64,000 nucleotides of DNA from Cloeon dipterum. Taxonomy: Eukaryota > Arthropoda > Insecta > Ephemeroptera > Baetidae. Under the pieces are notes generated by a model. The model did not search any database. It saw only the letters and a program-made list of their open reading frames with translations, and was not told the origin of the DNA. This document shows, piece by piece, positions 1 through 64,000 of this stretch. The stretch covers positions 11,536,545 through 11,600,544 of the forward strand of contig NC_088790.1 of NCBI RefSeq assembly GCF_949628265.1. Reading direction: 5' to 3'. Position 1 is the stretch's first letter; the number at the start of each line of letters is the position of its first letter. Made by a program: the position numbers and the translations under genes.

Positions 1-185
1 TCCGCGATCGTTGCTTGTATATTTACGGCTCTTATATACCTGACCGGCGCATATAGTTTCTTTTTCTCTAAATTATTGCACTCGGTGACCAACATTCTCA
101 TTTTCTCCCGCCTGTCTACGTGGTAGGTTAGAGTACAGTCATCCTTGAGTCTCCGTCGCAGCCTTGAAGTGCTTGGAAGGTGAAA
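1..185 (+). promoter_or_regulatory. Promoter and 5' leader of the phospholipase C delta gene (partial)
   Basis: This is the sequence before the first ATG at 186. A TATA-like TTATATA lies near 32-38. No ATG in good context precedes 186. The transcription start is not certain and the promoter may extend left of the window. Confidence 0.35.
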
Positions 186-3100
186 ATGGACAAGATCACC
201 AGCGCTTTTAATTGGTTTCGAGGCGACCGCACCGATGGCGTGAAAAAAACAGGTAAATTTGAGAAACTTTGAGGCCATGGAAAAATATTTTCTGTCAATT
301 ACGGTTGATTTTAAAATTATACGCATTTCCAATTTCTTTATTTTGATTTAAGTATCCATATAATATTATTTACTTCACTATTAACGATAAAAGTAAAGGT
401 GTGAAATATTCCCAGCCCATCCACACGCACAATAGCAAAGATAAGATTGAGTGCCGAGACTCCTAATGGATTATTCGTGTCTTAATTCCAAGGAAAGCTA
501 CTTCCCTACGTATTATTTCATTTTTAATTAGAACAGCAAATCCATATTACAAAATCGTTAATATTTAAAAAAAAATACCAGAGCAATTTGATTACCCAAT
601 CAGGAAATAGTTTTCTGAAATGCATGTGAAGTAAAAATATTATCACTAAACCGGCGGTGGTTTAAGTAAAAAATATTGGATTTATCGGGCAGTCGCAAAG
701 GCAAGTGGCTAGGGTCAAAGTGACACTATAAGGCAATCGAGCGAATTACGCCTGTTATAGCAGTTTAACAAGGAGTGCGAGATCTACTTCATTTGTTGCG
801 AGAGCACATACCAAGGCACACAACTCCTCTCGTGTGATTTTCTCTATGATTTTGTTTGACTACGAGCCAGAAGGTAAATAATTTAGAAGAGATCGAGGCA
901 GTTTAACGTATTTATTTTAACGGTAGGAAACGCTTCATATATTTAGCAGCTCAGAGGATTTTCTCGGTGTCATATCCCACATCCCAACTCTTGTTCATAA
1001 ACTAAATAAAATAAAACCAAATTAAATCCCATGATTTATTTAAAATAATATTTACATATTCCTTTAAATTTTTCTTTTTATTATCAAGTTTTCCTTCTGT
1101 TTTAATTGAAAGCCGGGATATTTCCTTTTAATAAGGCATTATTATTGAACTGGCCCCAAGAATATTGATCTATATGAATCAATATTAATTATATTGTGCG
1201 CTTCTTGTTGTTTTTCTAGCACAGCGTTTTTAGAAATCCATGTTTTCGCCCTTGTCACCCACAGAAAGATTTATTACCACCATGGCTACCTAAAATTTCG
1301 TTATTGTAAGATAAACCAAGCCTGTCACGTAAAACAACAGTAATTACTACGTGTAGAAAGAGTTTGTGGGTCTCTGTCCAGACTTCATTCAGCACGCGGT
1401 CCCTCCTTTGCTGTATCTTATCTACATATTTTTATCATCAATGCGCCGCCTACTCACGAATTTTACTCATTGGTTTGGAGCAAGCCGACTTAAGCGATGT
1501 GAAATTTTCATTAGAGATGACAAATCTCTACAAAAACAGAATTTTGCTCAACCTCGACCACCTCACGGAAACGCGAAATCCGATTTTGCTTCGAGGTCTA
1601 TGGTGACAATTCGCTTTTCAATTATTTTTAAAAAGATTTTATTGTTTTTCAGATGAGCTGGAAATCGAGGCAATCACCAAAATCATCGAGAGAGGTGCCT
1701 ATCTATGGAAGGTCCGCTCCTACACCCGCTGGTTCCAGCGGTGGTTCTTTGTGGATGCCAACGGGCACCAATTCGGCTACCATAGGAGCGGGCTCAGAAG
1801 AGCGATGTGCTTGGCCAAATCGAGGGTGCTAGGTGAGTCCAATAAAAAACTCTTCAATTAGGGGGTTTGACTTAATAATTTACGTTTGTTTTAAATGTTT
1901 TATTTTCTATTTACCTCATTCAATAAACAGTCAAGGAAAACTCAGTGAATAAGGATAAAATGAAAAATTGTTTTAATCTTGAGACTGAACCGTTAAACTT
2001 CAAACCTGATAACTTACACGTACGCGATATTAATTTCTGCTGCGGTAAATTTTACGTTTTAAAAGATTTTATTTCTTTAATTTATAAAATCAAGAAATAT
2101 TGTAAAAAGCATGATTTATTTTCCTTCCAGATGTTCATAATACGTGCGAGCAGCAGAATTTATAATTTAAAATATATAGCTTCTAAATTTAATATATTTT
2201 TGTCTGAAAAAATGCAAGACTATACAGCAATATTTCCAAATAGGTCAATAAATATTGATCTTGCAGTTTTCATTCATTTCTTTCTAATTTGAAATATTTA
2301 AGCAGTATAGCATCTACTAAATTTTTTTGAATTAATTTAAATTATTTTTCCAGTTGACTTCAGTGATATCGTGGACGTGCGGAAGGGTTGGCGGAGCGAC
2401 GTGTTCAACCAGCTAGCCAAAGAGGTAGAGGGCAAGCCGCGTAGCAGTGTCGACGTGGACGAAAACACGTGCTTCACGGTGGTGGTGGGTGGCAGCAACC
2501 GCAACCGCACCTTTGACCTGGTCGCTAAGACGCCCGAGGAGTGTGACACTTGGGTCCGGGGCCTCAAGCACTTGATCCACATGTCCAAGACCCAGGAGAA
2601 GAGCGAGCAATTCGACAGGTCAGTTTAATAATTAAAGTGAAAATATCTTTCTGACAAATATTAAAAAAAAAACTAGGCAACTGGACAGATGGGGAATTTT
2701 GTATTGCAAAAAAAAAGCAAAAATCTGTGTATATTTCCGATTTTTTTTTTAAATCTTTGTCTACATTTTAATGCTGTGAATTTGATTTGCGTTTCAGGTG
2801 GTTAATGAAGATGTTCAGGTCTGCCGACGACAACAAAGACGGCGGACTAAGTTTCGATGAGTGTCTTTCCCTGCTCAAGCAGATGAACGTGAAACTAAGA
2901 AAAAGCTACGCTAGGAAATTGTTTAACGTACTTACTTCTATAATTTTTTCTTCACATTTAAATATGCTATGATTTCATTCATCAGCAAGCGAACTCATTG
3001 ACAAGATCGAGCGATAGGGAGCAAGTATTAGACGAGAACGAATTCGTCGCGTTTTACCATCTCCTTATGAGCAGACCGGAAATCAACACCCTGTTCAGCA

Positions 3101-5792
3101 GGTATAAATTCTAAAATTATAATAATTTTTTAATAAGAAAACGTGAACTAAAGGTATGCTGATGAAAACGACGAGCTAAACTCTGAAGGGCTGAGCCAAT
3201 TCTTCTACAGAGAACAAAGATGCACAAAACATCCAGACGACTGTCTCGAATTGATAAGGGAGTACGAGCCCTCGGATTTGAAGCACAAAGACGAGCCTAA
3301 AATGTCCGTCATAGGTATGAATCATCCATCCGTCATAATTGAGATTTACGTCAAATCGAATACATAGGTTTTACGAATCTTTTGCTGAGCGAGGAATTCC
3401 AACTTTGCGAATCGAAACATTTGGCCGAGGTTTATCAGGATATGACGCAACCGCTGTCGCATTACTTCATCGCCTCCTCACACAACACGTAAGCCACTGC
3501 AAAAAATTAATTGATGAAGTGATGATAACTAATAGAGAAAACGCGTGAAAAGGTACTTGACGGGAAATCAACTCAGCGGTGAGAGCACAGTGGAGGGCTA
3601 CATTAACGCTTTGACCAAAGGATGTCGTTGTGTCGAACGTAAGTTTTCCTGGTAAAAATTTTATAGCACAGTCAAAAAATTTTTACCAATACAGAAATCA
3701 GCTCCAAATAAAGTATTCTAACTATATAGTAGAACAGAGAGATTGAATAATTGTTCTCAACATTTTTATAATGATTTGCGAAGCTTTGAAAAAATTTCAA
3801 ATAGTTGTCAATTTTTGACGAGGCAAATCTGTCGATCAGTCGCTGTTTTTGCCATTCAGATTTTTGAATCTAGGATTATTTTTAACAGTTGACTGCTGGG
3901 ATGGACCAAAAGGTGAGCCGATGGTGTACCACGGCTTCACCCTGACTACGAAGATCATGTTCCACGACATCCTGACCGACGCGATCCTGCCGTACGCGTT
4001 CAAGGTGTCTGATTATCCGGTGATTCTGTCGCTGGAGGTGCACTGTTCGGCCGAGCAGCAGGCCCGCATGGCCCACCATCTGACCACCATCCTTGGTGAA
4101 CTGCTGTACTTGCAGCCGATCGACGATCTGACGCAGCTTCCCTCACCAGAGCAACTCAAGAGAAAAATAATCATAAAGGCGAAGAAACTAAAGACGCAGC
4201 TGTGTAAGCCGATGAGGATGTCAAAAGCTGAAGACATCAATGACGGGCAGGACGACGAGGAGTCGTCGCAGTCCGAGCCTGATTCCGACAATGAAGCTGA
4301 TGAAGAACCCGTCCAAGCGGACGGAACTGTTTCCTCCACAGTAGTGAAAAAGGTAATTTTATTTTAATAATCGTAATTCAAGCAGTGAAAATTTGACTCT
4401 TCGTCCGCAGCAAGTACCTGTGGAGTGTCATTTGTCGGATTTGGTCAACCTCTGCCAGGCAGTACACTTCCACGGGCTGCGCTATTCAAAAATGCATGGT
4501 AAAAATATGAAAAACGTCAAAGAATTTTTTTTAATGGCAAATAGGGAAATGCTTCCACATGTCTTCCTTCGCGGAGAATAAAGCCAAGAAATTGATCTCA
4601 ACTGACCTGGATGGTTTCATCGACTACAACAGGCGCCAACTTTCAAGAATCTACCCAGGCGGGAAAAGGGCCGATTCGTCCAACTTCAATCCCATCCAAT
4701 TTTGGAATGCAGGCTGCCAAATTGGTATTATTCAATTTCTCCTGTATTTATTTTGCTTCATTTCCCGAATCAGTTGCGTTGAACTACCAAGGGAAGGAGA
4801 GTCCGTGCTTCTACAACGAGGCCAAGTTCAAGACAAACGGCAACTGTGGCTACATCTTGAAGCCGCCATACCTGCGTGATCAGACATCCTATAGTTTGAA
4901 TGACAGGCCAGCGTGGTAAAAAATACTGAGGGGATAAACAAATAAAAATAAACTTTTTAATCTTGAATATATAGGAGCCCAAAAGTGCTCCGTCTACAGC
5001 TAATAAGCGGGCAGCATATTCCGAAGCCAGACAACTCGACTGATGGCGAGATCGTTGACCCGTACATCAAAGTGAAAGTGATCGGAATGGAATGCGACCA
5101 GCGCGAATTCAAAACCAAAGACATTCACGATAACGGTATATATCCCCCGTTTTTTCTCAACTGTAAGATAAAAATGCAAAAGAAATCATAATTTGTAAAG
5201 ATCTTCTCTCACTGTCAAATATTCTTTAACGCCAATTTAAGTAAGTCGATCGAGAAATTAAAAATTATAATTGCATCTAAATGTGGTTATTCTCACTGTA
5301 AGTAAAAAACTCACTAAATTCTTTACATGAAATGACTTTGTCGGGGGGAGGAAATTATTAACAAAGAGAAAAACACACCGTGTTAAAAATTTGCCAGGGC
5401 CAAAATTGACCCAAGCTAGAAATTTTTTAAATGGTTTTAAAAGAAAATGCATATGTTTTAATCCCGAGATTGGAATCTTTAATGACGGCTGATGAATCTT
5501 CCGCAGGACTGAATCCAGTTTGGAACGAAACTTTCGAGTTTCCAGTATTCTACCCAGATCTTGCAATGCTGCATTTGGCTGTGAAAGACAACAGCAACAC
5601 TGGCGTCAACGAGCTCCTCGGCGCCTATGCCGTTCCTTTTACCAGTTTGAGAGAAGGTATTTTTTAAGTTAAAATAAAAAATCCAACTCTATTACCTTAT
5701 ATTTAGGCTATTGCCACTGCCCACTACTGAACGAACAGAGACAACCCCTCTCGCCAGCAACTCTTTTCATGCATATTTCTATTACCGAGTGA
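186..5792 (+). CDS. Phospholipase C delta (phosphoinositide-specific), 15 coding exons, 798 aa
   Basis: Hydrolyses PIP2 to IP3 and diacylglycerol at the inner plasma membrane in a Ca2+-dependent way. Exons: 186-252, 1653-1832, 2354-2618, 2798-2927, 2986-3101, 3154-3314, 3368-3488, 3553-3638, 3889-4352, 4411-4498, 4545-4724, 4774-4915, 4975-5135, 5507-5656, 5707-5792; all join in frame. Order: PH domain (about aa 25-160), EF-hands (first loop [12 protein letters not shown]), X domain ([27 protein letters not shown]), acidic Ser/Glu linker (about aa 495-525), Y domain ([16 protein letters not shown]) and C2 (VDPYIKVKV). Catalytic His/Asn of SSHNT, Glu375, Asp377, His390 and Glu425 are present. 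This order, with no G-protein or SH2 insert, is that of the delta class. Oddity: the residue after Glu425 is Val where the family has Asn. The second EF-hand is degenerate. An AATAAA lies at 6020. Assignment is very secure; the delta subtype number is not. Confidence 0.93.
253..1652 (+). other. First intron of phospholipase C delta, 1.4 kb
   Basis: AT-rich intron with donor GTAAAT after codon 22 and acceptor TTTTTCAG before 1653. I see no gene or repeat in it; short open frames at 1364-1656 have no family resemblance. Confidence 0.8.
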
Positions 5793-6281
5793 TATTAATG
5801 CAAAATAACTATTTAAAAAATCAAAACGCACATATGATGAGGGTGTAGCTAAAACAAATTATTTTTTTTTTGCATTTTGCTACACGATTTATATTTTTAC
5901 TCGCACAGTATTGAATTTAACCGATACAATATAATGACTCAGCGTTTCCACTTTTGTATGATAGAAGATTCCGAACTAATATAAAGTTTCTGCAGTGTAA
6001 TTTTGACAGTTATTTCAAGAATAAATCATTCATATGATTTATATCTCATCAGCGTATTTCCATTATTGTCGTGAGTCTTTTAATATAGTATGTATATATA
6101 TAGAATGTAATGACAAAAATGCAGAGTATTATTTCAAACAGGAACCTACACTAAATTGGTTTTCACGTCAAAAACAGCTTGTTTTAATTAACCTCTGATT
6201 CCTAAATTTCTTGACAGAAAAAATAATATGTAAAGAAAAACAGGGCTAAATTTAAATAATAAAAAAGAAATGCTGAATTAT
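5793..6281. other. Convergent intergenic spacer between phospholipase C delta and tryptophan hydroxylase
   Basis: AT-rich, 489 bp, holding both 3' untranslated regions. AATAAA at 6020-6025 on the + strand could end the phospholipase transcript. No clear AATAAA was found for the - strand gene. Confidence 0.6.
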
Positions 6282-11495
<5,214 letters not shown>

Positions 11496-11560
11496 GCCTT
11501 CCTTTCTTTTTGGCGAAAACTGCAGGCGTCGCGGAGATGGACGAAGCTTTTATAGGGCGC
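11496..11560 (-). promoter_or_regulatory. Core promoter of tryptophan hydroxylase: TATA box and initiator
   Basis: On the - strand, TATAAAAG occupies 11554-11547. An initiator-like GCAGTT with its A at 11521 lies 33 bases downstream, the normal spacing. The resulting leader is only about 25 nt before ATG at 11495. Confidence 0.6.
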
Positions 11561-14500
11561 CGTCGAGTGTGTCTGCGTGCAGCTCAGCGCACCCCCGTCA
11601 GATCGGGTCGGGCGACGCGGGGGCGCATCGCAGAGGGAAACACAAACACACATACACACACAGATAGAAGGAATGGCTTCCTTTCAATTAGGCCGAGTGA
11701 GCTGCGAACGGCATCGGCGCGAAATCGTAGATGAATGGACATCCCGATTTGATTATTAGGAAATCAGTTTGGCAGCAGAACAGGAAATTTCTCTCGAAGA
11801 AAAGGGCTGTATTAATGGAGTGTAAGATCAATTCCTTAGATGCGAGATGAACATACACTTTGAATATGTCTCTAAGGATTGCTTTGGTTAAAATTTTTTC
11901 TTAATATTTGCAATTTACATTTTTGAGAAAGTGGTTCCAACTTCCGTGTGTGTATTTCGTATGAAACCCGATTGTTAATAATGAATCTACATTTTTAGAC
12001 CTAGAGGGGAAAATTATCCTTGTTATATAACGACGTAACACGACGAGTGAAATTTAAATTTAGTTCTAAAGGTATATTATTTAGATCTAAATTTTGACTG
12101 TCAAGATATTGATTTCTATTTGACCTTGTGACGATGTTTTCGAGCGGTTTTGTTCTAAAATTCGAGTTCTCCGTTCGCATCTTGCTCAGTTTTTTCGTCT
12201 GCATTACTAATTATTTTTGACTTCTATATTTATAACGGAATATGCGTGTCAAAATCTGAAAACATCCATTCACTGTGCAATTGATAGAACTGTTCATTCG
12301 TTAACATCCGCTTCTGCATCAGCAGATGAAATTAATAACGATGTGCTATTTCTTGGGATCAGTTTTCTCAGCATCTTTCAAATTAGCGGCTCCATTCACA
12401 CGAGCTATAATTGAATGAAAGCTGCTCCGTGCGCGGATGAAGAGCATAACAAAATCGAGCGGGAGCCGGAGGGTGCGTGCGGCGAGCTGAGAATTATATT
12501 CGAACGTACGTTCGCCTGTTGCTCGGCGAGAGCAGTAGAACCTAGTAGAAACTCGATTGCAAGCAAAGGGTGCAGGCCAATCTGCCACGCTCCTGCTCGC
12601 TCGCCATCTCGTTTCCAGCCAATATAAAACAAACGGCAGAAACCTCGTTAAACTTGCGCTGACGTCACGCCTCATACATTTTTAACGGCCGCCAACCTCG
12701 TGATTTCGGATTCAAACGACAAAGAGAAGCTTCTTTTTCTTCTGTAACTCGCCAATTGCGTCAATTTCTCTTGAGCAAAAATTGTTAAGAAAATAAAAAA
12801 AGAACGAATTTGACTGTTAATCTTGGAGAGCGGTAAATTTCTCATTTTGAAAGTCATCGAAAAACAAATAAAATTTGTGGATTTTCGTTTCAAAATCTTA
12901 AATGACAAAAGTATATGAAAAATACAACAGTGCTCTCTGGTTTTCAAATTTTTCAACAAACATTAAAAATACTTTTTGTCCTTGAACCATAAACAAACTG
13001 ATTTTAATTTTGATTTTTGGACTTTATCCATGGGAGGCACACTTTTTATGTGTTTGTTCTTTATTATCAATCCAGATTTCACGACAAGTTGATGTCGTTC
13101 TCTCTTTGGTGAGTTGGGACGCAATCATAAAATAAAGGGAGCGCAGCAGCTTCTCTTATAAAAGGCTCAATCAATTCGGAAAGCAGAACACACTCCCAGA
13201 TGAATTGCGATCCATTGTGAAAAAGAACAAGGAGATGAAATGAAAGCAGAATTCTCAGGTGTGTTTTTTGGTACTCGCGAGATAGAAAATTTTGCGCAAA
13301 GAATGAAAGGAATTCCTATGTCTAGTACAGAAAGATCAAATATTTAACTCTGAGATTTTTATGAAAGATTTTCGGAAATCTTGCAGCATGGAAATAGAAA
13401 CTGTTCTCTTCCAAATTTAAAATCTAGTAGTTTGTTCTCATTTCGTATTTTATATTTTCCTTCTATAAAGACTAAAATAAACACTTTCTTAATAGGTATG
13501 TTTTATTCTAAAAAGTAAATTAAAAATAATTATAACCATCTGTTATTGAATTTAAATTTTTAGCAACCAAGTGTAGAAGCTAAATTTTGTCATTGGAAGA
13601 AATTTATTTTAAAAACTTTCAAAATAAAAAGGTTTCTGATGCTTGACGCAAACACATTATCTTTTTAGTCTTTTAAGGTTCGACTAAAAAAGACAAAAGG
13701 CAGGTTGTTTCTCAGTCTGACAATGAGCGCGCGTGCTGCGCTGGCGGAGCGGATTTTTGCGTCAGCAGGCGAGATTTTTCATCGGGCTGAGTGAGAGGAG
13801 CTACTTGGACTTTCAATTAGGCCATCAATCGAGCAGGGCCGGCTCCCCCGTGCTATCTGCCGCGACGCCACTCACTGCAGCAGCCGTCCGTCCGTCCGGC
13901 CAGCCCTCCACCGCCCACGCCGCGCGCCATTCAGCAAAGTAAACCTTTCTAAGTCGTCAGTAAACATTCATGAGAATGAAAACGCGCTCCAAGTGGCCGC
14001 CACACAATGGAAATTCCTACCACAGGCATTTAAACTAGTGCGCGCTTTAAGGGAAAAACCACTGCTCTTTTTTCATTTTTATAAACCTGCTTATTTGAAT
14101 TAATTTGAAACACGCCAATTAATTTCCTCCTTTATGGTTTGTGGGTTGATTGCGTTTTACCCTATGAATAATTTATTGATTAAATAATGAACAAATGCCT
14201 TAATAATAGGTTGAATTCTTTAGCCATAGCGGTGCACCCACATATTGTTAGCAAATAAACTCGCTTGGATTGTCAGGAACGCACGCACCATTGCGTGTCG
14301 GTCGTTTGAATAGGCCCTCGTCTTTCTCACACAGCAGCAGTTAATGGTCTGGAAATCAACTCGGCCGGCGCAACACAGTGTGTCTACTTGAAATAGGAGC
14401 CGATGATTGGAAAAGGAGGGCAGAAGATGATGGGACAGGGGTCGGAAAAATGAAGCAAAATAAGTGATGTTTTAATTTTATTAGATTAGTGGCTTTAATA

Positions 14501-15699
14501 AAAAATAATCAGGACTAATCTAGCTTCAAAATTATTTAGGCATTTGCCTTTTATCTAGATTTACATTGCAATTAATTCGGGCCGCAGGACAGAATTCCCC
14601 GGTAGTTACCCTTCCGGTGGAGCAGTGCCCTATCAGGATGAGTTCCAATTTACGTTAGAATAAATTCTTCTCAGAACATAAGTAGAATTAAATTATTATT
14701 AATATTAAATTTGCTAACAAAAATTCTACTGTGATAATATATGAATTTTAGGCGATCGGCTTCCTGGTCGCATAGATTCATTAATTACTAGGGTGCATTA
14801 AAGAAAAAGGTTGGTTTGATACTTGGATCTGTTAAATTATATTGTATCTCAAATTATAACGATACAGTAGTACAATTTTGTTTGTATTGACTATAACCCA
14901 TTTCCACAAAAAAAATGACTCTTTCGCGAACACTATTGAAATATTTGAATTACAAATATAGGAACGGAGTATGCGAATTGAATTGGACTTTTCTTCGGAA
15001 TAATAACTTGACAAGAACAGAAATTAAGCTCAGTGAAAAATTGTTTCTCACCACTCACTGTACCAAACTCGTGAAGTTAATTCAGACGTTTCCCACACTT
15101 GCCTGTTGTTAACGTGTGGAAAAATAACTCTCAAGTGACCCGAGGTCTATTAAATCTACGCTTATATAGTGACAAAAGCAATTGTAGTAATCACCCGAGA
15201 GAAAACACATTTATTCCAAGAGCATTTAAGTGAACAATAATTTCACCAAACTTGTAACAATGAACAAATAAATATTCAAGCTTACAAAAGTAAATTCCTA
15301 ACTATCGGGAGCTAAAGTGCCTTCTATTGTAATTCTTTATTGATAAATTAGGGATTCACAGTTGAGTAATGAAAAACATTCTAACTAGTCGGAAGGTAAG
15401 TAATTTCGAATTTAATCCTGCATCGGTACAATAAGGGATTCACAAAAAAATATAGGATTTCAACCTCTTCTTAAATAGATATGTATTTTATTTACAGAGT
15501 GTTCATTTAACAACATTTTTTAACTCTACAGTAAAATAACAAATTTACATCAAAGAACCAATTTAAAAAAGAAAACCAATAATTTATTGGGAAATGAGTG
15601 GTAGACTATTTTGTTTTAAACATAATATATGGAAAATTTTTGTTTCTTCATCTAGAAATATTTTTTCTAGATTTTTTCTCCAGTTCTCATTAAATCATT
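11561..15699. other. Intergenic region upstream of tryptophan hydroxylase
   Basis: 4.1 kb with no recognised coding exon. GC-rich patches lie at 11.56-11.75, 12.4-12.7 and 13.7-13.95 kb. A perfect CRE (TGACGTCA) is at 12660-12667. TATA-like motifs on the + strand are at about 12621 and 13157. A hairpin of 10-bp arms (CTTTTTAGTC / GACTAAAAAAG) is at 13661-13692. The part from 14.4 to 15.7 kb is plain AT-rich sequence. Confidence 0.5.
13157..13262 (+). promoter_or_regulatory. Possible + strand core promoter and first exon
   Basis: TATAAAAG at 13157-13164 is followed about 30 bases on by an initiator-like stretch, and then by a splice-donor-like CTCAG|GTGTGT at 13258-13264. No downstream + strand coding exon was recognised before 39.6 kb, so any transcript would be noncoding or poorly recognisable. 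Confidence 0.25.
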
Positions 15700-18625
15700 T
15701 TACTTCTTGGTAGAGTACGAGCCCTTGACTCCGGGTTTTGAGGCACCGTCGTCAGCGGCTACAACCCCCGCCTCCTCCGAGATCTTCGCGGGGTGACGGC
15801 ACCTCCAAATGGTGACCGCCAGGGCCACTAAGGCGAGCACGGCGAGTAACGCCAGAACGGCGAACAGGATGTACATGTAGTTGAAGTTGCGGTTCTTTGG
15901 CTTGTTGCTGGTCACAGATGCCGAGGTGGGGCGCATGCCACTCGCATTGTTCTCGGGGAACTTGGGAACGCGGGTCACTGGCGTGGTTGGTCTCAGGCCG
16001 TTGTCTTCGATGCCTCCTTGGTTGAAGTCGGGGTTGTTGTTGTTGTTGTTGTTGTTGTTGAAGAAGGGAAAATCGGTATTCGGGTTGAAATTGGAGTTCG
16101 GATTTTTAGTGGGGTGGAAATTTGGGTTAGCGTTGCCATTGAAATTTGGATTGTTGTTGAAGTTGGGGTTATTGTTATTGGGGAAGTTGTTATTAGGATT
16201 GAAGTTGGGGTTCGGATTGTTGTGACCATTGAAGTTTGGATTGTTGTTGGAGTTGGGGAATTTGGTATTTGGGTTGAAATTTGGATTGTTGTTGAAGTTG
16301 GGGTTATTGTTATTGTGGAAGTTGTTATTAGGGTTGAAGTTGGAGTTCGGTTTGTTGTTACCATTGAAGTTTGGATTTTTGTTGGAGTTGGGGTTATTGT
16401 TTGGGATGTTAAAGTTTGGATTTTTGTTGCCATTGAAATTCGGATTGTTGAAGTTAGGGTTATTGTTAAAATTTGGGTCGTTATTTTGCCCGTTGTCGAA
16501 AGGATCCAAATTTCCAAATGAGTTCTCCTGATTGACGCCTCCAAATCCACCATTATTTGATTCTGTAAACACATTTCACGTATAATAATAGTTTTAAAAA
16601 CACAGGAAAAGGAATCTTACGGTCTAAAATGCATTCGGGAATGGAGCCGTTTCGCACTCCATTCCGACAAGAGATAGCGTAGGGAGAGCTGGCTTTGTAT
16701 CCCTGCTTGCATCGCACTGTAATCACTCCGTTGTGGTAATTCACTTCCTTATCGTCCCTAACCACTGTTTTCCTTTCAACTGCAAATGTTAAAAACTGTT
16801 AAAATCTACATGGAATGTGAAATTTCACTCAATAAAAAACTTTATAGTATATGTTAATCGATAAAGAAGACCACAAGAAGTGGTGATGAAAAGAAAATTT
16901 AAACTTACCCTTTATTCTATGAAATTATTAAAATTAAAAACATGAAGCTTAAAAATGGACCAAATTGCTCTATACGAAAACTTGGATTAGAATGCTCTGA
17001 CCTGCTAAAATCAATATAATTTTCTGCTTACTTTAGTTACTATTGAAATCATCCAAGCTAAAAAGTATCCGTATTTTTTAATTAGAACCGGCACCGACTC
17101 TCCGCTAGCTGGTTTTCGCACCTTTCCAGCGGTTTTAAGGACAATGTTTCAATCCAAGACCCTGTTGTGGGGAGGCGGAAAAGTGGCTACGATTGGGCCC
17201 ATGCTCCAGCCCCATATTATCCGTTCAGCGGTGTTATTGGGTGAGCTAATAGCCCATTTGAGAAAATTTGAGCAGACACGAACTTAAAAAAATTAAATTA
17301 GGTCTTCATGTGTACCATTGCAGAGGATGCTTTTTCCGCTATCGTCGATGAAGGATGACTGCGTCCACCGGCCGTTGGAGCCGCACTCGATGTCATATTC
17401 TAAGCAGTCGTCGAAACATGAGCACCCCATCTTGATGTCACCGATGGTGCCAACACTGTTGTCCTCGCATTTGAACTGCTTGTTTCCTTGGAGCGGACAT
17501 AGTGCGTCACAGTTGTCTGCAATTTTCAGCAGCGTGTGTTATAAAAATCTGCCTTTTTGGGTGATTTGTGCGTTATTCTCACCGCAAGGGAAGTCGAAGA
17601 TTTCAGGATGAACATACCAAGTTCCCGCGAAACAGATCAGCTTGACGGGCACTTTCTCGCACTTGCTGCACTGACATATGGCCTCATTGCTCGGGAAACT
17701 GGGGCTCTTGAGCGGCTGGCAGTTCTTCAAGTGTCCTGCTCCATTCGAGGGCTGGTTACAATCGATATGGGGCGTTCGGGCTGAAGGTGAAATTTTTTAG
17801 ATAAATTATACACGGCAGAAGATCCTTGCAAGCACAATGTAACACTCCCCAAACCCCTGTGTGTTTTGAAATGGGAAAATTGTCTGAGGCAAAATTTGCC
17901 TGAAAGTTTCTTTTTCACGTGGCAGCAGTTCCAGCTTTACATATGTTCGCCTTGATTTTGGAAGAAGAATTTTTGCTCTTCAAAAAGGCTTCAAATTAAG
18001 GTACAGAATTTTGGGCTTGCGAATTTTTGCCAGTAGGATTTTTGTTACAGGAAGGAAGGAGTTGCTGGATTTTGCAGGATGTTCCTTTTCTTTTTAAATT
18101 TGTTTGCAATCTCTTTGGTTAAAAGTCCACACACAAGTTTATTTACTTAATCTTTTCATAACACATGTTCCTTTTTTATCTGCATAATTAGTTTGAGCTG
18201 CAGTAGAGCGCAATTGAAGTTTGCACTAGTGAACATGAATTTTTGGAGAGGCATTTGGTAGTTTTTCTATGTATCCTTAGGTTATTATTGAGCAAAACCA
18301 GAGAATTCAGGAAAATGCTTCTTGATAATTACTTTTAATATATACGTGTTTGATTTTACCTTGATTTAGCAGTTCCGGGGTAAGTTTCTGCCAAAAAACA
18401 ATAGGGCTGTACCTAGACTGTCCAGCAGGGCCATTTTTCACGTTCTTACTTGCTTCCCATTTTCCTGTTTGATAGTCACCTGGTCGATTTCCGTAAGCTA
18501 AGTACACTTTGATTAGTATCAAATTTCTGCAAACACAAGATTGAACACATACCGAAAACAGAGGGCATTGCCAGGATGGCGATCAACGCTAAGATTTTGA
18601 CGCCCGAGTCGCAAACCTTGAGCAT
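15700..18625 (-). CDS. Unrecognised type I membrane protein with three cysteine-rich modules and an Asn-rich stalk, 543 aa
   Basis: I do not recognise this family. Exons, 5' to 3': 18625-18553, 18497-18360, 17780-17583, 17516-17316, 16779-16621, 16562-15700; every junction is phase 1. Exon 1 is a signal peptide (ILALIAILAMPSVFG). Exons 3, 4 and 5 each encode one cysteine module: CQCSKC...CFAGTWYVHP; CSCFDDCLEYDIECGSNGRW; and a sushi-like VRCKQGYKASS...GSIPEC. Exon 6 holds about 180 aa of Asn/Pro/Phe repeats (NPNFN units), one membrane span (YILFAVLALLAVLALVALAV) and a cytoplasmic tail of about 34 aa ending STKK. Topology is therefore extracellular N-terminus, cytoplasmic C-terminus. It is a tandem paralogue of 19439-20917, with the same exon plan and cysteine spacing. 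AATAAA on the - strand at 15588-15583 would end the transcript. A receptor or adhesion role is only inference. Confidence 0.8.
15960..16560 (-). repeat. Coding minisatellite: NPNFN-type repeats
   Basis: Within the last exon of the 15700-18625 gene, short units such as NPNFN, FNPNN and NFNGN repeat, with a run of nine Asn codons (AAC repeats, seen as GTT repeats on the + strand) near 16033-16060. All reading stays open, so the expansion is maintained in frame. Strand-slippage length variation is likely. Confidence 0.85.
17086..17277 (+). repeat. SINE-like repeat, copy 2 (partial)
   Basis: It lies in an intron of the 15700-18625 gene, antisense to it. It shares CTGGTTTTCGCACCTTTCC, the TATCCGTTCAGCGGTGTTAT block and the tail TAATAGCCCATTTGAG with other copies. 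The 5' head with the box-A-like motif is missing. Confidence 0.55.
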
Positions 18626-19438
18626 TTTGAAAGCTGTCAAAATCCACATCCGTTGTTTTCTGCCGCTCCCAAAATAAGACTGTGGATGACAGACTGCCAC
18701 ACTTTGTTATAATAAGCAAGTGGAAAACCCAACTAACTCGAGCGGATGAATGTCACTGCGGCTTCCTTTCGAGTCACTGCTTTTCTTGGATGATCGTGTG
18801 CTATTTACAGACCACAAAAGGTCGCACTTTGTGGTGAAATAAATTCTGTAATTAACGCAAGAATTGATTTTTAGCATGGGAAGCATCGCAGACATGCGGT
18901 TTGACTGATTAGGACTTACATATTCTCCACGTTAGCGATTTATTTTAAACCTCGCCGCAGTCTACAGCTATAATAAAAAGCCTCAGATTTTTTAAACTAG
19001 ATAATTTGTCTAATTTTAAATTAATACGGTTTGATAGAAAAAGAGTGAACTATACGAAATGAGCAATAATATTCAAACGAAGGGCAAAGTTAAGCAAGCT
19101 TCCAAAAAAACTTAAATTTTAATATTTTCTATAAAATTCACTGAGGATGACCATTTTTTTCAACTCCTCTCGACGATAAAAACTTTATATTCCAAGTAGG
19201 AAGACAGTGTTTGCCCTTAGAAAGGCACAAAAGCTTTGTAACCCAAAATACAGTGGTAAATATTGGCTTTGACTGAATCTTGAAAGACTTATTTATTTTT
19301 AATAGTAACCAGAAATACTTGGACAGGGGGTAAAATAATTAATTTAAATAACAAATCAATGGTCTGCTTTACCAGCGTTTTAGTTTTTATGATCACTTGA
19401 AAAGTACACGTAAGCTAGGTTGATTGATGATCGCGCTA
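18626..19438. other. Spacer between the two cysteine-module genes
   Basis: About 0.8 kb. It should contain the promoter of the 15700-18625 gene and the 3' end of the 19439-20917 gene, for which AATAAA lies on the - strand at 19297-19292. No TATA box is obvious. Confidence 0.5.
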
Positions 19439-20917
19439 TTAAGTGGAACTCTGTGCTTTGCCAGGTGTGGCGTAGATTGGTGATTCGGCTATTTCTGAGC
19501 GCTTAACATTGCGGCACTTGCGCAACAAGGGCACGGAAACTGCAACCACCAGAGCCAAAACCAATGCCAAAGCAACAAATAATATGATGTACAAAGTAGT
19601 GTTGCTCATTTTGTCGGATTCACTGCGTTCTGAAAATTTTTAATGTTTAATTTTAAGTAGCCCGATTGACAAAAATTAAAAATCATTGAAATTCATGAAA
19701 TTTTAAAGTGTGCACTATTTGAACTTAATTGATAGATACCAAGTATGCATTCTGGTATGGTTCCATTTCGATAGCCATTGATGCACGAGAGTTTATTGTG
19801 GTAATCCGTTTTGTAGCCTTTCTCGCAACGGACGGTGATCAAACCCCTGTCGTACTCTATGCTCCTGTATCCCAACCGCATCACCTTCTTTTCAGCTGAA
19901 AAATAAAATAACTATAATTGTTGTCATTTATTTTTTAATTCATGAAATAGTTTGATTTCCAGCCCTCCAACATGTCTCGAAAGACGATTTTAAAAGCAGA
20001 TAACTCCAAATGACCGTGATTTTAAAAATCAGCCGGCAAAAAGCTTTGTTTTTAAAATTACAATTGCAAACGAAGCTGTGTCCATTAGAGTCAATGAATT
20101 TTTTCTGCATCCACTGGCCATTGGCGTCGCACTCAAGGTCATAGTCGAGGCAGTCGTGCATGCAGGTGCAATCGCTCTTGACGCTTTTTGCGGCTCCAAT
20201 TTGCTGAGTCCTGCACTCAAACTGCCTGTTCGGCTGCGTGCACGCTTTATTGTTGCAGTGCTCTGAAATGTGAAAAATTATGTTTTACGTTGCCTATCCT
20301 TTGATCCTGATACCTACTGCAGGGAAGATCGTAGTGGTCTGGGTGCAAATACCATTTGCCGGCGCTACAGAATAATTTGAACGACTTCTCTGCGCACTGG
20401 GCGCAAAAGCACTCAGCCGATCTTGCGGGAAAAGCGCCTCGATCTCTGGCCCCGCAGTCTCTGAAAAGGCCGTGCTCGGTCCGGGGAGGGTTGCATTCTT
20501 CATATCCGGCTGGATTAATTTGAATAATTAGAGCATAATTTGGAATGAAATATCGTGTGGCAAATACCTCTGTTTAACAAATCCCTGGTGCCCACTCCAG
20601 ATAAGTCCACAGCAGTGAACGTGCTTCGTTTTTCAATCCTTGTTTCGACTGTAGCAGCTAATAATATGCAAGTTAAATCGCGTTGGAAGAAAATGTGGTC
20701 CACAATGATATTTAGGAAGTTTTTTAAAAGATTAATTTAAATTATGAATATCAGGAATATTAAATGAGTTAAAAGCCTCGTCATGAATAAATTGGAAATA
20801 ATTTTGTGCCTAATTTTTTATATGACTATTGTTAAAACTGTGGCGCACATGATTTAAAATAAAAACTCTACCAAAAATAGAAGGAAGGAAGACCAACGCA
20901 GCAAGTGAGAGCAACAT
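19439..20917 (-). CDS. Unrecognised type I membrane protein with three cysteine-rich modules, 291 aa (paralogue)
   Basis: Exons, 5' to 3': 20917-20872, 20657-20568, 20509-20318, 20262-20062, 19895-19740, 19629-19439; all junctions phase 1, as in the neighbour at 15700-18625. Exon 1 is a short signal peptide (MLLSLAALVFLPSIFG). Exon 3 encodes CFCAQC...CSAGKWYLHP, exon 4 CTCMHDCLDYDLECDANGQW, exon 5 a sushi-like ITVRCEKGYKT...GTIPECIL. Exon 6 has a membrane span (YIILFVALALVLALVVAV) directly after the third module, then a basic RKCRNVKR stop-transfer and a tail of about 28 aa. It lacks the Asn-rich stalk of its paralogue, so the two differ mainly in how far the modules stand from the membrane. 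Function unknown; the family may be restricted to one lineage. Confidence 0.8.
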
Positions 20918-22071
20918 TTTGCTTCTGGAGGAGCTTCTTGGCCTAGACTAGTAACATTCACATCATCGCTTTTGGTTTTATACATGTGAGGCTAGCGAGG
21001 ATAGGGAATGGACTTCCGATTATGTCAGAATTAAATTAGATTCGTTTCCGCAGTCGCCAACAACTTCCGCACTTCTAAATTTGGTGTGAAAAGTAAGCTG
21101 CAACTACATCAGGAAAATACAAGGAAATGTGTGTGAGTCTCCAGAAGAGGGAGACGCAGGAAGAGAGACGCTCCTATTTTATTTTAATAGTATAAAATAT
21201 GGCATCTTATATTCGATTTGATCCTTTCAACTAACAATAATTTCTAATAGGTCTAAAAAATAAACTACTACATTTTTCATTTGACGGCATGTTTCGTTGG
21301 ACATTTTTTTTTAAATCTTTTTAAAGTCGGATTTATGTTCTTAAGATTTTGAAGAGTGTGCGTATCATATAACACTGCATGGCATAATTATTGTGTTCTT
21401 GGAAAGAAAAGACTGATTCTTGCGAGACCTTTGAGCCAAAAGATGTCTATAGGATCAGCTTCTAGTAGTTTCAAGTAAAGAGGCACCAATTTTTTGCACA
21501 TAGCAGAAGAGGAAAATAATATCCTATTACCACACAATTTTATATTTTTAATATATAGTTCTAGGAAAAATTTATCTTTTTACAATATTAAACAAGGCCA
21601 AAATCGGATAAATAAGTATCCAAGTCGTTGATAAATGAATCAGTTATGTGTTATGTGACGCAGAAAGAAGACGAGTAAAAATAGAAAATTTTCACCTTGT
21701 CGTAATTCTTGTTAAAACTCGCTGAAATGTCATTTTATTATTTGAGCAGCAGAGAAGTCAGTGAAATGCAAACAACGACCTTCATTAAGTCCTTCAAAGA
21801 CGAAAGTTGCTTAAAATGTAAATGTTAAGGCTGCAAACTTGCATGTAGTATATTATCTCGGAGGCTGCCTAACAGGTTTTGCATATTTTTTGTTTCAGAC
21901 GGTTTTGTTTTTCCTACGAGCTTTTTTAATTTAAACCAGAGATTTGGGTCTGTGCGACAATTTTCACTGATTTCATGTTTTGCAGCGTTGAATTTCAAAG
22001 GATTAAAAAAGACACAACAAAACAAACTTTACAAAGCATTAAACATTTTATTCCTTAAAAATTCATTTTAA

Positions 22072-22122
<51 letters not shown>

Positions 22123-22264
22123 ATTAACATTAGCGCATACAAACAAGCATATATATAGTTATGTACAAAATTTTTGAAAATGCAACAAGACAAAAATTTA
22201 TCACAAGAGTACCCAATCAATATGAAGATTTTTAATTTATAAGCAGTCTTCCTTCAACCAGAAT
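20918..22264. other. Intergenic spacer between cysteine-module gene and Src-like gene
   Basis: 1.3 kb of AT-rich DNA with a (TA)n microsatellite near its right end. It contains the 3' untranslated region of the Src-like gene (AATAAA on the - strand at 22052-22047). Nothing else seen. Confidence 0.6.
22075..22121. repeat. (AT)n microsatellite, about 46 bp
   Basis: Uninterrupted AT dinucleotides. The tract lies within the probable 3' untranslated region of the Src-like gene at 22265-26498. Confidence 0.95.
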
Positions 22265-25200
22265 TTATTGCATGTCTGGTTCGCGATACGCGAGCTCTAT
22301 AGAAGTGGAAAAGTCTTCAAAGAAGTGCTTCAGGAATTCAAACGTCGGCCTTCTTTCAGGATTGCCGTCCCAGCAGATGAGCATCGTTTCGTAGACCTGA
22401 TCAGGCATAGGCACATTATGCGGCTTCGGCATGCGGTAGTCCCTTTCCAGGGCTTCCATCACGTCCTTGGTGGTCATGCCAGGGTAGGGCACCTGGCCGT
22501 ACGTGAAGATCTCCATCAGTAAGATGCCGTACGACCACACGTCCGACTTGATCGTGAAGCGGTTGTACAGGATCGCCTCTGGCGCTGTCCATTTAATTGG
22601 GAACCTTCCACCTAAAGGTATAATGGGATAAGGGTTCATTTTGTTTATTTGCAAACACGGCACATTTATTAATTGAAAAGTCAAAATAGGACAGAAACAC
22701 TTATCATTCAAACTGAGAATTGTTTGCAAAATTCTTAAATTTTAAATATGCAAAAATATCATATCCATTGAGGTAATTTGCAACCTGTTATTTTTTAAGG
22801 CAAGGTAAGAAAATAAATATTTTACAGACTAATTTTTTACTTTGTAACTAAGCACTATATATATGCAAATTAAATAACTTGAAAAAGAAGTCTCAAGGCT
22901 TGTGTAAACGTAAGTTAAATTTAGATTGGTGTTTACTTCCATTTTTGAGAAATCCAATTAAGGAACTAAGAAAAACATGATTTTTTCACCGCCAAAGCTT
23001 CTCAGAAATGCAAAAAACTACACACAGTTCAACTCGTCCTAACCTCCTCTGGGGAACCAAACAGGTATTATGGTGCTTATCACACCACCCCTTTCATCCC
23101 CCTGCTAAAATTGGCATTGGAAAAATACTTTTATCACCCTTGCCTTGCGCTAAATTTATTATGTATATCTAATTGAATTCAAGGTCTCAGCCAGCCGCGC
23201 TGCGCCGCTGGCTAATTCTAGTTCTTGTGGTCAGCCGCCGACAACCACTAATATTAGTCTCTGGTGGCCAAAACTTTTAAAATTAAACTGTCACCAGGTT
23301 AAAATTCGGCTTCAGCCGTCAGCCAGCCTCCGCGCCTCAAAATCACGCGGCTGAGACCTCGTTATTTTATCACTAATTTAAATCCAGCCTAATACTTATC
23401 AGTTGGGGAATTGAAACGGTCTATTTTATTTAAATACTCATTTCCTGACCTGCTTTTGCACAGTATTCATCATCCTCGATCAACCTGGCGAGGCCGAAGT
23501 CGCAGATCTTAACCAAATTATTGTCCGTGACCAAAATGTTCCTGGCCGCAATGTCGCGATGGATGAGGTTCAAGTTCTCCAGATAGTGCATTCCGCTTGC
23601 AATCTGAAAACAGAAATGGTCACAACTCACACAATTTTTTTTCGATTTTTGGCAGACCTGAGCGGATATGTAGATGAGGTCGTTGGTCAATAGGCAGCGG
23701 CCGTCGCCATGCCGGAGGTAGTCGAGCAGCGAGCCCTTCTTCATGAACTCCTGAATGATGTACATAGGTTCGTCCTTGGAGCACACGGCAAACAACGCTA
23801 CCAGGTTCTTGTGGCGGAATTTCTTCATGATGGCCGCCTCCTCCAAAAAGGCACTTGCGGACATCGACCCTGGCTTCAGGGTTTTCACAGCCACAGATTC
23901 GTCCTTCCATTTACCTTTATTGAGTTTCAAAATTTGATATCAGCTACAAGTTCAGTGAGTTTAAATTATTTGTTAAGGGAGAGTTTAAAAAACCAAAGTG
24001 AATAGAAGATTTTTGCAGTTTTTAATGGTTTTTGAAGGTCATTATTTAAAGTTATGTAAAATGGAAAATATCAATTTGATTAATAAGTCTAAAAAATAGC
24101 ATCAAACCTTTAATATCTAATATTTACAAAGTAACGAATTTTCTACGTAAAAGATATACAGCAAAATTTTAAACATTTTAAATAGATATATTCGTCTCTG
24201 TTTTATGACAGTTATTTTTTCTTCCTTTGTTGAAAAATATCTGAAGAAAATCTTAGAGCTGGAGGAAACGATGAAAATATGGCAATGATTTTTCAATTTA
24301 CCTAGCCAAACTTCGCCAAAGTTGCCTGAGCCGAGTTTCTTTGTGAGCACCAACTCGTTTCTGTCAATCTCCCACCTGTCTACGTGAGCCGGCGAGAGGT
24401 CCCACCTCTCTGGTCTAGGCTTTGGACACGGCTGGGTCAGCATGCAACAAAGCCCGTGAGAGTTTTCTGCAAATAGAATTTAAGCGTTTGATCAAAATCA
24501 GATTAAAGTGGCAGATTTTTAGCTTAAGATACTTGTTTTGGGTTTTTTTATATTTTAGAAAATATATTATTTTCGCAGCATTTTCAAATCACCGGAAACC
24601 AACTTGTGGCCAATGCTTGATAATTAGAGACCCAATGGAGGGGACGGATATTTTTGCCACAATTGTTTTATTCTTTAACAAAAACTAGACGTACGAACCT
24701 AATTTTAGGCACTGAAAATAACATTCTCTGCAGCATTGAAATTTTTGACTACATATAGTTATTAAAAAGTCATCTTGAAATTTAAACAGAATTGAGAACA
24801 TTAATTGAATTTTCAGTGATTATGTTTAGATGTTGCGAATGGAAATGGCGACTGGGAAGATCATTTGCCATTCAATTTCAACGTAAAAAAATACGCTGCT
24901 CTTTTTGGAAACACGGAAACTGCTAATTATTATTAGTGGTTTTTAGTCAACTCTTCTAGCTACATAAAACGGTGTGGTTCTTGGGTAGCAGCCGGAGCGT
25001 CCGGCGGCCGCGCGCCACGCCTTAGGTCTGCAGGCGCATTTTGGGGCAAATCAGGCCGAGTCATGTCACGACATTAGACTACTGTGAGACTGATGCAGTA
25101 AAATCGTTTTTGATCTAATAACAATTCATTACCTCTCTTTTTTTGTAAAAAAATACCCAGTAGAAAAACTATTTCGACACTAATTGAAAAATGCATCGTT

Positions 25201-26498
25201 ATTTTTTTCCAAAACAATCTTAGAATTACTTTTTGGGCTACTAGCTATATTTATTGAATCATATAAATATGTAGATTTATATTCAATAAATATTCACTGT
25301 CAGTAAAATTGTGCAGTTTCGTCACTGCTCTATTAGGAGCAAAAATTCAGCTTATAGAAGGGGTGTACCAAATAACTCATTTTGTGTACAAGCTTTCTCT
25401 TGAGAAAATTTGAAAATATATAACAGTTGAATTGTGAATTATAAGTTTAACGTTAGATTTGTGATCCCATAAGTATGTTTTGAACTATTAACTATTCGAT
25501 TTTATTGGTTTCAAGGCACCACCCTTTTGTGATTCGCTACGAATAGAAATAATCTGCTTAAAATGTATATCATTTGGTTGCTAAAAATATTAAAAAATCC
25601 GCGCTCGTTTGGGACCAAATAAATCGACAGCACTCACTGCTGTAGGCTTGTACGAACGCTTGCAAGTTTGGGAAGTGGTGGTTGACGGAGACAAAGTAGC
25701 GAGTCTTGTCTTCTGACGTCCTAATTTTGTAGTGCTTGACGTGGTCGCCTTTGCCCTCCTCGAAGTCGCGCACGCTGAGACTGAAGCCGTCCGGGTTGTG
25801 CTCCGAGTTGCGGATGAGGAAGGTGCCTCGCGGCGTTTGCGTGGACATCAAGTACTTTTCCGCCTCCCTGCGCGTTGTCTTCGCGAAGAACCAACTGCGG
25901 ACACGAAAGGTCCAATTAGATTAAAAACAAAGTTTGATCGCGACCAGGCTCGTACTCTTCACTCTCAATAGACCTCTCCTCGGCGACGTAGTTGGACGGA
26001 ATGAGGCCCTCCTTTTTGGTGGCCAGGTGACGCACTTTCCACCAGTCCTGGCTGTGGACACAGTTATTCTCAGACCTGTCGGCGGCAAATTGGAGAATTC
26101 TGCTTACTTGGTGTCGTTCAGGATCACCATCTTGTCTCCCTTCTTAAAGGTGAGGTCACCGTCCTCCCTGGCCTTGTAGTCGAAAACGCCGACCACCACT
26201 TTCTTGCCCTCCAACGACTCCTCGACGACCGGAGCAGGTGGAGCCGCTATGGAAGGAAAATAATACTCTGGAGTATTAACAAATTTTGGTGTAAACTTAC
26301 GGAATTGAGGAGGCCCTGGGAGCATTGGACCTCGCAAGTAATCATTGCCGGAACTTCCTTGTTGCACCGCCTCAGAATCTGCATGAGAATTATCTTCTTG
26401 TGAGTTTGGAATTTCCTCGTGGCCTTGGAAGGATTGATACCTCGTTTGGTGAAAGTTACATCCGGCTCAGCAGCATCCCTGCTTTGGCAGCACCCCAT
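22265..26498 (-). CDS. Src-family tyrosine kinase, Src64B-like, downstream tandem copy, 516 aa
   Basis: Non-receptor tyrosine kinase at the inner plasma membrane. Exons, 5' to 3': 26498-26441, 26378-26301, 26246-26108, 26051-25956, 25894-25638, 24466-24302, 23914-23658, 23603-23450, 22611-22265. It starts MGCCQSRD, giving an N-myristoylation Gly2 and palmitoylation cysteines. Then a unique region, SH3 ([24 protein letters not shown]), SH2 ([31 protein letters not shown]) and kinase: [11 protein letters not shown] loop, Lys275 in [13 protein letters not shown] with Asp367, DFG at 385, activation-loop Tyr397, APE. The C-terminal tail YREPDMQ supplies the inhibitory Tyr510. The hinge QEF gives a Gln gatekeeper. 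Motifs fit Src64B better than Src42A. A further intron (24301-23915) interrupts the kinase domain where the neighbouring copy has none. All catalytic residues are intact. Confidence 0.92.
23182..23359. mobile_element. Foldback/MITE-like element with 11-bp terminal inverted repeats
   Basis: It lies in an intron of the 22265-26498 Src gene. Perfect termini AGGTCTCAGCC (23182-23192) and GGCTGAGACCT (23349-23359), with nested inverted pairs GCTGGCT/AGCCAGC and GTGGT/ACCAC. Much richer in GC than the flanking intron. No target-site duplication is obvious and there is no coding capacity. Confidence 0.5.
24467..25637 (-). other. Src-like gene intron between SH2 and kinase exons
   Basis: 1.17-kb AT-rich intron with donor A|GTGAGT and acceptor TTTGCAG. 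A short GC-rich patch is near 24990-25050. No gene seen. Confidence 0.7.
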
Positions 26499-29400
26499 TT
26501 CGAAGCCCCTCGAGACGAATGAGGAAGTCACGAATCGAGCACCACCGCACACACCATGAATCTGACTCGTAGAAGTCGCTATACTTTTGCTTATCGTCCT
26601 TGCGGTTTTAGTTATTTGTTTCTTGTCGGTTACAGAAAGCTATGATTTTCCTTGTTGAGTGCGCTGCCAAGTTCATTGAAGTAAAATTTAATTCGAAATC
26701 ATATCAAATTGAAATGAATGTGTAATGAGTTGTATAATAAATGCTGTATATACGAGTTAGAATTTTTTGCTTTCCATTTTTAAGAAAACCATGTGAAAAA
26801 CTATTTACAAAACTTAGGCGTAGAACAGAATACTTGCAGATGATGGACGTTATTTTATTCCACGAGCGTAAAAATTTAATGTTTAATTAAATATTACTTT
26901 TAGAGCTATAAAAATGAAGTGCCACGTGGGGCAGGTGCCAGACGTGGAGTCAATAAGGATTCAATATTTTTAATAATTCTCGTTTCTTACAAACTTTGTT
27001 ATGCAACCGGGACATCGGGTATGTTTGGCAGGTAGTCTAGCTATATTCTCTGGATTGAAACGACCATGCATACGTATTTATCAGAAAAATTAGACAATTC
27101 TTAACCCAATCAAGATATTATCTTTTTATTACAATAAAGGATGGCATTTTGAGAACTCATGAATTTTGTGTGGAAGGGTTAAATCAACGGGAAAGCGAGT
27201 GGTGGGGTTGAAAAGATTTCGTCACTCGCGTTTCCTCATTTCGATTTTTACTTTCTACGTCAGCAAATAAGGATGATAAACTCAGGATACGCCGACAATC
27301 GACTTGGATCCTAGAGTTACTCGCCATTTGCGAACAATTGCAAAGTAACGTCAGTCCAAGTCATTTGTGGTATCCTGAGTCTACCAATATCCTAATTCAC
27401 CAATAGGTAATAAAGTCAGGCGTTTTCAACGATCATTTTTGATTCAGGATTCTCTGCAGCTAATACTGAATGTATTAATTTTGTTTTGAAAGTACTGCTT
27501 ATGAGGCTTGAGGGGACAAAACCCAAAACAGCCACTGTACAATACGAGAGAGTGTGCGTCATTTGATTTTTTACTCACAGAATTGAACTAAAGCTTCCTG
27601 TAAATTCAATAACTTAAATTTATTCATAAAATCTTCATGCTTGTGTATTTCTTTTTCAATTTTAAGCCCTGCTATTTTCTTAATGTTGATAATAAATTGA
27701 AAATACAATCCTGACTTAAAAAGGAGCCTAAACCTGAGATACTCTTTTTAAATTCAGTGCTTTTATCTCTAATTTTAAATATTTCATTTTTTTATCAAAA
27801 AACAGTAATAAATGTGATACATATTTCAAGATCATATATTTTTAAAACATTCTGATTCAGAAGAACTAATTTCAACGGTTGCATTGTAAAACTAAATATT
27901 TGATTGAACTTCAAGATACAAATTATAGCTATTTTGAAACATAAAATATTCAAGGAACACCTTTAATCTAGAATAAATTAAAAAATAGAACAATATCATG
28001 ATTTTTTATTTACTTTGCAGTTTAAATGTAACCTTTTGATATTATTTGCTACTCATATTTTGTAAGAATAGAGTCCGTTTCTTTCATGATATGGAATAAC
28101 CGCAGCCTCAAGTGTTGATATCTTAACTAAGATTATTTGCTAACAACAAGTCATAAAAAAATTATTTGGAGGCGAAGCACACAGGGATTTCATAATTTTT
28201 AGTTTTGACATTAAATGCAGCCTCCTCAGTTAAAAGTAAACTATTTTCGTATGTATTTCCTGTCTTTAAAGGGGAAAATTTTGAATTAGGGCCACATTCA
28301 GTGGTTGACACTAGTTGAGTAGGAAATATCTTTAGAAATTCAGGGAAATAAATAGCTATCGCTTTACACTGAGGGAACTGAATTTAAATTAAACTTAAAA
28401 ACTAAATTTTATATTCAGGCTGCCAGTAAAATATTAGAGGGTTTTTTAAAATCAAAGGAGACGCTTGTTTTTGTTCTTGTAGCAAATGTGGTATTATATG
28501 TTTATTATAAATACTAGCACATATATCACATACGCGTTTACGGTCACATCAAATCATAAAATCGAAACCCATATTAAATGGCATTGATAATAATGCAAGA
28601 GACTACCATTTTAAACATACAGCTGATAATGGCAAAAATGGAGAATGTCTTTAACCTTTGTTGTACAACTAATCTGATAGATTAAATGCGTGAGAGAGTG
28701 GAAAAGTCAAACATTCCATCCGACAATTGATTCACGTTCGCAGCTACACACAAAAGTGGAATGAGATAATTATAGGCAAAGTTACACTCGATGAGTATTT
28801 ACACAAATTTCGCAAATCGCAAAGCATTCTGGCAAACGAACATCATGACTGAATCTACCTGAACGGTTATGTGTGTTGATGCAATTTATAGCCTTGCAAG
28901 GATAAAAATTCGTTGAATAGAAAAATATTTACAATTATTAGCACATTGATATTTACACAAACACACGAAATTTGAATGTCTTTGTCAAAGTTAGCTACGC
29001 TTTATCATATTATATCTCTTTCCATGGACGACTCAGTAAATTGAAGGATGAAAAATCATGCGAGTTGCTTCACAAAACGAAGACGTGAGCTGCGCCAAAT
29101 TCCGCGAGCAGCCTGTGTCAGGAACTCGAGATTAAAAATGCTCTTGCAAAAGCAAAATGCTGTCGAACAACTGAATTCTTGTGCATGGGTACAATTCGAT
29201 TTTGAAGCTCGTTCACCGATAAATTCTCACGTGCTGCCCTACATTACTTTCGTATTATTGTTACAATTTGGTGGTACTCTTTGTGTCGACCCACCTAATA
29301 TGACATTTGTACACACAATATTTATTATTTCTATGGAAACCCTTGGCTGCAATCTGGAGCACTTGAAACGTGACAAATAATAAGCATATTTAATTCAAGA

Positions 29401-30756
29401 GCGTCTTCAAGTATTTTGAGAAGAATAACTAGCAAGGAATATATCTACCAAAAGTTAAAGAAGTATTTTTTGCATCAGACGTGTAGACTTTCTTGACATT
29501 AGAAGAAACTGACCTATGAAAAGTTACTCTCTAGCACCATATGTGAACTATGGGGTCAAACCTTAGTATAGGGATTTCAATATTAATTTTTGACAAGTGG
29601 GTCATTGTGAAATTTGGTAAGCAGAATTGGCTGACAAGATGAATAAGCCATTTTTTGCAATTTTGACTTATTTCTTGATCATTATGGATTTAAGGAATGC
29701 TGGATTGAAAACTTTGGAGACTGGTGGTTCATGTTTACATCCCAAAAGTGTGCATGTTTGATGCGAAAAATATAGATGTTAGGTGCGGAAGGACCGCGGG
29801 GATTCCTTGTAAGGGCAGGTATAGCGTAAAATATCTTTTTGTTACTTTGTTTTGGACTAGAAGCCAGAGAGTTACAAGATTTTCTCTTCAATGCAAACTT
29901 GATTTATGATAAACAATGAAAATTTCACCTCCTTTAAAAATCATTAGCATAAACGAGAGCTTGATTTAAACTTGGCCCCAAACGCTCAAAATGTAAATAG
30001 ATTTACTAACATGAAATCAAAAAATAAAATATAAATTCTTTAGAGGCTAGCATAGTTAATATTCTGTATTTCAAAAACGTGTAAGAACAAATCTTATTAA
30101 TTTTTTAATTTCTCCTTAAAGCCGTCAACGTATCGCACCACAGTTAATTTTTTAAGCTTAAATGACAAATGACATTTCTTCAGATTTAAGATTCAAATAT
30201 TCAGCAGTGTACACTTGGCTAGAAAAATGTAAAAAATAGTAAATTTACTGACCACAGAAAGACTGTAATTTTGAAATGTTTGACTTAGTCTAGCTGAACC
30301 GTAAGACTTTTAGCTTCCAGCTTTAAGCTATAAAAAAACCATGGTGCTGGCTATGAGCGGCTGTAAATTTAAAACACTAGAAAATTTGCGGAAGAAAAGA
30401 GCAACACAAATTGCAGTCCACCTAAACACTAAAAACAGTTTTTTCACCATCAAATTAATCTGCATTAAAATGCTTTTACCCCTTGAGTTTAAAATTTACG
30501 CAGCGTACCTAAATTGGCACTCAAAGATATCATAATCAAAGTTGAAAATCGTGCTTTGATCGCCTCATTTTCAACAAAACAATGAGATTCGAAAAAGATG
30601 CACCAAACAAGTGCTAAGATTGCAATCGCGAGGGCCCCGCTCTTTTGGATTGAACACAATACACGCCCACCCACTACTCGCTTGGTCCTGCGCTAGAGCA
30701 ATTGTGCCGATTTTTTTCCCAAACAAGGAACTTCATTTTTTTTGCACTCCGCTCAC
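26499..30756. other. Intergenic region between the two Src-like genes
   Basis: 4.3 kb, AT-rich throughout, without recognisable coding exons. It must hold the promoter of the downstream Src copy and the 3' untranslated region of the upstream one. A dispersed repeat lies at 29706-29816. An open frame of 110 codons at 29048-29380 has no family resemblance. Confidence 0.6.
29706..29816 (+). repeat. Dispersed repeat family C, copy 1
   Basis: It aligns along about 110 bp with 57407-57525: GACTGGT..TTCATG, TTTGATGC, GTGCGGAAGGACCGCGG and TTCCTTGT occur in the same order. No coding capacity; class unknown. Confidence 0.55.
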
Positions 30757-33700
30757 TCAGATCTCGCGGTACGGAATCTCCGAGGTGACGTTGAAGTCCT
30801 CGAAGAAGTGCTGCAGGAACTCGAACGTGGGTCTCTTCTCGGGCGTGTTGTCCCAGCACATGAGCATGACGTTGTAGATCTCGTCCGGCAGGGGCACCGA
30901 CGTCGGCTTTGGCATGCGGTAGCCCCTCTCCAGGGCCTCGATCACGTCCCTCGTGTTCATGCCAGGGTAGGGCACCTGGCCGTACGTGAAGATCTCCATC
31001 AGCAGGATGCCGTACGACCAGACGTCAGACTTGATTGTGAAGCGGTTGTAGATGATCGCTTCCGGTGCTGTCCATTTCACAGGGAACCGAGCACCTGTGG
31101 ATATTTTATAAGTTTATTTAACAAAGCAGCTAATTTAACAGGTTGAATTATTTTGTCTAGATTAAAAGGGGTGATTTTTATTGGTTCGCACTAATAATCC
31201 CAAATTTCAGAAGGCTAGAAGTGTGATTTTGTACAAGACGTACAAGTTTAGTTTTATTTGTACATCAATCTTTCACAAAGTCGTTTTTTCTCTAGCTAAC
31301 AGGTTTAAAAATGTAATGCCTGAAGAAGCAAATTTTAATTTACATAAAAAGTTAACTAAACCAACGGTCATTATGGGCGTAGAAGTACTTGGATGGCTTC
31401 ACACAATGATTTAGGCGCATTACAGCGCAGTTTAAGAATTTTAAAATTGCAAAATTCGTCCTGAAGATAGCAAAATAATTTATTGGAAACACAAAAAGAG
31501 GATTTTTAATATCAAACACAATAAATATTTTTATAAAAAACAAAATTTTGCAAGTTATCTTGGATTTTTTGTTTGCAAAGACAAATTAATAGCATGCAAA
31601 ACTTTCAAACTTTGGAGCAATATTGCAAAGAAACCATGTCAAGTAACGCAACAATAATTAGTAAAGTCCATTTAGACAAAAGCTGTACCTTGTCTTGGGC
31701 AATATTCGTCATCCTCGATTAGTTTCGCAAGACCAAAGTCACAAATTTTGGCCACGTTGTTATCTCCTAGTAGAATATTTCTTGCAGCTATGTCTCTATG
31801 AATGAGGTTCAATTTCTCCAAATACTGCATTCCACTTGCAACCTGCGAACAAAGAAATAACAGTTAAAAATAATTTCTGCAACGCTAATCATCCAACAGT
31901 TACTTCTACATTAAATTTGTTCTCTATACCAAACTAAAAATTAAGCCAGAAAGAGCGCATTAGAACAAGCTGCATAAAATCATTTTATTAAAAGTAGATT
32001 TGATGTTAAAACTGACCTGAGCAGCAATGTATATCAGATCTCCAAGCGAGAGATTCTCCTTGCCCTCGTGTCTCAGATAATCGAGCAGAGATCCTTTGTT
32101 CATGAACTCTTGAATGATCAGAATGGGCTCCTCCCTGGAGCACACGGCGTATAAAGCGACCAGTCTGTTGTGGCGGAACTTCTTCATGATGGCAGCCTCC
32201 TCCAAGAAGGCCTGTGGAGACATGGAGCCCGGCTTGAGGGTCTTCACGGCCACCGGCAGGTCTCTCCAGTTTCCAAGCCACACTTCGCCAAAGTTGCCCT
32301 GGCCTAGCTTTCGCACAAGCGTGATTTCATTGCGGTCAATTTCCCACTGGTCCCGCAGCATTGGCGACAAGTCCCACATTTCCGGTCTCGGCTTCGGACA
32401 TGGCCTCGATAGCACATGGCACAGCCCCAAAGCATTTTCTGCGGATGACAAATATATAATTTAAAACGCATAAATAAAATTGCAAGTCAATTCAAAATAA
32501 AGTATAATTAAAAAATGCTTGTGAGAAAAATTTAGCTACATAATATACAAAAATTTAAAACAAATATCTCTTTCAAAATTTAGGGGGTTTCCCAAGTCAT
32601 TCTTCTTGTCCCTCTCGTCAAATAGTTTGTCTGGTAAATATTATTATAGTTGATCAAAAACTTACTAAAAATTAGTTTATAAACGATCCCCATTGAAATA
32701 AATAAGTTCTGAGCTCCAGAGTTTGCTACAACTTTAATTTTACATAGATAATTTGATCTCTGTTTGCTTCATGAAAAAGGTAACGATTTTAATGAGTCAA
32801 AACATTCTTTTCAGTTGGAAAAAAACTTGTACCAATTAAATAAATGATATTCATGACTTAATAGCTGCACAAAATAATTATCAAAGATTCTCCACTTGTA
32901 AAGACTTTCAACTTACTGCTATAAGCTTGGACGAGACTTTGGAGGCTAGGAAAGACGTGGTTGGTGGCAATGTAGAATCCATTGCCGTTGTCCAGCGACT
33001 TGATTTTGTAGTGTTTGACGTGGTGTGCGCGCAGCTCCTCCCAGTCCTTGACGCTGAGGCTGAACCCACTAGGGTTGTGCTCAGAGTTGCGGATTAGGAA
33101 CGTACCTCGAGGATTCTCTGGCGCCAGCAGCAGCTTTTCCGCTTCTTTACGCACGATTTTGCCAAAGAACCAGCTGCGGATCAAGCAATGTTAGAGATTT
33201 CGTCAGGCGAGTTGACGTCAAATACTCACTCTTCACTCTCGATGGAACGCTCGTCGGCGACGAAGTTCCAAGGGACCAAGCCCTCCTTGTTGGTCTTCAG
33301 ATGCCGAACTCGCCACCAGTCAGACTCCCTGAGAAAATGTCAACAATTATGAACTAAAGTGCTAATTTCATTTATAAGTTTTATGGATAAACTATTTTTG
33401 TGCTCATGTGGGTTTTGATCGCATATTTTTCACAAAGCTAGGCTCGACAGGATTGACTGATTAATTGCTAATAGTGATATATGGTCCAAGGGCTTTTATA
33501 TCTTAATATTTTACGCCAGATAGACCATAGATTATTTTTAGGGGCTCTATAAACTTAAAAAATTTAATTTAATAATTATTTTAGAAATAGCAAATCTTTG
33601 TTTCTAGTACATATTTTTTTCAATATTAAACTAAATAAATCCTTTTGATCAGAGTAAAGGAAATAAGAGAAATTATTTATTACGAGTCGTCAATGACAAG

Positions 33701-34460
33701 CATTCGGTCCCCTTTGCTGAACGACACGTCCGCCAGCTCTCTGGCCTGGTAGTTGAAGACGCCGACCACGATTTTGTGGCTGCTGGTGGAAAACTCGGAC
33801 ATCTCCATCTCATGCTTCCGCTGCACCCTGATGTGGTCACAGGGCTGAGCGCTGCGCTGGCGCATCCGATTACCCTCGGTGACATAATCGTTGCTTGAAG
33901 GTTTCCCTTCCACACCTGGAAAATAGAAGATGACGACTCTGTTTCCAAGCTTCTTGTGCTTGTGAAACGCACACATAATTAATTACAAACACTTAATCTG
34001 TGTTGTGTATCTATAATTTTGTGTTTGTGATGTCACCGAGTGTTAGTTTGTTTTGAAAGAAAAATAATCGATTCCTATCCTTATTTTGGTTGTTACTTCA
34101 AATTTTAATTAGATTCAATTAATTTCCATGGTTTTCTTAATAATTATTTATTCTGAGCGTTTCACAAAACAGAATAAATTAAGTTCAAATGAATTTGAAA
34201 GAATTATAAGAAAATGGGTTTTAGATTTTCTAAAAAGATGTAAAACAGTAAAAATATATGAAGGCATACAGAAAATCTGGTTTTAACTTGTCGAATCAAG
34301 GTGTACAAATGGCAGATATTTCATGCATGTTACGAAAGGAAAAATTAAACAACACAAGCGCCCAATGGCCTAGAAAAAAATACCGACTGATTTTGATGAA
34401 ATATATAAACGTACCTAAGCTCATTCGAGCGTGATTCGGCTTGCTGCAGCAACAGCCCAT
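30757..34460 (-). CDS. Src64B: Src-family tyrosine kinase, Src64B-like, upstream tandem copy, 515 aa
   Basis: Membrane-anchored non-receptor tyrosine kinase. Exons, 5' to 3': 34460-34415, 33915-33684, 33328-33230, 33173-32917, 32438-32017, 31842-31689, 31094-30757. It starts MGCCCSKPN (Gly2 myristoylation, three adjacent cysteines for palmitoylation). SH3: [16 protein letters not shown] and [10 protein letters not shown]2: [30 protein letters not shown]; kinase: [11 protein letters not shown], Lys277, HRDIAARN with Asp369, DFG, activation-loop Tyr399, KWTAPEA. It ends IPYREI, with inhibitory-type Tyr512. The Gln gatekeeper (IIQEF) is shared with the tandem copy and, as I recall, with fly Src64B. 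The kinase N-lobe sits in one 422-bp exon. It is the more conventional of the two copies ([17 protein letters not shown] resembles fly Src64B), so I infer it keeps the ancestral role in cytoskeletal and adhesion signalling. Confidence 0.93.
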
Positions 34461-34520
34461 CTTTCCTCAACAAAATCTTCGTCTGTCACAAGCCGGCAAG
34501 GTGCATTACGAGCTGAAACA
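34461..34520 (-). promoter_or_regulatory. 5' leader exon of the upstream Src copy, with a short upstream open frame
   Basis: On the - strand a polypyrimidine/acceptor-like CTTGTTTCAG ends near 34514, about 53 nt before the ATG at 34460, which suggests that the leader is spliced. The leader contains an upstream ATG followed after six codons by TGA. A (CAG)6 run lies at about 34573-34555, just upstream. Confidence 0.35.
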
Positions 34521-37500
34521 AGAGTTGAATTTCAACTTCACAAAGAACGGGGGGCGCTGCTGCTGCTGCTGCTCTACCCTTTGTTTGTCTACGTCAGTAA
34601 TTTGGAAATAATGCTTTTATCAAGTGCGTCCCCAAATAGATTGAGTATCAGTATCAGTATTGGGCTGATAACGGATGTTTTATTTGCCACTTCTAACATG
34701 AGTGGCTGAACGATAAAATGCGCTGAAAAGAAGGGAGTAACTAATGTGATTTGATAAAAACTATTGGCACAAGATGAATAAATTATCAAGTGAGTCTGAC
34801 ATGCCATTTAAATTATTTAAAAACCAATCAAATGATAAAAATCAATAAATATGACTATGCAAACAAGGGAACAAGCACAAGGACGCCGAAACTGCCAGTT
34901 GGACTGGGAAAAATTTATCCATCCTTTAACGTCATGCAAATTATAATGTTTCTGGCCACGTTTTTTTTACTAAAGATCACTTCTTGAAGCTCCTTGTCAG
35001 ATGGACATTGTTGAGCAAAGGAAACGATTTTGACCGAAAAATGTAAGATACAAATGTTTAAACTGGATGGAACGGCTATCATTTTTTTTATTTTCGGATA
35101 TAATTAATTGTGGTCTGCTCAAACTCACATTTTCATACAGGAATCATGTAAAATAATTGCCAGCTTTTAACAGATGCTGCGCGAATATTACATGATTTAA
35201 CATAATTTGTGCGTCAGAAATACAAAATGAATAATTTCCTTGCTGAATAATCTTTAAGCAACGATGAATGGTTACTATAGTGAGTATTTCTTGATTTAAT
35301 AAAATTAGATCAATTTCTATCCTAGATACGCAGTATTTATTTATTGAACCCTGTTTATTATGGACTTTGTAACTAAGAATCTAATTTAAATTAAATAAAT
35401 CTATTTGTGTGCCAGAGTGCACATATACAGTTGTGGCAGATAAAACATTAATTTGAGAAAATACTTTATCAAAAAAGCCTTGGTCCTTTTGATATGGTCT
35501 GTACGTATATTGATTGATTGCTTCTTCCCCTTTGTCAAGAAAAATATTTCACAAGAATTCCAACCGTTGAGGCCTTTTCACGGCTTATTGACTTTCCTTG
35601 AATGCCTGTTCCAAGAGCGGAACAAGAGTGAGACAAAAAGAGGGATTCCCTGCCAAGCCGCAGGACGCGAAAAAAGAGCGCACGTGCGCGCCTATTGCAT
35701 AGCAGACACAACGAAATTATACACAATACTGCGCGCGTGGATGGGTCCCCTCCTCGCGTCGCTTGCAACCCTATCGCCGCCCTCGCGCATAATGAGCGAG
35801 AGTGTGCAGCGGCAGCGTTACTAATAAACGCGAGCGATCGGACGCCCGACGAGAGAGAGAAAGAGAACTGACATTGAGTTCTGCACGAGGGAGGCGCGAA
35901 AAGAAGCAGAGAAGTGCCAACCCCGACAGACTGGCCGACGATTTGGCCCGGGGAGGAATTGACTCTGTCGTCCGTTTGATATATAGGCATATGAGAGGCA
36001 AAAGACACATTACGAGATTCGCCATTTTGCAGAGCGACGAGCAATTGATTTAATTCAATTGTTGCTGTTCTTGGTAGATTAATGCGTCGCACGCAACACG
36101 TTCCCAAAAGCTAATGATATTTCCTAAGGCTGACCCATTATTTAGAGTAACTAACTAAGTGCAGTTTTTATTTAGAACAGTTCATTCGATGTGGTTGTAC
36201 AATCGTACTTGCAGGAAATCATAGAGATGCTATTGTATACACATAGTTCGTGACACAATTTGCGCACGCACGGATCACTCGCATGAAAGCTTAATGATAG
36301 ATCGACAATTTGGTTGAGAAACCCATGAATTGCAAAGCGATGAAATATATGTGTCACTTCAAAAAGCGGTCGTTTTAATAAATCATTTTCTCACGGCAGG
36401 CGTGTCTAGGAGCTCGCATCGTCGTAACGGCTTATATAGTTAAAACAAAATGTTTGACGTCTTTTTCATTTTCTGGGAGGTTATCGATCACGTACAAATA
36501 ATTTTCAGAAGACTGCTTGTAAATAAACATCAACTATTTATGTTGTGTTTGAAAAATTCATAAAAAATATCTAAATTTATTTCGATTTCCATCCAGTTCA
36601 GTGAGATTTCGTTCCAGCAACAAATATTCCCATATAAAGTTGACGAAACAAAAGTTGATCAATCAAACACCACAGTTAATTATTAACAATTATTTAAACT
36701 ACTTCCGGTCCGAATTTTAATTCAATCCTGCTACTTTGCATTGATCGATTTAATATTTTTGGGTCAGGAGCACAAAATCGTTTCAGTAAAAACGTAAATC
36801 TTGTTTTTTTACGTTTTTAAGGTAATTTTGTTTACAGCACATCAGATTAAATCTTTTTACGTTTGGAAAGCAAATAAAAAATCTGACAATTAGCTACCTT
36901 TCTTTAAAGTGACAGTGCTCGTCTCTTGAATGTTAACTTGGACAATTTTTCTCAAACACTTTAAACAGCTACCTGATTTAAATGCGTATTTTTAGTAAAG
37001 GTAAAAAGGGGTTTTGATAATTTTTCCGTATATTATTAATTTTAATTAAAATATTATTGGATTTTCAAAGGAACGTGTACACTTTTGTCAATCTTAGTCA
37101 CTGCCACGTCGACAGTGTCTTTGGTAGTTCATAATAATTAGATACTAGAACAGAGATAGCAATGCCTTACGTTACAAAATTGAACTAAATCCAGTTTTTT
37201 TACTTCAAACTACTGCGTAGTTGAACCCCAAACAAACAAATAATCAGTTCTCCTCTTACAAAAGTGAATGCAACACGAGAAAAATTACATTTCATGTTGG
37301 TTAATTCCTTTCCTAAAGGATCCAGGAATTGTTTTATTGGAATTGGTATTAGTTTACATTTAACCAAGTTTTTAACAAATTTTCGGAGGAGTAGTGGAAA
37401 ATTAAAGTGCTTAATAAATGGTGAGGAGTGTTTTCGTTTTCACAGAGTTCTCACACTAAAATGGTAATTTTTACCTTAATAAGGAATTTCCCCGTCATGA

Positions 37501-39660
37501 AGAATTCGCCGATTGAGAGATTTTGTCAAAGATAGGAATCAAAATCTACCATGGAAAAAGGTCTAGCGCTGTAGACTTTTGAGACAGTTGGTGGAATCGG
37601 ATTTTTTCCAAACTTCACCCTATTTTGAATGCACTTTGTGTTTGTATTGTTAAAACAAACGACTCGATCGACTTATTTCTGAAGCCTCAGGAAAATACAG
37701 ATACTAACTAAATTTATTTTGGAAGAAGAGAAATTTACCTCCTAATTCACACACCTTTTGATAGATCGCAACGAGAGGTATCTAAATCAAGAAAAATATA
37801 ATCGAGAAACCCGGGAAAGTCTGAAATTTAACTTTTACTTTTTCACGATTTCATTTTAGCTCGTAGTAGAGATAATTTATGCTGTTGCTAAATTCCACCA
37901 AATTCAATTAATGGCTACAGCTAACAATTCCAAATGTTTTAAATTTTTGGCCTGCAAAGCTCCACTTAAATAATGCTGATAGGGAATTTTTAAGAAATCA
38001 ATAACATTCTTTATCGCTCATCTGATTTCTTACTCGTATAGAGTATTGCTCTGGCAACAATCGTGGATGGCATCTTTCAATAGGTGCAAAAAATTGAGCT
38101 GGTTGACATACATAGGTCGAGTCTTGAATACCAGCAAGATACACACGATATTCGCTTTACCGGGCCACTTGGGCTCATCCTGTACGCTTAATATTCAGGC
38201 GAGCACACATCCCGCTTTCCAGCCACGAGACAACGAGCGCTTGCTTATGCAGAGCAGAGCGACGGCGATAAATCACCCTGCTCTCGCGGCCACAACGGAC
38301 CCATTGTCAAACTTTTGCTTTCCCGATAGAATATTTCGCGCGGACGGCGGTACTAATTCAATTCGGGATGTTTTTTTTCTTTCATTTCCGTCAAACGATC
38401 GACACGAGACACGAGTGATTGTGTGTGGTGAGTTAAATAAACGATGGTGCAACAGAATTATGACATCGAACACTTACATGTAGAAATTGGGTTTTCCAGA
38501 ATAATTCAAATTTGACTAAATTATTGACGACGTTGGAAGAACAGAGGAATGGCTTTGTTTGCAAATCGAATTCCACGAAATATGGCAAGGAAGTTGCTCA
38601 GGAAATGCAAATGACAACATCCTTCGGAGGCGAAACAACGCTTTGAATGAGAGAAAGTCAGGAGATGTAAATTTGATTTTAATGTCACATTCATTAGCTG
38701 AGTCAATGGGTCAAACAAGGTCGCACGCGCCTGGTGGCATGGCTTAGATGTAAAAACGCGTTTTGCCTTAATTGGTTCGGTGCACACTGACTTAATCTGA
38801 GATTTGAAATAATGGAATTCATGAAATTTTTTGTTTGTTGGCCTAGTAAATGAATAATTGTCATAAGTCTGATGGTTTCATCTATGAATCACTATGCTTT
38901 GCTGGAATGGGGTTGCGAAATGGGCGAAATCGAACATTTTACTGGGAATCCCGACTATCCACCCTCTGGAAACAACCCCCTTAGTGAATCACCCCAAGCG
39001 GATCGAATGCGTTTCAAAAATGCTCTACACTTTCGTCGGGTTTGCTTCACTGCATTTTGGTGATTATTTCTGCTCAATTAAGTGGCCAGTTGGGCGTGCG
39101 AAGTGCGATCAGCCGACCCAATATTGTTGTTTCTCCTCGGGCGAGCGGATCCGCGACGTCCGGGTGTGTATAAACAAAGATGCGCGACACGAAATCGCAG
39201 CGGGACTCACCGTGGCGGACGCGGGGGTGCGGGTGAGGCGGACGAGACCAAGACTCGGCCCTCGTTCACCTACATGAGGGCCGTTTCGACCTCCGAATCC
39301 GTCGGCAAAACTGCACACAAGCTGCTCGTTGTGGTCCCCTATTTTGACAGGTCTCGGTTGTTTTCCATTAGGCCGGCCCCAAAAACGCTCGAAAATGAAG
39401 TGCTCGCTTATGTCGACCTGCGCATCAGCTGAAAGACAACCTACGCGTCTCTAATTGGCCGTTTGACGAAGTATTCGAAATGGTCTTCCCACTGTGATTG
39501 GTGCATTCAGCGAACGCCCTTTAGCTTCATGCTGCAGCTGCCAGGTGTCGTACTTTTCAGGGGCGGCTGTTAGCAAGAGAGATGCTTGTTTTGTGTTCTG
39601 TGGACTGACTTAACACAAACCCGAACTTCGGCGAGGCGCTTTTTCGACGCGTTCTCGACC
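34521..39660. other. Intergenic region between Src copy and HDAC1
   Basis: 5.1 kb between divergent genes with no recognised coding exon. GC-rich, CpG-rich islands lie at 35.6-36.0, 38.15-38.45 and 39.05-39.65 kb, the last adjoining HDAC1. The sequence between is AT-rich. Confidence 0.6.
35600..36010 (-). promoter_or_regulatory. Candidate promoter island of the upstream Src copy
   Basis: CpG-rich block in AT-rich DNA. On the - strand a TATATAT motif near 35985-35978 is followed by CAGAGTCAATTC about 20-30 bases on, and by a TCAGTTC initiator inside a CT-rich stretch at about 35875-35840. It lies 1.2 kb before the leader exon near 34514, consistent with a leader intron. The frame is open for 190 codons here but looks like composition bias. 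Confidence 0.35.
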
Positions 39661-42617
39661 ATGTCTTCGGCAGCCATGCAACCGCACAGCCGGAAGAAAG
39701 TTTGCTACTATTACGACAGTGAGTACGGGTCTGAGATTTTTAAAATTTTGGGATTAGACCGGTAAAAAATGCAAAATCTAAGCGAGTATGTATACATACA
39801 TACCTAACAGTCGATCGCGGTAGAAGGTGGACTTGTACAATATTTTGGTTGAAATTAGGTCTTTTATGTAAAAATTTTACCTCCAAATTACTGATTATAC
39901 TTTGACTTTGAAAATTGCAAAACAATATTTCGAATTTCTTGAACCGAAGTGTCGGAAATGCGAAAATTTCATCAATTCGGCCATTAAATTCTCAAGTGGA
40001 TAAAAGTTGGTACTTTGCGTGATCACTCATGTTCAACGCCACCGGTTCAGCTTACTTACTTTGCCGTGCTTCGGCCGCGGAACTACTATTTCTACCTAAT
40101 TTCAAACATTTAATATCTCTTAAATGTTTATGTTTCTATAGAAATAAATTTCTTGTATTTAAACTTAGGAACGCAAAAAATATTCATGGTCACCCTCAAT
40201 CCTTATCCACGTGTGAACCTAAAGAACATGGCGGATACAAACTGAATTTATCGAAGATGATGAACTCGGTCTTCTTCTCACAATCAATATGATTCACTGG
40301 ATAAACTATTCCATTGCAGGTGACATCGGAAATTACTACTATGGGCAAGGCCACCCCATGAAGCCGCACCGCATACGCATGACGCACAACCTTCTCTTGA
40401 ACTACGGCCTCTACCGCAAGATGGAAATTTACGTAGGTTTTCTAAAAGACTGCTTTTGCGAAGGCCAAGTTTAAAAAATGAAATTTTAGCGTCCTCACAA
40501 AGCAACTGCCGACGAGATGACCAAGTTCCACAGCGATGACTACATCCGGTTCCTCAGGAGTATCCGCCCTGATAATATGGCAGAATACAACAAGCAGATG
40601 CAGAGATGTAAGTTCAGTTATCTTCTTTGTTCTGTAATAAAAACCTTGAAAGATTGTTTTGTCGCGGTTTAATAATGTTACACAATAAAAGACACAACCT
40701 TTTAACAATTAAATTATATATTTTAATCTGATTTCAGTCAACGTTGGAGAAGATTGCCCTGTGTTTGACGGTCTGTACGAGTTCTGCCAGCTGTCCGCAG
40801 GCGGCTCTGTGGCTGCTGCTGTCAAGCTGAACAAGCAGTCGTCCGACATCTGCATCAACTGGGGTGGTGGACTTCATCACGCAAAGAAGTCTGAGGCCTC
40901 CGGTTTCTGCTATGTCAACGACATCGTGCTCGGCATCCTTGAACTGCTCAAGTATCATCAGAGGGTCTTGTACATTGACATCGACGTCCACCACGGTGAT
41001 GGCGTTGAAGAGGCGTTTTACACTACTGACCGGGTGATGACCGTGTCGTTCCACAAGTACGGAGAGTACTTCCCTGGAACTGGAGATCTCAGGGTGAGAA
41101 CCTGTACCGTTTTCAAGGGAAAAATTTTCTTCGATATTGCAATCGTTTGGAAGGGGTCGGCAGAAGTGTTCGGCGCAAAAACCACGTTAAACTTAAACAG
41201 TGCTTGCTTGTGGTTTAGAGGAAACAGAGAAAATAAAGTGCTAATTCATACATAACACGGTGGTTGGTTACTGGTCGGCCTGGGCGCCTGGTCATGGCGC
41301 CTCTAGGTCAATAGCACGCCAGAGTTTAAAACACTTATACCACATCTTACGACTCATAATCTACAAATTTTTTAAACTTAAAGTTCATCTGTGGAAATTA
41401 TTTAAACGTGTCGTGTGATTGCGTGTTATGAATTGACTACCTTTTGATTTGCCTGCATTTCAGTAACTTATTAATCCCTTGTACATTTTACCATTTTTCA
41501 CTTTTCTTGATTAATACTTAATATAAAATTTTATTTAGTGTTAAATAAAATTTATTTGTCATTTCAGGATATTGGTGCTGGCAAAGGCAAGTACTATGCT
41601 GTGAACATTCCCCTGCGCGACGGCATTGACGACGCGAGCTACGAGAGCATTTTCGTGCCAATCATGTCCAAGGTGATGGAGACCTTCCAGCCTGGAGCAA
41701 TCGTGCTACAATGCGGCGCCGACTCACTCACAGGAGACAGACTCGGCTGTTTCAATCTGACCGTGCGAGGTTTGTAGCCTAACTCATCGCAAGACGCAGC
41801 CATTCTCAATTTTAAAATCTCGCTAGGCCACGGAAAGTGCGTGGAGTTCATGAAAAAGTACAACCTGCCGCTGCTGATCGTGGGTGGCGGTGGCTACACC
41901 ATTAGGAACGTTTCCCGTTGCTGGACCTATGAGACTTCGGTTGCATTGGGCGTGGAAATCGCCAACGAGCTGCCGTACAACGACTATTTTGAATATTTTG
42001 GACCAGACTTTAAACTTCATATCAGCCCATCAAACATGGCCAACCAAAACACAACTGAATACCTGGAAAAGATCAAGTGAGTTGCATTTTCTTCACTTGA
42101 GAAAGGAACTATATTGACTTATGTGTACGTTCTAATTTCAGAACTCGCCTATTTGAGAATCTCAGAATGCTTCCTCATGCTCCTGGCGTTCAAATGCAAG
42201 GTAAAGAGTAATTCAATAGAAACATTTAAACTTTGTACTCAAATTTGTGTTATTTAACAGCCATTCCAGAAGATGCGCTGAAAGTAGATTCTGGGGAAGA
42301 TGATGACAAAGCCAATCCAGATGAACGTCTCCCTCAGAGCATTACTGATAAGAGAATCAATCCAGACAATGAATTTTCTGACAGTGACGACGAAGCTGAT
42401 CGTAAGGACCAAAAAGCATCATACAAGGGACGCAAACGACCGCGTTTGGACAAGTCGCACAAACATGATAACGACGAGAAAAAAGATGAAGATGATAAAA
42501 AGACGAGTAAGTGACAAAATTTGATATATGTCTCAAAACATTAATGAATCGATTGGATCTGCAGAAAATGATGAGAAAGAATCGAAGAAAGATGGTGAGA
42601 AAACCAGCGCAGCTTAA
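39661..42617 (+). CDS. HDAC1: Class I histone deacetylase HDAC1/Rpd3, 9 coding exons, 484 aa
   Basis: Zinc-dependent lysine deacetylase, the catalytic subunit of Sin3, NuRD and CoREST corepressor complexes in the nucleus. Exons: 39661-39718, 40320-40432, 40490-40607, 40738-41093, 41568-41769, 41827-42076, 42142-42200, 42261-42506, 42565-42617. The catalytic domain is nearly identical to the family: [32 protein letters not shown] (His143/His144), DIDVHHGDG (zinc ligands Asp179 and His181), [13 protein letters not shown] (Asp267), [10 protein letters not shown] (Tyr306). The acidic/basic tail keeps the EFSDSDDE casein-kinase-2 type site and a KGRKRPR nuclear-signal-like stretch. Length matches vertebrate HDAC1 (482) and is shorter than fly Rpd3. 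No TATA box was seen; a CpG-rich stretch before the ATG fits a housekeeping promoter. Poly(A) signals AATAAA occur at 42964 and 43153. Confidence 0.97.
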
Positions 42618-44152
42618 TGTCCTGATCTCAAAATTCCATAATATAATGGAGAACTCTAATTTGTCCGATTAGAAATCACTTGCTGTTGCTTGCATTTCTT
42701 TTTTAACTTGGATAAAAAATGCTATTGTACTCTTTGAATCTGATGTGATTTGGTTAACTGAGCAAAGTCATATTTTTGCCCTCTGAAAAATAATAGTAGG
42801 GGATAAAGTGTGATAGCTGTAAATTGACTTTAAGTTTTATTTCAGCATAGTTTTTTTTGCAGAAGGTCATATTTAATGGCTCTAATGTAAACTAAATAAG
42901 ATCTTAATTTAAATTTGCTCCAAAAGAGTTAAGTTCAAACCAATTTTGGCTTAAAATTATCAAAATAAATCTTCGTGTCGGACAAATTACAGGAATCCAA
43001 ACAAGGTTTAGATTGAGCACAGTAATTTCTTGGCCAGAACATTTTAAGTCGATTTTGGTTATGTTTTCGTCAGCAAAAGAAGGCTGTTTTGATTGTGAGT
43101 GTAAGATTTAGATTTCATAGTTCGCCAAAAGTCTGCGTATTTATTTCCTCAAAATAAATCTTTTTGTACAATGAGATATGCGTCTTTTATTTTTAATTGC
43201 CTGACATCAAAAGCCTATACTCGTACGTCCTGTTTGGCATGCCTGCCAGCAAAGGTGGATGCACTGAGCAAAGAGAGATCTCTCTCTGTGACCAACGGCA
43301 TCTTCACATTTGAAGAAAAATTAAAAATAAACAGGAAATGGTAATCACTATACGCTACTTGAGGAGTCCGCTTGCCGGCCAGTTGAGCTCACGCTTAGCT
43401 GCGATATTTTTGAAAGCTATAAATCCTACGGAAGAGTTCATTTGAGAAAATATTTCTAAGCTAATAAATGAACTCTGCTAAACGAAATAATAGCTTGATA
43501 GCTAATAGCTGTGTGCTTTTTTCAATTTTCATCTGGGCTTCACCAAAGGAGTAATTTAAAAAAAATGGCAGTCGTTGAGGAAATTCCGTTAGTGGAGCAA
43601 GCTATAGTAGTTTTTAAAGAAATAAAATCTGCGTTTCAATGAAAAATTAAAAACATTAACAAATTTTGCAGTTTTAATTTAATTTTAAATTGAAATTTCA
43701 GAGAGTATGTATAGGAGAGATCCGAGAGATCAAAAACTTTTGAAGCTGACTCATATTGTAAGTAGATGAAATCTACATATTTACCAATTAAATTTGCAAT
43801 GATCTAAAATATAAACCAAATAATGTTTAGAGAAGTCGTACGACAAGCAATTAAACTTACAGAGATGTGATGAGTCAAGGGCGAAAATCGGAGCGGTATT
43901 TCATTCCAACCTTAACTGTTTCTGTCAGCACTTGTCGCGGCTGTGAAAGTGACGGAATATTTTATTGCGAGACACAGTTTTCGAAGAGCTGGACGAGGGA
44001 GGCGGCACACATACACGCTCCATCACGCATTTTTTATATTTCCTTACACCCCCGTCATGTCTTATAAACTTGTGATATAAAAATAAACTTTCCAAGATAT
44101 TTCGGCCGGAAAGATTTTTAAAGAAGGCAGCTGCGCGCCTTATAACATTCGC

Positions 44153-44200
44153 TATAAATATGCGTGCGCGAGCGGCGCTCGTTCTCTTTCTGTATATTAT
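44153..44200 (+). promoter_or_regulatory. Candidate core promoter (TATAAATA) in a GC-rich island
   Basis: TATAAATA at 44153-44160 is flanked by GC-rich DNA, with a pyrimidine-rich start region (CTCGTTCTC) about 25-32 bases downstream. No downstream coding exon recognised. Confidence 0.25.
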
Positions 44201-46078
44201 CGCTAGTCATATGCATCTCGCGCCGCGCCCGGTTTTCCAAATAAACACGCGACCAGCAGCCCGCCGCCGCCTCTCCATCCCTCCGTCCCGTGCATGTCTC
44301 GCCTTTACCGCGGCCGCAGAGACCGATTTCAGCCGGCGTGCGGACGTGCTCTCCGCGGCCGACTGTAAATCTCGCACTTCTCTTGTCTATACTTGGGGTA
44401 TGAACGCACACGCCACGAAAAGAAGCTTTTGCTGCTTGAAACGGTTCAACTTGGGGATTAATATCTCATCGCACCAAGAAAATTAAGCCTAAAAATTAAT
44501 AATTTATTATTTTTTCCAAGGAAAATTTGATGTCAGTTCCACTTTAAAATATTGAAATACAGGAAATTTACATATGAGCTGGATTTTAATCTATGTGGAA
44601 ATATCTGCAGAGGATTTCTAATCATCCCGGAGCATTGAAAATGATTGATTACGATTAAGCCCAACGAAATGGGATCTATTAAATAATACTGCCACTCACC
44701 CACCCTGCGACAACGAATTATTGGAATTTTATTTCATTTTTCAATTAAAGAGTGAAATTCTACTAGTTAATCTAGAAGGAAACACCAGTAGAATTTAATT
44801 TAAGGTTGCTCTATCAAATAAGTTTTAAATGGTGAAATGTCTTTAAAGATTTTCACATTTCCAATTGTATCAGAAAAAAAGAAGAAGTTGCGGGTGGAAT
44901 GAATTTTGACCTCAATATGCAACTTGCCTGGTGTAAGTGTTGCACTGGTTGCATAGGTGAGCAACTGCAGGATGCAAAACAAGTTTATTTTACTCACACG
45001 AGAATCTTTCTCAGTCATTAATTTTGATTTACCTGTATTGATTATTGAAATATCATTTACATTTACTTAAGATATCCATACTCCTAATTTTAAATTAAAA
45101 TTGAATTATTTAGATTTAATCCAGCACATTCGTGCAGTTTATTAGAGAAATGTTTTCGATTTCGTTTTGTTCTGTGACCAAAGTTAGTAATCATAGCAAT
45201 AATCTATTATTTCAACTTTTTCACAGACTATAATGAATTAAATATATATTAAACAAGGTTATAAATACTCGTTACATTACAAGCAAATGACTTTCATAAT
45301 TTTTGCGATATTTATTAGAAGATTCGCACGTTGCATAAAATTGATTTGCTGGGGGTTTACTTGTCGAGTTAGGATTTGATTTCTCGCAAAATTTTCAATT
45401 ATTTTGGTTGCTAATAATTTACTTATTTGCTAAAAGGTACTTATTTAATGTGTATGTTTTTCTCAAAATGCTCTTCATTTTTAAATTTTTAGTTCGAGCA
45501 CCCCATCATGATTTTTTGATATGTGGTTATGGAATTATAGAGTTCTCGAATAACCAAGTTTGGAAATATAGTATGTTTCTTTCTAGAAAATCAGAATAAA
45601 ATGTTTTTAATTTCTCACCCTTTCACTAAACCCAGATATTATGACAAAGGCAGTGCCAGAAAATCAGCACCGGGGCAACAAATGCGAAACGGGCTGGGTG
45701 TGCGCGTGTGCGTTCGCGTCCTTGATTGAAACGCCGTTTTTTTCTGTCAAGCACGGAGCCCACTTATTGCACGGGGCGAGTGTACGTGTGCGAGAGAAAA
45801 ATGGAGCGGTTAGCCGGCAAATGTGTGTGCGGAGCGGCCTGATTGTATTTGGCGAGCCGGCAAGAACCGGGGTGGCTTAATTAACGGCTCGAGCAGAGAA
45901 CGAGAGAGAAAGCAGGCAGGCAGTGTTGGGCTGGGCGGAAAGGGGTTGGGGCCATGCGCGCCTCTTCTCTCATCGTGCACGCGCGCGGCTGCGAGAGGCA
46001 TGCCGCTCCTCCACCCACGCCTCGCATCGGCCCATAGCCATCAAACAGACGGCCGGCTCTGCTCTCTGCTCTCCAAGA

Positions 46079-46250
46079 TATAAATATTTGCGTCAGTTTA
46101 GACCATGATTTCATCCAGTTCACTTCACCGCGCGCCAGAAGCAGCCAGCCGCCTCTAAGTAATTTCTTCGTCTCTGCCGGCCGGATTCAAGTGTCTGCCG
46201 CTCTCATCAGCCCAAGGGAAAGAGTGCTTGATTTTTATTCATTTTCTTCA
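46079..46250 (+). promoter_or_regulatory. Candidate core promoter (TATAAATA plus initiator)
   Basis: TATAAATA at 46079-46086, TCAGTT at 46093 and TTTCATCC with its A at 46113, 34 bases after the TATA start. GC-rich leader-like sequence follows to about 46.21 kb. This is the best-formed promoter in the coding-free 16 kb. Confidence 0.35.
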
Positions 46251-47525
46251 AAGTCATAACCGATCGCTTTAGGGATCGATGTTCTGGCAATCGTTTGCAG
46301 TGGCTTGCTCAAGGTTTCATTCAAAAATTAACCATCGTCAGGACTTTATAAGGATAATTTGTTTTAATTAGTAGTGGACTCATTGAATGTGTGTTCCTTT
46401 TACACGATGAAAACTTAAATTACAAGATTAATATTTTTGTTATAATTTGTATATTCTTAAAACGACTGTTTTCTGTATGACGATTTTTGGGCAACTTTAA
46501 AAATAACTCGAATTTTTTCCCGCGAATTGCAAAACGAGTGATTTTGGCTTTCCGAAGACGGCAGAGCACATAAGAAAACATTCTAAATATCATTTGGAGC
46601 CTAAAATAATGACCATTTATCAATTCATCTCATCAAATTAAAATCTTAATATTAAATTTTAATTTTAATGTTTGTCCATCTTTTAAAAAGTCTTTGAAAT
46701 TGTCGAATTTCACATTTTAAATTAATGAAATCTTTAAATCACAACAGGCCACACGAATCATCACTGTTAAAAAAGTTCAATCTAAAAATATGTTCATTGT
46801 AAGAAATATCTTTTTAATGGCCTAAACGGAATATTTTAATTTAAAATTAATATTCGCCAAAAAATTTTTACATTTTCATGTGCAAAAAAGACGGCACATT
46901 AATGAATGTAAAAATTATATATTCTGTTTTTTAAGGACAACTGAAATTATTTGTGATTGCTATTCTTACTTGAAAATTTAAATGTTTATTAATTTCAGAC
47001 TGGTATTGACATTCAGCCAAGTTGGTTTACGGAGAGCCGATTTACTGGCCTAAATTTTGTTGTATTTCCTAAATCATTAAGTTTTGTGTTTCATATTTAT
47101 CTGATTACCAAAAATATTGCGATTTGGTCCATTTTGGGCGGAATTTAATTTTTTAAGCCAATTTAAGAAATTATCAATTATTTCTTGCATTACGAATTAT
47201 TTCGATTTAGTATTTAGTTATCACTTTGGATTAAATTTGATATTTAACTCTAACCATCATTTTTTAACGAGAATTTCATGGGGAGATTTTTTACAACCGT
47301 GGTACTTTCGTTTTATTTTCATCGTTGGTTCATGGGCAACATTTACTTGTCTAATCAATAAATTCTGAAAACACCAATTTTTGAACTTGCGAGACCTCGT
47401 ACATTACGGAATTCTTATTCCAGATTTTGGTTTACAATGCCCCGAGCGAGTAACTCAAATCAGACAAGCCACTTAATCAATAAAAATTTCAGCTGGCTGT
47501 GCTCTCCATAAATTGTTTTGTTTGT

Positions 47526-47526
<1 letters not shown>

Positions 47527-47558
<32 letters not shown>
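47527..47558. repeat. (CT)n microsatellite, 32 bp
   Basis: Sixteen uninterrupted CT units at the edge of a GC-rich island. CT/GA repeats often mark GAGA-factor type promoter elements in arthropods; a role here is inference. Confidence 0.9.
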
Positions 47559-47560
<2 letters not shown>

Positions 47561-49929
47561 TTTTGTCCGATTGTGATTAATTAGGCGCCACGGGCAGCAG
47601 CAGTCTCAAATAATATTTAAATGGCTTGCATGCATAAACAGAGAGCGGCGGAAATGCAAATATTTTGCTCCAAATAGCCGCGCGCGGGCTGCGATCGCGG
47701 GCCGGCCAGAGTTGTTGACTGCGAGCGTCTCGCTGACAATGTGTCAACACAAGCTCTCTGTTTGTGAAACACGAACGATTTGTGCGTGAAAATCGCGCTC
47801 AAAGGCGTGTGTGCATGAGGCTAGAAAATGAAAAATAGAACTTTGAGTGGCGAAACGTCCCTCGTGACTAATCATTGCGCGCGGGGCGTGTGCCGCGGGC
47901 GCGCGTTGAAAAATGTGAGCCAGAGAGGAATTTTCCACGCACGCACTCGCGTCGTTTCTAAAACGGACTTTGTTTGCAAAAACTCGCCTAGCTAACTGGC
48001 AGCGCGGCCGCACTTCTTGTCAAATGCTACGGATAGCCTCTTTGCATGGCCCCGCAGCGAGGGAAAAAGCAAAAAATAAAACGCCAACAGCGGAAGGCTT
48101 TCCACGAATTAATGATCACGCTGCTAGTGGGCAGCGCGAGTGACGTTCAGCTACTCACTTAAAATATGTCTCGTTCCTTCGCGCAACCAGTATGCCAGGA
48201 AATGAAATTAAACGCGCGTGCGAGATGGGTTTCGGGGGGCCGAAAATTAATTTGTAGCCAAAAACGCGTGTCATGAGAAGATGAAGATCCTCGAAAAATT
48301 GATCTTGCGACTTATGTTTTCAAATTTGGTTTCAATTTAATTTTTATTATGGCAAAATCTAGTCAGTGGGAAATTTGCAAACTTAGCAAATTTAATTATA
48401 CGGCATGAATTAAAAATTCTGTTAATTTGAGACTGTAAAATTAACTTTTTTAGTCTAACGCTGTTATCTATGTCCGATGAAGGGGCTAAATAAAGACATC
48501 AAAATTGTCAAAAGTCTAGAATTTATTTTCTTTCAAAGCTCTTTCATAAATATTTATAAAACATAATATTTTGGTATTTTCCGTATTTTCAACCTTCAAA
48601 GAAGAGCAAGATTTAAGACTTAAAGGCATGATTATACAGTGCTTTTTAAATTAAATTACTTTTCCTCTTTAATGTTTTTTATTTTATTTTGGTCATAAGG
48701 GTCATATTAAAATTCATATCAGTTTGAAACATCTTCGGAGTCCGATGTTATTTTTATCAGACTATTTAATAAAGCTAAAAATCCTCCATTTTAATTTCGT
48801 ATTCAGGATATACACATAAAGCATTTGCAGCTTTCCCGTACAAGACTAAAACCTTAAATTGATTTAAATTTCTAAAACTATTTATGGAATGATCTGCGTC
48901 TTTTCTTACAAATTAATAATTTATTCACTTTCTTACTGCAAATTTTCTGAAAGGAAATCCTCTGTCAGGGATCGGAACAAAAAAACAAACGGATGCTGCC
49001 TAATCGAAAGAGTGTGCAGTTGAGGGAAATTAAATGGGCGAGACTTGGCGCCGTCAAATTCAATTTCGTTGTGATTTCTCCCATTTTGCAAGGCAACACA
49101 GCTGCGCAGGGCTGCAAAAAACATTTTATTTCTCAGCCAATTTCACGTGCTCTTGGTGGAGGGCAAACGCGAGGAATTGGCAAAAGCCGACTAATAAAAG
49201 TCCACTCGGACTTAACCTCCGCGGGCGCTGGCTTTTTCTCTGCGGCTCGTGAGAGGAGCGGCTGCCTCTATTTATATGAGAGAGAGTGAGAGTTTAACAT
49301 TCATAAAATCTGGAGTAGAGATTGACGTCAGAGACGAAAACAGGACAAATTTTATGTTCTGTCCATTTATATTGGAGGGCAGCGCAGGGACGTGCGAGGG
49401 AAAAGCGTCTATTTCTGGCCCAAATATGGCCCGTCACGTCCGATATTCTCCCTCCACCCACGACACGTCTAAAGGTTGTTTTGATGCGTGTAGACGTTTA
49501 TCGTGCATAATCAGGCCCATGCTAATTACGGCCCAATATAGTGACAATACAGTCCAGATCGATTGCTGTTAAGATAAAATAAATTCATAAATATATAAAA
49601 TTGAGGGGATATTCACCAACTCAATATTATTATTGAAGGTAATTATAAAAATTATGAGCACAATAAGTAAATTCTGACGAAGTAGAACAAGAATATATGT
49701 GCAAAAAAATAAGATATTTTGAGTAGATCATATTAACGGTCCCCTCTGTGCCCTTATGAATTTAAAAAGAGGTTATGTTATTTTTTTGGCAATTTAATAT
49801 TTATGAAGTTCTATTTTTCACGGAATTTTATTAGATTTGGATAACAATAGTGGAGAAATTTAAATTTTAACTTTTAAATGTTTAAACCAGTCTGTTGGCT
49901 CGGATTGTTAAGGCATTCTCAGGAATGTA

Positions 49930-50083
49930 TTTCGCACCTTTCTAGCGGCTTTAGGGAGAAATGTCTGGCGTTTCAATAAAAGACCTCGGTAAGTGGACGC
50001 GAAAAGATGGCCACTAGGGCCCCATGTCATCCGCTCAGCGGTGAGCTCATAGCCCACGGGATGTGCTGAGTGAGCAGAGGTTC
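49930..50083 (+). repeat. SINE-like repeat, copy 3 (5' truncated)
   Basis: Shares TTCGCACCTTTC.AGCGG, AAATGTCTGGCGTTTCAAT, AAAAGATGGCCAC and the 3' end GCTCATAGCCCA...GAGCAGAGGTT with other copies, notably 60859-61114 and 10471-10750. Confidence 0.55.
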
Positions 50084-51240
50084 AAAAATATATCATCTTG
50101 AATGAAAAATCAGACTGGACAACATTATTGGTGGATTTGGTTTAAAACGTTTTAACAGCCCATTATATATTCGAAATTTTATTTTACAAAGATACACAGT
50201 TTCCAGCTTCAAAAGAATTTTCTCTGTTAAAATTAAATAAATACATATTTGTTTGAGACAGGTTTGAGGTGAAAATTAATTCTTCGCTGGTTCCATTGCA
50301 TAACGGGATCCGAAAAATCTACCAAAAACGTGGCGTTTGACACTAAATGAGCGTGATAATCAATTCGACAACTCAAAAGGAATTAAAAAAGACCCTGAAA
50401 TAGCCTAGTAAAAATAAAAAATTTGAAGACCACACCATTTGTCCGAGTTTCATTTGGAAAGCTAACAAAAGTGTTAATCAAGCTTTTGCTAATTTTATAG
50501 CCAACATGTGTATTAAAATCAAACTGAATATATTATAGACCGGCTGAAAAATCTGGAATTTTGGCAGTTATTTGGAAGAAATGTTCATTTACGTACAACA
50601 TAAAATAATTTGCTTGATTACTCATTAAAGCGCACAAGTAAAACACATGGCTACGTGCTTGTCTCGTCTAACATTGAAATATTTTCAGCCATATGTTGGG
50701 AGCGAAAATATGCTGTCCGTCAGGAGCCTTTGATGCCGCGGTTGATATTGCAAGTAAATAAAGCACAGCTCCTTATATAACATGCTATTCCAATTCCGGG
50801 CCGGTGCACGTGAAGCCGCTCCGCCAGAGACCACGGGGTTGGATTCGTCGATGTCAATCATGTGTCTAATTGGCCCGCCCTCGTTGTTTACGGAATTATC
50901 TTTCACAGCAACATAAACCAATCGATATCAAACGAAATATCTAGCTCCCTGACCTGTTAATCAGACTTGTTCAGAATCAGCAGATGCTCATGTGATCATT
51001 TTTTTCCACCGATGACGCCGGTGCAAGTGTGGAATTCGACGTTTTAGTAAAACACGCAGGATTTAGAGATCAAAAAGTGACTATAGACCGTATTGTTTTG
51101 ATATTTTGGCTCCACATTTAAAAAATGCTGGCTTTTCTTTGATGGGAAATAATTTATATATTTTGTTTATTCTCACACTAGGTTCAATACACATTCATGT
51201 TATTAAAAAGTCGTCAAATTTATAAAAAAAAACATGCGAG

Positions 51241-51306
51241 AAAAGGCAGCATACCGGGCAAACATCTTGTTAAAACTTTACCCAGGAGGGCAAAGCCGGT
51301 ATGGGC
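51241..51306 (+). repeat. Dyad (stem-loop) element, copy 1
   Basis: Ungapped alignment over about 60 bp with 63037-63101. Outer arms CATACCGG / CCGGTATG are perfectly complementary, and an inner stem CTTTACCC / GGGCAAAG sits directly against the 3' outer arm. Confidence 0.55.
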
Positions 51307-52030
51307 CGTGGGCCTATACTAGAAGAGTGACAATTTAAAAAATCGCACTCACATACGCCTTACAAACTGCTGGAAACTGCGCCGCCGAACAGTCCTTCAT
51401 GGCGAGTGGTGCAGCGTTCCATTCCGCAACGACGCGATAATCAAACCCATTTTGGCCGACTTAAACCTCAAAGTAAAGAGAATTTCATCCACGTTCTATC
51501 TAGTGATTTTTTGGGCCTCTAGGGGATTCAGCCTCCCTATTTGCAGATCCATTAGATGCCAAAAGACCCAAGGCGCTGAAGCATCAATGGACCAGTGAAT
51601 GCATTTATATTTACGATATTTACATAAAAATCAGCTTCACGGCACTATAGTGGTCGCGTTTGTGTATTTCGTGCCCGGTTCCATTTCTCTTCCTCTCTCT
51701 CTATTTTTCTGCTTGCTGATGTTCGACGAGCCAGCTAGATCAATTCATTTTCGCGCTCGCCTCTGGCACAAACGGCTTAGTAGAAACAAACCGTGAAAAA
51801 AGCTTTAACATACCATTAAAGCTGTCAAAGTGGCAAGAAATAGCTGCTGCTCGCCGGCCAAAGAACACGCACGCACCACGTTTCCTCGATTATCTGTCAA
51901 AACTCTGAAATTTGACCTTCAAAAAGTTCATTTGATCTTTACCCAGTTTCCAAAATTATTACTGTACAAAATTTCAATCATTCCTGAGTGGTTATAAAGG
52001 GAAATGAAACTATTTGAAAATAATGGAATG

Positions 52031-52158
52031 GTGACTCGAAATGCTCAAATAGCTCAACGGACTGGAAGGCATACCGGCGCCGGCTCACCTCTCGCTGGTT
52101 TTCGCACCTTTCCAGCGGATTTAATGACGAATGGTCACATTGGGCCCCAGGTGCCCAT
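52031..52158 (+). repeat. SINE-like repeat, copy 4 (head)
   Basis: Begins GTGACTCGAAATGCTCAAAT followed by AGCTCAACGGACTGG, which fits a tRNA box A (TRGCNNARYNGG). Continues CTCGCTGGTTTTCGCACC and ends near GGGCCCCAGGTGCCC. Closest to copy 1 in reverse. Confidence 0.6.
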
Positions 52159-54731
52159 AAGCAAAAGAGTTCAATGTTTCACCAGCAATTTAAGATCAGC
52201 TCTGCTAACAATTTATATATCATAGAAATCCGGCAAGATACCACAATCAGGACATCTGAGAAGATTTTTACCCGCAAAATAACTCTTACAGAACTTTTTA
52301 GGTCTAAACTTAGGATTCATTTCCATCCACCAGTCATTATCGTCTATTTTGTCCCAAAATAACTTCAACAGTTTTGTTTGTGTAGAAATTTGAGAGTTTG
52401 CCTGTTACCTCTCTCAGTTTCAGGTTGCCTAATTGAATTTCCGTTTGCGTGGCGAAGCAAAATCAACCCACCGACCCTTGCTGCTAGATAGAGAGACGCA
52501 GAGAGTTGTTCCTTTTGGAGCTGAGGATCTGTCTTTTTCCGCTTTGCTGCCGATGAATTATCAATTTCGCCAGCGGGCGGGAAGAGTCGATTTGCAGCAG
52601 CCATTTCTACGCCCCGGTGCTCATCACCCACAATCACACCAAGGTCTTCTCAGAATCTCGCGTTTTATTGCCTCCTCACGCGTCACTGTTGAATTATTCT
52701 GTTGCCTCTTGGCAGCTTGTTCGCGAAAATTTTGTTCATTTTGCTCTGAAGTTGCTTTTGTTCGAAGTCACTAATTTCCAACAATTTAATTTAGCAGGCT
52801 GGATGCCACCCATGTCAAAGGACTGAATGATCTAAATTTTAAGAGAAAAGAATCTGAAATCTCGTTACTGGCTAAATCAAAATCAAACTGATAAGGTTAA
52901 TTGATTCATGATCAAATTCGGAGCATCTTCTTTACCCGTTTTTATAAATGATATTTAAATTTTTTACTGTATATTGACCCACATTTTTGAGGAGCAGGAA
53001 GCGAGTTTCCGTCTTCAGTTTATTTCTCCTGCCTCGTGCGGCTAAGTGCCTATATGTTATTTGCCAACGCTCGCGGCGCAAGATTTAATTTTGGACGCGC
53101 ACATATTACAGCTCATAAATAAGCGGTGTATAACACTGATCCTTTCCTATCCTGCCGTTAATTAATTCACTCCCGCGCGGCCTCAAGTTATAAACACGAC
53201 AACTTGAACCAGAAATAAAACTATTCTGCTAAAATCGCAAGTTCTGCCGTGCTCTGCTAAATTTACACTTCCATTCAGCGCGACCGGCGACAAAATTAAA
53301 GCACACGCGTGAATGGGGTAATCCGCGCCTGGCTTTTATGACGTGCCTTGCGAGATGAAGTGAACGGCGCTAGCTCTCGGCTGCCACCTGTCACATCTTT
53401 TCACTACAAAATATTCGGCGGCTGAGAAACCAGAACAGAGAGAATTTTGTCACAGGAAAGGAAGTCCACTAGACGTTGTTTTCTAAAAAAGAGAAAGCTG
53501 AAAAGTAAAACAAAAAATTCCCTAAAAACTGTTAACTAAGTGGTTAAAAAATTATAATAACATCCTTGAGTGCATCTGCATTCATTTTAATATTTACATA
53601 AAATTAGATAAAACGATTATACATATAGATTTAACACATCTCTATAGGTAATTATTTTCTTTTGAAAATGAATAACAAAAGACTTTTTAATTTTTGATCG
53701 ATTCATCTCTCTCTCCCCTGATTGTGAGAGCGTAAACTTCGTGTCCCAACTTAATTATCATTTATTTAGAAGTTCTTTTTTTAAGAAATAGTTAAAATTG
53801 TGTTGTAATGTTTATTGCATATATTTTGGGGCATACTTCTTCCTATCGGTTTTAAGATTAATTTGTAATCCCATGAGAGAGGGCAGATTGGATTCGCCGG
53901 GAACAAGTCAAGTTAAAATGTAAAAAATCTTTGTTTCAGGCTGACTCTTCGCCAAATGTGATTACGGGGTGCAAATAGGAGTCGAAGAAGGTGAGGGGGT
54001 TATACTATGTAGTTGGATATGTAATCAGTCTTGTGTTTACAACCAAATCACACCTAAAGTCGGAGCAAGTTTCTACCTGGTTTAGTATTTGCTAGAGTTT
54101 CGGGGTTCTAAGGGGTTGGTTCGAGGTGGTATGGCTAGATTAGCAAACACCCCTGATAAAAATTAAACAGAAAGTTGATTTAGAACTAATTTCATGTTTC
54201 GCAAGTAGGTGAAACGACATCGAAAACTCACATATTGGGGGAAAATCATAGGGGTATTAGTTAGGGCTGGGGTAGTGTTTCATTCTAATTAACACAACCT
54301 CAAAAACATCCCCTGAGAGTTTCATAACGTTATTACAACTATTGAGTATGCAGTGAGAAAGTAACCATATGCTTAGAATCGTTTGCTACTGCTCGAGCAC
54401 GAGCACCGACTTGCTTTGCAACCCCAATATTCTCGAAAACGACATAATGTATGTACCATTCCAAAATTTTCAGGATGATAAAACATTTTAATGAGCAACA
54501 TATTTTTACAAGACAAAATATATGGTACGGGGGCACATTTTTAGTTCATATCATCAAAAAATTTGACCTTAAATATTTTAAATTAATGCACAAGATCATG
54601 ATCTTAAAATCTACGAAAATATATTCTGGAGGTATGTTGTTCAGCGTAAAAAGTTCTACTGAATAGAAAAAGTTATATTCCGATATCTCAACTACCGACC
54701 GAGATGTTATGCATTTTGAGTTATTCAAAAG

Positions 54732-54753
54732 CCCCCCCCCCCCCAAAAAAAAA
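54732..54753. repeat. Homopolymer junction C13A9
   Basis: Thirteen C followed by nine A. Simple low-complexity tract, probably variable in length and error-prone in sequencing. Confidence 0.9.
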
Positions 54754-57406
54754 CGGCAAATATTCATTTTTTCCAAACTCGTCTTTTTGGTTTGAATCAA
54801 AGTATCTTTATCAACAATAAATTGTTTTACGAGATGTATTTCTGGAGTTACATAATATTGTTGATTCAAGTTGTATCGATTCAGGACAAAATTTTAAATT
54901 TCCACTTTTGCTTGCTTCGATAACATCACTCTTCAAAGCACATTTTAATTCCACTTGATGAAATTATTTCACTATTTCAAAAAGTTATCCGGCTGAACAT
55001 AACAAAAATAATTGGCAATATAGAGCTTTGCGTTATATTTTGGTCCTGTTTGGACCAGGCAAACGATGAATTTTAACGATCAGCAGACTGAACAGCCTGC
55101 CGGCATGTTTTACTGCGATTGTAATGACGAGAATTATATGAGAGCCGCTGTCAAGCAGGGAACAAACACATGTCACAAAAACGAAAATAAAAATCTGGAT
55201 CTGGAGTGTGGGGAAAATAAATTTGTCCCGCCGCCGCGCGTTTATAGGTTCATCTCGGGCGACGGGGCTGAGTGAGATGCACACATGCACCAAAGCGGCA
55301 CAAAGTGTAGCTTTTCAGCTAGCCGCCCGCCTAGCTGCCAAGAAAGTTTCGAGGAAAATAAGTGCATTATTTTGACTGATGCGTAGTTCGAGTGAAGAGA
55401 TATTTTCTTTTTGGCCCTCGACTTGCTCTAATAATAATTTTCCCACCCTCGCCCCCGACGAGAAAGAGGAAACCATCATCCCAGCAACCAGCCGCGGCGG
55501 CTTCTTGATATCACGCTGATGACTGAGTGCCTCTGCTTCTGCTCATCTTTCTTGCCGAGCAGAGAGCCGGCTATTTCCAGCAGAGGTCGCCGCGAGCTTA
55601 AGTGGAATGAAGAGCACAAGTGTGTGCGTTCCCATGAGCGAGATAAAGAAGAGCCGTAAAGCGTTTGCAAATAGAACACACACTGCTGGTATGGAAAAAA
55701 ATTAAAAAAATATATTCGCTCGGATTGGGAATCAAACGCTTCAACGGTGATATATTATGTTTCATGCCCGCTTTTTCTTTCAAAAAGTTTTTTGAGTGTC
55801 ACACAGATGGATATTCATGTAATTTTTAGAATCCAATACACGATGGAGTTATTACAAAAAAAATCAATAAAAAAATTTTTATGGTAAAGAGTTTTTTAAT
55901 AATTTAAAACCCCTACAACATGGCAGTTTCTACTATTCAACTTTTAAATACTTAAATCTTTCAACGGAATGAAGGTCCCCTCATAGACACAGAACTTAAT
56001 AATTTTTAAATTAAAATAGGACCAATCCCACACCAATATCCTGATATTGTGGAATTATCCAATCTCTCTTTTTTATCAATAATTTCTACGGCTTGACCAA
56101 GATTTCATGACTGCGATGCCGATTCTTCTATCCTATAGCATAAACAGTAAACACCTTTGCGAGAAAACTATTCAGCTAATTAAATCACACTTATTAGCAG
56201 ACAATGAAAAAATACACGGCAAACCCGAAACTAAAAGTTGTGTTTAATTCATTCTTAAGAGTATTTTTTAAAGGAGGAGTCGATTGCTATAATTATTGAT
56301 AGGCTGATTCTAGTGACAAACATGTTCAATTTCGTGCAGTGTTGCTTCATAGGAAATAGGAAATACATCGAGCGGCGTTGCATGACCTTGGGAATTCTTA
56401 TCGCTTTTAGAATCAGTCCTAAAGTTTTTACCCTGGCGATACGGCGCGATAATAACAATTGTAACCAATTATCGATTATCTACTGTCGCTAAGGTGCAAT
56501 ATTTGGCGAGAAAATAAGGAACTGGACCTCACGCCAATGGACGAATGAATCTCTCCCCCTCGATCGCAACCCTGGACAGCCACCCTGTATCAACAAGGAC
56601 CTATTGAACATCAGGTTTGTTTGAAATTAGTAATAACTTGCTTTTCTCCTCTCATACCCTCTTCGCGTGATTATCAGCAGCTAGTAAACCACCACAGATC
56701 GTCGCGTTTCTCCATATTTTGGGCAAGTGGCCCAAGTTTGAGAAGCCACTCCGTGCCCTCTCATACAAGAAAAGAAATTTGTCGAGGTATTAAAAATTAA
56801 TTAAAATTAGCAGAAACGGGTTTTATGAGCGTGGTTGCGAGAAGGTACGGGATGGAAATATATCAAATTCCGCAAATTCCTCATAAAAACAAGTGCTCGA
56901 CACGTGCTTTTCTATGCTAAAAATGTGAAGGGGGAGGGGGTTGTTAATAGATTCTTATTGTAGCATGGCATTTAAACCAGTAAGGTCCAGGGTAAAACCT
57001 GACATATTGTCAGAAGATTGTAGATTATACCATTTTTTTACATAAACTCGTCAACGGATTCAAAGTTTTAAAAAAAAACAGTAATAAAATTTTCATTTGT
57101 TCAATAATTAGTGAATTGATAAAAAATTAAATAAGAGACAATTAATAAAAGCAAATCTTATTAGCATGAAGAGAATGTTATTTTAATTCCATAGGCCCTA
57201 ACCCTTGTGAGTTTAATGAAAATATCAAGTAGTTTTTTGGGGGTTTTCAGAAAGTATAAAAATTACCCACCAATCGATTCGTTTTGTTTATAGGGGAATC
57301 GATAATCTAAAAATCAAGGGGATTGATAAAAAAATTGGATTTTTAAATAATCATATCTTTTTTCAAATAATAACTCCAATTTGTAACTAGAAAACAACGC
57401 TAGATG

Positions 57407-57525
57407 GAAAAAATTCGACTGGTTTTTCATGAATACATCAAAAAGCCAAGAAAGAGAACACGCATATTATTTGATGCAAAAGAGGTGCATGTCAGGGCGG
57501 AAAGGACTGCGGGATTTCCTTGTTA
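57407..57525 (+). repeat. Dispersed repeat family C, copy 2
   Basis: Homologous to 29706-29816 with small gaps: GACTGGT..TTCATG, TTTGATGC, GGCGGAAAGGACTGCGGG and TTTCCTTGT in the same order. Confidence 0.55.
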
Positions 57526-58637
57526 GTTGAGTTTGGGGATGTTCAAATCTTAAAATTCGGTTTATTATCGCAAAAAGTCAATTCAAAATTTAGTTCCATT
57601 CTAATCTGATTGTTGAATACATATAAGCGGAACTTAAGTTCAGCCTCGTGTGCTCACTCATGAACGTCGAGCTGCAGCAGGCCTCTTTCCCGGCTCGACT
57701 CAAAGGCGCGCTGCTGATTGGTCGCAGTAATTTAAAGGGACGAAGTGCGGCCCAATCAGCTGTCGTTTCTCATCACAACATTGACACCGACCATAATGGA
57801 GTGATGAGTGTTTTGCCAGCTAAAATCACTCGCATTTCGCGCATTTCCCGAGCGTCGCCAGCAACCTCCACCTTGCAGCAGGTACCCAACTCGTCCTGAT
57901 TCTGTCCTCATCGGGGTTACACCCTCAATTGGGCCGCACAAATCGCAAAATTCAGCGAACAGGGAACACCCTCCGGGTCGTGAGCCAATGCTGTTTTGGA
58001 TCAATCGAATCAATATTGCTCTTTCATCATCGTTCCGATAAAAGTTGTTTACAAATCAGGTTCAGTTACTACTCCAGGCACCGACAGCAGTTTGCTGGAG
58101 GTCGCACAACGGTGTTATTGCCTTCAAATTTCAATTAAATCTTCTCAGGATTTAATTGTTGGGCTCGAAGGGTTCGTTTGCTTTTTGGAACGTTTTTTTT
58201 ACACCCAGCCAGAGATTTTAAGTGCGTCAAAATTATCTGCTAGATATAAATACAAACACGGTTGATTATTTTATGAAGTTCACCCTTGACCTAAGTGGAC
58301 CGGCACCTGAGACCAAAGATCGCAGGGTCACGGTGTGCCAACCCCCAGCAGAGCCCACGGTTGTTTGTGCCATTGTTCCCAACTACGCAGCAAGGACGAA
58401 CAATAATATAATGTCGACGCACGGACACGAGTCGCCAGTTTAATGCTTCGTGGAGCGCCTTAAATAGCACTCATTCATTTTTCCCTTGCCTGCGCTCGGT
58501 AATTGGAAACTGACACCAGCACGATGCTTTTGTTTTCAGATTCCTGCAACTTGGTCCAGCGCAATGGCTCGTCAATGGCAGCGCTGCTAGGCTCTGGGAA
58601 TTAATTCCATTCACTGAAGGAACGAGTTGCGACCAAG

Positions 58638-61600
58638 ATGAGCAAGTACAAGTCACCTGGTACCCTGCAAAATGCCTGCATCAGCTTCATCTGCGAAAAC
58701 CTGGAAGAATTGTGTTATCTAGTCCCGCCAGCCTCGGAGTCGTGCGAAAACTCCACTCACCATGGTAACTTGGTTATTTTTCCCTTTCCTCCTGCCAAAA
58801 TAGTGGCATAATTTATTTACCTGGAAATTCGTGATTAAAATTTAAATCAATAAATGTATTAATAAGAAGCATCTTAGAAGAGCGAAATAGACGCTGAAAA
58901 ATGACTGGAATTTCAATTTTCCCAAGTACTTTTTCTGTTAAACTTAGCCCAATAGTAATTATTAAAGCATGCAAAATAGTATTTTTAGGAAACCCAGAAA
59001 AAATATTGTGGCTGTTGCATTTAATATAATTCATTATTAATTAGCACTGTAACTTAGTAAAGTGGCTCCAAAGTATGTGTTTGTTTTAAGTGGCTCCAAA
59101 GTTTGTGTGCTTTTTAATTGGCTTCCTCTCTTTCTTTTTTCGTTCCCCCGTCTAAAGGCCTTCACTGCGATTATATCTCTTCAAGAGTCAACAAAATCTG
59201 CCATGAAAAAATGGTCCAGTGCGACTAATTCCGAGAAATAGCCGAAATCTTTGTTTTTCGTTGTTGCTCTGGGTCTATTTAATTTTGTTGATATTGAACT
59301 AAAACTATATAGTTACTAACTGCATCTGATGATAATGATCATTATCGATTGTTGTCGTGCTCAAATCCACTTCAAATTTATACCAGGACGATTTTATCTG
59401 CAGCTGATTGTGAGATAAAATTTATTTTCATATCATGTCGTCATTAATTGCAAACAGCTGATTTCATAGCCTGGCTTCGTGCAGTACAATGAATCTATAA
59501 AATAAAATTAGGATTAAAGCATTCCAACAAGTTTTTTTTTCAAAACAGGCTTATTCATAATATTTTTTCAGTTTGAATTTCACTTTAAAAAAAGAAGCAT
59601 ACTATTAGTTCGCAATAGTTTTGTTATAAAAAAATGTTATTGCTGCCTTTTTCATCTAATTATTTACTGCTATTGCTTACTGTGTCTTATGTTTTTCTTT
59701 CAAAAAAGATTTTTTAGTAATTAAGTTATGAAGTTACAAATTATGCCTTACTATTTTCCCTCCAGCTGAAGTCAACGTTGCTAATAATCAATAAATATAT
59801 CCCAAGTGTTTTGTGCATTTAGAAAAATATTTAGAAACCTTTCCTTGCTGGAATAGTAGGAAAACAATTATTGATAATTTATATCTGACAATTTCTTAAA
59901 TCTCATCATATTCATCTTCATAATGTGACTTGGCAGGTGCATCTCCGTATCCAGGACCGAGCAAGTGCTGCGGTTGCTCGAAAGAGTCGACCCACCGGCT
60001 TCGGTTCCGGTCAGGACTCCGGCTGCACTCGGACCTGGCCTCGAGGCTCCTGTTTGAGCTGTGCGAAAGCAGAAAGCTGTGCGACACCGCCCTCACGCTG
60101 TTTGACACCAACGTGACCCTGCTTAAGAAGATCCAGCTGAGAAACATCAAAAACACCTACGTCACAGCCAAGGGGCTTCGAATGCTCAAGAGCCACAAGG
60201 TTAGTTCATATTTTTTGCATTAATTAATTAATATATATATTATTTAAACAATTACAAAGTGTTTAATTAAGGAGTTTAATTTTATTTTTACTAGTATTTA
60301 ATTTGATTTTTTTTTCTGTAATCAAGATTTACCTTATAACCCTTATTTGCGATATTATTCACAGCTGACTGATCTGGAAATAACTGGCTTGACTCAAGCA
60401 ACGGTGAACGATCTGCTGGGCTGCGTCGGCGAGTGGACGCTGCAGAATTTACGTAGCCTCAACGTCAGCAGGGGCACGTTCCTCGACCACTCCAAGTTCT
60501 GTGTGGTCGTGTCTCTGTCCAAGCTGAAGGGGCTGCGCTCGCTTGATGTGTCGTACACAGAGTTCAACAAACATGGCCTTGAAGTTGTCACCAATGACCT
60601 TCCAAACCTTGAGTCCCTCGACATTTCGGCCACCAGGGTTGATGACATCACGCCACTTAAGAGGTAAACTAAATTCTGTCGGATCTGCTTGAAAATTTTT
60701 AGTTTTAAAATGGTTTGTAGTACCCATGTAATTAAATTAGTAGACTGTAAAAACCAGCTATAATAATTAAAGCATTCTTAAGAATGTAAAGATTGGGAGA
60801 TATTTGAACTTTTCAAAGAGCTAATACAGATATGGAAAACGGTGGTTAATTGATCTATTCGAAATGCTTAAATAGCTCAACAAGCTGGGAGGCGCACCGA
60901 CGCCAACCCGCCACTTGCTGGTTTTTTGCAATTTTTGAGCGGATTAAGAGAGTTTAGAGACAAACCAATGCAATCAACAAAAGCTCTTGGTGAAAAGATG
61001 GCCACATTGGGCCCAAGCTCCTCTGCGGCCACTTGGGCCCCATTCTATCTGCTTGGGAGTGTTATTGGGACCCGTTGATCTCTTAGCCCATGGCATATAT
61101 GCTAAGCAGAGGTTATAACAACAAATTAAAAAAATGACGTAGCTAGGAGTTGTAATTTAATATTCTTGATTCACATTACAGATTAAAAGATCGCCTGCGG
61201 TCGCTGTCCATGTACAATCTCCGAATTTCAAGCTGTGAAAACACAGTGGCCGTGCTTCTTGAGCTGAACAAGCTGTACAAACTGGACATTTCCGATGAAA
61301 AAGACAACCACCCCTTTGAAATGTTTTCTCCGACCAAAATTAACGTAAAAGATAATAAAATGCAGTCATACAAATTTATGCTTATGTCCTCTGCTCTTAG
61401 GCTACAGATTTGCTGAAGCACGCTCCAGGAATTTGGCCAGATATGGTGTATCTGGACGTTTCGGGCAAGGACGACATCAATCATGATGACCTACTCAACT
61501 TCGTCCTGATGCACCCTAAAATCCAATTTCTCGGTCTGCTGAGAACTGGAGCCTGTTACTCTGAAATTTTCCTGGACAGTAGGTCTGCGCATTATCGTCC

Positions 61601-63673
61601 AGACATGATTGTCACAGGAACCGCGGATGTCAGGCAGATTTTAGAAGCTCTAAATCGGTACCACTGAAGTCTACCACGTCAATCAAAATGTTCATGATCA
61701 TAATTTTTCTGCAGCTATGCGTATCGTCCAGCTTTTGTGCAAAAGTGCCTGTACAAGCTGTTCCGGATAACCACTAATAGCAAGGATCCCCAGATCGAAT
61801 TTCTTAAGGTGGTGCTTTTCTTTATTTAATGTCCATCTATCAATAATTTGAATAAATTTCTCTTAGGTCGTGCTGCGAGCCATGAAAACGCACGGTGATC
61901 AATTCGGGGTGCAAATGGCGTCGACTGCCTGCTTGTACAACCTGACCAAGGGGGAAATAGCCAAAGAGATACACCCCCAGCTGCTGGAAGTTGTAGTCAA
62001 CCAGACTCTCGGTGCCATGGAAACATTCCCCAATCACTATCAGGTGTTAAATTATAACATTTTTTTTCTTCATTTTTCATTTGGGTACTTTAACTGTTCC
62101 CTCCTTATTTGTCTGCTTCAATTAGGTTGTCAATCAAATTTTTGACAATATTAATCACTCAAAATCGGGAGAACCTCCAAGCCATTTTACCCACCTGGAT
62201 ATAATATGTTTCTTTCTTGACATTTTTGCAGTTGCAAAAGAATACTCTGTTGACATTATGCAGCGACCGAATCCTGCAAGATGTGAAGTTCGATAAGTTC
62301 CGGTGCGCCCGCCTGGTGATGGAGTGTCTCTGTGCTTTTGACGACGCCTCAATGAACAGAATGAGCGTCGCCATTTGCTCCATCCTTGGTATGCATTCCT
62401 TATTTACTCCATCTATCTATCAATTTAATCTTGGGGTCTGTTCAGCTGCCAAAATTTCCACCAATGAAACTTCTGAGCTTGGCTCCAAACCGGCTTTCAT
62501 GAAGAAACTGCTAAGCCTGGTGCGCTCCAAGGTGGAGACCAAGCAGGTCGACATCACCATGAAGTTTACCCTGAGTGCCCTGTGGAATTTGACAGGTGCT
62601 AATTATTACACTTTGAAAGGGATTTTTTTCTTAAAGCGAGTAAATTCTGCAGATGAATCTCCAAAGACTTGTGATGTTTTTTTGAAAGAAGGGGGCCTTA
62701 ACTTGTTCCTCGAGGTCCTCAGCATCTTCAGAGGAGAGAGTGCTGTCGAGACTAAGGTGCTCGGACTGATAAACAATATTGCGGAAGTGCCGACTCTCAG
62801 GAGAATGCTTATGGTCGACGTTTTCCTCATTCATCTCAGGTATACCACCACGATTCTGATTTCCAGGAAAAGGGAAAGCTAATAAATTATTGATTGAAGC
62901 TTGAACAATACATCTATTCAACAATCCAAACCGGTTTTCATTAAAATATTTTATATATAGATGTTTATTCTCACTTAAATACAAATATACAAATACATCA
63001 ATACGACAAGTCAGAAGTAGAAAAAATGAAGTGAGAAAGGGCACCATTCCTGGCAAACAACTTGATAAAACCTTGCTCCTAGGAGCAAAGTCGGAATGGG
63101 CATAATTGTGGCATAATTTTTTATCAATTCATTAATTTTCCTCGTTAGTTTTTTCGCAAAGATTTGCCAATTGAAGCTTCTTCAAATTGACACACAAAAT
63201 ATATAAACAAATGACAGTTTTGAGTATCAAAATTTTTCAAACATCCGTGCATATTTCATCATTATTCAATCGAAATAAATAAAAACTCTTGATTTCATAT
63301 TTTAATATTCAAATATCAATTTCAGGGAACTTTTGCACTCGGAACATTTGGATGTAAGCTACTTCGCAGCTGGCATCGTAGCTCACCTAGCGAGCGATGG
63401 TGCTGAAACGTGGAGTGTACCTAACATCAGCAGGAACGACATGTTGGAGGAGCTGGTGAGACTCTTCGATTTCTCGCTTTGCTTGGCACCAAAATCTGAC
63501 GAAATCTGACTTTACTCTCCAGGGCAGCGTTGTCCTCAAGTGGGAGACTCCAGAGGGCGAAATGGTTGCCTACCGCTCCTTCCAGCCTTTCTTCTCACTG
63601 CTCAAGAGTGACACACCGTTTCAGGTGCAACTCTGGGCAGTTTGGGCCATTCAGCATGTTTGCACCAAAAATG
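58638..63673 (+). CDS. ZYG11B: ZYG11B-like CUL2 ubiquitin ligase substrate receptor (3' end outside window)
   Basis: Substrate receptor of a cullin-2/elongin ligase; the human family recognises N-terminal glycine degrons. Twelve exons seen: 58638-58764, 59937-60199, 60365-60663, 61182-61344, 61401-61657, 61715-61808, 61867-62043, 62232-62388, 62446-62595, 62653-62839, 63326-63455, 63523-63673, giving about 718 aa; donor ATG|GTGAGT at 63673 shows that more follows beyond 64000. Near the N-terminus TLQNACISFI fits the elongin BC-box. Leucine-rich repeats follow (LRSLNVSRG, LRSLDVSY, LESLDISATRVDDI, LYKLDISDEK, MVYLDVSG), then armadillo-type repeats (LQKNTLLTLCSDRILQDV, FTLSALWNLTDESP, VLGLINNIAEV, VSYFAAGIVAHLAS, MVAYRSFQPFFSLL, VQLWAVWAIQHVC). 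These are much closer to ZYG11B than to ZER1. A SINE copy sits in intron 3. Confidence 0.92.
58765..59936 (+). other. First intron of the ZYG11B-like gene, 1.17 kb
   Basis: AT-rich, with donor ATG|GTAACT and acceptor CTTGGCAG. A 16-bp perfect palindrome GATAATGATCATTATC is at 59331-59346. No other feature. Confidence 0.7.
60859..61114 (+). repeat. SINE-like repeat, copy 5 (near full length, 256 bp)
   Basis: In intron 3 of the ZYG11B-like gene, same strand. It has the head TCGAAATGCTTAAATAGCTCAACAAGCTGG, the middle AAAAGATGGCCACATTGGGCCC, GTGTTATTGGGACCCGTTGA and the 3' end TAGCCCATGGCATAT...AAGCAGAGGTT. It joins the parts found separately in the other four copies. Confidence 0.65.
63037..63101 (+). 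repeat. Dyad (stem-loop) element, copy 2
   Basis: In intron 10 of the ZYG11B-like gene. Outer arms CATTCC / GGAATG and an inner palindrome TTGCTCCTAGGAGCAA. It aligns without gaps to 51241-51306. Confidence 0.55.
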
Positions 63674-64000
63674 GTGAGTAGCAAAAATATAGTTTGACAA
63701 AAGTAAATGAAAGTGATTGAAGTGATGAGCTCTTTTAAATTCTTCTAAATGAATTTCTGTTTAAAAAGCACATAAAAAACACTGGGAAATAATTCAATTT
63801 TTCCTCAAACTTAAACTATTAGCTGAGCCAGTAAAATTTCAAGAAATAACCAGTGAGTATTCCATAATTTCTGTTTTAAAGCACATTAAATATTGGATGT
63901 AATATTTTTTAACTACATAAGAAATTATCCTGCTCTTTCGAAGCAGCTCAAATATTTTTGTTTGTTGAAATCATTTGACTTCAACAAGCATGTCTGTATG
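63674..64000 (+). other. Partial intron at the right edge of the ZYG11B-like gene
   Basis: AT-rich sequence after donor ATG|GTGAGT; no acceptor followed by a family-like exon is visible before the window ends. Confidence 0.7.

Follow-up and report, generated by a model that had tools for sequence, protein, structure and literature searches.

Two adjacent genes with a shared six-exon plan

The window analysed here is a stretch of 64,000 nucleotides, positions 11,536,545-11,600,544 of contig C5. On its minus strand lie two adjacent genes, A (19439..20917, 288 amino acids) and B (15700..18649, 551 amino acids), each predicted to consist of six exons that join into an open frame through GT-AG sites. 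The outer limits that the first-pass annotation of this DNA had given for the pair are exact, since the ATG of gene A is at 20917 and the stop codon of gene B ends at 15700. In gene A, exon 1 (20917-20872) encodes a hydrophobic N-terminus, a predicted signal peptide; exon 2 spans 20648-20568; exons 3 (20509-20318), 4 (20262-20062) and 5 (19895-19740) encode modules 1, 2 and 3 with seven, eight and three cysteines, respectively; and exon 6 (19629-19439) encodes a predicted membrane span followed by some 27 tail residues (counted by eye) that include the motif YATP. The layout of gene B is the same: exon 1 (18649-18553) encodes a signal peptide predicted by hydropathy, exon 2 spans 18497-18360, modules 1, 2 and 3 again have seven, eight and three cysteines and occupy exons 3 (17780-17583), 4 (17516-17316) and 5 (16779-16621), and exon 6 (16562-15700) encodes an Asn-rich stretch, a predicted membrane span and, by eye, some 34 tail residues. 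The Kyte-Doolittle peaks of the two spans are 3.28 (A) and 3.24 (B), and by hydropathy both products have the signal peptide and single C-terminal span of a type I membrane protein.

All ten introns of A and B are GT-AG and in phase 1, which bears out the six-exon plan with phase 1 junctions throughout that had been proposed for the pair; the roles assigned to the exons (signal peptide in exon 1, one cysteine module in each of exons 3-5, span and tail in exon 6) agree with hydropathy and with the translations. Splicing was predicted from splice sites, open frames and the agreement between paralogs, and as sequence-level predictions both genes are confirmed as real. The stop codon of gene A and the ATG of gene B are separated by 789 bp. 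Given the TATAAA at 20982, upstream of gene A, and the poly(A)-type signals 3' of both stop codons (ATTAAA at 19303 and AATAAA at 19297 for A, AATAAA at 15588 for B), the two are apparently transcribed as separate units. An alignment from module 1 to the tail that omits most of the B stalk gives 37% identity between the products, and over the module codons identity is 42%. The gene pairs are too far diverged for dN/dS estimates. Agreement between the aligned module codons is 0.66 at position 2, 0.55 at position 1 and 0.44 at position 3, as expected of constrained coding sequence, and at 17 of the 19 columns that contain a cysteine it is present in both genes.

The Asn-rich stretch that precedes the membrane span of gene B is 224 residues long, including 95 Asn, 33 Pro and 25 Phe, and the DNA encoding it repeats with periods of 135 and 45 bp. 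We read the segment as a stalk lengthened by the expansion of tandem repeats. The nested 135-bp and 45-bp tandem repeats that encode its Asn-Pro-Phe-rich sequence lie at 16139-16429, and their length may vary between individuals. The YATP in the tail of gene A is an SH2-type motif, and gene A is adjoined by SH3 and tyrosine kinase exons; we give this combination no weight, since gene B lacks YATP.

A further family member and a probable one on the same contig

Protein searches of the genome from which the window derives covered a 190-Mb assembly of ten contigs, the five large ones being 43.2, 37.5, 37.1, 36.4 and 33.2 Mb. A paralog, gene C, was found at C5:17.278 Mb with both the gene B query (E 4.6e-5) and the gene A query (E 0.05). 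Its 225-residue product begins with a hydrophobic segment (peak 1.62); a linker exon and the exons for modules 1-3 follow, arranged as in A and B, and the four introns of the gene are all in phase 1. The stop codon comes three residues (T, R, H) past the last cysteine of module 3 and no membrane span is predicted; because it ends right after module 3, the gene C product looks secreted. The gene C query in turn retrieved gene D at C5:32.609 Mb (E 0.09; second module E 7.5), and the reciprocal search with gene D found gene C at E 0.0165. Gene D encodes 151 residues with two modules of seven cysteines each, has two phase 1 introns and, by prediction, no membrane span; its start resembles a signal peptide by eye while lying under the hydropathy threshold used, and the product is apparently secreted too. 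We infer that gene D belongs to the family from weak E-values taken together with exon phase, exon order and cysteine pattern.

No convincing fifth member emerged from the protein searches of this genome, in which the queries included A, B, C, D and blended modules; the blended queries returned only the four loci and one chance-level place containing a stop (E 6.99). All four members are thus on C5, which makes up about 17.5% of the assembly, with C and D about 5.7 and 21 Mb from the A/B pair. Of the earlier description as a tandem family of membrane proteins, the paralogy and the type I modular architecture stand for A and B, but the family is neither just a tandem pair nor just membrane-bound.

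Module 3 and the sushi/CCP domain

Sushi genes are ordinary in this genome: a search up to E 0.01 recovered at least 51 sushi exons, and 20 of these 51 served as the comparison set. Against these 20 exons module 3 aligned with an hhalign probability of 95.9 and a score of 39.6, which none of 100 Cys-column-preserving shuffles reached (maximum 18.1). The alignment to the sushi/CCP (SCR) domain, Pfam PF00084, runs from the second part of the profile to the last cysteine (C2, GY, C3, P.C4), and module 3, like sushi domains, is an extracellular module on a class 1-1 exon. Unlike the sushi domain, whose four cysteines pair as C1-C3 and C2-C4, it has three cysteines in all three of its copies, with C1 missing, and the tryptophan between C3 and C4 is replaced by R, R and L in A, B and C. 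The gene B copy reaches 19.5 bits with Pfam Sushi, just under the cut-off of 20.7, and a Pfam scan of whole A and C gave no Sushi match. Against PDB, the module 3 profile matched complement receptor 2 at 6.6e-12, a value summed over many repeats with a best single-repeat i-E of 2, and OPG190 at 5.2e-5, with an i-E of 0.0094 for the single stretch. Judged by these alignments, module 3 is a degenerate relative of the sushi/CCP domain and not a canonical member, much as the first-pass annotation had supposed in describing it as a sushi domain short of consensus residues.

Modules 1 and 2 lean non-significantly toward the sushi/CCP domain

Modules 1 and 2 had been proposed to share a CxCxx(x)C core followed by C...(G)xW. 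The pattern CxC ... C..xW ... C indeed has four matches in the window, namely the exons of these two modules in both genes, and when the window was shuffled in two-base blocks none of 20 rounds gave a match. The pattern was written after the modules had been seen, and its matches in C and D are, for the same reason, not independent. No Pfam family was matched by modules 1 and 2 near its cut-off, nor by these two modules of gene B searched alone, and they carry three to four cysteines more than a sushi domain. Their hhalign probabilities against sushi are low, 37.9 over 16 columns for module 1 and 10.2 over 13 columns for module 2, and the similarity is confined to their C..GxW end. The corresponding scores, 21.4 and 17.2, nevertheless exceed the maxima of 13.8 and 15.1 in 100 Cys-column-preserving shuffles each.

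An AlphaFold model of gene B module 1 (m61e67be1bf5c), built on a shallow alignment, is all-beta with four strands (pLDDT 77.5, pTM 0.62). The two best Foldseek rows for this model are factor H chains, and with VIA complement proteins (factor H, C1r, MASP-1 and MASP-2) fill seven of the first ten rows, all non-significant; three factor H rows in VIA align with the model nearly end to end. Taken together, sequence and model comparisons suggest that modules 1 and 2 lean to sushi/CCP without reaching significance. The earlier statement that the proteins cannot be placed among known receptors was therefore too strong: module 3 falls in the sushi/CCP superfamily, and modules 1 and 2 tend, non-significantly, the same way.

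Between themselves, modules 1 and 2 align with an hhalign probability of 12.5, and two of 100 column shuffles score equally high. Of the proposed module-duplication family, the paralogy of modular type I proteins with class 1-1 exons stands, but module 2 as a copy of module 1 is suggestive at most. The module 2 profile gave three chance-like matches against PDB (two WhiB and one SPAG16). VWC, SVWC, pacifastin and peritrophin spacings were set aside because their cysteine patterns differ; the sequence test applied to them was the Pfam scan.

Several wider searches returned nothing. Searched as single sequences, the ectodomains of A and B had no PDB match up to E 10; no relative turned up when viral contigs were scanned with the ectodomain of B and prokaryote contigs with that of A; and NCBIfam had no match for the ectodomains of A and C. 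Among the top-ranked papers listed by literature searches, no title was recognisable as this A-D family, which is not proof of its being unpublished.

Cysteine counts and exon phase

Modules 1, 2 and 3 contain 7, 8 and 3 cysteines in A, B and C, and the two modules of gene D contain 7 each. Every ectodomain total is even, though modules 1 and 3 are odd, with the second module odd instead in gene D; this suggests a disulfide between modules. Such a bond is the simplest inference from the counts, and dimerisation would also fit.

Phase 1 introns were found in 16 of 16 cases across genes A-D, in line with the earlier suggestion that these are class 1-1 exons of the kind used in exon shuffling; the modules are of class 1-1, with an intron on one side only of the last module of C and D. 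According to passages of PMC8001218, from which the rule of bounding phase 1 introns is taken, animal extracellular proteins are built from class 1-1 modules that are mainly beta.

A putative family of sushi-derived recognition proteins

The account we favour, with somewhat better than even confidence, is that genes A-D form a small family of arthropod type whose products are sushi-derived recognition proteins, membrane-bound and soluble, non-catalytic and with disulfide-locked modules. The ectodomain would be assembled from class 1-1 exons encoding a sushi-like module 1 with extra cysteines (seven), a second sushi-like module with eight cysteines (seven in D) and, in all members but D, a degenerate sushi module with three, having lost the first cysteine and the tryptophan. 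No catalytic domain was found in the Pfam scans, and together with the short tails of A and B and the extracellular class 1-1 modules this points to binding proteins, whose modules, at the cell surface, might engage a protein or a glycan as partner without an enzymatic part. The Asn-rich stalk of gene B would hold its modules off the membrane. The odd cysteine of module 1 may pair with the unpaired cysteine of module 3, or in D with the odd one of the second module, and such bonds would lock the modules into one rigid unit. With A and B membrane-bound and C and D apparently soluble, a receptor/decoy or receptor/ligand arrangement is plausible, in which C and D could belong to one system with A and B, whether as partners, competitors or ligands.

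Among known systems, invertebrate sushi proteins of the Hig, Hasp and LEV-9 type cluster receptors at synapses, according to passages of PMC9083331. They resemble our family as sushi-bearing extracellular proteins, a functional analogy only, but as described there combine 5 to 17 CCPs with Ig or WAP domains, against at most three modules here, two of them unrecognised. Complement regulators of the CD55/CD46 type consist of a few CCPs and a membrane anchor. The few modules, the anchoring and the low-complexity stalk of gene B are reminiscent of them, whereas modules 1 and 2 have no sequence match there.

How far the sushi ancestry extends is where the main alternative lies. Modules 1 and 2 could represent a separate, non-sushi cysteine-rich domain type shuffled onto one sushi module, leaving module 3 alone in the superfamily. 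We regard this as possible though doubtful: the empty Pfam result for the two modules of gene B, the low hhalign probabilities, the want of a significant fold match and the additional cysteines all speak for it, while the sushi scores of both modules above all 100 Cys-preserving shuffles and factor H as the best Foldseek rows speak against it. Much less probable is a relationship of modules 1-2 to the ectodomain of class B GPCR hormone receptors, which would make the proteins peptide-binding decoys or co-receptors. The module 1 profile has nine PDB matches at E up to 10, each of them a CGRP receptor chain or a fusion that includes it, aligned over the C..DGxWxxHP stretch (C..DGxW/F.xHP in module 1), and PMC2656815 describes the N-domain of the class B receptor CRF2(b) as having a sushi fold. 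The likeness is nonetheless only 16 residues long, with a best E of 0.081; class B receptors are absent among the 50 rows listed by each of Foldseek and VIA, which is not an exclusion; and where a class B receptor has seven membrane helices, A and B have a single predicted span, C and D no span at all.

That the gene models are wrong, the exons belonging to other transcripts or being relics, is equally improbable in our view. The splicing is a prediction from the DNA and gene B has a large low-complexity exon, yet the exon plan is preserved in a paralog 5.7 Mb away, the spliced frames are open from ATG to stop, all introns are GT-AG and conservation by codon position is coding-like.

A more far-reaching version of the sushi-derived reading can be entertained, though we consider it rather unlikely: modules 1 and 2 would constitute a novel type of cysteine-rich arthropod module (CxCxx(x)C ... 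C..GxW ... C, seven or eight cysteines) that arose from a sushi ancestor by cysteine gain and works only in a disulfide-locked trio with a sushi domain missing its first cysteine, in a lineage that keeps matched membrane and soluble versions as receptor and decoy. A module type that proved real and restricted would be an example of the remodelling of a common shuffled domain. With one copy losing a cysteine and its neighbour having an odd one, module autonomy would have been traded for a fixed multi-module unit. The presence of membrane and apparently secreted paralogs in a small family offers a clean set for receptor/decoy testing. If relatives turn out to be common in insects, this is simply an unannotated sushi-like family overlooked by the libraries.

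Genomic surroundings

Upstream of gene A, Pfam identifies two sets of tyrosine kinase exons and an SH3 exon on the minus strand (window 22268-26466 and 31963-32460), which by eye are a tandem pair of Src-type kinase genes. Also on the minus strand, at 6285-9630, are exons for a biopterin-dependent aromatic amino acid hydroxylase and for an ACT domain, with a match of the tyrosine hydroxylase ACT model under its cut-off. The plus-strand neighbours are ordinary: a PI-PLC X domain exon (3819-4364), a histone deacetylase exon (40713-41252) and zer-1-like exons (60302-62879), from a Pfam scan that covered 10 of the 27 listed ORFs. Genes A-D appear to be arthropod-type, to go by a hint in the first-pass annotation and by the neighbouring genes.

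Gene D is flanked by two inverted copies of a dispersed repeat (L027:3776-4165 and 5277-5692, about C5:32,608,275-32,610,191), the arms being 81-93% complementary. For a 331-bp piece of it there are at least 41 matches of at least 300 bases, its own place included, from the scoring of 40 of 1,006 candidates, and 19 of the 41 listed lie at 29.4-32.6 Mb of C5; the repeat looks like a MITE-type element.
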